Source: Sabellastarte sp. h YS-2021 (lineage: Eukaryota; Annelida; Polychaeta; Sabellida; Sabellidae). From it: 64,000 bases of DNA. The position numbers and the translations under genes are program-made. A model generated the notes under the pieces. That model did no database searches, was not told the DNA's origin, and saw nothing but the letters and a program-made list of their open reading frames with translations. Location of the stretch: NCBI GenBank assembly GCA_964017235.1, contig OZ024933.1:65020255-65084254 (forward strand), written 5' to 3'. This document shows, in pieces, positions 1 through 64,000 of the stretch; within the stretch, counting starts at the first letter, position 1; every line of letters begins with the position of its first letter.

Positions 1-721
1 TGTTACACCCAGAAACAATATGATATATTCAGATATGTAACAAAACTTACTGAAACCCACTTATGAAGTAACACTTGATTTTTTTAAAAACTAGTATTGA
101 GCTCCTTCATTCTTTGTGTACTATTATTTTAAGTTTTCACCCTCCATATTGGAATAGTTGAGGCAGCACATTTGAATTTTGACAGGAATATATAGAGTCA
201 CTCATGTCTCTAATTTTATTCAAAAAATGTCAAAAAATTATTTAGTTAATGCCGATTTCGGAAAGGCAGAACTCTAGAATCAGTTTTCAGTACTGTGGAT
301 GGCTGATAAATGTGTACTTCATTGAGACAAAATAGTACATTATTTAGTATTACAATCAACATAATTATAATTACTCTTACATCAATAATTAATGTGGATA
401 GATAATAGAGGTATGACTCGCCTCAGTATATATTATTGTCAAAAAGTTCAAAACAACTGATCCAGTTTTAGTTTACACCAACTGAAAGAACCTGTGAACC
501 AAATATGGCAGTTGATGTAAACAAAATTTATCAAAAATAAAATGCAAAAAATCTAAATATGAATATTGAGTTTCATGAAGGCTCTTGATGAAAATTAACA
601 ATATCTTGAAAGTTTGAGAAGTATCTAGTTCTTTAGTTTGCACTCGGTTTGTCACTATACTGGGCCTGTTTTGGGGTATTCGAGCAGCCTATCTCAGTCC
701 TAGTTATATAAATTCATCACT
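1..721. other. Non-coding stretch, no gene seen
   Basis: AT-rich sequence with stops in all frames and no motif I recognise. Its last part (about 690-720) holds one copy of a short CCTAGTTATATAAATT unit. That unit recurs after the MITE that follows, so the MITE appears to sit inside this small repeat. Confidence 0.5.
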
Positions 722-1437
722 GGGGCCGGTTTCATGAACAGACTTACGCCTTGAGTCAGACTCAAAAGTTGAGACTTTGTCTCAAATTTTGGAAATATTT
801 TGCTGAGTCTGTGAACTCAGACTCAATACATTTCACAAACAAGCTCAACTTGAGACCTGGCTCAGTCACAGGCTCAAATTTGAGCCCATGAAGGAGCTGT
901 CTCAAATTTGAGTCCAAGCTTTGATGCCAAAAAACACATACATAAAGCGATACAATTTGTTCCAAAATGAAATTGATGAATCTTGAAATCTTCTATTTTC
1001 ATTTTATTTTGTAATTACAGCCACATATTCAATATATACTAATAACAAAAGTCAATAGAATTGACATGCTTTATAGGCTATTATCAAGTGACAGGCCTCA
1101 AGGGTGGACTCAAAGCCAGACTCAACCTCAGTTGAGTCTCTCTTATGGATCACTTAGAATAATATATTATCATATAATTTCTTTGTATTATGAGTATTAA
1201 AGATATTTAAAATGATAATAATCATGAAATATAACTTTTTAAACTAAAAATAAGCCCACTAAATATATGAAATGAGATTAAAAAGTTGAGACCATAACTT
1301 GAGACTGGTCTCAGCTGATCCACCCCTTGTGAAATCCATTTGAGCCAAAAACTCAGCCGAGACAAACGTCTCAGATTTGAGACCCTGACTCAGCCTTGAG
1401 TCTGGCTCAGTTTGAGACTTTTCATGAAACCGGCCCC
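722..1437. mobile_element. MITE-like element with GGGGCCGGTTTCATGAA inverted ends
   Basis: The left end GGGGCCGGTTTCATGAA (722-738) is the exact reverse complement of the right end (1421-1437). The 716-bp interior has no open frame, so the element is non-autonomous. It is full of GAGTCAGACTCAA-like and CTCAAATTTGAG motifs; the latter is a perfect 12-bp palindrome at 873-884 and again at 901-912. The flanks (CACT before, TGGTGTTAGAG after) join into the surrounding CACTGGTGT repeat, which supports insertion. The target duplication is too short to assign (1-3 bp), so I leave the superfamily open. Confidence 0.75.
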
Positions 1438-1454
1438 TGGTGTTAGAGTTGAAC

Positions 1455-1625
1455 TTTTATCAGCCCTAGTTATATAAATTCCTCACTGGTGTCAAGAGTT
1501 GAAACTTGTCTCATGTCACAGCTGAACCCTGTCAGAGTCAGCCCTAGTTATATAAATTTACACTTGGTGTCAGAGTTGAAACCTTTCTCGGCCCTAGTGA
1601 TATAAATTTATAACTGGTGTCAGAA
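1455..1625. repeat. Short irregular tandem repeat (CCCTAGTTATATAAATT units)
   Basis: At least three degenerate units follow each other after the MITE. Each has GCCCTAGTTATATAAATT followed by a CACTGGTGTCAGAGTTGAAAC-like half, with irregular 50-80 bp spacing. A further unit lies left of the MITE near 695-720. Confidence 0.6.
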
Positions 1626-2890
1626 TGATTTCTATTTAACCTTGATGTCCAGACAACTGGGTGACTGACTGAAAAAGCTTGCCAAGTACCTTATATATAT
1701 TTCCACTTCAAAGGGAATGCTACTTCTCATTTTATCTTCTTAAAAGGAGTCTGATTGTACTCACACTCATTCAATTACTGCTGCAGATTATAACAATATT
1801 TCTATGGTCATGGTTATAATGTTATTTAACTATTGGTTTCACGTTTATACATTCTTGCAAAATGTGTGTGTCACTAACAGGATATATGATAGAATATTAC
1901 AAAAAAAAATATGTACATATCCTCGAACCACCTGTTACCGTGCGCCTAACAGAAACAGTAATGTTGGGCAAAGAATTGACACCACATGCTTCAGTTTGCT
2001 TGAGTATCAAAAGCTGTCAATACATCTCTTTTAAGACCTTATGAAGTTTCTACTTGAAAGGAACTATTTCAATTGTTTTTTAGCATCCTCAAAATTGGTC
2101 ATATCTGTTTTCACTAGAGAGGGCACTTCCTATTACCTTGCACATGAAGATTTTTATTCTCATATTAATTTATGGTAACCTTAAAGTCCAATTTCAAAGC
2201 AAACAATTAATAAGTAGGTATAATGCTTTTTGGTTCAATTCAAAATATAACAAATCATGAGTGAAAAACTTTGATTTTGGGGGTTATAAGATCTACATAG
2301 CCTAAATACTATGAGATTTTGGCCAATTTTATAAAATACCTGTTTCTATCCAATTTCTCAGCTCAAGCCAGAAAAAAAAAACACGATTTATGTTTGGCAC
2401 ATGAACTTCACGGATTGTGTCAGAAATTGGTCCATGAATACATGGTAAACAAAAACTAGGCTGGTGCACGATAATAAGACGTGCACGATAATAGGAAGTG
2501 TGACGATATATATTTATATAAAAATATATACAACACAGAACCTAATCTCATGTCATTAGGGCACAAGTGACAAGATTGATCTAATTTCACGCTGTGTGAA
2601 AACAAGTGATGGCTTCATTGGCTTTGTTTGTTGAGACTATGGTGTGTTTTAGTTCAGTGTAGTAATGTTTTGCAGTCCTACAATTACATTAATAAGCAGT
2701 GGATGTGGCAATCTAATTTTGCACACTGCTACCAAAAACAACTATTGCAGCAAACTACTTCGACTGAATTAGTGTAGCCAAATTTCATGACATCTTGCTG
2801 CATATTGGTCAAACCAAATGCTGGAGGAATAATATTACTGTAAACACCACGAGATTGAGTTTTAAATAGGTACAAGTTAGTCTAGGAATT
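1626..2890. other. Non-coding stretch, nothing recognised
   Basis: No splice-bounded coding segment or RNA gene seen. A short direct repeat of GTGCACGATAATA occurs near 2464-2497. Confidence 0.45.
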
Positions 2891-3131
2891 ATTATCTCTG
2901 CCATGGAGTTGCTATTTTCATGACTGTTTGTTTGTTAGAAGGATTATCCAAATACCAGAGTTTGCATCTTCATGAAGAAAAATGAGATGTGTCAAACTTG
3001 AATCCAATAAAGTTAAGACTTATCAAGATCACTGTTTGGATATAAAAAAATATCTAAGATCCTGATTTTCCCATTTTTTACTTAATATTATTATACGCCC
3101 TGGTGGAAGTGTGCGCTCTCCAAGTGCTGTT
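2891..3131 (+). repeat. Dispersed repeat (TTATCTCYGCC ... GCTCTCCAAGTGCTGT family)
   Basis: Starts with ATTATCTCTGCCATGGAG, continues with a TTTGTTAGAAGGATTA block and ends with GTGCGCTCTCCAAGTGCTGT. The same ordered blocks recur near 8701-9070, 21891-22075 and 58475-58635, so this is an old interspersed family. It has no coding capacity. I cannot name the family with certainty. Confidence 0.55.
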
Positions 3132-3210
3132 ATTGATAGATTGTTTTCATTTTGCCATTGCTTTCAACAAAATGCACAAGTAATATCATGACCATGACAC
3201 CGCACTGAAT

Positions 3211-3426
3211 TTATTTATTGTTTTACGTCGCACATAGTACCTTATTGGTTATGTTGTAACAGGTAGTTGGAAGGCCAGAGGAAACCAGTACATACAGTTA
3301 GTGAAGGTCCTATACTGTTAACTGCTGACCAATGACAAGCTGTCGCGCATGAGATCAGGCTAGGATTTGAAACTCTTAGTTAAGAGGTGAAAGTTGAATG
3401 TGACCACTGTGCTATAACGTGGCCCC
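3211..3426 (-). mobile_element. tRNA-derived SINE (family 1), old copy
   Basis: Read on the minus strand, the head near 3420 has a degenerate A box (TAGCACAGTGG) and a B box-like TTTCAAATCC. The tail runs to the AT-rich end at about 3211. It aligns by eye with the better copies at 40111-40347 and 43578-43810 (shared blocks TTTTACGTCG, GTAACAGGTAGT, AACTGCTGACCAATG). A degraded CACTGAA direct repeat flanks it. Confidence 0.6.
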
Positions 3427-3461
3427 TGATGCTTCACTGAAAATCATCGGATCCCAGCAAG

Positions 3462-3555
3462 CAACTACCAACTCTCCCAGTTCTGGTCAGATCCAGGACT
3501 TACACCCACAACCACAGAGATGAGAGGTTATCAGTGTCTACACCAGTATACCCTT
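3462..3555 (-). mobile_element. Truncated SINE head (family 1)
   Basis: GCAAGCAACTACCAACTCTC and the following blocks match the tRNA-like head region of the 43578-43810 SINE in order, but the copy is 5'-type only and decayed. It lies just after another SINE of the same family. Confidence 0.4.
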
Positions 3556-3929
3556 AAAATTAAGTGTGAAGCAAACCTCCCTACTTTACTGTAAATATGC
3601 GAAATCCTTATCCAATATGTCATTTATGTCATAACTTGTGTGTCATTTAATGAATTCAGTCATGTTAGTGTGTTGTTGCTAAATGTTATAAGGGTGAAAA
3701 GTTTCATTTTGGAAGATGAAAATCCTATTTAACTTCATCTTTGTCATTACAAGAGGTTTACCAGAATCAACAAACCTAACAGACTGTTGAGATTTGACAA
3801 AAAACACAGTACAGTGAAATCTTCTTTAAGCCCTAACATTCACACCAGTGTCCCACACACCTACTTTATTAATTTATATAAAAACTTCCAATTTTTAAGA
3901 AAGGGTGAATTCTTTTCAAAAACGTCTCC

Positions 3930-4165
3930 TTCCTAGCCAGCCATGTTGAAATTCTTCGCAAACGAAGACTGTGTCAAACGATGTTTACTCCCTCGCGACC
4001 AAAATAAAAGTGAGGCTTAACAGGGTTCTTCCGGTGCACGTGCATGCGCGCTCATGCATATACATACTGGTACCGCCAAGAATATTTATTTTAAAAATAT
4101 TCTCGTTTGGTCGTACTTGTTTGCTCCCGCTAACACGTAAGCACTAGTGACGATAAGGTAAGGGT
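3930..4165 (+). promoter_or_regulatory. Possible promoter and non-coding first exon
   Basis: This short stretch is richer in CpG than its surroundings (CGCGACC, TTCCGGTGCACG, ATGCGCGC). It contains an ETS-like TTCCGG and, on the minus strand, an ACATGGC motif. It ends in a consensus 5' splice site, GATAAG|GTAAGGG, at about 4159. This combination is what a TSS-proximal region with an untranslated first exon on the plus strand would look like. No downstream coding exon could be tied to it, so the call is tentative. Confidence 0.25.
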
Positions 4166-7100
4166 ATTTTACGCAATAAAATTATATATATTAATTTTGT
4201 GGCACCTGTATGAAAATGTTAGGATGTTTACTTATTAGCATCAATTTTAATGAAGGTATGAGTGATTTTGAATGCTTCTTGACTTCTCAACTTTGGGCGT
4301 TAGGTAAGGGTGACCCCAGTGGTACATACTATATAATAAAATGAGGTAAATTCGACCTTTTTGGTCTACCTAATGTAGAGCTCTTATAACAAGACTACTG
4401 TACAGGCAAATTCCAATAATTTAGACACATCCGATGGGACATACCTGGTTTGCTTAGCTTCATTGTGTGGGGTCTGTGTTTCCACTGTTATAGTATTTGA
4501 TGCACAGGGGATTTAAACAGTCCTCTCTATAATCTCATGACAGAATCATAATCTCTATTATCTCCACAGAACTCAATAATATAATATACATGAATTTCTC
4601 AAAGGCACGGAAACAACACTATGTCTCCAATACTATGTCTCTGCTAGTATTCGATCCCAGGCACTTCATACACACATATATTATTTTTAAAATAAAGTCA
4701 GTCTGGCTGATGTATGGAAGGATATATAGAGGAAAGTCCTATGCCAATGTATTTTAGCAGCTAACTCTATAAACTCAACTGTCTCATGCTAGTTTTATAA
4801 CTTTCAATACTATATTCATATTTCTTGAAATCAACTGAATTCAAACCTCCTTTATTACGAAGAAAGACGGTCTCTGGGTTTTGAACAGTGATCCAAATTA
4901 TTTTACAGTTTTCTCAATATTTTCCTCAAAACTAAAATTCTACCAAGGATGTCGATATTTTCCTATAATCATCTTTTAGTGTTTCAGTAGTTTTCAGAAG
5001 TTGGGGTATATTGTATTTCATGGACATGAGGTGGAAGTAAATAGAAACAATTCATAAATATTCCCAATGCAGGAGACATCTGTACTCTTTATAATCTCAT
5101 AACAAACAATCCGTCCATACAACTCAATACCCAGTATTACACACACATTTCTTAAGTCAAAGGGTGGATGAAGCTGCTACGTTTCAGTCATGATTTACAT
5201 TCAGTTCCTTCCGATTTGCACACAGAAATGCTTGTAATACACAGGACTTTTCAGTGGAATCCTGTTTGATTAATATGATTGTGCTAATTTACTGCCTGCA
5301 TCTCATAAAATTTTACTGTGACCATTTCATCATGACAAAAGTCCAATAACTCAAGAGTTACTGACAAAAACAGTGAGAATTCATTCCACCACAGCACTGT
5401 CCAGTGTTATTAGCTGATATAAGATACATCCATACATCAAGATACAAGGCTTATCATTGTATTTACTAGTTATTTACATTAGTGTGACTGCTAGAGCAAT
5501 TTACGTTATTACACTGCTATTCATAGAAATCCAATTGCAAATTTGTTTACAGCTCATCATCCAGAATATATGACTAGTGTCTTTAAATGGAAGCAACTTA
5601 TAGATGCCAACACAATATGGAACATAAACTAAGCCTTAGACAACAACCGATGAATAACCCAACTGATATGTCCAAGTTTAAGCACACACAAACAGTTGAT
5701 TCTATTGACCACCTTATTATCCACAGACTAGCAACTGACCATACCCAACATACAGGAGCCACAGGACTGTCATTCTTAGTATTTGCCTTTTTAATAACTG
5801 GAGCTGTCAGTGCACCTGTACTTGTGTTTATACTCCAAATAAGGGGAGTATTTCAGCAGTATTCAGTACAATACACCCCCACACACTGCTTCTTCCTCGA
5901 GTGCAATTCCATCAATTTTTAATACTCCTGGATCCCTTGTATTGTAGTCCAGTTACACAGAAGTCTGCATTCATAGGAAATACTCACTAGTTCAATAATC
6001 ATCAATGCAAATAAGACTACACAACTAGTACTAATGACAACTACCTTGTGCTCTACCCAGAGCTTTTCTTGTAACCCACATTAGACGATCTTCTAATTAG
6101 CACTAGTAATATAGCACAGCGAACAGAATAACTACAAAAAAGTCATATATCCTTAACTCCTAACTCCGTTTAGTCGTATTGCCCGCTGTATTATAAACAG
6201 GAGTCTCTCTCACTGTACCCTTTTATATAAAGACTCCATATACACATGTACATAATGATTTTTATAATACAGAAAAATCACCCAGAAACAACAACAATAA
6301 TAATAATCCCAAAGCTTCAAGCCACCAGCTTCCAATACATTTCTGGGCTGCTGGTAACGACATTTTCTCCCAAGTCGGGCCCTCAGTATTTACAGAGGGT
6401 GTTCTATGCACATATTTTCCTCCTTTTTTACTAAACCGAACTACCCCCCCCCCCCCCCTCGCCACAACTCAATTCTACCCTCCTCTCAAAGCCCAGTAGT
6501 TTCCTGAGCTTCTTTGCTGATTAGAAGCGTTCAATAGAGAGAGAACCAGAGAGTGTGTAGAAAGCGTAAGATGGAAACTTAGCCAGGAATGTGAACCTTG
6601 CCAACAACAAACTAAATTCAATTGAAAACTAGTAAGAAAATTACTATTATCAAAATTACTTTGCTACTTCTGTAACCATCTAGGCTTATTTAAACTGTCG
6701 CAAAACTTCCATCAAAATTTTATGGTTGTGTGCTTTATTTTATGTTGAGGAAACTTTTACATTTTCTGATCAAGTCTCACATTTCCTGCTGCATGAGAAG
6801 AAAGGTGTCTGGGAATAAAAACAATCGTCACAATTTGTGTGAATGAATGAAGTGATTTTCAACACTCACTCATTGATAAAATACATTAAAATTTTGGTCA
6901 GCGAAATAAGCAACACTGGAGAGTGATATTGTTAGTTTGTATTACACAGGCATTTGTTAAAAAGTTACAATATTTACTGCATGTTTCCATATATGCAATC
7001 TGCAATTTGCGAGAATGATTTCTTCTATGACTTCTAGAGTATTAAGACCTGTATTCAATACACTGATCCTATCTGATATAATAACCTGAGATAAGTGATT

Positions 7101-8700
7101 TTTATTCAAATTGAGTATGCCTAGAAATAAATAACTTAATGTTAATTATACTATATATAGAGAGTACTCTGGTCATCAGATCAATGAGCCAAGGTATGAG
7201 TTCCAACCTAATGAGTTAACACATGAGCTATAAATATTTAACTACTCTGGGCTTGTTTGTGGCTCAATGCATTTCATATTTTGGTAATATCCATTAAAGT
7301 CATTGTAACAGTAAACAAATCAGGATTCATATGCAGGTAGGACATGTTCAAACAAGGACAGCGTTCCCAGCATGTGGCAGATAATTTTGCAACATTTGAA
7401 ATAGTTTACACCCTCTCATGAGGAGGGGTGAAGAGGGGCGTGGTAACATTGTACGGGATGGCTTGTTTTTTTTAAACGTGCACAATCCACATACAAGGTC
7501 AATTTATGAAGCAATAAAAACAAGGCCGTGAAGTGAAATTCAAATGCGTTTTGATAAAATCATACCAAAGGGTGTGGACAGGCATTTAGTGATAGGATGT
7601 TATACTCTGCCAATACTGAGTCTATTGAACCTCTCAACTCTTTAAGAATTCATATATACACTGATATAAGTAGAACATTGTTAGGTAGAATTGTTTTTTC
7701 AGGAAAAAAAACAGAAATCAAATTATCAACTTCTTAAGGTGGCCTTTTCCATTCAATTTTTTCCCTAATAGCTGGAAGTTCTCATTAAGTGCAAGCTTTG
7801 CTCTGGATCCTTTGAGATTCCATTCAATAGGCTTGAATAGTGATAACACTGCACTCATGTTACTAAAACGACGGTTATACCATTTCTTTCACTGCACAGA
7901 ACACATATTCCTCATAGGGGTAAAATAAATGTCATTTTATTATGTACCATGGAGAAAAATGCCACAAGTGAATCGATTACCTTTTGTTAAGTGACTGAGT
8001 GAAAAAAAAAAAGCGAGAATAGAAAAAAAGAATTGAAAAGTATTTCATGAAATTCCTTTACACATCTGTGTCAGTACAGAGAACAAGTAGAATTCTATGT
8101 ATCTATGTAAATGTTTAACCCAATTTTCTGCCACAGTAATAAAATTAACTTAAGTGTGCTGCAGTATATGAAATTTACCTGTGAGGTTAAACCTAATTTA
8201 ATTATTCTTTGAAATGAGGAGTTTCCAATCATATTTGTCATTTTTGTGACTATGTCAGGTAATTTATCTTGTCTTACCCAGATTTTGCATGTATTTGGAT
8301 TGTTTCAGAACTATTTCAGGGATTCATATTCTGTGGTGAATTTCATAATTCTTACTCTATATTTCTAACAACCAGACTGCATAAATCCCAACAGCAATTT
8401 GAATAATTGATCTCTCCACATGAAAAAAATTCTGCTATAAATACTGAAAAATATCTACCACAGTAAAAATAAATGCTGAAAACATCTGGTTCAGCCTTGG
8501 TTACAATATTCAGCAGTATATCAGGATATTCAATAGAAAACTGGTTATTCAGCTTGGCAAATGATCACTGGGGCCTCACCTCTGTGGTCCAGCTTATGAC
8601 CATAGAGAGAACATACTGATGGACTGTGACGATATCTATGATCTGTTATGAAAAGAAGGTTAAGAACAGGCTTTGACTGTGTGAAATGAATTTGTAGTAT
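4166..8700. other. Long intron-like or intergenic stretch
   Basis: No exon with convincing splice sites and coding character was seen. The longest open frame (111 codons at 5587-5922) looks like chance. A run of about 15 C lies at 6444-6458, and short AAC/AAT microsatellites lie near 6287-6308. Confidence 0.4.
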
Positions 8701-9070
8701 TATTATCTCCACCAGATGGTTTTGGGTGCATTAGCCTGTCTCTATTCGCAATATCTCCACAACTAATGAACAGATCTTTACAAAATTTTCTTTACATGTC
8801 TAGAGCCTGACTAAATGAAGATATGAATTAAATGTTGGGATAAAGATCTAGATCATATTCTGGATCCTTAGTTAAAAAAATCCTTAATTTTCAAGATCCT
8901 ATTTTCAATGTATTTTCAATGACTTTGGGTTTTGGGTTAACATTGCTCAAAATGTCCTGGCCAAAGGAAGAAGTTATTGCATTATAGGAAAGGTGCAGAT
9001 CGTATTGTGGATACAAAAATATCCTGAATTCTTAGATACATATCCTGGTGGAGGCCTGTGCTCTATCAGT
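8701..9070 (+). repeat. Dispersed repeat, same family as 2891-3131
   Basis: TTATCTCCACCAGATGG at the start, an ATCTCCACAACTAATGAACAG block inside, and CTGGTGGAGGCCTGTGCTCT at the end. The blocks are in the same order as in the other three copies in this window. No coding capacity. Confidence 0.5.
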
Positions 9071-11764
9071 AATTTCTTGTAATACATATATTTTTTAACA
9101 ATACCCAAGCTATTTTTTTTAATGAAGTACTATTAGCTGGCTCACACATCCAATAAAACTAGCTTACTGTTGAAAATTGGCTTTCTATGGAACTAATGGA
9201 TCCGCATTTAGGGGTGATCAATTTGATTGGGATTAAATAAAAAGTCAGTGCCTTCAAGATTAGATACATTTAGGTGCTATAATTTTTATATTTACAAGTT
9301 AATCTTTGCCATTAAATAGCCACAATGACACTTTTTCCAGCAGTTTAAATATTGCTTTTGATGTTTCTTTTTCAGATTATGTCACCAGTGTTATGTTATT
9401 TAAACTATACTTTTATACTATTCTACTATGTAACTTGACAAGATATTCTGTAGACTACATTCTCTGTGACTGTACCATTAAACTTTGGTATCTCCAGGAA
9501 CTAGCCCAAACCTGCTGCCAAAGTGGGGTCATAAACAACACTTTAATGGGGTAAAACGGAAAACATTTAAAAAGATGTTTTTTCCTTTGCTTTTAAAGCC
9601 AGCCAACACAGGTGATGAATGGTGATATCTTTACAACAATGGAACAGTTCAAAAACAAGAGATTGGGACCGCTGCTATGGTAACACGGTATGAAGACCAT
9701 ATAATTAAATGTCAAAAGATAATAACATCATTGACATCTTGATTGTTTGCACATAAAATACTATAAGCAGACACTCAATCCTGGAAAGCTGTGTGCCCAA
9801 GTGACATACTTCTGTTGAGGACCTTAGTCTGGAGGAGGAAGTAAATGAATATGCATGACCATTGAGAGCTCTAGAGACCTGCACTATTCACTGGGTCACA
9901 TTAACACAGAACATGACTCAAGTGCCAATGTCTGTCAGGCTTAATGCCTTGCACATATTTCTCTACACAAACAGATCTGTTCTAAAGTGGTTCCATATTC
10001 CTGATTTTAGCCACAACTCTGGCGAATTTTGAGACCAAAATATCAGCAATTGTGTATGTTGAGAAACAAAATTAAGAAGGTGTGCAAAAGTTGGGACAAT
10101 ATTAGAGAAGTGTGATATTTTCTGAAAAGTCCGTAACCTTGCTTCCCAAAGGAAGAGGATCATCATCCCAACTTATCTAGTTATCTTAATGACATTCAGT
10201 CAAATTGTAGAGGACAGGACACACTCGAGCCATGTCCTATCACAAATACATAAAATTATAATCACTATTGCATCTAACTGTATTGAAATCGCATAGGTCG
10301 GGGGTCTTACTGCCTCTTGCCATAATCAAGAAATGGAGTGGCTACAAGTTGATCATCTCCTATCATTTTGATGGTCGACACTGATCAGGAGGGTTAGGGA
10401 ATCCAAAACCACCACATCCTATCACCAATCCATCTAAACTTGGTGAAATCGCATTGAAACTGTATGGGTCAGGTCAAAAGTCATAGGGATTCCTGGCTTG
10501 GTCAGGACTGGTCAGGATAGATTCCAAGATAAATTGGATAAATCCTAGCCTAATCTCCAGGGTTGGGACATATTTGCATTATTCCACATTCCTCCAAACT
10601 TTGCCAATTTTAGAGTTGGAAGCCGGACTATCTCAACAGTCATTGAATATGGAACTAGGTTTTTTTTGGCTGAATGTGGCACACAAGAAAGTTCCTGGGT
10701 GACTGAATGTGTGACATCACTATGGAAACAGAAATCAATGTAGTTCTACTGGGTAGGATTGTACAGGTGTAAAATACAGACATCATTATAAAACATCTAC
10801 ACAGCTAATCACTAATGAAAGACCAGGTCTATCAAAAGTGGACAGCAAAGTGTGCTCATCAGTGCCAATCTGTAGAATTTGGGTTGGCTAGAAGTGGCTA
10901 TTTAACTTTCTTTTAGCATTATGCTATTAAAACTATTGAGCCGAAATAGATAGTTTTTCAGACTAAACTTGGGCTGAGTTTTGACTCGTCTTTTCACTGA
11001 TCTATTTTGTGAATACCGCACAACATCTAGTAGTAAATTTCATATTTTGTAACTCTTTATGGATTATCAGGACATTAAAGCAAACAAAGGTGTTGATTCA
11101 GACAACAAAGAGAATAATGGATGAACTGAAGTGTCTCTCCCTGGACTGTCAACAAGTGCACATAAATGCTGGCATACTATGTCTACAATAGTTACATTCA
11201 AGTCATCAAGAAATAAAAGAATTCTGTTAGAAGGACCAGGAAAATCATTTAAAAAAATATCATAAAATTTACAAGAATTTTGGTTCACAGTTTAGTTCAC
11301 ACCATTAATGTGCTGGCCCCATGATGAAGCTTCATACGAGCCAAAAATACTTATTTTTGAGGTAAAAGTTTTCTTTAATGGTTTTTGCTGCACTAATTTC
11401 CGAGCCATAAAAATGATGAGTGTATTTTCTTGACTTACTGTTCAATATTTTCTTCCAAAATTAAGTGGCAAGTGCTAGAATTTTATTAAAAATCGGTGAT
11501 AATGCTGGGGGGCTGTCCCAATATGACTGTGGCTGTTGTACAGGATATAAAACCTTTACCATGACTTTATGTACCAAATTATTGACCAGTGTACTAGTAA
11601 AGCAAAACCTCTCAGTTATCACAAAGTCTGATTCTAATGGGCTACATAAGCTAAAAAAAAATAGCCAGCCTCAGCAGGCAAGAACTCCAGCCCACAGGTA
11701 TAACTAAATGGACAACAATATTGAGATTTGGGAAAGTCTTACTAACAACTTCAGTTTTAAGAAA
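9071..11764. other. Non-coding stretch, nothing recognised
   Basis: Only short chance open frames (the longest, at 9306-9554, is 82 codons with no recognisable domain). No RNA gene or clear repeat boundary was seen. Confidence 0.4.
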
Positions 11765-12310
11765 TAACAGAAGAGGTTGTCAGATATAAGATTCACAGGC
11801 CATGGTTTATTGCAAGTTGTTTCATATTTTTAAGCCCTAGAACCAATTATAAGGGAGATATAAGGCCTTTTAGCATTATGACCCAACATGACCCTGAAGC
11901 AGGGGTCAAAGGTTAAATTTGACGTTTGCAAAAGATTTGCAGACCATGATTTCCTACAAGTTGTTTTCCCATTCCAAACCCCTTAGACCAATGATAAGGG
12001 AGATATTAGGTGTTTTGATATGACTCCCCCCATTTGACATTAAAGATATGATATGGCAGCCATTTTGTTTTTAAAACCAGGCTAAAATTTGTCTCAGGTA
12101 AGCTTTCCTAGCCATTTACATTTTGTGAGAATATGACATAGCTACCTGCAATATTTGAAATTTTAGAACATATCAATGATTTTCAAACAATTGACTATGG
12201 CTGCCATGTTGTTTCTTAAAATGAGGACAAAATTGTTCATAGACATGTTTTCACAGCCATCAACATTCTCTGCAAATTTGCTGAAGATATCTTGATGAAT
12301 GAATGAGATA
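11765..12310. repeat. Decayed satellite-type units related to the 147-bp array
   Basis: Two to three degenerate units carry the ordered blocks of the 147-bp arrays at 15 and 23 kb: GGGGTCAAAGGTTAAATTTGAC, CATGATTTCCTACAAGTTG, CATTCCAAACC and GACCAATGATAAGGGAGATA. A separate block, GGCAGCCATTTTGTTTTTA, then follows (12056) and recurs as GGCTGCCATGTTGTTTCTTA (12200). The same TGGCNGCCATNTTG block lies at 42530. Confidence 0.6.
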
Positions 12311-12479
12311 TAAAGGTTGATGTAAAATGTGACAAACGCACACATACACACACCCCCCCCCCTTCCTCCGCATGCAGGGAAGGCATTTCATACTCTCCCA
12401 ACCTCTGGCCTTTGGCCAGCAAGAGATAAAAATGCAACTGTAGTAACATCTCTTTAATAGCGCCCCTTTTTCAATTAAG

Positions 12480-12900
12480 AAGCTTAGGACTGAAAAGAAT
12501 TCAAAACAACAGAAGTTGCCAGATACCCTCCAACTTATCAGTTGTAGATCTTTTTTCGGTTAACTTATCCTGAAAATTTGGTGAAAATCCATGCATTGGT
12601 TTAGGCTGTGGAACACCAACAAACTTTAAGACCCAAAAATCTTAAGTGTTACCATAGCAATTGTGGTTGCTAAATACCCCACAAAACCTTATCAGCTCTG
12701 ATCCTCTTGGGGTAAACATATTCTGAAAATTTGGCGAAAATCTATGCACAGGTTAAGGCTGTGGAACACCCACACACTTTAACAGCCAATAATCTTAAAA
12801 GTTTTGCCATGGCAACAGTTGTTGCCAGATACCCCCGAAAACCTAATCAACTCTAGATCCTATTGGGGTAAACATACCCTAAAAATTTGATGAAAATGGA
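12480..12900. repeat. Three-unit tandem repeat of roughly 150-165 bp
   Basis: GTTGCCAGATACCC, TTGGGGTAAACATA, CTGAAAATTTGGTGAAAATC and GGCTGTGGAACACC recur in order three times, beginning near 12515, 12666 and 12831. Units are diverged and carry no open frame. Confidence 0.7.
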
Positions 12901-14658
12901 GTCCAATCACTTTTTTTTTCTTTTGGAATCCTGTGTTACAGTTCACAGTTGAAGACCACTTAGTTGGTATATAAAATTAAACAGTGTTAATAACAATTAT
13001 ATGCAAGATGTTTTGTGCCTGACTTTCAACTGAATCAGCCATTAATTCAAAGAGGGGTGATATTTATGAAGTTTATGGTAACCTAGCAGTGGGGTGAGGA
13101 TCAATGTATTGATGGCATTTTCTGCCCTTGGGGTACAAAAACCAGAGTGTTGCAATGCTGTGTATTTTCAGACAACCCATACAAATGGGACATTAAGGCT
13201 AATTGCCAGTCTGAATATTCAGTTAATAAGTTAATAAATAACACAGAATTGCTGACCTGTGATTTTTAACATGTTTTTTTATCAAGCTTCTGTATAATTA
13301 GACACCACATCCATTAAGTACAATAATTATACTCTATAATTATTGGTTTAAATTTGATTCAACCAGCAAGTTAATCCTCACAAGTTTAAATGGCTAAGAA
13401 TTTTATGTAAATTTAATGAGATCTTACTGATAATTCTGATATACGGTATGTTCTAATTTTATCAAAATATTCAGAATCTTATGGGTAGACAATAAGCATT
13501 TAAGTAGCATTCTAGTGGGTCTAGCTTCTCAAGTCAGTGATCTAGTCTTTTAATGTAATGGTGTTTGTCATTGTACAAGAAGATATTAACTGACTGATTG
13601 ATTTAATGTCACAATTACTACCTTTTTTTGTTATATTATGACAGGACCATCATCTAAGTGATCATCCAAGTCACTATGCATCTGGCCGACACCTGGCCCA
13701 CAACTTAAATGGTCACGCATTTATGTACAGGATACAATATGATACAATCTGATGATATAGTTTTAACTGCTATGATATACTTTGTCTATATACATAAATA
13801 ACAATACCACAGAGCCAATATGAAACAATTTGAAATTTATACTGAAACATGCTCCACAACTTTTTATTGGATTGTTAGCCATCATCAGCATATAGTATAA
13901 ATCTCCAGTTAAATCCAATAAAAATAACCAAAAGCTTCTTTATATCTGTTTGGATATTGGAATTGTATTATATTAGTTTGGAGCATGATGCCCTTAACCC
14001 CTTCACCATGAATGGAGAAATATTATCAACTATACTTGAGGAAATACCAACATGAAGAGATTGCAGACAATTTAAATTGCTGAACAACACACCAAAAACT
14101 TAGTGGTTCTTGTCATCCATAATGTCCTCGCACATAGTACTTTCAACAACATATTTCAATATATACCACAAGTTTTTAATTCCATACTTCTGATGAAAAA
14201 TCGGCATATAAGGCCCTTAAGGGGTGAAGGAGCATCCTTTATTTATCACTGTTCCAAAACCATAAAGCCACTGCACAAGTATAGCCGTGTCTCATCTTGG
14301 ATATAATCAGCAAATATTATACTGGAATTTAAAGCAGAAGTTGCTCTGTTAAATAAATAGTTTTACAGCCTTTACCTATTATAGAGTCACATGAGGCAAT
14401 GCTAATACAAAACACTTAATGTTATAGACCAACACTGTCTTTTTCAAATAAATGAAAGGTTATCTGGTAGTGTTGTTATCAGTGATTTCTGAAGATCGAG
14501 GATCACTGTTAGAAACAAGTTGAACTCGAGTAAATGAAAAAAATATAAAAAAATAACATAACATATAGGTACTGTCATTAGTTGTGTTCAGTACTGTTTT
14601 ATTGTAAGGAAATATATTTTGTTGCCAGTTAACTGTGGAAGTATCATGTACTTCAAAT
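12901..14658. other. Non-coding stretch with one SINE fragment
   Basis: Around 13591-13720 a sequence (GATTTAATGTCACAATTACT ... TTATATTATGACAGG) resembles the tail half of the family 1 SINE at 40111-40347. Otherwise I see nothing beyond short chance open frames. Confidence 0.4.
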
Positions 14659-14954
14659 AAACAAGAGGAGAGTGCCCGTGAACGGGCACTGTGTCAGCTG
14701 ACTGAATGTTTTTGATTTGTGATGGTGATAATGAGAGGAAAGCATAATTATCAGGGAAAGGCCTGTACAGAAATACAGTAAATGGTAACTGAACAGCATG
14801 TTCGAAAGATATTCCGAAGCTGACAGAAGAAAACGACAAAAAAGTTGTGCCCTGCAAATGGTATTATGAAATAAAGTAACAAGGTAATTGTTTAAGGGTA
14901 AAAAGTAGGTTAAAATATTTAAAGAAATACTATAAATGCAATATCCTCGTTCCA

Positions 14955-15895
14955 CCATGAAGAAGGGGTCCAAAGGTCAAATGTGACCATACCAAAAGAT
15001 TCCCAGCCAAAGAATTTAGGATGGTTTACCATCCCAAACCTCTCGGACCAATAATAAGTGAGTTATAGGCACTTTTTAAGTTTGGCTATCCTTGTTTGAC
15101 CTTGAAGGAGGGGGTCCAAGGTCAAATCCGACCACACAAAAAAATTCCCAGCCCATGATTTCCTGTAGCTTGTTTACCATCCCAAACTTGTAGGACCAAT
15201 AATAAGCGAGTTCTAAGCAATTGTAAGTTTGGCTATCCTCAACTGCCCTTGAAGGAGGGGTCCCAGGTCAAATCTGACCACACCAAAAGAATCCCAGCCC
15301 ATGATTTCCCATATGTTGGTTTACCATCCCAAACCTCCAAGACCAATAATACGCGAGTTATAAGCACTTTAAGTTTGGCTATCTTCGTTTGACCTGGAAG
15401 GAGGGGGTCCAAGGTCAAATCCGACCACACAAAAAAATTCCCAGCCCATGATTTCCTGTAGCTTGTTTACCATCCCAAACTTGTAGGACCAATAATAAGC
15501 GAGTTCTAAGCAATTGTAAGTTTGGCTATCCTCAACTGCCCTTGAAGGAGGGGTCCCAGGTCAAATCCGACCACACCAAAAGATTCCCAGCCCATGATTT
15601 TCTATAGGTTGGTTTTCCATTCGAAACCTCTAGGACCAATAATAAATGAGTTATAAGCACTTTTAAGTTTGGCTATCCTCATTTGACCTTGAAGGAGGGG
15701 TCCAAGGTGAAATCCGACCACACCAAAAAATTCTCAGCTCATGATTTTCTATAGGTTGGTTTTCATTCCAACCTCTGGGACCAATAATAAGCGAGTTATA
15801 AGCACTTTTATGTTTGGCTATCCTCATTTGACCTTGAAGGAGGGTTCCAAGGTCAAATCGGACCATATTAACAGATTCCCAGCCCATGATTTCCT
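14955..15895. repeat. 147-bp tandem array in copy A
   Basis: About six to seven units; the block CTTGAAGGAGGGG recurs at 15101, 15248, 15394 (variant), 15541, 15688 and 15833, a period of 145-147 bp. Each unit has GGTCAAATCCGACCACAC, ATTCCCAGCCCATGATTTCC, CATCCCAAACCT and GACCAATAATAAGCGAG. Two consecutive units are repeated almost unchanged with a ~293-bp offset (about 15093-15240 and 15387-15535), a recent dimer duplication absent from copy B. Confidence 0.9.
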
Positions 15896-15899
15896 ACAG

Positions 15900-18800
15900 G
15901 TTGGATACAATGATTTACTCAACAGTGAGAACCTGAAAGAAGCTATTGCTCAGCTATCCCATGACATAGAGGTCTGCAATTTCACTATGTTATAGCTGAC
16001 CAAAACGTCTCTGAATAACATATTTAACAAAATACTCTAAATGTAATAATTTTCAAGTTACAACTGATTTACTCAAGAGTGAGAACCTCAAAGTAACTAT
16101 TACTCAGCTATGCAATGAGCTACATGTCTGAATTTTTGCTCTGTTATAGCTGACCTAAAAGTAGCTGAACAACATATTTAAGCAAAATACTGTAAATGCA
16201 ATAGTTTTCAAGTTACAACTGATTTACTCAATAGTGAGAACCAGAAAATAGCTATTGCTCCGCTATGCCATGAGCTATAGGTCTGTAATTTCACTATGTT
16301 ATAGCTAACCCAAAAGTAGGTGAACAATATATTTTAACAAAATACTCCAAATGCAATATTTTTCAAGTTATAGCTGATTTACTCAACAGTCAGTGCCTGA
16401 GAATAGCTATTGCTCAGTTGTGCCATGAGCTACAGGTCTGTAATTTCACTATGTTATAGCTGACCCAAAAGTAGCTGAATAACATATTTGCACAAATTTC
16501 TGTAAAGGCAATAGTTTTCCAATTACAACTGATTTACTCAACAGTGAGAACTTCAAAGTAGCTATTACTCAGCTATGCAATGAGCCACAGGTCTGGAACT
16601 TCACTATGTTATAGCTGACCCCAAAATAGGTGAATAACATATTGCAACAAAATACTCTAAATGCAATAGTTTTCAAGTTATAAGTGATTTACTCAACAGT
16701 GATAACCTAAAAGTAGCTATTACTCAGCTATGCCATGAGCTACAGGTCTGAAATTTTACTATGTTATAGCTGACCCAAAAGTAGCTGAATAACATATTTA
16801 TACTAAATTCTCTAAATGCAATAGTTTTCAAATTACAAGTGATTTACTCAACATTGAGAACTTCAAAGTAGCTATTACTCAGCTATGCAATGAGTCACGG
16901 GTCTGGAACTTCACTATGTTATAGCTGACCCCAAAATAGGTGAATAACATATTGAAACAAAATACTCTAAATGCAATAATTTCCAAGTTATAAGCGATTT
17001 ACTCAACAGTGATAACCTAAAAGTAGCTATTACTCAGCTATGCCATGAGCTACAGGTCTGAAATTTCACTATGTTATAGCTGACCCAAAAGTAGGTGAAC
17101 AACATATTAAAGCAAAATACTGTAAATGCAATAGTTTTCAAGTTACAACTGATTTACTCAATAGTGATGACCTAAAAGTAGCTATTACTCAGCTATGCCA
17201 TGAGCTACAGGTCTGAAATTTTACTATGTTATAGCTGACCCAAAAGTAGCCGAATAACATATTTATACGAAATTCTCTAAATGCAATAGTTTTCCAATTA
17301 CAACTGATTTACTCAATAGTGAGAACTTCAAAGTAGCTATTACTCAGCTATGCAATGAGCCACAGATCTGAAACTTCACTATGTTATAGCTGATCCCAAA
17401 ATAGGTGAATAACATATTGAAACAAAATACTCTAAAGTAGCTGAAACTTCACTATGTTATAGCTGATCCCAAAATAGGTGAATAACATATTGAAACAAAA
17501 TACTCTAAATGCAATAGTTTCCAAGTTATAAGCGATTTACTCAACAGTGATAACCTAAAAGTAGCTATTACTCAGCTATGCAATGAGTCACGGGTCTGGA
17601 ACTTCACTATGTTATAGCTGACCCCAAAATAGGTGAATAACATATTGAAACAAAATACTCTAAATGCAATAATTTCCAAGTTATAAGCGATGCTATGCCA
17701 TGAGCTACAGGTCTGAAATTTTACTATGTTATAGCTGACCCAAAAGTAGGTGAACAACATATTTAAGCAAAATACTGTAAATGCAATAGTTTTCAAGTTA
17801 CAACTGATTTACTCAATAGTGATGACCTAAAAGTAGCTATTACTCAGCTATGCCATGAGCTACAGGTCTGAAATTTTACTATGTTATAGCTGACCCAAAA
17901 GTAGGTGAACAACATATTTAAGCAAAATACTGTAAATGCAATAGTTTTCAAGTTACAACTGATTTACTCAATAGTGATGACCTAAAAGTAGCTATTACTC
18001 AGCTATGCCATGAGCTACAGGTCTGAAATTTTACTATGTTATAGTTGACCCAAAAGTAGCTGAATAATATATTTATACTAAATTCTCTAAAATGCAATAG
18101 TTTTCCAATTACAACTGATTTACTCAATAGTGAGAACCTCAAAGTAGTTATTACTCAGCTATGCAATGAGCTACAGGTCTGAAATTTCACTATGTTATAG
18201 CTGACCCAAAAGTAGGTGAACAACATATTAAAGCAAAATACTGTAAATGCAATAGTTTTCAAGTTACAACTGATTTACTCAATAGTGATGACCTAAAAGT
18301 AGCTATTACTCAGCTATGCCATGAGCTACAGGTCTGAAATTTTACTATGTTATAGCTGACCCAAAAGTAGGTGAACAACATATTTAAGCAAAATACTGTA
18401 AATGCAATAGTTTTCAAGTTACAACTGATTTACTCAATAGTGATGACCTAAAAGTAGCTATTACTCAGCTATGCCATGAGCTACAGGTCTGAAATTTTAC
18501 TATGTTATAGCTGACCCAAAAGTAGCTGAATAACATATTTATACGAAATTCTCTAAATGCAATAGTTTTCCAATTACAACTGATTTACTCAATAGTGAGA
18601 ACTTCAAAGTAGCTATTACTCAGCTATGCAATGAGCCACAGATCTGAAACTTCACTATGTTATAGCTGATCCCAAAATAGGTGAATAACATATTGAAACA
18701 AAATACTCTAAATGCAATAGTTTCCAAGTTATAAGCGATTTACTCAACAGTGATAACCTAAAAGTAGCTATTACTCAGCTATGCAATGAGTCACGGGTCT

Positions 18801-20290
18801 GGAACTTCACTATGTTATAGCTGACCCCAAAATAGGTGAATAACATATTGAAACAAAATACTCTAAATGCAATAATTTCCAAGTTATAAGCGATTTACTC
18901 AACAGTGATAACCTAAAAGTAGCTATTACTCAGCTATGCCATGAGCTACAGGTCTGAAATTTTACTATGTTATAGCTGACCCAAAAGTAGGTGAACAACA
19001 TATTTAAGCAAAATACTGTAAATGCAATAGTTTTCAAGTTACAACTGATTTACTCAATAGTGATGACCTAAAAGTAGCTATTACTCAGCTATGCCATGAG
19101 CTACAGGTCTGAAATTTTACTATGTTATAGCTGACCCAAAAGTAGGTGAACAACATATTTAAGCAAAATACTGTAAATGCAATAGTTTTCAAGTTACAAC
19201 TGATTTACTCAATAGTGATGACCTAAAAGTAGCTATTACTCAGCTATGCCATGAGCTACAGGTCTGAAATTTTACTATGTTATAGTTGACCCAAAAGTAG
19301 CTGAATAACATATTTATACTAAATTCTCTAAATGCAATAGTTTTCCAATTACAACTGATTTACTCAATAGTGAGAACCTCAAAGTAGTTATTACTCAGCT
19401 ATGCAATGAGCTACAGGTCTGAAATTTCACTATGTTATAGCTGACCCAAAAGTAGGTGAACAACATATTAAAGCAAAATACTGTAAATGCAATAGTTTTC
19501 AAGTTACAACTGATTTACTCAATAGTGATGACCTAAAAGTATCTATTACTCAGCTATGCCATGAGCTACAGGTCTGAAATTTTACTATGTTATAGCTGAC
19601 CCAAAAGTAGGTGAACAACATATTTAAGCAAAATACTGTAAATGCAATAGTTTTCAAGTTACAACTGATTTACTCAATAGTGATGACCTAAAAGTAGCTA
19701 TTACTCAGCTATGCCATGAGCTACAGGTCTGAAATTTCACTATGTTATAGCTGACCCAAAAGTAGCTGAATAACATATTTATACTAAATTCTCTAAATGC
19801 AATAGTTTTCCAATTACAACTGATTTACTCAATAGTGAGAACTTCAAAGTAGCTATTACTCAGCTATGCAATGAGCCACAGATCTGAAACTTCACTATGT
19901 TATAGCTGATCCCAAAATAGGTGAATAACATATTGAAACAAAATACTGTAAATGCAATAGTTTCCAAGTTATAAGCGATTTACTCAACAGTGATAACCTA
20001 AAAGTAGCTATTACTCAGCTATGCCATGAGCTACAGGTCTGAAATTTTACTATGTTATAGCTGACCCAAAAGTAGCTGAATAACATATTTATACGAAATT
20101 CTCTAAATGCAATAGTTTTGAAGTTATAAGCAATTTACTCAACAGTGATAACGTAAAAGTAGCTATTACTCAGCTATGCCATGAGCTACAGGTCTAAAAT
20201 TTTACTATGTTATAGCTGACCCAAAAGTAGCTGAATAACATATTTATACGAAATTCTCTAAATGCAATAGTTTTTAAGTTACAAGTGATT
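15900..20290. repeat. 155-bp tandem array with 8-unit higher-order repeat, copy A
   Basis: About 28 units of ~155 bp. Each has AACTGATTTACTCAA, AGTAGCTATTACTCAGCTATG, CATGAGCTACAGGTCTG, TTACTATGTTATAGCTGACC and AATAACATATTT. Variant units recur in a fixed order: the GAGAACTTCAAAG unit with GCCACAGATCTG lies at 17321, 18597 and 19837. The last two are exactly 1,240 bp (8 x 155) apart, as is the GAGAACCTCAAAGTAGTTA variant (18132 and 19372). A partial unit duplicated near 17440-17500 marks an unequal exchange. No long open frame. Confidence 0.92.
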
Positions 20291-20829
20291 CTACTCATGA
20301 TGGAAGTTACTGAAAAGCCCAAAAGTAGCTATTACTCACTTAGCTATTGAGACAGGCACCCAACTTACTCACCATATTGTAGCTATGAAAAAAGTTATAA
20401 ATGATTTTGTGCATGATTTCATGAATGTTAATGCATTAAAAATTATTAAAAAAATTTATTAAAAAAAAAGTAAGAGAGATCCAGGTCTCATACTCACACA
20501 AGAGAATCTACCTCTGGCCTAGTACATATATGCAAGATATGAGAGAAATCCCTGCAATAGTCACTGAGAAAATTGTGATAAAAAGTTGAAATTTTCACAC
20601 TTTTGGTGGGGGTACCCCCCTTGTAATGTCTCTAGCAAACAGACAAACAGACAGATTTGCATGCCTTGAACAATTTTTCATCCTCGATAGATAAGGTATC
20701 TTTTAAAAAAAACAGCACGTCTCTAGGCCTTGTAGTTTTGGAGGAGAAGTTGTTCACGCGGACGCGTACGCCCACGCCGCAGAGTGACGACATAATGCCA
20801 GCTGACTGACAAGTCAGCTGACATAAAAA

Positions 20830-21107
20830 CTGCCATTACTCAATGATTTTTATAGATTTTATGGTTTGATTAATTACAAAAGTGCTAGTTCGTAACAACG
20901 TTAGTATATCATTATTTGTTTCTTAAAATCTCGAGTTTAAATTGTGTAAATCGATGTGGCCTTTAAATATCGCCCACCGAGTTACGACTCGAGTTACGGT
21001 CAACTCGTTATAGCACTATTAACTGGTTAAAATACTCACAGCAATGTTTAAATTGTGTCAGCCTGTGAAATTATAGTCCTTGTGCCTTTGTGAAGATATT
21101 TATGGTA
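20830..21107. other. Short non-coding spacer
   Basis: Unique sequence between the Helitron-like copy A and the next MITE. GAGTTACGACTCGAGTTACG contains a short direct repeat; nothing else was seen. Confidence 0.4.
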
Positions 21108-21332
21108 GAGTAAGAAATCTAAAATTCGCCAGGAATCTCAAATTCGCCACCTCTAAAACCTTAGTTAATTTTATGAAGAAAATGATGTTTTTGTCTAAAA
21201 ATTGGTATTTTTCAGTTCAAAAAGCCTTAATATACTATACAGTGAACAAATCTCACCACAATTCATTTATTTTATTAGTATTTTCACATGTGGCGAATTT
21301 CAGATATGTGGCGAATTTTAGATTCCTTACTC
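21108..21332. mobile_element. TA-flanked MITE, copy 1
   Basis: The 225-bp element has inverted ends GAGTAAGAAATCTAAAATT / AATTTTAGATTCCTTACTC and is flanked by TA on both sides (21106-21107 and 21333-21334). TA duplication is typical of Tc1/mariner-driven MITEs. A second copy lies at 60982-61202 with the same ends and interior. GGCGAATTT motifs sit just inside each end. No coding capacity. Confidence 0.85.
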
Positions 21333-21335
21333 TAA

Positions 21336-21485
21336 TATAAAAACATCTCCCTAAAGGCTGAGGACCCAAGTGCCAGTCTGTATTTAGATCAGCCTCAGGG
21401 CGTACTCCATATTGCAAAAGATAACCCCAATATAAAGGCCAGTTTTGCAGAAGAAATTGCATTTCCTCAGATTGAAAAAGAATAA
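21336..21485 (+). other. Coding-like open segment, unidentified
   Basis: Right after the MITE, one plus-strand frame is open for 49 codons and ends in TAA (21483-21485). Its codon choice looks like real coding (core residues AEDPSASLYLDQPQGVLHIA) and it is GC-richer than its surroundings. An in-frame stop lies immediately upstream, and there is no good 3' splice site; the best, CCCTAAAG|GCTGAG, is weak. It could be the start-truncated remnant of an exon disturbed by the MITE, or a last exon with an unusual acceptor. I recognise no family. Confidence 0.25.
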
Positions 21486-21890
21486 GAAACAGCTAAAGGT
21501 TTTTCACCAACTACTACCTTTTAATATTTTAGCAGTACGATTTGCTGATATGTTTTAGTTTCATGGTCTTGGTGGTCTAACTGTAGGTTTCAATATCTGA
21601 AAGTTGCACTTTATCGAACAAGATTTGTAAAAATTAGCATTGTGATAAGGAGGTTTAACCAAAGTACTACCTTTGAACTTTAAACTTTAAGGAGTTTAAA
21701 GGGTAATGATTGCAGTGTAAGTGGAATTAGGAAATTACATTCTTTTGTGAGATATTCTTCCATTCAAAAACTATCTCTTATAAAAATCTATTACACTCAT
21801 TTGTGCAAATTTACTTACTACTGAAACTCGTTTGCATATTCCAATAAATATTCTTAAATATATATAACAATCGATATTACACATATTTAT
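21486..21890. other. Non-coding stretch, nothing recognised
   Basis: No gene, RNA or repeat seen apart from a short TTTAAACTTTAAGG imperfect duplication near 21685. Confidence 0.4.
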
Positions 21891-22075
21891 ATCTGCCGAG
21901 AAGGTATTAAATTCATGACAATTTGTCTGTTTGCAGGATTACACAAATACTGCAGGTTCGAACTTCATGAAAATGAAATTGCCAGATGAGTCTTGGTTCA
22001 ACTTAGATCCCATTAAATTTTGAGAGTGATCCTGGATTAAAAAAAAAATAATTGAACATCCAGATTTTTCTATTT
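21891..22075 (+). repeat. Dispersed repeat, truncated copy of the 2891-3131 family
   Basis: ATATCTGCCGAGAAGG, a TTGTCTGTTTGCAGGATTACA block, CACAAATACTGCAGG and GATCCTGGATT occur in the order of the other copies. The GCTCTC end is missing. Confidence 0.45.
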
Positions 22076-22472
22076 ACTTATAACTTAGCCATTCAAAAAT
22101 GTCATACATGCCTTGCAGGAGATATATGCTTTACCAATTTTCTTGTTTATATTTATTTACATGCATATATGACCAATATTTATGTATTAATGTAGCAATT
22201 ATGAATTTTAGTTCTTGGTTAATTCTCAGAAGTCCTATCGGTTTCTGTGGAGGTTTATTTTCGCCAAAAATATACCAGATTTAGGACTAAAAATGAACAA
22301 ATTGTCCTATTTGAATTTCTTTTCATAAAGATATATATTAATACAAATATGCAAGATATAATTATACTTTACTCTTAACAGATCAGTGAAACTGACCTTC
22401 TAAAATGACGTTTGGAAGGAAGATAATTTTATTTCTTTTTGAAATCTGAGCAATCTAAATCCCCACACCACT
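22076..22472. other. Non-coding stretch, nothing recognised
   Basis: AT-rich; a 61-codon plus-strand frame at 22099-22284 has no recognisable feature. Confidence 0.4.
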
Positions 22473-22769
22473 AAACAAGAGGAGAGTGCCCGTGAACGGG
22501 CACTGTGTCAGCTGACTGAATGTTTTTGATTTGTGATGGTGATAATGAGAGGAAAGCATAATTATCAGGGAAAGGGCTGTACAGAAATACAGTAAATGGT
22601 AACTGAACAGCATGTTCGAAAGATATTCCGAAGCTGACAGAAGAAAAGGACAAAAAAGTTGTGCCCTGCAAATGGTATTATGAAATAAAGTAACAAGGTA
22701 ATTGTTTAAGTGTAAAAAGTAGGTTAAAAATATTTAGAGAAATACTATAAATACAATATCCTCGTTCGA

Positions 22770-23567
22770 CCATGAAGAAGGGGTCCAAAGGTCAAATCTG
22801 ACCATACCAAAAGATTCCCAGCCAAAGAATTTAGGATGGTTTACCATCCCAAACCTCTCGGACCAATAATAAGTGAGTCATAGGCACTTTTTAAGTTTGG
22901 CTATCCTTGTTTGACCTTGACGGAGGGGTCCAAGGTCAAATCCGACCACACAAAAAAATTCCCAGCCCATGATTTCCTGTAGCTTGTTTACCATCCCAAA
23001 CCTGTAGGACTAATAATAAGCGAGTTCTAAGCAATTGTAAGTTTGGCTATCCTCAATTGACCTTGAAGGAGGGGTCCCAGGTCAAATCTGACCACACCAA
23101 AAGAATCCCAGCCCATGATTTCCTATATGTTGGTTTACCATCCCAAACCTCCAAGACCAATAATACGCGAGTTATAAGCACTTTAAGTTTGGCTATCGTC
23201 GTTTGACTTGGAAGGAGGGGTCTAAGGTGAAATCCGACCACACCAAAAGATTCCCAGCCCATGATTTTCTATAGGTTGGTTTTCCATTCCAAACCTCTAG
23301 GACCAATAATAAGTGAGTTATAAGCACTTTTAAGTTTGGCTATCCTCATTTGACCTTGAAGGAGGGGTCCAAGGTGAAATCCGACCACACCAAAAAATTC
23401 CCAGCTCATGATTTTCTATAGGTTGGTTTTCATTCCAAACCTCTAGGACCAATAATAAGCGAGTTATAAGCAATTTTATGTTTGGCTATCCTCATTTGAC
23501 CTTGAAGGAGGGTTCCAAGGTCAAATCGGACCATATTAACAGATTCCCAGCCCATGATTTCCTACAG
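22770..23567. repeat. 147-bp tandem array in copy B
   Basis: About five units with the same blocks as at 14955-15895 (GACCAATAATAAGCGAG, CCCAGCCCATGATTTCC). The dimer duplication of copy A is absent. Confidence 0.88.
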
Positions 23568-23569
23568 GT

Positions 23570-26500
23570 TGGATACAATGATTTACTCAACAGTGAGAAC
23601 CTGAAAGAAGCTATTGCTCAGCTATGCCATGACATAGAGGTCTGCAATTTCACTATGTTATAGCTGACCAAAACGTCTGTGAATAACATATTTAACAAAA
23701 TACTCTAATGTAATAGTTTTCAAGTTACAACTGATTTACTCAAGAGTGAGAACCTCAAAGTAACTATTACTCAGCTATGCAATGAGCTACAAGTCTGAAT
23801 TTTTGCTCTGTTATAGCTGACCTAAAAGTAGGTGAACAACATATTTAAGCAAAATACTGTAAATACAATAGTTTTCAAGTTACAACTGATTTACTCAATA
23901 GTGAGAACCTGAAAATAGCTATTGCTCCGCTATGCCATGAGCTATAGGTCTGTAATTTCACTATGTCATAGCTAACCCAAAAGTAGGTGAACAATATATT
24001 TTAACAAAATACTCCAAATGCAATATTTTTCAAGTTATAGCCGATTTACTCAACAGTCAGTGCCTGAGAATAGCTATTGCTCAGTTGTGCCATGAGCTAC
24101 AGGTCTGTAATTTCACTATGTTATAGCTGACCCAAAAGTAGCTGAATAACATATTTGCACAAATTTCTGTAAAGGCAATAGTTTTCCAATTACAACTGAT
24201 TTACTCAACAGTGAGAACTTCAAAGTAGCTATTACTCAGCTATGCAATGAGCCACAGGTCTGGAACTTCACTATGTTATAGCTGACCCCAAAATAGGTGA
24301 ATAACATATTGAAACAAAATACTCTAAATGCAATAGTTTCCAAGTTATAAGTGATTTACTCAACAGTGATAACCTAAAAGTAGCTATTACTCAGCTATGC
24401 CATGAGCTACAGGTCTGAAATTTTACTATGTTATAGCTGACCCAAAAGTAGCTGAATAACATATTTATACTAAATTCTCTAAATGCAATAGTTTTCAAAT
24501 TATAAGTGATTTACTCAACATTGAGAACTTCAAAGTAGCTATTACTCAGCTATGCAATGAGTCACAGGTCTGGAACTTCACTATGTTATAGCTGACCCCA
24601 AAATAGGTGAATAACATATTGAAACAAAATACTCTAAATGCAATAATTTCCAAATTATAAGCGATTTACTCAACAGTGACAACCTAAAAGTAGCTATTAC
24701 TCAGCTATGCCATGAGCTACAGGTCTGAAATTTTACTATGTTATAGCTGACCCAAAAGTAGGTGAACAACATATTTAAGCAAAATACTGTACATGCAATA
24801 GTTTTCAAGTTCCAACTGATTTACTCAATAGTGATGACCTAAAAGTAGCTATTACTCAGCTATGCCATGAGCTACAGGTCTGAAATTTTACTATGTTATA
24901 GCTGACCCAAAAGTAGCTGAATAACATATTTATACGAAATTCTCTAAATGCAATAGTTTTGCAATTACAACTGATTTACTCAATAGTGAGAACCTCAAAG
25001 TAGTTATTACTCAGCTATGCAATGAGCTACAGGTCTGAAATTTTACTATGTTATAGCTGACCCAAAAGTAGGTGAACAACATATTTAAGCAAAATACTGT
25101 AAATGCAATAGTTTTCAAGTTACAACTGATTTACTCAATAGTGATGACCTAAAAGTAGCTATTACTCAGCTATGCCATGAGCTACAGGTCTGAAATTTAC
25201 TATGTTATAGCTGACCCAAAAGTAGCTGAATAACATATTTATACTAAATTCTCTAAATGCAATAGTTTTGCAATTACAACTGATTTACTCAATAGTGAGA
25301 ACCTCAAAGTAGTTATTACTCAGCTATGCAATGAGCTACAGGTCTGAAATTTTACTATGTTATAGCTGACCCAAAAGTAGGTGAACAACATATTTAAGCA
25401 AAATACTGTAAATGCAATAGTTTTCAAGTTACAATTGATTTACTCAATAGCGATGACCTAAAAGTAGCTATTACTCAGCTATGCCATGAGCTACAGGTCT
25501 GAAATTTTACTATGTTATAGCTGACCCAAAAGTAGCTGAATAACATATTTATACGAAATTCTCTAAATGCAATAGTTTTCCAATTACAACTGATTTACTC
25601 AATAGTGAGAACTTCAAAGTAGCTATTACTCAGCTATGCAATGAGCCACAGATCTGAAACTTCACTATGTTATAGCTGATCTCAAAATAGGTGAATAACA
25701 TATTGAAACAAAATACTGTAAATGCAATAGTTTCCAAGTTATAAGCGATTTACTCAACAGTGATAACCTAAAAGTAGCTATTACTCAGCTATGCCATGAG
25801 CTACAGGTCTGAAATTTTACTATGTTATAGCTGACCCAAAAGTAGCTGAATAACATATTTATACGAAATTCTCTAAATGCAATAGTTTTGAAGTTATAAG
25901 CGATTTACTCAACAGTGACAACCTAAAAGTAGCTATTACTCAGCTATGCAATGAGCTACAGGTCTAAAATTTTACTATGTTATAGCTGACCCAAAAGTAG
26001 CTGAATAACATATTTATACGAAATTCTCTAAATGCAATAGTTTTGCAATTACAACTGATTTACTCAATAGTGAGAACCTCAAAGTAGTTATTACTCAGCT
26101 ATGCAATGAGCTACAGGTCTGAAATTTTACTATGTTATAGCTGACCCAAAAGTAGGTGAACAACATATTTAAGCAAAATACTGTAAATGCAATAGTTTTC
26201 AAGTTACAACTGATTTACTCAATAGTGATGACCTAAAAGTAGCTATTACTCAGCTATGCCATGAGCTACAGGTCTGAAATTTTACTATGTTATAGCTGAC
26301 CCAAAAGTAGCTGAATAACATATTTATATGAAATTCTCTAAATGCAATAGTTTTCCAATTACAACTGATTTACTCAATAGTGAGAACTTCAAAGTAGCTA
26401 TTACTCAGCTATGCAATGAGCCACAGATCTGAAACTTCACTATGTTATAGCTGATCCCAAAATAGGTGAATAACATATTGAAACAAAATACTGTAAATGC

Positions 26501-26835
26501 AATAGTTTCCAAGTTATAAGCGATTTACTCAACAGTGATAACCTAAAAGTAGCTATTACTCAGCTATGCCATGAGCTACAGGTCTGAAATTTTACTATGT
26601 TATAGCTGACCCAAAAGTAGCTGAATAACATATTTATACGAAATTCTCTAAATGCAATAGTTTTGAAGTTATAAGCGATTTACTCAACAGTGATAACCTA
26701 AAAGTAGCTAGTACTCAGCTATGCCATGAGCTACAGGTCTAAAATTTTACTATGTTATAGCTGACCCAAAAGTAGCTGAATAACATATTTATACGAAATT
26801 CTCTAAATGCAATAGTTTTTAAGTTACAAGTGATT
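23570..26835. repeat. 155-bp tandem array with 5-unit higher-order repeat, copy B
   Basis: About 21 units. The leading units match those that open the array in copy A, in order. The GCCACAGATCTG variant recurs at 25645 and 26420, exactly 775 bp (5 x 155) apart, so the higher-order period here is five units rather than eight. Confidence 0.9.
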
Positions 26836-27431
26836 TTACTCATAATGGAAGTTACTGAAAAGCCCAAAAGTAGCTATTACTCACTTAGCTATTGAGACAG
26901 GCACCCAACTTACTCACCATATTGTAGCTATGAAAAAAGTAGCTGAATAACATATTTTAACAAAATGCTCTAAATGCAACACTTTTCAAGTTATAAATGA
27001 TTTTGTGCATGATTTCATGAATTTTAATGCATTAAAAATTATTAAAAAAATTTATTAAAAAAAAAGTAAGACAGATCCAGGTCTCATACTCACACAAGAG
27101 AATCTACCTCTGGCCTAGTACATATATGCAAGATATGAGAGAAATCCCTGCAATAGTCACTGAGAAAATTGTGATTAAGTGTTGAAATTTTCACACTTTT
27201 GGTGGGGGTACCCCCCTTGTAATGTCTCTAGCAAACAGACGAACAGACAGATTTGCATGCCTTGAACAATTTTTCATCCTCGATAGATAAGGTATCTTTT
27301 AAAAAAAACAGCACATCTCTAGGCCTTGTAGTTTTGGAGGAGAAGTTGTTCACGCGGACGCGTACGCGTACGCCCACGCCGCAGAGTGACGACATAATGT
27401 CAGCTGACTGACAAGTCAGCTGACATAAAAA

Positions 27432-27888
27432 AGTGCACGTGCAGCTTACATTGTTCCATTTTTCTATCAGTTGAGCTTACAACTCAAATTTTACATTAGT
27501 ACGGAGCCCCATATTAGGACAGTGTGATATTTTATCCCAGGCTTCTCAGTATATACCTTCCTTAAAAGGCATAAGGGATTAGCACAGATGAAAACCAAAA
27601 TCAAACATAAAATGGGACACTCAGTAGACCAGTAGTAATGACGTTTTAATTCTGATATTCCTTTAAAACACAGACTCTACACAAAATTTCGATTCTAAGG
27701 CGAAACAAATCCACAATCTATCACCGTGTAAATGCTAAGTGCTATTCTCAATAGGCCTATAGCAATCAAGCGAAATGAATATACCCATATACAGTACATA
27801 TGGATCGTCAGATCAAAATCACCCAGAAATGCTAGCTCCTGTACACCATGCCAAATTTACTAAAATGTCTCTATTGCAATTTGGTTAG
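27432..27888. other. Non-coding spacer, nothing recognised
   Basis: Unique AT-rich sequence between copy B and a SINE. Confidence 0.4.
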
Positions 27889-27896
27889 CATGTTAA

Positions 27897-28021
27897 GGTC
27901 CTCAGTAGCATAGCAGGTGACCAAGTTTGGCATCTAATCACAGGCTGTCACCTCTGTGTGGGTTTGACCGCCATATATGGCAATGCTGAGCGCTTGTCCC
28001 AATGCGACTCTGTCTATTGAA
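27897..28021 (+). mobile_element. tRNA-derived SINE (family 2)
   Basis: A box-like TAGCATAGCAGG and a B box GGGTTTGACCGCC lie about 55 bp apart, followed by a body shared with the minus-strand copy at 38114-38264 (CATCTAATCACAGG, GTCACCTCTGTGTGGGTTTG, GGCAATGCTGAG). The direct repeat CATGTTAA flanks it (27889-27896 and 28022-28029). The first DIRS element begins three bases after the right-hand repeat. Confidence 0.7.
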
Positions 28022-28071
28022 CATGTTAAACTTGGAAAATTTAATAGTAATTTAAATTTTTATTAGAAATA

Positions 28072-28244
28072 CTTACCATTTCCTAACAGTAGCTATTTGT
28101 TGGAGCCATCCAACCCAATGGCCAACGCAGAGATGCGATTTTAAGGTTATATAACCACCTTAATAAAGCCATTGGGTTACAGTAGTCCGTCCTCCCGCCA
28201 ATTAGGTCACCTGACCTCCTTTGTTTACCTCATTATTTTTGTTG
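28072..28244. repeat. DIRS-1 inverted terminal repeat, 3' side
   Basis: 173 bp, the exact reverse complement of 33572-33744. It begins CTTACCATTTCCTAACAG and ends TTATTTTTGTTG. Confidence 0.95.
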
Positions 28245-28289
28245 CAGGTAAAAGAATGACTTGCGGGGAGGCGGGAGGGAAATCCATGT

Positions 28290-28385
28290 GTTAGGAAATG
28301 GTAAGTATTTCTAATAAAAATTTAAATTACTATTAAATTTTCCAATTTTATAGCGAAATACCCTTACCATTTCCTAACAGTAGCT
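28290..28385. repeat. DIRS-1 internal complementary region
   Basis: 28290-28345 is the reverse complement of the element's left end (from about 28032), and about 28346-28385 is the reverse complement of its right end (to about 33762). They meet at CCAATTTT. In DIRS elements this region is thought to template end repair and circle formation before recombinase integration. Confidence 0.92.
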
Positions 28386-28903
28386 GAATGCAGCCTTGCA
28401 GGAAGGAGGGAATTCTTTTATTAAAACTTCCACCTACCAACAACAACAAGCAACATTGTGAGAACCAACAGTAAACATGACAATAGTGAAATGTACATGC
28501 AAACAGCAACACATACAATCCAACATACAAACATTCAACACAACAACATACCTTTTAAATGAAGGCAGTATGCAGTTGAACACTCTCACAATGCTCTGAA
28601 TCCACTAAATGCACTTGTTGAACAACATCTACTTTACAAACTGAACTAACATCAGGTCGAACCCCACTTGGTACCACTATCAGCTGACGCGTCATAAACA
28701 CCAAGTACGGTCCAAGCTACACAAACTGTACAATATATACAGGTCGACGCCGTCTATCCTGTAAAATACAGACAGATTAATAAATAAATTGTACCCATCA
28801 CAAAGTAAAATACAAACAGATTGGTTAATAATTGTATCCAACCCAAAGTATCAACTATTCACATATTCAAACACATAAAGTATTATACAGTTATAAAACC
28901 TAC
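28386..28903. other. DIRS-1 3' non-coding segment
   Basis: Lies between the internal complementary region and the recombinase stop codon. It has no open frame of note and probably serves as the 3' untranslated region of the element transcript. Confidence 0.6.
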
Positions 28904-29944
28904 TCATAAGTTTATAACATGCTGAGCAGATACTATTGGACCCAATTTCAAGATCTGACCATTATGCCAACAGAGGTCCTTAAGGTAGAAATTGGTAAAC
29001 GTATTGTGGGACTTCCAAAAGCATGCATCAAGAATCTCACTTAAGGAAACTCCTCCTTTAAAAGCCAAAGAAGCCGCCATAGAACGAACATCATGAGCTT
29101 TGACCTGACACAACTGCTGCGTTTCAGAATCCGACTCCTCATAAGCCAAAAGTATAGTCTGTTTTAGCCAAGAAGAGATTGTTGCCCTTGAAATATCTCT
29201 GGTAAAACCCTCCTTAATAGCTACAAACAAAAGATTCTTATTCTTCCTTAAATCCTTTGTTCTGTCCAAATAGTATTTCAAGGCCCTCACAGGACAAAGA
29301 GATCTATCTTGAGTCAAACTGCTGTCCAAATGAGGTTTGAGAGCTGGAATGACTACAGGTTTAATGACAGTAGGCCCATCTGACGCCAACTGGTTCTTTG
29401 CCAAAAAGGCAGTTGATGGAGCAATAGTTACTTGTGACCAACTTTCTTTGTAACTAAGAGAAGAGAAAGTCCAAGCATGAATTTCACCTCTTCTTTTGCC
29501 TGATGCCAAAGTCAAAAGGAAAACTGTCTTGAAGGTAAGCAACTTCAATGAAGCCTTCCCCAAAGGTTCAAAAGGTCGTTTAGTAAGAGCCTGCAAAACC
29601 AAGGCCAAATCCCAAGAAGGTATGGATCTATTAACCACTGGTTTGTCTCTGTAAAAACTTGACAATAACCTATTCAACTCAAGACTTTTTGACACATCTT
29701 CACCTTTCAAACCCAATCCATCAGCAATTGCTGTCCTGTAACCAGCAATAGTCGATGGCTTGAGAGCCTTCTCCTTAAACAAATAATTAAGGAAGTTTGC
29801 TATGTTTGGAATAGTGGGATCTGAGAAGTCCACCTGATTCTCCTGACACCACTTCCCAAATATGGACCACCTTGATTCATAGATTCTCCTCGAGGAGTGT
29901 CGCTGAGGCTCCTTAATTCGCTTCGCCACCTCCTCTGAGAATCC
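28904..29944 (-). CDS. DIRS-1 tyrosine recombinase (YR) domain
   Basis: Site-specific DNA recombinase that would integrate the circular DNA intermediate. Conservation with the second element starts at GFSEEVAKRIKEPQR (29944). From RIKEPQ (29920) the domain is 338 residues. The catalytic set is visible: Arg in SGKRRGEIHAW (residue 143 of the domain), His and Arg in AHDVR (276 and 279), Trp in FWKSHNTF (302) and the Tyr nucleophile in FTNFYLKDL (312). The domain's start overlaps the RT frame by about 145 bp. No ATG lies just upstream: the frame stays open back to 31846, with the nearest early ATG at 31804, and is in the same frame as gag, separated by one UGA. The true N-terminus is therefore uncertain; the protein may be up to ~980 residues or a gag-YR readthrough product. 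Confidence 0.9.
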   Translation of the reverse strand, partial: GFSEEVAKRIKEPQRHSSRRIYESRWSIFGKWCQENQVDFSDPTIPNIANFLNYLFKEKALKPSTIAGYRTAIADGLGLKGEDVSKSLELNRLLSSFYRDKPVVNRSIPSWDLALVLQALTKRPFEPLGKASLKLLTFKTVFLLTLASGKRRGEIHAWTFSSLSYKESWSQVTIAPSTAFLAKNQLASDGPTVIKPVVIPALKPHLDSSLTQDRSLCPVRALKYYLDRTKDLRKNKNLLFVAIKEGFTRDISRATISSWLKQTILLAYEESDSETQQLCQVKAHDVRSMAASLAFKGGVSLSEILDACFWKSHNTFTNFYLKDLCWHNGQILKLGPIVSAQHVINL

Positions 29945-32055
29945 TCTTGAACCTTCAGGACTGACTCCAGATGCCAAGCATGAAGGTTCAAATAAGCCAG
30001 ATTGCTGTGAAGTCTGTTGCTGAACGGTTGAGTCAACAGATTCACCCACAAAGGAAGCCTTAGAGGGAGTTTCGTGGACAGATCCACCAGATCCCAAAAC
30101 CAAGACATCCCTGGCCACCCTGGGGCAATCATGATTATCTTGCACCTGTAGGTGGTCATCTTTTGAATCACCTGCGGTATGAGAGCCACTGGACAAAACA
30201 CATAGGCGTCCAGACCCTCCCAAGAGATGTTCAATGCATCTGTTTCCCAAGCCCGACTGTCGGGGACAGGAGACACATACATTGGTAGCTTGTGATTCAA
30301 CTTTGTTGCAAACAAATCTACCATTGGTTGATGCCAGCAATGGCAAATTTGATTGAACACTCGATGATTCAAAGCCCATTCGGTCTGAATCACCTTGTCT
30401 TTTCTTGACAGAGAATCTGCCATGACACTGAGATTCCCTGGAATGTGTTTTGCCCGAATCTGGATCCCCCTGGCATTTGTCCAAGCCATGATTCTCCAGT
30501 TTAAGGCACACATTTCTTGAGAGTGGGTACCTCCCTGTTTGTTCAGATAGGCAACCACTGAAGAGTTGTCTGTGGAAATCAGCAGATTTTGATTCAGAAG
30601 CTGATTTTCGAATGATTTTAAAGCTAGAAATACTGCTTTTAGCTCTAGAATGTTTATGTGAAGTCTTGACTCCACCTGATTCCACAGACCACTGGCTGTG
30701 CGATGCCCTAAATGAGCCCCCCAGCCTTTTAGGGAAGCATCTGTGAATAGAAGGAGATTGCACTCCTTCTGATGAAGTGGAGAACCCCTCATCAGGTTTG
30801 AGAGATTGGTCCACCACTGAAGATGCTGTTTTAGAACCTGAGACACTGGTACTGGGATATCCAGAGACTGAGGATACCTCCAGTGTGTCTTGAGGTACCA
30901 TTGTAGAGGCCTCATATGCAGACGACCCAATGGTACAGTCTTCTCCATTGAAGCCATGCTCCCAATCAGTGACATGAGCTCCCTTGGAGATGTTTGAGTA
31001 GCTTTCAACATGGAAACTATCTTTTCTAGAAGGCGATCGATTTTCTTTTGAGTTGGAAACACAAGACCCACCCTGAGGTCGAATTTGTAACCCAAAAACT
31101 CGATTTCCTGAGTTGGAATTAAATCTGATTTTTCGAAATTTATTATCCAACCCAAGCTTTGAACAAGACGAATCAACCTGTGGGTATTCTCTTGGCATTG
31201 TTGCTTTGTTTTCGCTCTCATTAACCAATCGTCTATGTACTGATGAATCCTGATGCCCTCTGCAAGAGCCATCAGTTTCACCTCTTTTGCTACCATGGTG
31301 AACTCGAGTGGAGCCGTAGCGATTCCGAAGGGTAAGGCTGTGAATTGGTATGATCTGTCGCCTACATTGAAGCGAAGATACTTCTGAAACCGTGGGTGTA
31401 TTGGTATGTGAAAGTATGCATCTGTAAGGTCGAGAGAGGTTACCCACTCGCCTTCTTGCAGCGAATCTCGAATATTTTCGGCAGTTTCCATTTTGAAATT
31501 GGGTACATGTAAATAACTGTTTACCACACTTAAATCTATTACTGGACGCCACCTTTTTCCTGGTTTTGGTACAAGAAACAAACAACTGTAAAATCCCAGG
31601 GAAGTGACCTTTTGAACTGGAGTTATCGCTCTTTTGTCGATCATTTGATAAACCACCTTTATCAAGAACTGCTGTTTCTCCCGGTTCAAATATTTGCTCC
31701 TTATTAAAGGAATCTTTGTCAATGGAGGTTTTAGCCTGAAATTTAGACAATAACCCTCCTTCAAAATGGTCACTACCCTTGGATGTGCCCTCCTGGCTTC
31801 CCATACCTGCCAAAATGTGGATAAACGGCCTCCTGGCACCAAGCAGTCATTTCCTTCTCCCACCCCTGCCCCTGAAGGGTCTGGATGAGAAGGAACCTCT
31901 ACCTCTGTTACTAGTTGTGGAACTAGCTGCTGAGGAGTTGGTGGCAGAACTGTCATGATAGGGACGAAAAGACCTGTTCTGTGGCTTAGTGTCCCTCCTA
32001 TCCTCATGTCTAGTAGAGTGCTCCTTTCTAGGTTTGTAAGATTCTCTGTTAACAT
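29800..32055 (-). CDS. DIRS-1 reverse transcriptase / RNase H / Dam-like polyprotein
   Basis: 751 residues from ATG at 32055; starts within the last 209 bp of gag in another frame. It would copy the element RNA into DNA. Reverse transcriptase motifs: SLDLTDAY (207-214), LPFGIATAP (241-249) and the active-site YIDD (273-276). RNase H motifs follow: FTDAS with Asp439, LELKA with Glu471, STDNS with Asp496 and HIPGNLSVMADSLS with Asp547. The C-terminal part (VDLFA at 579 to APGWPGMSWFWDL at 644-656) resembles the Dam-methylase-like region typical of DIRS polyproteins. No frameshift or stop interrupts it. How translation reaches this frame (own ATG, frameshift or reinitiation) is not shown by the sequence. 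Confidence 0.94.
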   Translation of the reverse strand: MLTENLTNLERSTLLDMRIGGTLSHRTGLFVPIMTVLPPTPQQLVPQLVTEVEVPSHPDPSGAGVGEGNDCLVPGGRLSTFWQVWEARRAHPRVVTILKEGYCLNFRLKPPLTKIPLIRSKYLNREKQQFLIKVVYQMIDKRAITPVQKVTSLGFYSCLFLVPKPGKRWRPVIDLSVVNSYLHVPNFKMETAENIRDSLQEGEWVTSLDLTDAYFHIPIHPRFQKYLRFNVGDRSYQFTALPFGIATAPLEFTMVAKEVKLMALAEGIRIHQYIDDWLMRAKTKQQCQENTHRLIRLVQSLGWIINFEKSDLIPTQEIEFLGYKFDLRVGLVFPTQKKIDRLLEKIVSMLKATQTSPRELMSLIGSMASMEKTVPLGRLHMRPLQWYLKTHWRYPQSLDIPVPVSQVLKQHLQWWTNLSNLMRGSPLHQKECNLLLFTDASLKGWGAHLGHRTASGLWNQVESRLHINILELKAVFLALKSFENQLLNQNLLISTDNSSVVAYLNKQGGTHSQEMCALNWRIMAWTNARGIQIRAKHIPGNLSVMADSLSRKDKVIQTEWALNHRVFNQICHCWHQPMVDLFATKLNHKLPMYVSPVPDSRAWETDALNISWEGLDAYVFCPVALIPQVIQKMTTYRCKIIMIAPGWPGMSWFWDLVDLSTKLPLRLPLWVNLLTQPFSNRLHSNLAYLNLHAWHLESVLKVQEDSQRRWRSELRSLSDTPRGESMNQGGPYLGSGVRRIRWTSQIPLFQT

Positions 32056-33493
32056 GAGCCCAATGAATAAAATTCCTCTGGACTTCTGACAAAGTTTCTA
32101 CTGGAAAAACCTCATTAGGTGTGAATGAAGAATTCCTCAACTTGGAAATATCATCCTCTGTAACATCCTTTGAGCAATGTTTGAGGTAGTTATCTCTTCT
32201 ATTTAGCAATAAATTGGAGGACATAGTCATGGAACTCCCCAACAAAGACTCCAAAGACTTCCCCAATGACTGATTTATAGTGGCTTGGAGCTGCAAACAC
32301 TCCTGGACATATTCCATGGCATTATTGAAATCACCCTCAGACTGAGCAGATTTAATAATGCTGAATTGTTTCTCCATTTCCTCAGTAGACTTCATATTTG
32401 CAGAGTTGAACCAGAAAATGTGATTCAACACGTTAATATTTTCCCTGTTCACTGATTCCCATAAAGTATATTGCTTCAAGGGAGTTGAGACTGTAGTGGG
32501 AGCCTGAAACTGAGAGGAAGTTATATTCCTAAAGGCATCCTGTAGTTTAGGAGCTCCCAAAGCATGAGGTTGAGGAGTCATGTTGTACCATTTCATATTG
32601 GGCCTGTCAAAGTTCAAAAATTGACCCCTGGCTAGAGGATTTTTCCTGGAAGATTTATTCTTCATGTTATCTTGACCTTTGGAGATTCCAGAAGCCTCAT
32701 ACTCCTTGAAATCCCAAAGATTCACCATGTTCTCTGCTGGAGGTAAAGCAAGTGAAACCTGTGCAGACTTCTTGATTTTATGAGCTTGGGAGAACACAGA
32801 CGGAGCAATGATAGCATCAGTGTCAGTAATGTCAATGTCTAACCATTTTTTTACAGTTAACAAAGTGTCTGAATAGGAAGGACCTGGCTGTTTTTCCTCT
32901 TGAGATGAATCATATTCCCCATCTGAAATCTCGATTCTGCACCTTTTTGTAGGTACAGAAACTCGATTGTCATTACAGGGGTTTTCCTCCGCTGAACGTT
33001 TCGACTGGACCTCGACGGAAGCGTTTTCCGAAGAGATAGTCTTTTCTCTGCAATCGGAACTTCCCCTTGGAGACGCATCCAAAATGTCTGCTTGCATAGG
33101 GGAATCCCTCTTTTCTACCGCTGAAAGCCTGTTCGATATGGTTGTCAGTTGTGATAAAATTGCTGCCAATGCCTGGTTGTTAGAAGTCGAAGACTGAGCC
33201 ACATTTGTGACAGACGAATTGTCATCTTCATCCAAGATGGAATCGTCTATCCTGGGTTTTTCAACAGGAATTTCTTTTACAGATTTCTTCCCTTTTGAAA
33301 GTTTGGAATTAAGCTTACGCTTCTGATCCTCAGAGAAAGATGCACAAAGCAAACAGTCTTTCTTCAAAGCACATAAATCGTCTCCCTTACCAGTTTCTCG
33401 ACATTTATAACAATATCTATGGTTATCCCACCCAGGCATAAGGTGACCACAAGACGAAGATTTCTTCGCCTTATTGTCAGTGTTATTAGCCAT
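31847..33493 (-). CDS. DIRS-1 gag-like protein
   Basis: 548 residues from ATG 33493, about 270 bp inside the element's 5' end; the likely structural RNA-binding protein. An N-terminal cysteine/histidine cluster (Cys15, His17, His25, Cys28, Cys31, Cys41, Cys47, Cys50) around CRETGKGDD looks zinc-binding and is conserved in the second element. A charged, low-complexity middle follows. The C-terminus is Arg/Gly-rich (RGRGSFSSRPFRGRGGRRK), typical of nucleic acid binding. The stop is TGA at 31847-31849, followed by CTG. The same frame then stays open to the recombinase end. The RT frame begins at 32055, overlapping the gag tail. Confidence 0.88.
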   Translation of the reverse strand: MANNTDNKAKKSSSCGHLMPGWDNHRYCYKCRETGKGDDLCALKKDCLLCASFSEDQKRKLNSKLSKGKKSVKEIPVEKPRIDDSILDEDDNSSVTNVAQSSTSNNQALAAILSQLTTISNRLSAVEKRDSPMQADILDASPRGSSDCREKTISSENASVEVQSKRSAEENPCNDNRVSVPTKRCRIEISDGEYDSSQEEKQPGPSYSDTLLTVKKWLDIDITDTDAIIAPSVFSQAHKIKKSAQVSLALPPAENMVNLWDFKEYEASGISKGQDNMKNKSSRKNPLARGQFLNFDRPNMKWYNMTPQPHALGAPKLQDAFRNITSSQFQAPTTVSTPLKQYTLWESVNRENINVLNHIFWFNSANMKSTEEMEKQFSIIKSAQSEGDFNNAMEYVQECLQLQATINQSLGKSLESLLGSSMTMSSNLLLNRRDNYLKHCSKDVTEDDISKLRNSSFTPNEVFPVETLSEVQRNFIHWAHVNRESYKPRKEHSTRHEDRRDTKPQNRSFRPYHDSSATNSSAASSTTSNRGRGSFSSRPFRGRGGRRK

Positions 33494-33571
33494 ATTGAAG
33501 AATAAACCTCAATAAAAAAGCAAAGTCCCTGAAACTTTACCACTTCCAAAACACGTCCTACTGTTGATGGC

Positions 33572-33744
33572 CAACAAAAATAATGAGGTAAACAAAGGAG
33601 GTCAGGTGACCTAATTGGCGGGAGGACGGACTACTGTAACCCAATGGCTTTATTAAGGTGGTTATATAACCTTAAAATCGCATCTCTGCGTTGGCCATTG
33701 GGTTGGATGGCTCCAACAAATAGCTACTGTTAGGAAATGGTAAG
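33572..33744. repeat. DIRS-1 inverted terminal repeat, 5' side
   Basis: 173 bp, the exact reverse complement of 28072-28244; presumably contains the element promoter, since gag starts about 80 bp further in at 33493. Confidence 0.95.
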
Positions 33745-33807
33745 GGTATTTCGCTATAAAAACTAACTTTCACTTTGGTCATCCTGTTTGGTAAGAGATC
33801 ACTTATG

Positions 33808-34301
33808 CCCTTTTCACACTACAGGAGTTATGCCCCGCAGTTACAGGTGTTCCTGGATGGTAGAACCATCTCCCTTGTTCGTCCTATTTCGGCCGAGTTG
33901 TTCACACTACAGGCGGGTGTAATTCCCGGTTATAGGCATTTGGTGAAGCGTCACTGTCCTTCAACTATCATTTAAGATTTGTATGTGACCTTGTGATACA
34001 GTGGCAAAATGTCGATGTACCTCCACTCGCATTATGTCACCATATTACACCAAAAGACGACCGAATCACAACCTTATATACACCATGGACCACATTTTCA
34101 GTTACCATAGGAAGAAATGAATCTGCGCATGCTCACGGTACCAAATTCAGAGGTAGAAATTTTAAATATTTTCAAACTTCCGTAGGACACGCATGGTAAT
34201 GGACAGTTTGCCACGATGTTTGCAAACAGACGTCAGGCGGTGATCCAAGAACAGGGATGTTTCACCTTACCCTGGGTGATACTACCTTTAGTGTGAAAGG
34301 G
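33808..34301. mobile_element. MITE-like element with CCCTTTTCACACTACAGG ends
   Basis: Left end CCCTTTTCACACTACAGG (33808) and right end CCTTTAGTGTGAAAGGG (to 34301) are inverted with one gap and one mismatch. The ~494-bp interior lacks a convincing gene; a second TTCACACTACAGG copy lies at 33900. The flanks (TTATG and ATATAA) do not give a clear target duplication. Confidence 0.5.
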
Positions 34302-34800
34302 ATATAAGCTGTCAACTCTGTAGGTGTGGGTACCAATGAAGTTCACAAAAACATGTGGAATTCATTGAGGGTATGTCCTGGTGTAACCTTAGCTGACTCA
34401 AATTTTCACTGGGACTATGTAACTACTATAAATGACCCAAACTCAGTTGGTAACAACTTATCAAAATATTTTTCCCCCATCTAATATGTATGCCATATAC
34501 CTGTATTTCTGACCTTACAATGCACTTGTAAAGAAATATACAACCAAAGCCTCATCTAAGGGCTGGCACTCACTGCAAAAATGTACATGATATATGATTG
34601 GTTGTCTTATTTATGTGCTAATATTATATTTGCAAATTCAAGTGTAGTGCATGTTGTTTAACCATTTCACTCTATATATAATTGCATTCCAACATATTTT
34701 TAGAGAAAGTCTGCTGGTAATACTGAAATACTGGTAACTTCTGTTCATAATGCACACATGTATGATATGACTGTATAAATAATGTTATTACACACTTTAC
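34302..34800. other. Non-coding stretch with a weak plus-strand micro-exon candidate
   Basis: At 34324-34370 a 47-bp segment is bounded by CTCTGTAG| and AGG|GTATGT and reads GTNEVHKNMWNSLR in its only open frame. Its phase does not match other candidates. The rest shows nothing. Confidence 0.2.
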
Positions 34801-34927
34801 CTCCTATACACCAGACAAGTATGGCGTGAAATTCGTGACTAATGTCGCGTTCAGAAGGCCCATGCACATGACCAGTGAGTTGGTACCCACCAGTGGAAAG
34901 TTTTGACCGTTCTTCACAATTCACCAC
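34801..34927 (-). CDS. Candidate host exon, strand ambiguous, unidentified
   Basis: On the minus strand a 127-bp segment is bounded by a good 3' splice site (AAACACACAG|GTGGTG) and a GGAG|GTAAAG donor. It is fully open (VVNCEERSKLSTGGYQLTGH at its start) and begins in phase 0. On the plus strand the same DNA (34815-34906) also reads well, from CCTATACACCAG|AC through YGVKFVTNVAFRRPMHMTSE to a TGA at 34904-34906, which would suit a last exon. Both strands look coding because codon bias is partly self-complementary. I recognise no family on either strand. Confidence 0.3.
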
Positions 34928-35093
34928 CTGTGTGTTTATGTGTGGATGTAAACAAACACAAATCACAAAGTGAAAGAAATAAAAGAAATCACAATATTTC
35001 GCTATCCACCATGCAAATGATATATATTTCATTTGTTATACGTTTTCTGAGGTTATTTATCGAAATCCCGAGTACCGAAACACTTCATTCAAC

Positions 35094-35368
35094 ATGTTTT
35101 TTATAATGAAAGCACGTGTATTCTGCATCTTTGTTGCCATTAGAGGTGAAGGTCAAAGTTTGGAAAGTCTCTGGAGGTACCCAACTCAGGAGTGGTATAT
35201 ACCGCCTGTGAGACCGTTCTTGACAAATTTACAGGCTGTGAAGTCGTGTTTACGGCCGGTAAGAACACTGCATTAGTATCATTTCCCCAAGCTTGTGATA
35301 TAGTTGTAATTCTAAAAATTGATGTGGTGTTTATTTTATGTGTATTTATAGATACAAGGGTTGCATAA
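35094..35368 (+). other. Coding-like segment with a consensus donor, unidentified
   Basis: Two plus-strand frames are open here. One starts at ATG 35094 and stays open to a consensus donor, GGCCG|GTAAGA, at 35258. A second is open at 35150-35368 and has the more coding-like codons (VPNSGVVYTACETVLDKFTG). A pyrimidine-rich 3' splice site (TTTGTTGCCATTAG) lies at about 35143. This may be a host exon, but the frame is undecided and no family is recognised. Confidence 0.25.
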
Positions 35369-38113
35369 CTTTTGAGAGCTCATTCCTCTTTGCTGAGTTT
35401 AAATTAAAATTTAGTGTCATTTAGTGTAATTTACCTCTTGTCAATATATGACCTATGTTTTTGTAATTTTCTACTTCTTTTGATAATAGTTTTCCTGATA
35501 GAAAGATTTATACTTATTGTAAATGTCCTAACAGATGTATGTATGCACTGTACACAAAAAAACAAATTAAAAAAAAATCATTTCCCCATTCAATGAATAA
35601 TTGGATAGGCAACTGGAGTTAAAACTTCACTCACACAAATAACTTTTGTGAAATGTCCGAATATTTTTATCTTTTTATTAAATCTTTTAGTAATTTTAGA
35701 AATTAACAAATTCTTAAGAATGTCAGAATGTCATTCTGCATCTATTTTAAGAGAATACAGATTTAAAAAAAATTATTCTGGCTTAATTTTCACCGTTCCA
35801 TCTCATCAACTATGTCAAAACAGTTCCACTTCTACAGAACTGATTACAGCCATAAGCAATCATATCTTTGGGGATTACACTCAAGTTTTCTCATTATTAC
35901 CAATAAGTCCAATTCAACTGCCCACATTCCTCAAACCAACTCTGACTGTCCTCAATTAATTGCATCTGAATGAAAGGGACGGCTTCCAATCTTCACAGAC
36001 ACAGCAGGTAATCGGTCATTCAATCAGTGCTCATATTCTCACTCACTTTCCTCTTTTAACTGGGACAGATTATTCCACAAATCACTTTAAGTCCATGGTT
36101 CCATGTGGGCAATTTGTGATGAAGTGTTTCCAAGTGTGTAAAGTTTTGAAATAATATATAACAAATTGCCCTCAAATCATGAAACATTGAGTGTACACAA
36201 ACAATACTTTGGGTCCCGGCGGTGGTAGGGGTGGGGGTTACTAAATGTAGGTCGCTAATCCTACACATGGAAACATACATTTCCTGTTGATGGAGAAAGT
36301 TCAGATTTATTCCAAGTATGGTACACATGTTAATTCAAATAATCTGGTGTTTAAGTGAAACCTACATTTTTGCATCTTAGCAAAATATGGCAAGGATGCA
36401 AACTATTTTTGCGGCCTAGGTACCATGGATGTCAATTTGTATGGCTTGTTTATTTAATATTCTGATCAATTGTTAAATGACAGTGGTCAACATCACTTAT
36501 TTTATTTTAAGAAATAAATATTTAAATTTGAATGGTAATACTGAAAAAATAATAATTCTGTCTCACTATAACCAGTCCCTGCAGGATCACATGAGATAAG
36601 GAGTGTTGATAACCAGTCAGTGTTGGATTAGTTGTTGACCAGTCAAATGTGTTTTCTTCTTTCTCTGTGAATGTGTACATTTTTCAGCTGGATTATTACT
36701 GTGTTGTTGTTTTGGATATAATTTCAACAATTCTTGGTTATCATATATAAAATAAACACTTATACTTTAGTAAAGAATGAAGAAATGCCTGAGAACATAC
36801 AAACTCTCACCCAGAAATTACACATCATAGATTGCACACAGGGAAACATAGACTTAGGGAGTCTTAAAGGCTGCATAGAAATTCTACCAGATGCCACATA
36901 AACCTCATGAAAAATATTGTTGATTAACCACATCAAAGTGCTTTCAGTATGAAACAATAATATTTACAAAATCTTATATCCCTTGATGAGCTTACAAAAT
37001 ATTCAAAGCAACAATACCGAGTGCTGTGGTACTGTGTTTAAATATTCAAATAACAGCTTGTTTAGAGGTCACAATAAAAACCTCGGTATTTTCAGTGAAA
37101 ATTTGTAAACTGATAAGAATCTCAAAACAAATTCACAAATCTGTAAAATACCAGGTCTGAGGTATCCCAAATAATACATACAAAAGCAACACTATTTTTA
37201 TATTAACTGATTACTGATGTTATTTGTTACATTTGTTGCTTGTGAATTTGTTATTAAGGGCTTAATGTTCTTAAAGTTAGATTCAGACTTCTCCAGATAA
37301 ATGTCTCAGATATTGGATCGCTTCCATTTGAATAGGGCACGTGAAATAAAGTACGAAAGTGGGTAAACACAACCACTTTTTTTCTCATTTCAAGTTTTGA
37401 GCCATCATAAAGGAAACTGAGATGAATATAGTTTTAGTTTGCCAAAATATTTAACTGGCAAAGGCTATTTATAAATACGATAACAATAATGAATCTCTAG
37501 GGTAACAGAAAAGTTCAGAAATATGACAAAACTAGCCACATATTTGTGCAAGGGCAGCCTTTACAGAGTTAGTTAACAAGTAGTTGACACACCTTTGTAT
37601 GGTTATTGTACCTTCCTTCAGCACTGTGTTATATTGATACTCTTGTTTATTGAAATATGTAAAGATATTATTGGTGTCACGCTCCGTAGCGACCATACTT
37701 TTGTAAGTGCCCTCCACAATCTTACGTTATTCCTAATAAATTCCAAATATGCTGCTTCGATGTAAACTTGCTCCATTAAAGTCCCATAATAGGTCTAATT
37801 TGATTGATTTGTATCCATTTTCAACAATATTTTCCTTATTCTAGCAGTTATTTCACACTTTATAATGAAGACATTCATTTACATCAACCACGTTTTAGTT
37901 CCAGTTCGAGTGTGCTAAAACACGAATACCCAGATTTGAGTTGTTGTTTTTTTCAGAACACCCGGCTGGTTTTCACTGTCTTAAATGCCCATCCCAACTT
38001 TTGGTAATATTTGTCACATTGCCCATAGGCACTTCAGAGAGTGGATACATTATATATGAGGACATTTTAATGATAAGGAACACTCCTGGTGAGTGATTCG
38101 GCAAAGTCAAAAT
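35369..38113. other. Intron-like or intergenic stretch
   Basis: No splice-bounded coding segment that I trust. The open frames (up to 103 codons at 35648-35959) are AT-rich and featureless. Confidence 0.4.
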
Positions 38114-38264
38114 CTAAGTTGGGTTTTTTTCGTCTAGTTCAACAGCCAGGGTCATATTGGGATAGGTCCTCAGCATTGCCACTTGTGGGAGTCAAACCCA
38201 CACAGAGGTGACATGCCTGTGATTAGATGCTAAACCTGCTAACCCACTTGTCTAATGAGGACCT
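38114..38264 (-). mobile_element. tRNA-derived SINE (family 2), older copy
   Basis: Reverse-complement copy of the SINE at 27897-28021. On the minus strand it shows A box-like GGTTAGCAGGTT and a clean B box GGGTTTGACTCCC. Diverged flanking repeats (GTGAGTGATTCGGCAAAG at 38090 and GTGAGTGGTTTAGCAAC at 38265) look like an aged target duplication. Confidence 0.65.
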
Positions 38265-40110
38265 GTGAGTGGTTTAGCAACTTAAAGTGTCTGCAAACTC
38301 TTCTACTCAGAAACTTCCTTTGGGTTGTATTGAATACTACTCAATTAGTGGCAAATTTAAGGGGTTAATTGGATACATGAACAGGGAAGTGTGAAAGGGG
38401 TGTTACTCTTGAAACAGAATATATTGAATGTTTTATTCAGTTATTATTAACTTTGAAATTATTAAAGTATTCTTACCCGTAACTTTATATATTTTGGGAT
38501 AGGGCAGCTCGTCTATATAAATCTATTACAGCTGTCAAATACTCATGCTTTTTCTAGAAAAAGCTATAACATATCTATTTTATGAATATGTATATATTGA
38601 CCAGTTCTGTTTAGTGGTAGTAAATTTATCCAGTAAATGGCCACAGATGTTATTAGTAACCAGCACTTATATTTGTCAAAAAATTACATTCAATACCGAA
38701 TCAAATAAGTAATTTTAAAAATAAATTTTACTCATTGACATATTTACATTTTTAAACTGAACTATATGGACCTCCTTTCAATATTTTATGAGGTAATAAA
38801 TAAATATGGGGTCGCGCCAACCAGCATAACATTTGTCCATTGGATATGAAGTATTAACGCAATAAAAAATACGTTTACCCACAACAACTTCTACATCCAT
38901 GTTAACATTAATTACAGACAACAGCAGTCTTGTGAACCATTCTGCACCAAAATAATCCACAGAAGATTGATGATCTGAATGCAGCCTTCCATTAACCTGA
39001 TTGCTTTCTTTTTAGAACAATAATCTGCAAGTTATTGCAATTTTTATGCATTTAATGTCACTACCATGCATAGTCATGCCCTTGTCAGAATTCCAATCAA
39101 TTATATCTATCTAATTTCAGATATTACACGAAACTAGTTATTTCGGGGCAGTGACTGCTTTTACATTGTGCCATTGTATGAATATTTATTGCTATTAATG
39201 CGAAAGCCCTGATATGGATGCCATGTATGATATAGATGAGGACGTAATGAATACCTTTATGGAGTGCTTGATGCATGGTGCAGAATATTGACTGAGACAT
39301 ATCCATGTGATTTCAGAAGCCATGACAACATAAAATGTCCACATAGTGAACTCAATTTCCATTTATATTTGAGGTGACAATGTTCAAAGTTGACATCAAA
39401 AAGCTTTTAAAACCAAAATATGAAAGGATCAAAACACTACTATGCCAGTGCTTCAATGATCTCACATAACCTTATTTAATAGTTAAAGAAAAAATGGAAA
39501 AATCATGATAACCTTATGAAATAATCCTAAATATTGTCACCCTAAATGCCTTTAACGTGAAAAATCTCTCATGTAATATGATGTTGATTTAACTGCAGTT
39601 AGAGAGTTAATTAGTTCATATAAGGATGTTTTACTGGTATCATCAGACACAATACAGTATAAAAGTGACAGTGTAGTCTGGTCAAATATTATACAGTGGG
39701 ACTGCAAATACCCAACTTCTCCAAAATGTGTCAAGATATTTTAAATTCTAGTACATATTTTTACTGTAATTTCTTTACTCTCGGTTCATTGACAAAAAGG
39801 TACCAAATGGGCATTTTATATAGCCTTACATACACATGATATGAGCAAGACAGTAATATGGTGTTTTAACTGGGACGATATCAATTGTTGTGTGCAAGTT
39901 TCTTCTACACTTTAAATGAAATATTAATATTAAAGGTTTAAAAAACTCTAGATATCTGATGAAATACCATTATAGTATTTAAAACTCCTTAGTTTTATCA
40001 GCAAAAATTTTAAACAGGTTATTGCTGGTTTCTGTAAAGCATTAACCACTTTTGGAAAAATAAATGCATGGCAACTCTAGATATATTATCCTGAATAATT
40101 TGGTGATATT
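38265..40110. other. Non-coding stretch, nothing recognised
   Basis: AT-rich, only chance open frames; no repeat boundary or RNA gene noticed. Confidence 0.4.
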
Positions 40111-40347
40111 TCTTTTATTTACTTAGTGTTTTACGTCACACCTAATACATTTGTATTGGTTATATTGTGACAGGTAGTTTTATGGGCAGAAGAAATCAGT
40201 AACATAAAGTTGGCCAAGGTTCTGTACTGTAAACTGCTGACCAATGGCAAGCAACTATGAGCGATCCAACATGAGGGGAGGCCCGGATTCCAACTTTGAT
40301 TTCTGAGGTGGTAGGTGATTGTGTTACAACTGCACCACCGTGGCCCC
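40111..40347 (-). mobile_element. tRNA-derived SINE (family 1) with perfect target duplication
   Basis: 237 bp, flanked by the perfect 14-bp repeat AATTTGGTGATATT (40097-40110 and 40348-40361). On the minus strand the head has an A box (TGGTGCAGTTG) and a B box-like GTTGGAATCC. The tail ends in ACACTAAGTAAATAAAAG. It would be transcribed by RNA polymerase III and moved by a partner LINE, which is not seen here. Confidence 0.85.
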
Positions 40348-42189
40348 AATTTGGTGATATTGGGTTGGCACATTTTATGTCGCACTGACTTCCCTAGCTC
40401 TGAATAATTATGCTCAAGTAATTAAACACAGGACAGCCATTCACAAATCTGCCTTTAGATAGCTGTGTGTGATGGGATTGTTCTAAGTCTGGTCAATCAG
40501 GGTTCAACTTTAAAACAAGGATCCCCCAAATGGCAAGGAACTAATGCATCTAGGCATCAATAATGCAGGGATAACGGGCTAGAAGTCACTTCAATCTGCA
40601 CACTGATTTCATGGCCGTAAACTCTGTATGACTAACAAGATCATCAAGTGGACATCTTGCTTGGATCGGAGTACAATCACACACCAAGTATAAACAAGTA
40701 GCACCTGAGGGGGCACAAACCCTCCGCTGGGAATTAGGAATCAGATATTGGCAATGACTGAGTCATTGGTAGACCCCACGTTGTGTGAAAATAAGAAACC
40801 CAAGCGATTAATAATTCAGAGTTTATGGAACTGATATTTTGGAAAAATTCTAGAATCTAATTCATATCATCAGCCGAGTTTTCTAACAGAGCAGTCATAA
40901 ATATGTCAAAGGATCCCTGGAAAAAAATTGCGATTGTAACTGCTGGACATCTCAAAGAGAAACGACATGAAATTCAACTTGGAGGAATTTACCTCCATAT
41001 TTTCTTGTAATTATGTGACATTCTTTTCATAACTGTGAATTTTTCATATCTATGTAAACTAATGCAGATTTTGCATAATGATGGTGCATGTTGATTAATA
41101 TTATAGGGTAGTTCATCAGTTACACGTTTTATATTCTGGTGACTTCAGCATTTTAAACTCTGGTATTTGATTCTTTCATTTTGTCTTAAGTGTATGTTTC
41201 CATGTGGAATGGCTCACAATTCATGACAACGATTATAATCTCACGGCTTGTAAAAATGCTATAAACCGATTCATCCGATCATCTTTGCCATCTGACCCAT
41301 AACATTTTGTCAATATTTAATACTTTGAGAGGGATTTATTGTTTATTAATATGATAATAAGTCAAAATTTGCATACATTGAAACACAGCATCAGAGATCA
41401 TTGCCATTAATTATGGACTGCATATGGTAAACCACACACTGAGGCTATGAGTAAACAGGTGTTGATAAGAAAGCTGGTAGCCTTTGCTTTAGGATCAAAT
41501 TTCTTTAAAAGTGAGAAAAACTTTACCAGTTTGCATACTTTTACATAACTGGCTTTTATCTCAAGATACCAGCTTGACAGAGAAAATACCTAGTTATCCC
41601 ATATCTCCAAACATGTATGACTGATTTTTCAATCCCAATCCTTTCGTTATATCCTTGAAAAAGCCTTTGGTACAAATTTGGAAGGCTAGCAAAACTGTCA
41701 TAACTAGACAGCCAGATACGTGTATTGAATACATCACAAATGAGCACAGTGTCAGCGAGTGACCGGCTACTCTGCAGAGTGTCCTTCACCATCATCAACA
41801 TTATACCATGGCTTTCTCTGTTATGGATCAAATGTGCTAATTATCATATTACCTCTGTGTGTCAAGTCCAAACCTCACAAATGAGCAATCTGTTCCAGCA
41901 TTCTAGTCTTTTTTTGGATACCCCAAATGGACAGGATTAAGTGGATACCATGACATTACCACATAACTGACTACTCTTCAATCCTATATGAATTTATGAT
42001 ATTTGTGACTGTTTTAACTTATATATTATGTTAATCTCTTGCAGGTCTTCAGAACCTTATTTTAAAAGGACGACTGCAGTGTAAAGTATCACATCTTGTG
42101 GCATGATCATGAACTACTGCAGGAATTGAAAAGCCATTTAAACTAGACCTAGAGTTGTATACACTGGAAAGACAACTCACCAAAGCCAG
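40348..42189. other. Non-coding stretch, origin unknown
   Basis: 40440-40800 is somewhat GC-richer than its surroundings (for example CACCTGAGGGGGCACAAACC) and may be an old repeat, but I cannot place it. A 3' splice-like CTCTTGCAG occurs at 42046. Open frames up to 91 codons look like chance. Confidence 0.35.
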
Positions 42190-42620
42190 TGAACCATTGG
42201 TTTTTTTTACCTTGAAGGTAGGGCCAAAGGTCAAATCTGACTACATCAGAAGATTCCCAGCTCATGATTTCCTATAGGTTAGTTTCACATGCCAAACCTC
42301 TAGGACCAATAATAAGGGAGATGTAGGCACTTTTAAAGTCCGCTACATGGGGTACTTTGGCACCACGTGGATGACCTTGAATGAAGAGCTTCAAGGTCAA
42401 CTGTCTGCAAAGTTGTAGAGGATATGTATATCTGTTACACATATCACCTATGAAGAGATTTAATCTTATTCTTGTGAGAACCAGCCAGTAGAAAAAGGTA
42501 TATAATTTTCAAAGTAATTCCCGCGGCAGCCATCTTGTTTTTCAGAATGAGGCTAATTTCAGTCCCAGAGAAGCTTTCCTCCCAATGAAGATATCATGTA
42601 AATTTAGTGAAGCTAGCTAG
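42190..42620. repeat. Solitary unit of the 147-bp satellite plus a shared downstream block
   Basis: 42205-42345 carries the ordered blocks of the 147-bp arrays (CTTGAAGGTAGGGCCAAAGG, AGATTCCCAGCTCATGATTT, CCAAACCTCTAGGACCAATA). It is followed at 42525 by GGCAGCCATCTTGTTTTTCA, which also follows the decayed units at 12050. It lacks the ends of the Helitron-like elements. Confidence 0.65.
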
Positions 42621-43051
42621 TGTAGTTATCCGCTGAGGGTGTTAACGTCGAAAATCTCTCTATGCGCTGTGGCGGCAGTGTAGCGAATGCTAAACCAAAG
42701 TATCCAATGGATGCATCTGATGGATGCAAATACAATAGCATTTGTTAAAGAGTGCCTTGTGAGGTGTTAGAAATGATACTGAAATAGACACTTTTGGCAT
42801 CTATAATGAAATCCACGAAGCTATTTCAACATATATATTGAAATATTGATACATAATTAATGCATACCCTATAATTTAATTATTAATGACAGTACTTAAA
42901 TCCAGGTATTTTTTAAAACAAGACCAGGACAACATGTCAGTGACTTTGTCAGCTGAAATGGTAATTTCCCTATCTGAAAGACGACGGGCTCAGGGATGAC
43001 CATTTTATCAATGTCCTTGGGGTTCCATAGCCATCAATCTAAACTGTTTAC
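42621..43051. other. Likely intron sequence
   Basis: No feature seen apart from a GGATGCATCTGATGGATGCA direct repeat near 42709. It lies downstream of a coiled-coil exon on the minus strand and would be intronic if that gene call is right. Confidence 0.35.
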
Positions 43052-43141
43052 CTTTTCGAGTTGTGAGATTCTCTGCTGTAAGTCTGAGTTCTGAATTGTT
43101 AGTTGTGTGTTCTTCTCTATCACTTCCTGTAGCTCTCCTTC
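43052..43141 (-). CDS. Internal exon of a coiled-coil protein, partial host gene
   Basis: A 90-bp segment, exactly 30 codons in phase 0 at both ends, bounded by a 3' splice site (GTACATGTTTATAG|GAAGGAGAG) and a consensus donor (GAAAAG|GTAAAC). The peptide starts EGELQEVIEKNTQLTIQN and ends QQRISQLEK, a heptad pattern rich in Glu, Gln and Leu typical of a long coiled coil. It follows in phase from the exon at 56378-56461, and the heptads run on across the junction. Many scaffold, centrosomal and Golgi proteins look like this, so the gene cannot be named. The intron to the previous exon is ~13.2 kb and holds the second DIRS element. Splice sites plus coding pattern make a real exon likely; no transcript evidence is available. 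Confidence 0.55.
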
Positions 43142-43281
43142 CTATAAACATGTACAAGACAAAATCTCATTTAGTACAACTGAAACTGAGTAAAGCAGTA
43201 AAAAGATATTTTCATTTTAACATTGAAAGCTAAAATTATGTGCCCATTGCTTAGATGAAGCTGGTTTATTTCAAATTTCAA
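43142..43281. other. Likely intron sequence
   Basis: Contains the pyrimidine-rich tract and acceptor of the exon at 43052-43141; nothing else seen. Confidence 0.35.
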
Positions 43282-43500
43282 TGGCCACATAATTTGTGTC
43301 CTTTGTCCTCATCTTTGTTCCTGGGTTCAAACCCAGAAACTTATGTGGGAAAGTTGGTAGTTGTGTACCGATGCCCAGGAGTATACAGTGTAGAATCCTG
43401 ACTAGCTAGTATATACTGGTTTCCTCTGCCTGTAAAACTAACCATTCTGATACAACCTATACAATGTGTTGAATGAGACGTTAAAGCCAAATACATGTAA
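43282..43500 (+). mobile_element. tRNA-derived SINE (family 1 type), old copy
   Basis: B box GGGTTCAAACCC at 43323, then blocks found inverted in the SINE at 43578-43810 (GTGGGAAAGTTGGTAGTTG, ACTGGTTTCCTCTGCCTG). The tail is GTTGAATGAGACGTTAAAGC, like tails of bivalve SINEs. The A box is decayed. It lies head-away from the neighbouring minus-strand copy. Confidence 0.65.
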
Positions 43501-43577
43501 ATCAATCATCTTTGTCACACTGATGTAATTCTCAGTGATTTCCATATATTTGTGTTTGATTGCTAGGTATCTGTATT

Positions 43578-43810
43578 AATTAATTTATTTATTTTGGGGT
43601 TTTATATCGCTTTCAACACTGTACAGGTCATATTACAACGGGTCATTTTGTGGGCAGAGGAAACCAGTACATTCAGTTGGTCCAGGTTCTGTACTGCCAA
43701 CTTTTCCATATTGGCAAGCAACTACCTACTTTCCCACATAAGGTCCAGGGTTTGAACCACTGACCTCAGAAGTGGGAGGCAAGTGTGTTACCACTGCACC
43801 ACTGTGGCCC
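43578..43810 (-). mobile_element. tRNA-derived SINE (family 1) with target duplication
   Basis: 233 bp, flanked by AGGTATCTGTATT (43565-43577) and AGGTATCTCTATT (43811-43823), a 13-bp duplication with one mismatch. On the minus strand the A box (TGGTGCAGTGG) and B box (GGTTCAAACCC) are well preserved. The tail ends in ATATAAAACCCCAAAATAAA. Confidence 0.88.
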
Positions 43811-44001
43811 AGGTATCTCTATTGAATAGAATTTTCGTCATGAGTTATTGTCAGGTCTCCAGAGGGCCATTTTCCCACCAAACTCGCCCTGCTATCTGGT
43901 ATTCCTGGCTGACTATTTTTCTGGGCCTTGAAATTACACTTAATGTAGTTCACCAAGTCAAATTTCTTTTTACAAAACTGTCTTTTAAGCAGAAGTAAAT
44001 A

Positions 44002-44542
44002 CTGTATAAGTGGTTATTTTCGCGTGGAATTAATTTTCGCTATATTCGCGAGTGACTACAAAACGCGAAAATTACTTCTAGCCAATATTTATCAGTAGAA
44101 CCAGTCTAGCGTGAGCGGTAATACAAGATTGTGCAAGATACAATATTTGACACTGCCACGGAAACAATAAATTCCATTGCTTTATCAAATGTACCATTCA
44201 CAGAAACGCCTAACTTCTTTGATCTTTATCACCAAGGGAGGGATTAATTCAATTACACGACCCCGCTACACAACTTCTTTGATAATGCGCCGATCAATGA
44301 AAGTGTGTTCGATTGGGTTTCGTAAATTTATAATCTCCCAGAGTAGGTTCACACACTGACAACGTGTATAAAAGAAAAGACGTTAACTATGCATTTCCAA
44401 TCAAACCAGCATTTTAATTTGAACATGTTGTTAGTTTGGACGATAATTGAATATATTTCACCGCGAAAATAAATTCTCGCGAACCAGGCCTACAGTGTAC
44501 ATTCGCGAATTTAAGTACCCGCGAAAAAAACCACTTATACAG
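44002..44542. mobile_element. TA-flanked MITE with CTGTATAAGTGGTT ends
   Basis: Left end CTGTATAAGTGGTTATTTTC and its inverted right end match over about 23 bp with one mismatch. TA lies at both flanks (44000-44001 and 44543-44544), as in Tc1/mariner-type MITEs. The 541-bp interior repeats CGCGAAAA / TTTTCGCG and CGCGAA motifs near both ends, likely transposase-binding or fold-back sites. No coding capacity. Confidence 0.85.
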
Positions 44543-45192
44543 TATTCTGTCAAAATATCTATCAGCCAAACCCTTTTAAGTAAAATTTCCCTTAAACTAC
44601 AAGCATAATATTCAGTCAAACTATTTATAAGCGAAGCTCATAAATTAGTAAAATTCCCTGTTAAACAGAACTAGAGTATTTCTTCGCAAGAGAAAAAGAA
44701 ATTGTTTTTACACAGCAAAACAAAGCACCATAATGAGTATTAAAGATTTTGTCCAAATGACTATCTTGCTCTGTTTAATATATATATATATATACATGTT
44801 TTTTCAATTTATGCAAAAATTCAACCTGCCTACAAAAAAATGGCAGGTAAAAAGTTTCTTGAAAGAAAGCATATACCCAGCAGACCAAAAATTTTGCACC
44901 GTTTCCGAGATAATTGCATTTTATAAAATGTATCAATATTTGTAATTATAGATTGATAATTTAACAAGCAGGAATATTTCTAATGATTGCAATTGGTCTA
45001 TTGCTAACATCTGACACAATCTTAATAATATAACTTTGTGATTTGGTTGGTTATAAAAAATAACAGGCTATTTAACTGCATGATATATAACATAAGTGGG
45101 ATCTTTTAAATTTTATTCTTATAACTATCAATCTTGAAAAATAATTGTCAATTAAGCAATGTGTACATTTCATGTGTACATTAAGCTAAATT
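44543..45192. other. Non-coding stretch, nothing recognised
   Basis: AT-rich, with a (TA)n run near 44780-44793; a 70-codon frame at 44733-44945 looks like chance. Confidence 0.4.
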
Positions 45193-45233
45193 TGTAAATT
45201 TTAATTACTTAAATGTAGCTTTTATAAGCTACA

Positions 45234-45382
45234 AGCTTATCATGTGGGACTTAATGCTGTTCTCGGGTTGCCACACCCGGGGCCAACGTCTTAGAAAAAA
45301 AGATCGTTCTTGTTAGCCACCGGATATACTGGTAGTTGTCGTCACGTGATAAGTTCTGACCAATCGCCCTACTTTCTCGTTG
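45234..45382. repeat. DIRS-2 inverted terminal repeat, 3' side
   Basis: 149 bp, reverse complement of 54252-54400 with two substitutions (T/C near 45240; G/C at GATAAGTTCTGACC). Confidence 0.93.
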
Positions 45383-45441
45383 AAATTTTATTAAACCTAC
45401 CCCTCAGCTGTAAACAGCGGGGAGGCAGGGTGGGACTCTTC

Positions 45442-45546
45442 TAAGTCCCACATGGTAAGCTTGTAGCTTATAAAAGCTACATTTAAGTAATTAAAATTTA
45501 CAATTTTATTACGCTACAATAGCTTACCATGTGGGACTTAATGCTG
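45442..45546. repeat. DIRS-2 internal complementary region
   Basis: 45442-45501 is the reverse complement of the element's left end (one mismatch), followed directly by the reverse complement of its right end up to TTAATGCTG (45546). They meet at TTTACAATTTTATT. Confidence 0.9.
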
Positions 45547-45913
45547 AATTCAACCGCCCGGTGGCGGGATTACAGCTGAGACTGGAAGATATGTAATTTT
45601 TTTCTAAGATTTGAATTAATATATATACAGAATAGTGCCAGAAATGCCAGTCTGAGTCCCTTTTACAGAGCCCCGATCCCGAAGATCGGGCCTGTAACGA
45701 GCCAAAAACCTGAGTAAAAAGGGAAAGTGCTAAAACTGTCCAGATGTTTGGTAGTAGGACGGAAGTGCAGCAGTGCTCACTTCGAGGTCTAAGGGTCCCT
45801 ATTAGACCTTCACGTGTGACTGACCAACCCAGTGGTTGGGCATCTCATGAAATTTTTAACCTGAAATATGAGATTAATGACAACCTTAATAACCTTAATA
45901 ACCTTAATAGAGA
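45547..45913. other. DIRS-2 3' non-coding segment
   Basis: Contains a CCCGATC/GATCGGG hairpin (45672-45690, 5-base loop) and three tandem AACCTTAAT units (about 45884-45910). Either may be a 3' untranslated signal; no function is proven. Confidence 0.5.
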
Positions 45914-47092
45914 TTACCTGATAATTAAAAAATAAAATGACCTTACCCGTAACATCTTGAAGGTAAAGGAATACCTAGATCCTGGGAGAGACTCCTGAAG
46001 ACTTGGTTGTAGCGGATGTGCCCCCCCCCCCCCCCCCCCCCCTTTTTCTTTCCGAGGACAACTGGTCTGAGGGGAAGAATCTAGGACTTGTTGTGCCGCC
46101 ACCATGGGTCCCAGATACATATTGTTGTCGGTGTCCGACCAAGTAAGGTCTTTTAGGTAAAAATTTGTGAATGTGTTGTGAGCTTTCCAGTGACAGGCTT
46201 GCATGATTTGGTCCACCGATACGCCACCGTAAAAGGCCTTAGAGGCCGCTAAGGCCCGGATGTCATGCACTTTGACTTGGACCAAGTCCAAGGCTTGTTG
46301 ATCTGCTTGTTTATAACAAAGTAGAATGGTTTGTTTCAACCATGAGGAGAGTGTAGCGGGTCTGATGTCTGAGGTATGTCCTTTCTTAAAGGAGATGAAA
46401 AGGAGAGAACGAGACCCTCTCAGGTCTTTAGTTCGGTCCAAATAGAACCTCAGGGCCCGCACGGGACACAGGGTCCTGTCTTCTTTAAACTGTCTATCTA
46501 CAATGGTAGTCAAAGCAGGAATAGTCACTGGTGACACACTTTGAGAACCTTCTCTTGCTAGTTGGTTTTTGGCTATGAAATCAGAAGAAGGGAACAAGGC
46601 TACCTTTTCCCATTGGCCTAAATTAGCTACTTTGTTAGCGACCCAGGCATGGATTTCGCTGCGGCGCTTGCCGGAGGCCAAGGCTAGCAAGAAAGCAGTT
46701 TTGAGAGTAAGATGTTTGAGGTCTGAGTCTTTCATGGGCTCAAATGGTGCTTTGGTGAGCTCGTTAAGGACAACAGAAAGGTTCCACTTGGGTAAATTTC
46801 TGGAACTTTTTGGACGATCCCTGTGAAAACTGGAGAGTAACCTATGAAGGTCTGCATTGTGCGCAATGTGTTGGGCCGTTGGGCCCAAAGTGTCAACGAT
46901 AGCAGTCCTGTAACCATCAATGGTCGAGGGGCGCCTGTTTAGGTCTTGGTACAGGTACATGAAAAAATCTGAGATTTGTTTCACAGATGGAGTGGAGAAA
47001 TCCACCGAATTTTCTCTGCACCATTTTTCAAATAGGGCCCACTTTGACCGGTAGATGGTCCTTGTTGATGACCGCTGAGGGGCAGCAATTCT
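45914..47092 (-). CDS. DIRS-2 tyrosine recombinase (YR) domain
   Basis: From RIAAPQ (47092) the domain is 392 residues and aligns closely with the first element's. Catalytic Arg lies in SGKRRSEIHAW (143), His/Arg in VHDIR (276, 279), Trp in HWKAHNTF (302) and Tyr in FTNFYLKDL (312). All are present and the frame is open, so this gene itself looks undamaged. A run of 22 C on the plus strand (46021-46042) encodes a poly-glycine tract after residue ~350. The sequence beyond it (to the stop at 45914) has no counterpart in the first element and may result from slippage. The frame is also open upstream to the nested insertion at 47623. Confidence 0.88.
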   Translation of the reverse strand, partial: RIAAPQRSSTRTIYRSKWALFEKWCRENSVDFSTPSVKQISDFFMYLYQDLNRRPSTIDGYRTAIVDTLGPTAQHIAHNADLHRLLSSFHRDRPKSSRNLPKWNLSVVLNELTKAPFEPMKDSDLKHLTLKTAFLLALASGKRRSEIHAWVANKVANLGQWEKVALFPSSDFIAKNQLAREGSQSVSPVTIPALTTIVDRQFKEDRTLCPVRALRFYLDRTKDLRGSRSLLFISFKKGHTSDIRPATLSSWLKQTILLCYKQADQQALDLVQVKVHDIRALAASKAFYGGVSVDQIMQACHWKAHNTFTNFYLKDLTWSDTDNNMYLGPMVAAQQVLDSSPQTSCPRKEKGGGGGGGAHPLQPSLQESLPGSRYSFTFKMLRVRSFYFLIIR

Positions 47093-47621
47093 CTCTGCCA
47101 CCTCCACAGAGAAGCCTTGTTCTTGGAGTTGTCCGCTCCTAGACACCAGGCGTGGAGGTTCAGCTGTTGTGGATTGTTGTGGAACACATAGTTGTGGGAC
47201 TGTTTGAGTAGGGTCGTTGACACTGGGAGTTGTAGTGGGATCTCTGTTGAGAGCTGCACTAGGTCCCAAAACCAGGGCATCCCTGGCCAGCCTGGGGCTA
47301 TCACGATGATCAGGCAATGACATTGCTTGATCTTTTGGATCACCTTGTGAAGGAGAGCCGTAGGAGGGTAGGCGTAAGCCGTGAGGTTGGTCCAGTTTAT
47401 GTTCAGAGCATCTATGTTCCAGGCCCTTGGGTCTGGGATAGGAGACACATATAGAGGGAGTTTGTGATTCAGGTGAGTAGCGAATAAGTCTACATGAGGG
47501 GTGAACCACTTTCGGCAGATTTGCTTGAAGACCTGAGGGTGCAGGGACCATTCTGTTGACTGCACTTGGTTGGACCTGGATAGGAGGTCGGCCATCACAT
47601 TCAGACACCCTGGAATGTGCC
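46981..47621 (-). pseudogene. DIRS-2 RT/RNase H polyprotein, 3' part
   Basis: C-terminal part cut off by the nested element. It holds the end of RNase H (HIPGCLNVMADLLSR) and the Dam-like region (VDLFATHLNHKLPLYVSP to APGWPGMPWFWDL), both close to the first element. It lies in frame with the 5' part once the nested element and one copy of its TG duplication are discounted, so the insertion is the break. The stop at 46981 lies in the YR overlap. Confidence 0.88.
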
Positions 47622-47689
47622 TGCCCCTGCGAAATATTGTTCAAGACTTCATGGACTGTGGTGAACAATTTTGAACAGATTAGAACGTT

Positions 47690-48260
47690 CAACATCCATT
47701 CAATAAATTTTTGAAAGAGAAGTTCAAGAACACTTGTTCAATACAGTTCAATAAGATAGTTCTGGAACACATATTTAACATTGTTGAAATGAATATGGTT
47801 CAATATAGTTCAATAAGACAGTTCTGGGACAGTTTTTGAACTTTGTTGAACTGAATATTGTTCAATATATTTCAACAAGATAGTTCTGGGACACTTTTTG
47901 AACATTGTGGAATTGAATAATGTTCAAAAAAGTTCAACAAGACACTTTCCAGGGCATTTTTTGAACTTTCTTGAATTGAATATTGCTCAATATAGTTCGA
48001 CAAGATAGTTCTGGGACACTTTTTGATTTTTGTTGAATTGAATATTGTTCAATATAGTTCCATAAGACAGTTTTAGGACACTTCTTGAACTTTATTGAAT
48101 TGAATATTGTTCAATATAGTTCAACAAGACAGTTTTAGGACATTTATTGAACTTTATTAAATTTAATATTTTTCAATATAGTTCATCAAGACTGTTTTTG
48201 GACACTTTTTGAAGTTTGTGGAATTGAATATAATCCTTGTAGAACATGTTTTGAACCTTT
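47690..48260. repeat. 62-bp tandem array at the left of the nested element
   Basis: Roughly eight to nine degenerate units, each with TTCAATATAGTTCAACAAGA, CAGTTCTGGGACAC and TTTTTGAACTTTGTTGAA. Starts of the GTTCTGGGAC/GTTTTAGGAC block lie about 60-63 bp apart (47821, 47883, 48008, 48069, 48130). Confidence 0.85.
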
Positions 48261-49429
48261 TTGAACTGAGTGTTTGCCAAAAAAAAACCTTGGTTAGCAT
48301 TTTAAAAATACAGCTGACATACTTTTTTTATGTAAACCAAAGAGTATGATAGCAAAGTGAATCATACTCAATAGATAATAGAAAGTATTATAAATATAAC
48401 TTGATGACAATTAAATCTGTACTTAGTTATAAATGTTTATTTTATGGCACATATTTTTGGAATCCCTATTTTTATCTTACCCTAAACACAATATATCTGC
48501 TAATGTAATAAGATACACTATTTATAGCACATTGTAGTTTGCTTCAAATGTGATTACTTTTATTCGGGATTGATTGAATCAGCTATTTATACTGAGAACA
48601 AAAATGCAAGTGTCACTGAAAGAACCTCAGAAATGCTTACCTACATCTCAAAGACAGCCTTTCTATTGGCTTTAAGATACACTCCAAGTTATTTGTCTCT
48701 TTGTTTAGAAAAAATCCTTCAGATTTGACAAGGAATGTCCATATGATTATCTGTATTATAGTAAGTGTATATCAACTGACCCTGTATATTTTGAAAAATT
48801 ATCAGATCGATATACAATTATTTTATAACCATAACTGTGACAGTCAGAATCCAGGCTATCTGAATGGTTATCAGAACAAACAAAGTGTGTAGAATCTAAT
48901 GTTTTTGTACTGGCCATGGGTGTCCATGCAGAGTTTGGAATTCTTGAGATAAGCTTATTGCCAGATGACTCCTGATTGGATGGTTTGAAAAAGAGAAACC
49001 TTTTCTTTGTTTATGGGGAAAGGTTGAAAGTTTAAACAGTTATATTAGAGTTGAGTGAATATAGGAGTTGACCCATGCATTTTGAACATCAATTTTTTTA
49101 AATTTGGATAAAATATGTCTTACTTGTTGAAGTGGATTTTGGAAGGATTGTATGGAGTGATATCTTATAAAGTAATTATAAACCCAAGAAAGGAGCTTAG
49201 TCAGTGTTGTGTAGAGAAAATGTGGAAGCTAAGTTCTGGAGGGAAATTGTTGTATCCAGCAAGATAATAAAGATACTGGGTAAGTTTACAATTTTACAAC
49301 TTATAATGTGTTCTTATCTTTTGAAAAAGCACATTTTCTTTCTTTTTAGTCTTCAACAGTGTTTTGCTTAGAACTGAGATTTTACATTGCGTTTTGTTTT
49401 CTTATCTAATATTTGCAATTTCTGGTTAT

Positions 49430-50440
49430 CTTTTATAATAATTATCTTGAACAATGTTGAACTACTGGTGTTCTATAAATATATAAATTTATAGAACATT
49501 TTAGAACAGAACATTTTGGAACTGTTTTGAATCTCATTCAGATATTTATCTTGAACAATGTTGAACTGGTTCAACAACTGGTTCTATAGGTATTTTGATT
49601 TATAGAACATTTTAGAACTGTGTTGAACCTTTTTAAAATAATTTTCTTGAACATTGTTGAACTACTGGTTCTACAAATATTTTGATTTGTAGAACATTTT
49701 GGAACAGAACATTTTAGAATTATTTTGAACCTCTTTTGGATAATTATTTTGAACATTATTGGACTACTTGTTCTATAAATACCTTTATTTATAGAACATT
49801 TTGGAACAGAATGTTTTAGAATTGTTTTGAACATCATTCAGATAATTATCTTGAACAATGTTGAACTACTGGTTCTATAAATATTTTGCTTTGTAGAATG
49901 ATTGGTACAGAACGTTCTTTAACAAAAGTTTTTCTGAACTTTATTGAACTGCCAAAGAGTGCCATTTCATGTTCTCACACATCTTAGAACGTTCTTGAAT
50001 CATTTGTTGAACACTTTATGGACAGTATTAAACAACTTTCTTGAACATTGTTGAACTACTGGTTCTACAAATATTTTGATTTGTAGAACATTTTAGAACA
50101 GAACATTTTAGAATTGTTTTGAACCTCTTTTAGATTATTATTTTGAACATTATTGAACTACTTGTTCTATAAATACCTTTATTTATAGAACATTCTGGAA
50201 CAGAATGTTTTAGAATTGTTTTGAACATCATTCAGATAATTATCTTGAACAATGTTGAACTACTGGTTCTGTAGATATTTTGCTTTGTAGAACGATTGGT
50301 ACAGAACGTTCTTTAACAAAAGTTTTATGAACTTTATTGAACAGCCAAAGAGTGCCATTTCATGTTCTCGCACATCTTAGAATGTTCTTGAATCATTTGT
50401 TGAACACTTTATGGACAGTATTGAACACTGTTCAAGAACT
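49430..50440. repeat. 100-bp hairpin-unit array and 390-bp duplication in the nested element
   Basis: Units of ~100 bp each contain TTGAACATTGTTGAACTACT, then GTTCTATAAATA and its complement TATTTATAGAAC separated by about 4 bases (for example 49770-49797, a perfect 12-bp stem). Hairpin starts lie near 49470, 49581, 49669, 49770, 49872, 50062, 50163 and 50265. A larger block is duplicated with ~390-bp spacing (about 49846-50028 and 50236-50418). Confidence 0.85.
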
Positions 50441-50496
50441 GCACTAGAACTGTTATTGAATGTTCTGGAACAGTTCAACAACATTTCGCAGGGGTG

Positions 50497-52160
50497 GCTT
50501 TCAATGTTATATGGTAGTGATGGCACCAGGTCATGATTTTCCACAGGAGAGCGCACATCTCTGCTGAGTGAGTTCCCCCTTGCTTGTTGATGTAGGCTAC
50601 CACTGTTGAGTTGTCCGTCGCAACTAACACTGTTTGATTCTGGCACTGGTCCTTGAAGTCTCGAAGGGCCAGGGAGACCGCCTTCAATTCTAGGACATTT
50701 ATGTGTAGCCTTTTTTCCCGCTCTGACCACAGCCCTTTTGTAGAATTTTGATCTAAGTGAGCGCCCCAACCTTCGTTTGAGGCGTCGGTAAAGAGTTGGA
50801 TACTGTGGTCCTTGGGATGAAGGTCTGAGCCTTTCATCACATTTGAGGGATTTTGCCACCAATCTAGGTGGGCTACAATGGCTTCTGTCCAAGGAAGGAG
50901 GTTGTCCAGCGACTGAGGATATCTCCAGTGCTCCTTGAGATGAAACTGAAAGGGCCTCATGTGAAGGCGTCCCTCCGGGACCATTTTCTCCGTTGAGGCT
51001 AGCAACCCAATTAGAGACATCAAACATCTTGCAGTCAAAACACGTTTTGACTTGAGTCGTAGGATCAAATCCTGAAGTTTGAGCCATCTCTCGTGAGTGG
51101 GTATAACAAGGGCTGAATCTAGGTGGTATTCGTAGCCCACGAACGAAAACACCTGAGTAGGTTTCAGTTCTGATTTTTCCTGGTTGATTATCCAACCCAA
51201 GGATTGGGTTAGGTCTACCACTGCCTGTGTGTCCCTTTGAGATTCCTCCTGGGACTGGGACCTGATCAGCCAGTCGTCCAGGTATTGGTGAATTCTGAGT
51301 CTTCTCGAGAGGGCCATTAGTTTCACTTCCTTTACAATCATCGTAAAGACCTGGGGGGCTGTGGCCAGTCCGAAAGGTAGGGAGGTGAACTGGAACACCT
51401 GGGCCTTGTAGCAAAACCTTAGGTACTTCCTTGAGTTGGGATGGATGGGGATGTGAAGGTATGCGTCTGACAGGTCTATTGACGATACCCACTCCCCTGG
51501 GACCAGGGAAGTCCGGATGGACTCCGGGGTTTCCATTTTGAACTTTTCTACATGTAGAAAAGTGTTGAGCCTGCTTAAGTCTATGACTGGCCTCCACCTT
51601 TGGTGAGGCTTGGGTACTAGGAACAGGCGACTGTAAAACCCGAGAGATTTTACGTTTTCCACCCTTTCGATAGCGTTCTTTGACAAGAGAGACTGGATAC
51701 AAGTGGCCAAGGCTTGGTCTTTTTGTTGGGCCTTGTACTCTGATAGAATCAGAGGAAATCTGATCAAGTTTGGCTTTGAACGGAATGGCAGAACGTAGCC
51801 ATTGGTGATAATGTTTAACACGTTTTGAGAACATTTGTTTGTTAGCCAGTCTCTCTTGAAAGAACGGAGGCGACTTCCTACTGGTGGACTGAATGAGGCT
51901 TTGGAGGAGTCATTGCGAAGGGGGGTTTCCACGCCCCCTTCCTCTGTTGTGGGGTCGAAAACGACCCCTGGAGCCTCTGAAGTTGGATTTTCCTCTTCCC
52001 GAGGGAAAGGATTGGTTACTGCTTTGAGAGGTATTGCCCCCATATGGGCGTTTCCTGTAAGAGCCTCTTTTCTTGTGGGGGCCATGAAAGGGCTTATTCT
52101 GGTAGGGTGCAAAGCCCTGAGAATCCTTTGAGGTGCCTTTTTTGAGAAGGAAGTCCTCAC
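50497..52160 (-). pseudogene. DIRS-2 RT/RNase H polyprotein, 5' part
   Basis: About 554 residues of a polyprotein that would be ~768 long, cut at the nested element. Reverse transcriptase motifs are intact (SSIDLSDAY, LPFGLATAP, active-site YLDD), as are the first RNase H motifs (FTDAS, LELKA, ATDNS). Everything before the break is open. The frame overlaps the last 251 bp of gag. The open frame begins at a GTG; the true start is unknown. It would copy element RNA into DNA, but is non-functional as it stands because the nested element adds foreign residues and a stop. Confidence 0.9.
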
Positions 52161-54026
52161 CTTCCTTTACAAGTTGAGACTCGAACAAGGAGGGGTCCCA
52201 GAAGGACGAGTTCCTAAGTTCTTGGCGTCTCGTTTCCCCTAGCTGGGGATGCAATAGAGTCATTTCGGCTTCGCGCCTAAGCAAGCCGGTATTAGCCATG
52301 GAATATAATTCCCTCTGGAGAATATGGGCTAGCGATTTGCTGAGACAGGTAAGAGCTCTATGTTGAACAAGAACAGTCTTGTTCCAAAAATCCAAGTACT
52401 CAGCAACTTCCTCATATCCGCGCTTTGCTGCTTTCTCAGGATTGGCACCTTTCTGGATCTGAGATTTAATCTTCTTGACAGTTGACTTGATGCTATGTTG
52501 ACACTTCTCCAAGGAAGCATTGCAAGAAGAAGAGGTTTTGGCAAAGGCAGCGGTGAAATTGAGGGTTGAGATATTTTGTCTAGCCTGATGTTCCAGCTCC
52601 TTAAGGACTGGCATAGGGACTTTGGCTACTGGTGCCCCAGGAGGTCTAGGAGTAATACAGATCTTGGCAAAGTCTGTATTCAACTCTTGGATTTTGTCTT
52701 GAAAAGTGGGCTGTCCGACCTTGTACCACTTAGAAGTGGAAGGAGGAGGCTTGACATATTTTCCCTCAGATAAATTGGCAGCTTTGAAATCATGTTGAAA
52801 TTTATCAAAGGCGTCCTTGATAACTGAGCTAAGTGGTAGGATAGAGGAAGGACCTCTAGGTCTGAGCTCTTGACGGCCTTTTTCGTCATCCAGACCCAAT
52901 ACTGAAGTTGAAGACCTAGGCATAGAGTCCCTGGGGTCAGGGAGAGAAAGAATGCGCCTGAAGGTGTCTACCTCTTCAGAGTATTGGGAGGGAATGTCAG
53001 ACAGGGCTACTTCCCTATAATAAGGGGGGTCTGGATCATGTTGTGGGAGGTCTTGATCAGAAGCTGCGCCTGAGGGCTGAGCCCTAGAGGGCTTAGAAGA
53101 CCTGTGTCTAGCCACAGGGGAGTGATCTTCCTCTGAAGATGACACATATCTGGACCTAGATTTATGCTTGCTCTTGTCAGAGTGTTTCTTAGGTCTAGGA
53201 TGGATCCGAGATTCGTCGGAATCCTCATACAGATGATCCGAGGCAGAGCTCGGTGTAACTGTTTGTCTGTGGCTTTGTTATTTATGTGAGTACGAGGAAT
53301 CCTTCGGTATTGCTTCAGAAGGGGCAACGTACTGATCCGAGGAGGTTTGATTTAGTACTAGACGAGGAGGGAGTGCTGGACCAACGGAGGGGGTAGGTCC
53401 AGATGAGCAGCAGAGTTGCTGGATGGACCAGCTTTAGAAGCATGAGGCGAGGGATCAACCTCGGCAGATTTTTTAACTGCTAACTCCTCTCGGAGTGATT
53501 GAAAAGCTTCTAACATGGACGCCTGAAAGGAACCCATTTGCTGCTGGATATGTATATTTAAGGAATCACCCAGGGATTTCTCTAGATTTCTTTGAATTTT
53601 GTTTTGTAAAACAGTACCTGGGGTGGGAGGAACAGCCTTGGCTGGGGTCTTTAGTGATAGAGAACTGAAGGCGAGAGGTTGAGGACGGGGGGGTGAGGTA
53701 AACAGGTTATTGGCAGCACTCTCAAGGTCTGCATTAGAACCATTAAAAGAGTCCCCATCGCCTTCACCCAAGAGATCTAGTTCATCTTTGGAACTAGTTT
53801 CCGCTTTTTGCTTTTTTAAGTACCGCTTCCTGTTTTGAATCTTTTGTAATTGTTCATCAGAGAGAGACGTACAAATATGGCAGGGCGCTTCAAAGGTGAC
53901 ACAGGGGTCATCTCCCTTGCCAGCCTCCCTACAGGTAGGGCAGTAATTATGAGTATCAAAACTGAAGCAAAAATGGCGGCATTTCTGAGCTCTCGGTTTG
54001 TCTTTGTTTGCTTGATGAAGGGACAT
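51910..54026 (-). pseudogene. DIRS-2 gag-like gene, frameshifted
   Basis: Starts at ATG 54026. The N-terminal cysteine/histidine cluster matches the first element (conserved HNYCPTCREAGKGDDPC, then CHIC). The first frame ends at a stop at 53358. Similarity of style resumes in another frame, open at 51910-53277, so there is an indel near 53340-53400; a further TAA lies in the second frame at 53278-53280. The C-terminus is Arg/Gly-rich (RGSRGRFRPHNRGRGRGN). The final TGA (51910-51912) is followed by CTC, and the same frame then stays open into the YR frame, as in the first element. Confidence 0.85.
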
Positions 54027-54251
54027 TTTAACGCAATAAAAAGACGTACAATTAAGATTGCCTGAACCGAGAAAACTCAAAACACGCGGATTGTAAGGAA
54101 ACTACTTAAGCTGTGAAATTAAAAATTTTACAGGATAATCTATGACATATATTTAAAGAAATATCCAAATATTAGCCTCCAACAATACGTGAATACTGAG
54201 AAATAAATGAAAATGTCTGTATATTTACAAACTGCTACCAGTCATCGTGGC

Positions 54252-54400
54252 CAACGAGAAAGTAGGGCGATTGGTCAGAAGTTATCACGTGACGACAACT
54301 ACCAGTATATCCGGTGGCTAACAAGAACGATCTTTTTTTCTAAGACGTTGGCCCCGGGTGTGGCAACCCGAGAACAGCATTAAGTCCCACATGGTAAGCT
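54252..54400. repeat. DIRS-2 inverted terminal repeat, 5' side
   Basis: 149 bp, reverse complement of 45234-45382 with two substitutions. Confidence 0.93.
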
Positions 54401-54420
54401 ATTGTAGCGTAATAAAATTG

Positions 54421-56377
54421 GAGGTTTTTACTGTACTCAGATTTTTAACACTTCTCAATCCAAATTAAACTCTCTAGTGTGGACACTCAACCCGGTTTGA
54501 GATAAATCTGCTTCAACCCTCAATCCTTGAGAACTCGGAATGTAGTGTGAACAGGGTAATTATAAGTACTCTGAGGTTCATCTCAAATGCAACCTTTTTT
54601 GGTCAAAAGAGTATTGGGTTCAGCTTTTATGAGGGGCTAAGTACTAAGCTGTATTAAAAACCTGTACCACTGCCTGTTGTTTTATAGATGTATTGCAATG
54701 AAGCAACGCCAAACTAGGTCAAACAACTTGAGTGTTACATGGATTTCATACACAGAAAATATAAATTAATAGACAGGTATTAGTATTTTAGAGTGCTAAC
54801 AAGTTTTAAAGAGTAGAATTATATTTAAGCTAACAGCTATGGCCTTTTAACATCTTAATGTCAGCTGGGCATACCACACCCAGCAGGAAAATGGGTGAAA
54901 GTGGATGAACATGTTCATAATTTTCTTAAAAGTTGTGACATTTTGAGTTGTGATATCACAATGTAAATGGAGATCAGGTAGTTCTAACACAACAAAGTAA
55001 CAATAAACATTATTAAAACATAGACATAGTCAAGCATTCTTAAAATTATGAAAAGTCCAAAAAGGTGATCCTGGTAGGATTACAAACTGCCTGCTTTCAG
55101 GTGATTTGCCCCAACAGTTTTGTGCAGTCCAAATATCTGGGGTGACACAGATTCTAAAATAAGCTAATCATATATTTTATGAAGCAATATGACAAGTGTT
55201 CAGACTTTAAAGACCAATTTCCAGTTTGGGTTATATTAGAACATTTTATCGGAAAATTGTGAAAATGAACTTTTTAGCCCGTCAACAAATGAGATATTAA
55301 ATCAGTAATTTAGGGTGCAAGAGCCATAAGGAAAGGCAAAGAAAGTCTCTGAGATGGATAAAACAGAAGGATTTGTATCTTCCTGTTTACTTGCACTCAT
55401 TACAGTAAGAAACACCAAATCTGCTACAGTATGTAAAATTTACTACCAAGCAACAGACCTTAATTCACTTTGAATTTAGGGGAAATTTAATCAAATTTGT
55501 GATTTTTGTGGCAAATTTTGAACATATACGAAAGTTGTTATATATTTGGTGTTATTTGTTTTCATTTTTGTTTAATGTTTACTGTGTAGCCCCGAGTGGG
55601 GAGTTAAACTCACTGTGGCAAATTTTACATTGAATACCGTATCATGGATTGGGGATCACAATAAAAGAATAATTAACAACTCCTCATACTGTGAAAGGCC
55701 ACAGATGACACAGTAGGGGAATTTAAGGGTGAATAAGGACACTTGTTCAAACTGAACAAGTTCATACTATTTACAACTTTTCATTTTAACACCTACAACA
55801 CTGCTTTTTAAGCAGCAATTTTTGGTTTTGGGGTACTGCCACTTAATTAAAATGTTTTTTTAAAAAAAAAAGACTTTACTAGTTTACGAATGATGAAAAT
55901 GAGTGGAACAACAACACCAGTGGGAAATATCACTCATGGCTAGGTAATGTACTAGCTTTAAGGTCTTTCAGTCAATGTGCTTCAAGCATCCCAACGAAAA
56001 TGCAGGAGAGATGTGCTTCTTGTAAAAAAAGGACAACAAATTAAGGTATTGTTATCATTTAAGTTGGATTTCAAAGGAAAAACACTGATTAAAACAAGAA
56101 AATTTAGATAACAGGGTAAATTTCAATTGAAAATACTACAAGGACCTTTTTTCTATTTCTATATGAAAGAAAGGTCTTTTTATTTGATCTACATAGCAAT
56201 ACATCATGTCATGTCAGAATTACCTTGATTTCAAAATACAAGCACTTATTGAGTCAACTGACACTTCACCAAATCTAGTGACCACTTAACGTAACCATGT
56301 GCCATTTTTAGAACAGGTGTATATTTAAGAGACATATATCTTTCTGACATTCTCTGGGATCTTCTTTTATCACTCAC
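54421..56377. other. Likely intron sequence
   Basis: AT-rich, no trusted coding segment. Near 54470-54560 the motif TAGTGTGGACAC and later TAGTGTGAACAGGG resemble MITE ends, but they are not inverted and no element could be bounded. Confidence 0.35.
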
Positions 56378-56461
56378 CAAAGCGTGACATCGTTGCCGAC
56401 TTTCCTGCACGTCTTTATTCAAGGTTTCACACTCAATACGTTTCTGTGTTACTTCTATTTC
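56378..56461 (-). CDS. Internal exon of a coiled-coil protein, partial host gene
   Basis: 84 bp, 28 codons in phase 0 at both ends, between a strong 3' splice site (TATATACTTGCAG|GAAATAG) and a strong donor (GCTTTG|GTGAGT). The peptide starts EIEVTQKRIECETLNKDVQE and ends SRQRCHAL, a coiled-coil pattern. It fits in phase with the exon at 43052-43141 downstream and with the candidate at 61357-61530 upstream. Consensus splice sites on both sides with an uninterrupted frame make this the most convincing host exon here. The family cannot be named. Confidence 0.6.
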
Positions 56462-56959
56462 CTGCAAGTATATATAAGACACACTTCCAGAAAACATTTT
56501 CACATAAGGAGTATTTGTAAAGCCATTTGACTGATGGGGACAACATAATTTACAAACACTGGGGTTAGCTTATACACATGAGTCAGCCTTAACTGTTCTC
56601 GCCCCAACAAATGTGGGTAATAATCAAAGCTTACATACAAATTTGAAATATTGTTGATTCTTTGTTGCAGGTGTACCTCTTATGTCAAGGTCATCAAAAA
56701 TAGCATCAGAGATGCCCGTACCCCACAGCCTGGAGAAAAGTTTTCAACACCATGAGATATAGAAATAGTGGAACAGTACAAAGATTGGGATACTTTCAGT
56801 GCAGTGTCAGTTAAATAAAGGTCAAAATAATCTTTAAAGTGAGAAAATAACATCGAGGAGAAAGAAAATGCATGTAAAGATAAAGTATTAAAACCAAACA
56901 ATTCAAAAGCAAGATGACAGTAATCAGTAAACTAAAAATATGATCCACACCTACAACCC
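56462..56959. other. Likely intron sequence
   Basis: Acceptor tract of the exon at 56378-56461; otherwise nothing recognised. Confidence 0.35.
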
Positions 56960-58060
56960 CTAAGGATGTCCGTACCAACTATCAATTAAAGGTCAAGGTC
57001 ACTTTGGCAAGGCCAAATCAAGGTCACGCCATGACATTGTACACCTACAACCCCCAACGAATGTCACCACCAAGTATGAACTTCTTACACCTTACAGTTG
57101 CCGAGATATAGCCCAGACAAGACATTATAGGTCAAGGTCACTATGGTAAGGTCAAATCAAGGTCACACCATGACGCTGCACACCTATAACCCCGAACCAA
57201 TGTCCCTTCCAAGTATCAACTTCCTCCACCTTACGGTTTCCGAGATATTGCCCGGACAAGAGTTTATAGGTCAAGGTCACTACGACAAGGTCAAAGGTCA
57301 AATCAAGTTCATACCATGACATTGTACATCTATAACTCCCAACCAACAGAATTTTAGAGGTCAAGGTCACTACAGCAAAGTCAAAGGTCAAATCAAGGTC
57401 GCACCAATGATGTTGCACACCTACACCCCCCAACCAATGTCCCTGCCAAGTATCAACTTCCTACACCTTATGCTTTCAGAGATACTGCCCGGACAAGATT
57501 TTATAAGTCAAGGTCACTACGGCAAGGTTAAAGGTCAAATCAAGGTCACACCACGACGTTGCATATCTACAGTCCCTAACCAATGTCTCTACCATGTATC
57601 TACTTCTTACACCTTACAGTTGCCGAGATGCAGCCCGGACAAGACATATGTCAAGGTCACTATGGCAAGGTAACACCATGATGTTGCACACCTTTAACCA
57701 CTAACCAATATCCCTTCCAAGTATCAACTTCCTACACCTCACGGTTTCCAAGATATAGCCTGAACAGGATTTCAGAGGTCAAGGTCACTATGGCAAGGTC
57801 AAAGGTCAAATCAGGGTCACATCATGATGTTGCACATCTACTACCCCGAACCAATGTCTCTACCATGTATCAACTTCCTCCACCTTAAGGTTTCTGAGAT
57901 ATAGCCTGGACAAGATTTCAAACTCATGTTCACTATGGCAAGGTTAAATCAAGGTCACACTATGATGTTGCACACCTACACTCCCTAACCAATGTCCCTA
58001 CCATGCTCAACTTCCTACACCTTACGGTTTCTAAGATACAACCTGGACAAACTTTTTCTC
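56960..58060. repeat. ~140-bp tandem array rich in AGGTCA half-sites
   Basis: Seven to eight degenerate units; GGTCAAGGTCAC recurs at about 56991, 57131, 57269, 57359, 57507, 57649 and 57777. Units carry ACACCATGACGTTGCACACC, CCAATGTCCCTNCCAAGTAT, CAACTTCCTACACCTTACGG and CGAGATATAGCCCGGACAAG. Two perfect AGGTCAAAGGTCA sequences (57288-57300, 57796-57808) match the DR1 site of nuclear receptors. No coding capacity. Confidence 0.85.
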
Positions 58061-58474
58061 ACCGCCCACCCATCCGGACACCATGGGTGAAAACAATACC
58101 TGACAGCCCTTACAGGTTGTGGTGTAAAAACCACTAATATTTTAAAATATTTTAGAAACTAATGATGCAGCAGACAGCTGCATGATTCCTTCACTTAAAC
58201 AAAAATATATTTTGTAGCAGTAACCATGACATTTTAAGGAGGAAGGAGCTGGGGTAATGGGTTCATCAATTCCAAAACATAAATACAATTGGGCAAACAG
58301 ATGTGTTAGGGTAAGAAATGTGAAAATGTGTACAGTATTATCTGAAGCTCACCAGTGAGAAAACTCCCTCTTATTTACAATAAGAGGGACTTCAAACTGT
58401 GTACACATTTGGGATTTTGAATACAATAGTTGTCTAATCTCCTCTGATGCAAAATTGGGCTCAAAATTTGATTA
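58061..58474. other. Non-coding spacer with one perfect hairpin
   Basis: CCCTCTTAT and ATAAGAGGG form a 9-bp stem with a TTACA loop at 58366-58388. Nothing else noticed. Confidence 0.4.
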
Positions 58475-58635
58475 TTACCTCCGCCAATGGGAGGCACTAT
58501 TTTCATGACCGTATGTTCGTTTGTCAGTTTGTTAGCAGGATTACATAAACACTACTGCTAGGATCTTCCTGAAAAAAAAATCAGAGGATTGGCACATGTC
58601 TTGGCAGAGATATGCACTCTCTGAGTGCTGTTGTT
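58475..58635 (+). repeat. Dispersed repeat, best copy of the 2891-3131 family
   Basis: TTACCTCCGCCAATGGGAGG, GTTTGTCAGTTTGTTAGCAG, GATTACATAAACACTACTG and GGCAGAGATATGCACTCTCT occur in order, shorter than the other copies. Confidence 0.6.
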
Positions 58636-60318
58636 TTTTCAGACCTCGAGTTCTGAATTTGAGTCATACATTTGTTACTCTAGCAGTTTTGTTTTGTGAA
58701 TTTTTATATCCCGGAGAAATATTGGTAAAAAATTGTAAAGAAAATCATCAAGAATTGACAGAAGGAAAAAAAAAGAACCATGCCTTTTAATGCCAAATGT
58801 CTCTCCTACTGAGAATCAGAGAAATGACATAGAATAAACACCTGGGAGGCCTCTGCAGGTAAAAAGTAATCATCTCTGTAAAATTGCATGTCTCATACTA
58901 GATAATCAATTGTCTTCCTTAAGGCTCAAATATGTAGTAAACATTTTTTTCAAAGCAGAAGGATTTGTATTCATAAAATATTCCTAATTGTCAGGAGGTA
59001 TTAACTCAATAACCTTAGCAGTATGTGAGCATAAAAGCTAGCACATGTAAGAGCACATTATACAAACTGAGGTTTTATTATATAAATGACATTTATCCAA
59101 ATGACAAAGAATCTCGAGCCTTTAGCAAAGCTAGATAATCAACGGAGCTAAATTGCACAGTTGTCTGAAAACTATAAGGATACAATATTTATTCAAACCC
59201 TCTTAAGTGGATCATTATCATCCATTTAGCAGTACAATCTCTGAATTAATCCACCAGCTTACTGATATTTGTGTTTTCTTACAATAATTGTTGGCTTTTG
59301 AGCCTGGAAAGGTGCTGAAGGTGTCAGGGTTTGCTTGGTAATGTTCTCTGTCCATATTTTGCCCTTATATTTTAACAAATGATGCAGGCCCCATACACTA
59401 AGAGTTCAATCATATATCTTTGCTTAAGCTGAGTGAATCAATTTGCAGCAAAACTTCAATTATCTAAATTTTTGATGACCACAGATCTACTCTCCTAAAA
59501 ACATGATTGCCGATTGTTTTACACAAAACTGGCTCTTGCATTTCGTAACTTTCTATTATTCAAAGAAAACCTGACTTATACAGCATGTTCAGATAACAGT
59601 GGTTATCTAGTATTGGAGACAACTCAGACTTTGTCATCAACTGTTTGTTAACAAGTAATGTCTTGAATAATTTTTACAGCGCAACACTTCACCTTATAAA
59701 GTAAAATTTACATAATTTGCTAAAATTACCTAGTGGGAACCTTATTTTCCAAAGTTCACCAGATATCCTCACAAGAAAATAGGTCCAATATTTCTCAAAA
59801 ACTGTCAGTGACCTCAATTTTCAAAGACTTTTTGATATCCATATAAAGGAATATAAACTCCAGGAAATAATACATCCTTTCCCTAAACTTACCAACAAAA
59901 ACAAAGCTTTCCTAGCATTTGTTTAGTATTCTGCTACAGCCACGAATGTAGTCCATCACTAGCAACTGAAAGTTTATTTGGCATTTAGAATGCACCAGAC
60001 ATTTACACATCTATCCTGCAATCTGTCACCTGACTGATTTGAAACAATAAACACATTACACATTACAGAGGAATGGCATCTTTTCTGTGATCTATTCTTT
60101 CATAGTAGATCATCAGAACTAGAAGGTTTTATTACATTTCAACCAGAGCTTTCTTCTCTAACAAAAAATGGGACTCGAAATGAACATTTTCTAGTCATAA
60201 ACATCACACAGAAATAACATCAATTTTTCAATTGTGAGAATACTGTGAAGATATCATGAAAATTTGGTGATATAGTGAGCCAACTTGTGTTTTTTTAAAA
60301 AGATGGGTGCCATAACAG
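58636..60318. other. Likely intron sequence
   Basis: AT-rich, no exon I trust. A short minus-strand frame near 59280-59360 ends at a donor-like GTAAGA but has no acceptable 3' splice site. Confidence 0.35.
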
Positions 60319-60800
60319 AGGTGTAACACTGGCCGGTGACTTTTTGAGGGGTAGAACAATTGGCCGGTGACTTATTAGATGTTGTTTTAATATTGTGCCA
60401 AATTGTATTAAATGTAATGTTCATAAAAGAACCAATAGCCCTTGGATTCCTACTCCTATTCCTTCAGTCTCTGATAACTGCTCAGGATTGCTACATTTAA
60501 TGCAAAAGGCTTTAGGATTAACATGTTTATAAAAGAACTAAAGGCCCTATAATTTGTTTATTTTATGACAGTGCTAATGATAATGTAATGTTTTGATGCA
60601 TTGCTATATTATGTTTTGTGTCAATAAAATTGAAAAAAAGTTTTTTTGGAGGAATTTTATTTCATTTGGCACAATATTAAAACAACATCTAAAAATTTAA
60701 CCGCCAATTCTCCTACCCTAAAAAAAGTTACTGGCCAAAAAATGTCCACTGGCCAATTGTCCACCGGCCATTTGTCTGCCAGTCAATTGTCTGCGCACCG
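60319..60800. mobile_element. Foldback-type element
   Basis: Left arm (about 60319-60412: ACTGGCCGGTGACTTTTTG ... AGATGTTGTTTTAATATTG) and right arm (about 60660-60790) are long imperfect inverted repeats. AGATGTTGTTTTAATATTGT is matched exactly by its complement in the right arm. The right arm has several ACTGGCCAATTGTCC-like tandem repeats. The centre has a direct duplication (ATAAAAGAACCAATAGCCCT and TATAAAAGAACTAAAGGCCC). No flanking duplication identified. Confidence 0.6.
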
Positions 60801-60981
60801 GAAAACACCTGGCAACTTTACCGTGTAAAAGAGACCCAAATCTTTGTGTTTGTGCTTTAGTGTGAACCAACTTAAATACCAGTGAAGCAATATGGTGGTT
60901 GATGTAAAAAAAATTTTTTTGAAAATAAATTATCATATATTGGGTTGAATACTGGGTTTCATCCATACTACTTATGGATTA

Positions 60982-61202
60982 GAGTAAGGAATCTAAAATT
61001 TGCCAGAAATCTAAAATTCGCCACCTTTAAAACCTTATTTAATTCTATGAAAAAAAAGTTTTGTCTTAAACTTGGTAATTTTCAGTTCAAAAAGCCTTAA
61101 TGTACTATCCATTCAACAAATCTCACCTCAATTCATTTATTTTATTAGTATTTTCACATGTGGCAAATTACAGATATGTGGCCAATTTTGCATTTCTTAC
61201 TC
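60982..61202. mobile_element. TA-flanked MITE, copy 2
   Basis: 221 bp; the same ends (GAGTAAGGAATCTAAAATT ... CATTTCTTACTC) and interior as 21108-21332. TA lies on both flanks (60980-60981, 61203-61204). Its inner GGCGAATT sites have decayed to GGCAAATT and GGCCAATT. Confidence 0.83.
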
Positions 61203-61356
61203 TACAATACTTAACAAGTAACCTAGAACCCTTCACAAGTTCACAACCCCAGTGGCATACATGATATATTTAAATTACTTGACTCATTTGCTGGATTCAA
61301 GTTTAAAGACTTTGTTAATATACAAGGATTTAAGATAATCCAGGCCATCTGTTCAC

Positions 61357-61530
61357 CTGTGTGCTCTGTTCCTTTACGTCTTTCTTCACGTATACTTTGT
61401 ACCGACATGCACACCCAGTCTGCTTTTCCCGTTCCTTGGGGTAGCTTACACGGTCGATGTTACGCACTCCGTTCTGACTTCTACTTCTCGGCCTGAACGC
61501 TGTAGAGATGGCTGAGCGGAACAGGGACAT
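61357..61530 (-). CDS. Candidate first or early coding exon of the coiled-coil host gene
   Basis: An open frame from ATG 61530 runs 58 codons to a consensus donor (ACACAG|GTGAAC), ending in phase 0, in register with the exon at 56378-56461. The peptide starts MSLFRSAISTAFRPRSRSQN and is basic. The segment is GC-richer than its surroundings. An earlier donor, CGACCGT|GTAAGC (61449/61450), would give a 27-codon version, also phase 0. If instead it is internal, a weak 3' splice site (GGCATAG|G) at about 61543 would fit the phase of the candidate at 63291-63338. No domain recognised; start and exon order are uncertain. Confidence 0.42.
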
Positions 61531-63290
61531 ATCCAAATAGTTCCTATGCCATTCTTTCTCTGTATTTTACACCCCAAAAATATACAAACGTTTCTCTTCT
61601 GTTAATTTATAATCCTTGCAAAAGTTGGTGAAGGATTCTTGATTGATTCTATTTTACAGTAGAGCAGTTACTGTACAGCCAATGCACCTAAATCCAATCT
61701 ATGAGTCCATTTCTGGTCTGACTGTTGTTACTGTCATATTTATGCAGTCCAAACATTAAAAGAAACATTATTATTAAACTCTGTCAGTTTGTTATAAACA
61801 CAATTTTCGGGAGCATTAGATGCGTGCTCCAATACATTATAGGGTGTACAATTATAGCGGACTGGAAATAGATTCAACTATCCTCATATTTCCTTCATTT
61901 TCACAGCCGAAGTCCTTCTTAGTAGTACTCCTCTTTTTACCTTAATGCCACGTTTATCCATATAGTACAAGTTTCATAATGCTTCCAATTTGACATTTTG
62001 ATTGACTCACTCATATTTTGTACATAGCAGCAAGTTTCAAAGTCTGTCAAAAATCCCCAAAAATATTTCATAGTCCAGCTTCAAGATCCCAAGTAGCCAC
62101 TCTACTTTAAAGCTTTAATACACAACTAAAGCTTGAATTATCCGTAAATTACTTCATAATCTACACTGGAATCCCTTCAAGTACAACTCAGTCTGGTAGA
62201 CTTTCCCTTTAACAAGAAGTAAATATCGGGTCCTTTAATGAGCCCATTCCAATGAAATTTACCCTGTTATCTTGAAGTTCTGTGCAAGTAGAAGTATTTC
62301 TCGTGGTTCATTAAGTTTAACCACAGTTTAACTGTATGGAATAGCCCGGTTTCATTTGTTACTTGAATTGTAATCAATGGGTGTACCAAAGAACACACGA
62401 TATTTTAAAACTCTTTATAAATTTACATGGGCTACGTTCACCTTTTTCTTTATGCCACAAGAGACTGATTTTTTTAAAGTTTGAATTATATCCATCAATA
62501 ACCATTTATTTGATATGAATCCAGAAAAACTAATAATAATAATAATAAGGTAATAATAATAAGGTAAGCATATTTTATGCAATAAAAACTAAGTTTTTGT
62601 ATGACTGTACTAGTTTCAATGCACCACATTGCAAACAATGGTCACAATAGATTGTCATCAAAAGATGACAAATTCAACTGTAAATTACAATGTATAAACT
62701 TTCTATGCTGACTATGTGAATAGGCTTTGTTCACAAAACTCTACCAACCAGCAGCTATAAACTTGTCATGGCAGATTAAACACAATTTTCCATGTTTTCT
62801 CTTTTTTGTTTCATTAAAATCCAAACGCTTTTCTCATTTGCACCTTTTTCTGTCATTTTTCTTCATGCATTTTTCATGACATATATACAAAATGACACAT
62901 TAACGCACGCACGCACACACAGGCATCATTTCATAATGTCCCTCCCGGGCTAAAGCCCGGCAGGAGATAATAAATTCTTAAAACTACATTCAATGAAATG
63001 GTCTAAATGTTATAACAGTTAACTCTGTGTCACCCGAAATATCTGATATCCATAGGATTTGGTTTTAACGTAATGTGTAATTTCCACGTATACCTATAAA
63101 AATACTGGATTTTTTGTAGAGAATTCAAGTATGTTTTGCTTATATCCAAGTTCCACTTGTACAGATTCTATTTATACATAATTTACCATACAATGGTTTA
63201 TCCTAACTGATGGCCTATCTGAGCTTTTAGCTTGAAGAGAAAGTGCCAATACAAAGTCTTCAATTAAAGACATTAATGAGGCACTGATAC
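61531..63290. other. Non-coding stretch, upstream or intron of the host gene
   Basis: Contains an AAT microsatellite (62530-62566) and an ACGC/AC microsatellite (62903-62923). No promoter elements are clear enough to call. Confidence 0.4.
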
Positions 63291-63338
63291 CTCTTCATGT
63301 CTGCAGTCAGTGCTGTAATTGAGTCCTCTATGGAACTT
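63291..63338 (-). CDS. Weak candidate 48-bp host exon
   Basis: Bounded by a good 3' splice site (TTCTGCATTTACAG|A) and a fair donor (AAGAG|GTATCA). One frame reads SSIEDSITALTADMK, helix-like, and its phase would fit an internal version of the exon at 61357-61530. A second frame is also open. Too short to be sure. Confidence 0.25.
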
Positions 63339-64000
63339 CTGTAAATGCAGAATACACTCGTTTTCACAGCCGTCCAACAGGAAATAACAGGCTGCAATGG
63401 AAGTCCACGAAACAGTGAGTATTTGGAAGGTAATTACCACTCCATCCAAATTGCCTTTTATCGGTAGAGAGTCACAAGTGTGTCAATGACAAGAACCTTT
63501 GTCAATGATAAATGAAAAGCAATTTAAATATTTTTCACATTTTTCTGAAAAACAAAGCTGTTTACAGATGAATAGAGAGTAACTTGTGTAAAAATACAGG
63601 CTTCATGCTAATCTATTTTAAAGCACCCTTTACTAATGGGGTGAAAAAAGTCCAAATTTATCCTGAACTCCAACTGGATATTTCTGATAATCAGGTCGGT
63701 TAAAATATTTATTTGGCTTAGCACACAAACTATTAAATTGTATCCTGAAAAACCCACTTGCCTTTTCCAATAATTATGCAAGACTAAGTGCCTTCATATA
63801 CCAATTGTTTTTCTGTCACAGTCAGAAACCAATAAATACCTTCTCCCTGCATCAATAACTGTCATCCTTAGTCCTATACAATCACAATGGTATCTACAAA
63901 GCCCTGACTGTGTATACAACTGTACATACAGTCCTCTCACTACACCAAGTGTATGCTCCCATGCATGCCATTGAGATTTTATTTTTTTTGCACTGATATT
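63339..64000. other. Non-coding stretch, nothing recognised
   Basis: AT-rich sequence to the end of the window; no gene, RNA or repeat boundary seen. Confidence 0.4.

What the first reader, a model, noticed from the sequence alone, without database searches (positions are those of the whole stretch)
31804..31870. Gag and recombinase frames joined by a single UGA-CU stop in the intact DIRS element
Gag ends in TGA (31847-31849) followed by CTG. The next codon of the same frame opens a reading frame with no stop down to the YR terminus at 28904. UGA followed by C is the leakiest stop context known in eukaryotes. A readthrough product of ~1,530 residues would fuse gag to the recombinase, while RT is read from the overlapping frame. 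The YR domain itself has no nearby ATG, so some such mechanism is needed.
Basis: partly seen in the sequence, partly recalled or inferred. Interest (0 to 1): 0.75.

Follow-up and report, generated by a model that had tools for sequence, protein, structure and literature searches.

The report
Leaky stop joins Gag to recombinase
A family of jumping genes ends its coat-protein gene with a weak stop signal and keeps a second, overlapping frame free of stops through the reverse-transcriptase gene, apparently so that some ribosomes read on and make a coat-recombinase fusion.

Summary
In the DIRS element at 28027-33761 (minus strand), gag and the recombinase (YR) frame form one frame of 1,529 codons interrupted only by UGA-CUG. 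After that stop the YR frame crosses 682 RT codons without a stop; 2,000 synonymous shuffles of RT gave 22-54, mean 39.8. The same arrangement occurs in three element groups of this genome, whose RTs are 53-55% identical with silent sites near saturation, so selection kept the frame open in each line, mostly without conserving its residues. The gag stop is UGA-CUG in 50 of 50 E1-like copies cut, E1 included, UGA-CUC-CU at 2,079 of 2,102 E2-type sites, and UGA-CARYYA, a classical readthrough motif, at 2,320 of 2,462 group-3 sites. In one group-3 copy the first in-frame AUG lies 182 codons downstream, arguing against AUG initiation there. Best explanation: UGA readthrough makes Gag-spacer-YR; this is inferred, not shown. 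Against it: no expression data, and decayed copies often lose the shared frame. How RT (+1 frame) is reached is unresolved. The pol/YR overlap is known in DIRS; I found no report of the gag-YR junction in the library searched.

The parts
28027..33761 (-). E1: complete DIRS1-like element
   Evidence: Inverted repeats and internal complementary regions; ORFs
33572..33744 (-). left inverted terminal repeat (173 nt, 100% complementary to 28072-28244)
28072..28244 (-). right inverted terminal repeat
28289..28385 (-). internal complementary regions (28289-28350 pairs with 28027-28088; 28346-28385 with 33722-33761), overlapping at the presumed circular junction
31850..33493 (-). gag ORF, 548 aa, Arg/Gly-rich tail
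31847..31849 (-). gag stop codon UGA, followed by CUG CUU: proposed readthrough site
   Evidence: UGA-CUG in 50 of 50 copies cut, E1 included; UGA in 47 of 47 pattern hits
28907..31846 (-). YR frame, 980 codons, in frame with gag; roughly the first 585-680 codons overlap RT and show little residue conservation, the rest is the tyrosine recombinase
28904..28906 (-). terminal stop of the YR frame, UGA-GUA (not a UGA-C context)
29803..32097 (-). RT / RNase H (and presumed methyltransferase) frame, +1 relative to gag; overlaps gag by about 250 nt and, after the gag stop, the YR frame throughout
31802..31804 (-). first in-frame AUG after the stop (codon 15 of the YR frame); alternative start considered
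45187..54428 (-). E2: second, diverged DIRS element, split by an AT-rich tandem-repeat insertion at about 47640-50470
51910..51912 (-). E2 gag stop UGA followed by CUC CUC; same arrangement
50496..51909 (-). E2 YR frame, part 1 (471 codons with no stop), overlapping E2 RT
46079..47626 (-). E2 YR frame, part 2, including the recombinase

Best explanation
The gag stop is a programmed readthrough site. Most ribosomes stop at UGA-C and release Gag. A minority decode UGA as an amino acid and continue in the same frame through the RT gene to the recombinase, making a low-abundance Gag-spacer-YR protein (1,529 aa in E1), much as gammaretroviruses make Gag-Pol. Shown here by sequence: one frame, one UGA-C, and selection against stops along the passage frame in three near-saturated lineages. 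Inferred: that readthrough is the entry step, that the fusion protein exists, and that it carries the recombinase into the particle. RT is in the +1 frame; a +1 shift at or just before the same slow stop is plausible but untested.
For: (1) Stop avoidance: 0 stops vs shuffle means of 39.8 (E1), 17.8 and 7.4 (two parts of E2), and 1 vs 30.0 and 39.2 in group-3 copies L071 and L072 (that one stop was required by my sampling pattern). At RT third positions where a T would make a YR stop, T occurs at 2 of 551 sites vs 805 of 1,980 other sites over E1, L048, E2, L071 and L072; the 2 are that same required stop; gag and YR-only controls 50 of 122, 60 of 125, 24 of 51. (2) Between groups RT identity is 53-55% and four-fold sites are near saturation (0.23-0.33 same vs 0.24-0.26 expected). 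(3) Gag and YR share a frame in E1, L048-L050, E2, L071 and L072. (4) Stop identity: UGA-CUG in 50 of 50 E1-like copies cut, E1 included, and UGA in 47 of 47 pattern hits; UGA-CUC-CU in 2,079 of 2,102 E2-type sites; in group 3, UGA-CARYYA at 2,320 of 2,462 sites with the gag-end UGA-C, about 77 of the 2,462 being chance by the control; UAA/UAG at 25 sites vs 18 in the control. (5) CARYYA can stimulate readthrough of UGA too (PMC3542737, passages). (6) The terminal stops of the YR frames checked are not UGA-C: UGA-GUA (E1, L040), UAG-CUA, UAA-UCU, UAA-GUU, UAG-UAG. (7) In L071 the first in-frame AUG comes after 182 codons; 9.07 stops expected before it, none seen, 0 of 4,000 shuffles. (8) In L071 and L072 the frame just after the UGA encodes 16 Cys each (shuffle maxima 12 and 14 of 3,000).
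Against: No expression data. E1 and E2 hexamers (CUG-CUU, CUC-CUN) are not the known strong signals. No stable RNA structure follows the stop: z 0.54 (E1), -0.09 (E2), 0.66 (L071), -1.18 (L072), -0.03 (L048). E1 has a well-placed AUG at codon 15, and the 14 codons before it would be open by chance (P(0) = 0.70); before the first AUG of E2 and L072 P(0) is 0.11 and 0.07, so only L071 is decisive. Decay: 12 of 20 full-length E1-like copies have a premature YR-frame stop, and among 12 further copies with a recognisable gag end gag is in the YR frame in 6, in the RT frame in 3 (L058, L060, L063) and in the third frame in 3 (L053, L061, L068); of the six group-3 copies only 2 are in frame. Copies in the genome-wide counts are related, not independent events. 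RT-frame coding (AAU GAC) overlaps the UGA-C and could help conserve it. In the Candida retrotransposon Tca2 a gag-UGA-pol junction was not enough for readthrough in a reporter (PMC2194720, abstract).
Confidence: 0.77

Rival explanations
1. A spliced mRNA bypasses the stop: a small intron around the gag UGA joins gag (or a leader) to the YR frame near its start, giving the same fusion without readthrough.
For: The YR frame would then also need to stay open. E1 has a fair donor-like site just after the stop (31807, CAGGTATGG) and acceptor-like sites in the gag tail.
Against: The best donor-like site of E2 lies 249 nt upstream of its stop and has no counterpart among the listed E1 sites (only E1 and E2 were compared, with splice weights recalled, not from a call). 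Splicing does not explain why the bypassed stop is UGA-C, or CARYYA in group 3. A splice skipping RT altogether is hard to reconcile with the openness across RT.
Confidence: 0.1
2. The recombinase starts at its own AUG shortly after the gag stop, by reinitiation or internal entry.
For: E1 and the L048 family have an in-frame AUG at codon 15 after the stop, in good context in E1.
Against: First in-frame AUGs are codon 15 (E1, L048, L040), 26 (E2), 34 (L072) and 183 (L071), not at one place; before the L071 AUG 9.07 stops were expected and none is there. In E1 and E2 an out-of-frame AUG overlapping the stop (AUGA) would catch reinitiating ribosomes first.
Confidence: 0.08
3. Only RT is the recoding product: UGA-C is a +1 frameshift site for Gag-RT, and the YR frame is entered some other way.
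For: RT is in the +1 frame in all three groups. UGA-C raised both +1 shifting and readthrough in reporters (PMC9841425, passages). RT has no in-frame AUG between the stop and its conserved start in E1 or E2.
Against: It leaves the openness of the YR frame from the gag stop onward unexplained. The gag/RT overlap upstream of the stop is not clearly longer than chance (P(0) 0.05 to 1.0), so the shift site is not located. The antizyme-type UCC before the UGA and a stable structure after it were not found.
Confidence: 0.05

Closest known systems
DIRS1-like retrotransposons with long pol/YR overlap (Piednoel et al. 2011, PMC3266345; Xenopus DIRS, PMC9210276)
   Same: Three ORFs, inverted terminal repeats, internal complementary regions, YR frame overlapping pol with the catalytic part at the non-overlapping 3' end; long overlap marked Yes for 16 of 28 elements in Table 3 by my count, 'half' in the text (section read).
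   Different: In PMC3266345 and PMC9210276 'stop codon' occurs 0 times, and the passages shown describe no shared gag/YR frame and no recoding.
Gammaretrovirus Gag-Pol readthrough (murine leukaemia virus type)
   Same: An enzyme is fused to Gag by reading through the gag stop in the same frame (PMC5009743, PMC3542737, passages).
   Different: There it is UAG-G with a pseudoknot and the product is Pol. Here it is UGA-C without evident structure, the fused enzyme is a recombinase, and the RT gene lies inside the readthrough stretch in another phase.
Type I CARYYA readthrough (tobamoviruses, benyviruses)
   Same: Group-3 elements have UGA-CARYYA directly after gag.
   Different: The natural cases are generally UAG (PMC3542737, passages); E1 and E2 do not have CARYYA.
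Tca2 of Candida albicans (PMC2194720, abstract)
   Same: gag and the next ORF separated by a UGA that has to be bypassed.
   Different: gag and pol, with no second gene lying in the overlap that the abstract mentions; the junction alone did not direct readthrough in yeast.

Membership tests
DIRS1-like retrotransposon | inverted terminal repeats | tested here: met
   173-nt arms, 100% complementary; E2 149 nt, 99%
DIRS1-like retrotransposon | internal complementary regions matching the termini | tested here: met
   62-nt and 40-nt pairs near 28289-28385; E2 67 and 54 nt
DIRS1-like retrotransposon | reverse transcriptase and RNase H | tested here: met
   RVT_1 1.3e-22, RT_RNaseH 6.1e-6; Y[IL]DD motif
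DIRS1-like retrotransposon | tyrosine recombinase | tested here: met
   Profile of E1, E2 and L048 matches Cre chains (E 0.002-0.01); single-protein Pfam matches are below cut-off; conserved Arg, HxxR and Tyr positions in the E1/E2 alignment, their catalytic role recalled
DIRS1-like retrotransposon | methyltransferase domain after RNase H | tested here: inconclusive
   No Pfam or NCBIfam match in that stretch; presumed from position
DIRS1-like retrotransposon | no target-site duplication | not tested
   Empty sites were not examined
Stop-codon readthrough junction | upstream and downstream ORFs in one frame, single stop, downstream frame under constraint | tested here: met
Stop-codon readthrough junction | type I context (CARYYA) | tested here: met
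   Group 3 only: 6 of 6 recognised gag ends in sampled copies, 2,320 of 2,462 sites; not met in E1 or E2
Stop-codon readthrough junction | type II context (UGA-CGG or UGA-CUA with 3' structure) | tested here: not met
   UGA-CUG / UGA-CUC; no structure better than shuffles
Stop-codon readthrough junction | fusion product made | not testable with these tools
   needs protein or ribosome data

The most novel reading that the evidence does not exclude
One UGA-C codon is a three-way switch: stop gives Gag, readthrough gives Gag-YR, and a +1 slip at the same slow codon gives Gag-RT, so a single site sets the ratio of coat protein, recombinase and polymerase. The RT gene is therefore written in two frames, the second serving mainly as a stop-free passage, and one lineage has grown a cysteine-rich module in the readthrough-only segment.
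Probability: 0.35. Interest if true: 0.85.

Novelty: new variant of a known kind. Interest (0 to 1): 0.74.

Why it matters
The passages I could read note the long ORF overlap of DIRS elements but give no account of how the recombinase is translated. This offers a testable one: the overlap exists because ribosomes enter the YR frame at the gag stop. It would be a Gag-enzyme readthrough system in which a 2-kb gene is kept stop-free in a second frame mainly as a passage, and a natural test case (thousands of sites, three stop contexts in one genome) for how readthrough signals evolve.

Tried and rejected
Public collections: no relatives of the RT in viral contigs or genome contigs. RNA structure after the stop: none better than shuffles. 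Shared splice-like sites (E1 and E2 only) and a shared AUG position: not found. Residue-level selection in the spacer: weak. E1 vs E2 identity over independent synonymous recoding has z 3.6 in the RT part and 6.5 in the part nearer the YR; E1 vs L048 changes in the overlap fall mainly on RT third positions, that is YR first positions. In the group-3 pre-RT segment changes fall about equally on all three positions, so the cysteine excess is suggestive only. RT-frame openness inside gag as evidence for a frameshift window: uninformative. A 5' AA before the UGA: present in E1, E2 and group 3, but 29 of 50 E1-like copies have AAG, and its importance is disputed (PMC9841425, passages).

My first sampling pattern was badly chosen: it required GAT-GAY, which is itself a YR-frame UGA, so the loci taken from it (L051-L074) carry that stop by selection and lean towards decayed copies. 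The matching GAC form has 17,555 hits (pattern two bases longer) against 1,900 GAT; GAC-GA contains a CpG, so GAT may be decay. Of the 20 loci L051-L070, 12 gave a recognisable gag end by homology, all UGA-C: 6 CARYYA (L053, L060, L061, L062, L066, L068), 5 CTC-CTN (L051, L052, L056, L058, L069) and 1 CTG (L063). L071-L074 are longer cuts of L062, L066, L063 and L056. The other 8 gave none I trust: L054, L055, L059 and L067 no candidate; L057 a doubtful tail ending TGA-A, L064 a decayed group-3-like tail ending TAG, L065 a doubtful TAA, L070 doubtful TAA and TGA-C candidates. Of the E1-like copies with 499 codons visible after the stop (L001-L030, L001 being E1 itself), the YR frame is open in 26 of 30 and RT in 21 of 30.

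Full report
What is there. The window lies in a 1.79-Gb genome (organism not given). The element at 28027-33761 (minus strand) is a complete DIRS1-like retrotransposon, E1: 173-nt inverted terminal repeats, internal complementary regions, gag, an RT/RNase H frame and a tyrosine recombinase recognised by a profile match to Cre. Gag (548 codons) ends in UGA-CUG-CUU at 31849; the same frame then runs 980 codons to the stop at 28906. RT is in the +1 frame, open from 32097 to 29803.

Is the open frame more than chance? In E1, 682 RT codons after the gag stop hold no stop in the YR frame; 2,000 synonymous shuffles of RT gave 22 to 54, mean 39.8. A second element in the window, E2, has the same layout (0 vs means 17.8 and 7.4 in its two parts). 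A simple count shows the cause: where an RT codon could end in T and the next codon begins AA, AG or GA, a T would create a YR stop. T is used at 2 of 551 such sites and at 805 of 1,980 other sites (Fisher P = 1.8e-102 over E1, L048, E2, L071 and L072, which are related and so not independent); gag and YR-only controls show 50 of 122, 60 of 125 and 24 of 51. The two exceptions are the Asp-Asp site that my own sampling pattern demanded in L071 and L072.

Copies and groups. A gag search listed 81 matches; 50 copies were cut, E1 among them. All 50 have UGA-CUG at the gag end, including three of a family whose gag is only 71% identical. Of the 20 with full length, the YR frame is complete (977-980 codons) in 8 and broken in 12. 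A pattern for the RT active site found further groups. Group 3 (L071, L072 and decayed relatives) has 53-55% RT identity to E1 and E2 and about 25% gag identity to E1; four-fold sites are near saturation between groups. In L071 and L072 gag and YR are again one frame split by one UGA, apart from the UGA at the Asp-Asp site, with 1 stop where 30.0 and 39.2 are expected.

Results against a shared frame. Among the 12 loci of L051-L070 with a recognisable gag end, gag is in the YR frame in 6 (L051, L052, L056, L062, L066, L069), in the RT frame in 3 (L058, L060, L063) and in the third frame in 3 (L053, L061, L068). These loci were picked by a pattern that itself contains a YR-frame UGA, and many have stops in RT as well, so I read the mismatches as decay. 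L063/L073 (gag and RT in one frame across UGA-CUG) is full of stops; whether that is a family state was not tested.

The stop. Group 1 (E1): UGA-CUG. Group 2 (E2): UGA-CUC-CUN. Group 3: UGA-CARYYA, in 6 of 6 recognised gag ends among sampled copies and, genome-wide, at 2,320 of the 2,462 sites matching AGTCNTAYAAAUGAC, of which about 77 are chance by the reversed control. The 23 sites printed read CAAUCA (10), CAAUUA (6), CAGUUA (6) and CAGCCA (1), though that pattern itself required ARYYA. With the stop left free, UAA/UAG occur at 25 sites against 18 in the control. For group 2, 2,079 of 2,102 sites are UGA-CU. For group 1, 47 of 47 are UGA. The terminal stops of the YR frames checked are not UGA-C. 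PMC3542737 (passages) states that CARYYA can stimulate readthrough of UGA as well as UAG; PMC4359377 and PMC12233894 (passages) give UGA-CUA(G) as the strong human context, so E1 and E2 are in the leaky UGA-C class without a known strong hexamer.

Where do ribosomes enter? The first in-frame AUG after the stop is codon 15 (E1, L048, L040), 26 (E2), 34 (L072) or 183 (L071). Before the L071 AUG, 9.07 stops are expected and none is present (0 of 4,000 shuffles); for E1, L048, L040, E2 and L072 the same test is not decisive (P(0) 0.70, 0.54, 0.72, 0.11, 0.07). So in L071 translation should enter at or before that stretch, and the same frame upstream is gag. L071 and L072 also encode 16 cysteines each in this segment, more than any of 3,000 recodings of the RT frame; an aligned block is kept in L071, L072 and L061. 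Changes there fall about equally on all three codon positions, so I treat protein function as possible, not shown.

What the spacer is. Within the RT overlap, E1 vs L048 changes sit mainly on RT third positions, that is YR first positions; in the YR-only part they sit on YR third positions. Over most of its length the spacer therefore keeps openness rather than sequence. Toward the YR the frame gains residue conservation.

RT. RT is in the +1 frame in all three groups. No AUG could start a full RT after the stop in E1 or E2; RT-frame AUGs inside the gag tail exist. UGA-C raised both readthrough and +1 shifting in reporters (PMC9841425, passages), so a three-way junction is possible, but nothing here locates the shift. 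Nine of 90 listed E2-type RT matches lie in open frames over 1,100 aa, which suggests copies in which gag and RT have become one frame; L074 joins most of gag to RT in one frame.

Known or new. Overlap of pol and YR is described for DIRS1-like elements (PMC3266345, one section read; PMC9210276, passages). Searches of the held library and the passages seen gave no mention of gag-stop readthrough into YR. Two older papers I take to be the founding descriptions were looked up by recalled identifiers and are not held, so the point may exist in print. I rate it a new variant of a known kind: readthrough fusion as in retroviruses, with a different enzyme and with RT overprinted.

Noticed in passing
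window 24000-26937: Tandem array of a 155-bp satellite next to the element (which looked from 24000 on).
   Followed up: no
window about 47640-50470: The second DIRS element is split by an AT-rich insertion made of 62-bp and 102-bp repeat units.
   Followed up: partly
G000 genome-wide: At least 19,455 exact matches to the DIRS RT motif HQYxDDW (1,900 with GAT, 17,555 with GAC, the second pattern two bases longer): a very DIRS-rich genome.
   Followed up: partly
L048-L050: A family with RT 94% identical to E1 but gag only 74% identical (L048): gag exchange or fast gag evolution.
   Followed up: no
L074; E2-type copies: Nine of 90 listed RT matches sit in open frames over 1,100 aa, as if gag and RT had become one frame; L074 shows most of gag in the RT frame, changing near a run of G in the gag tail.
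   Followed up: partly
L071:2031-2297, L072:1958-2290: Cysteine-rich stretch (16 Cys) after the gag UGA in the readthrough frame; no Pfam match in the longer stretches scanned.
   Followed up: partly
L063/L073: Decayed copy with gag and RT in the same frame across UGA-CUG; unclear whether a family state or a deletion.
   Followed up: no
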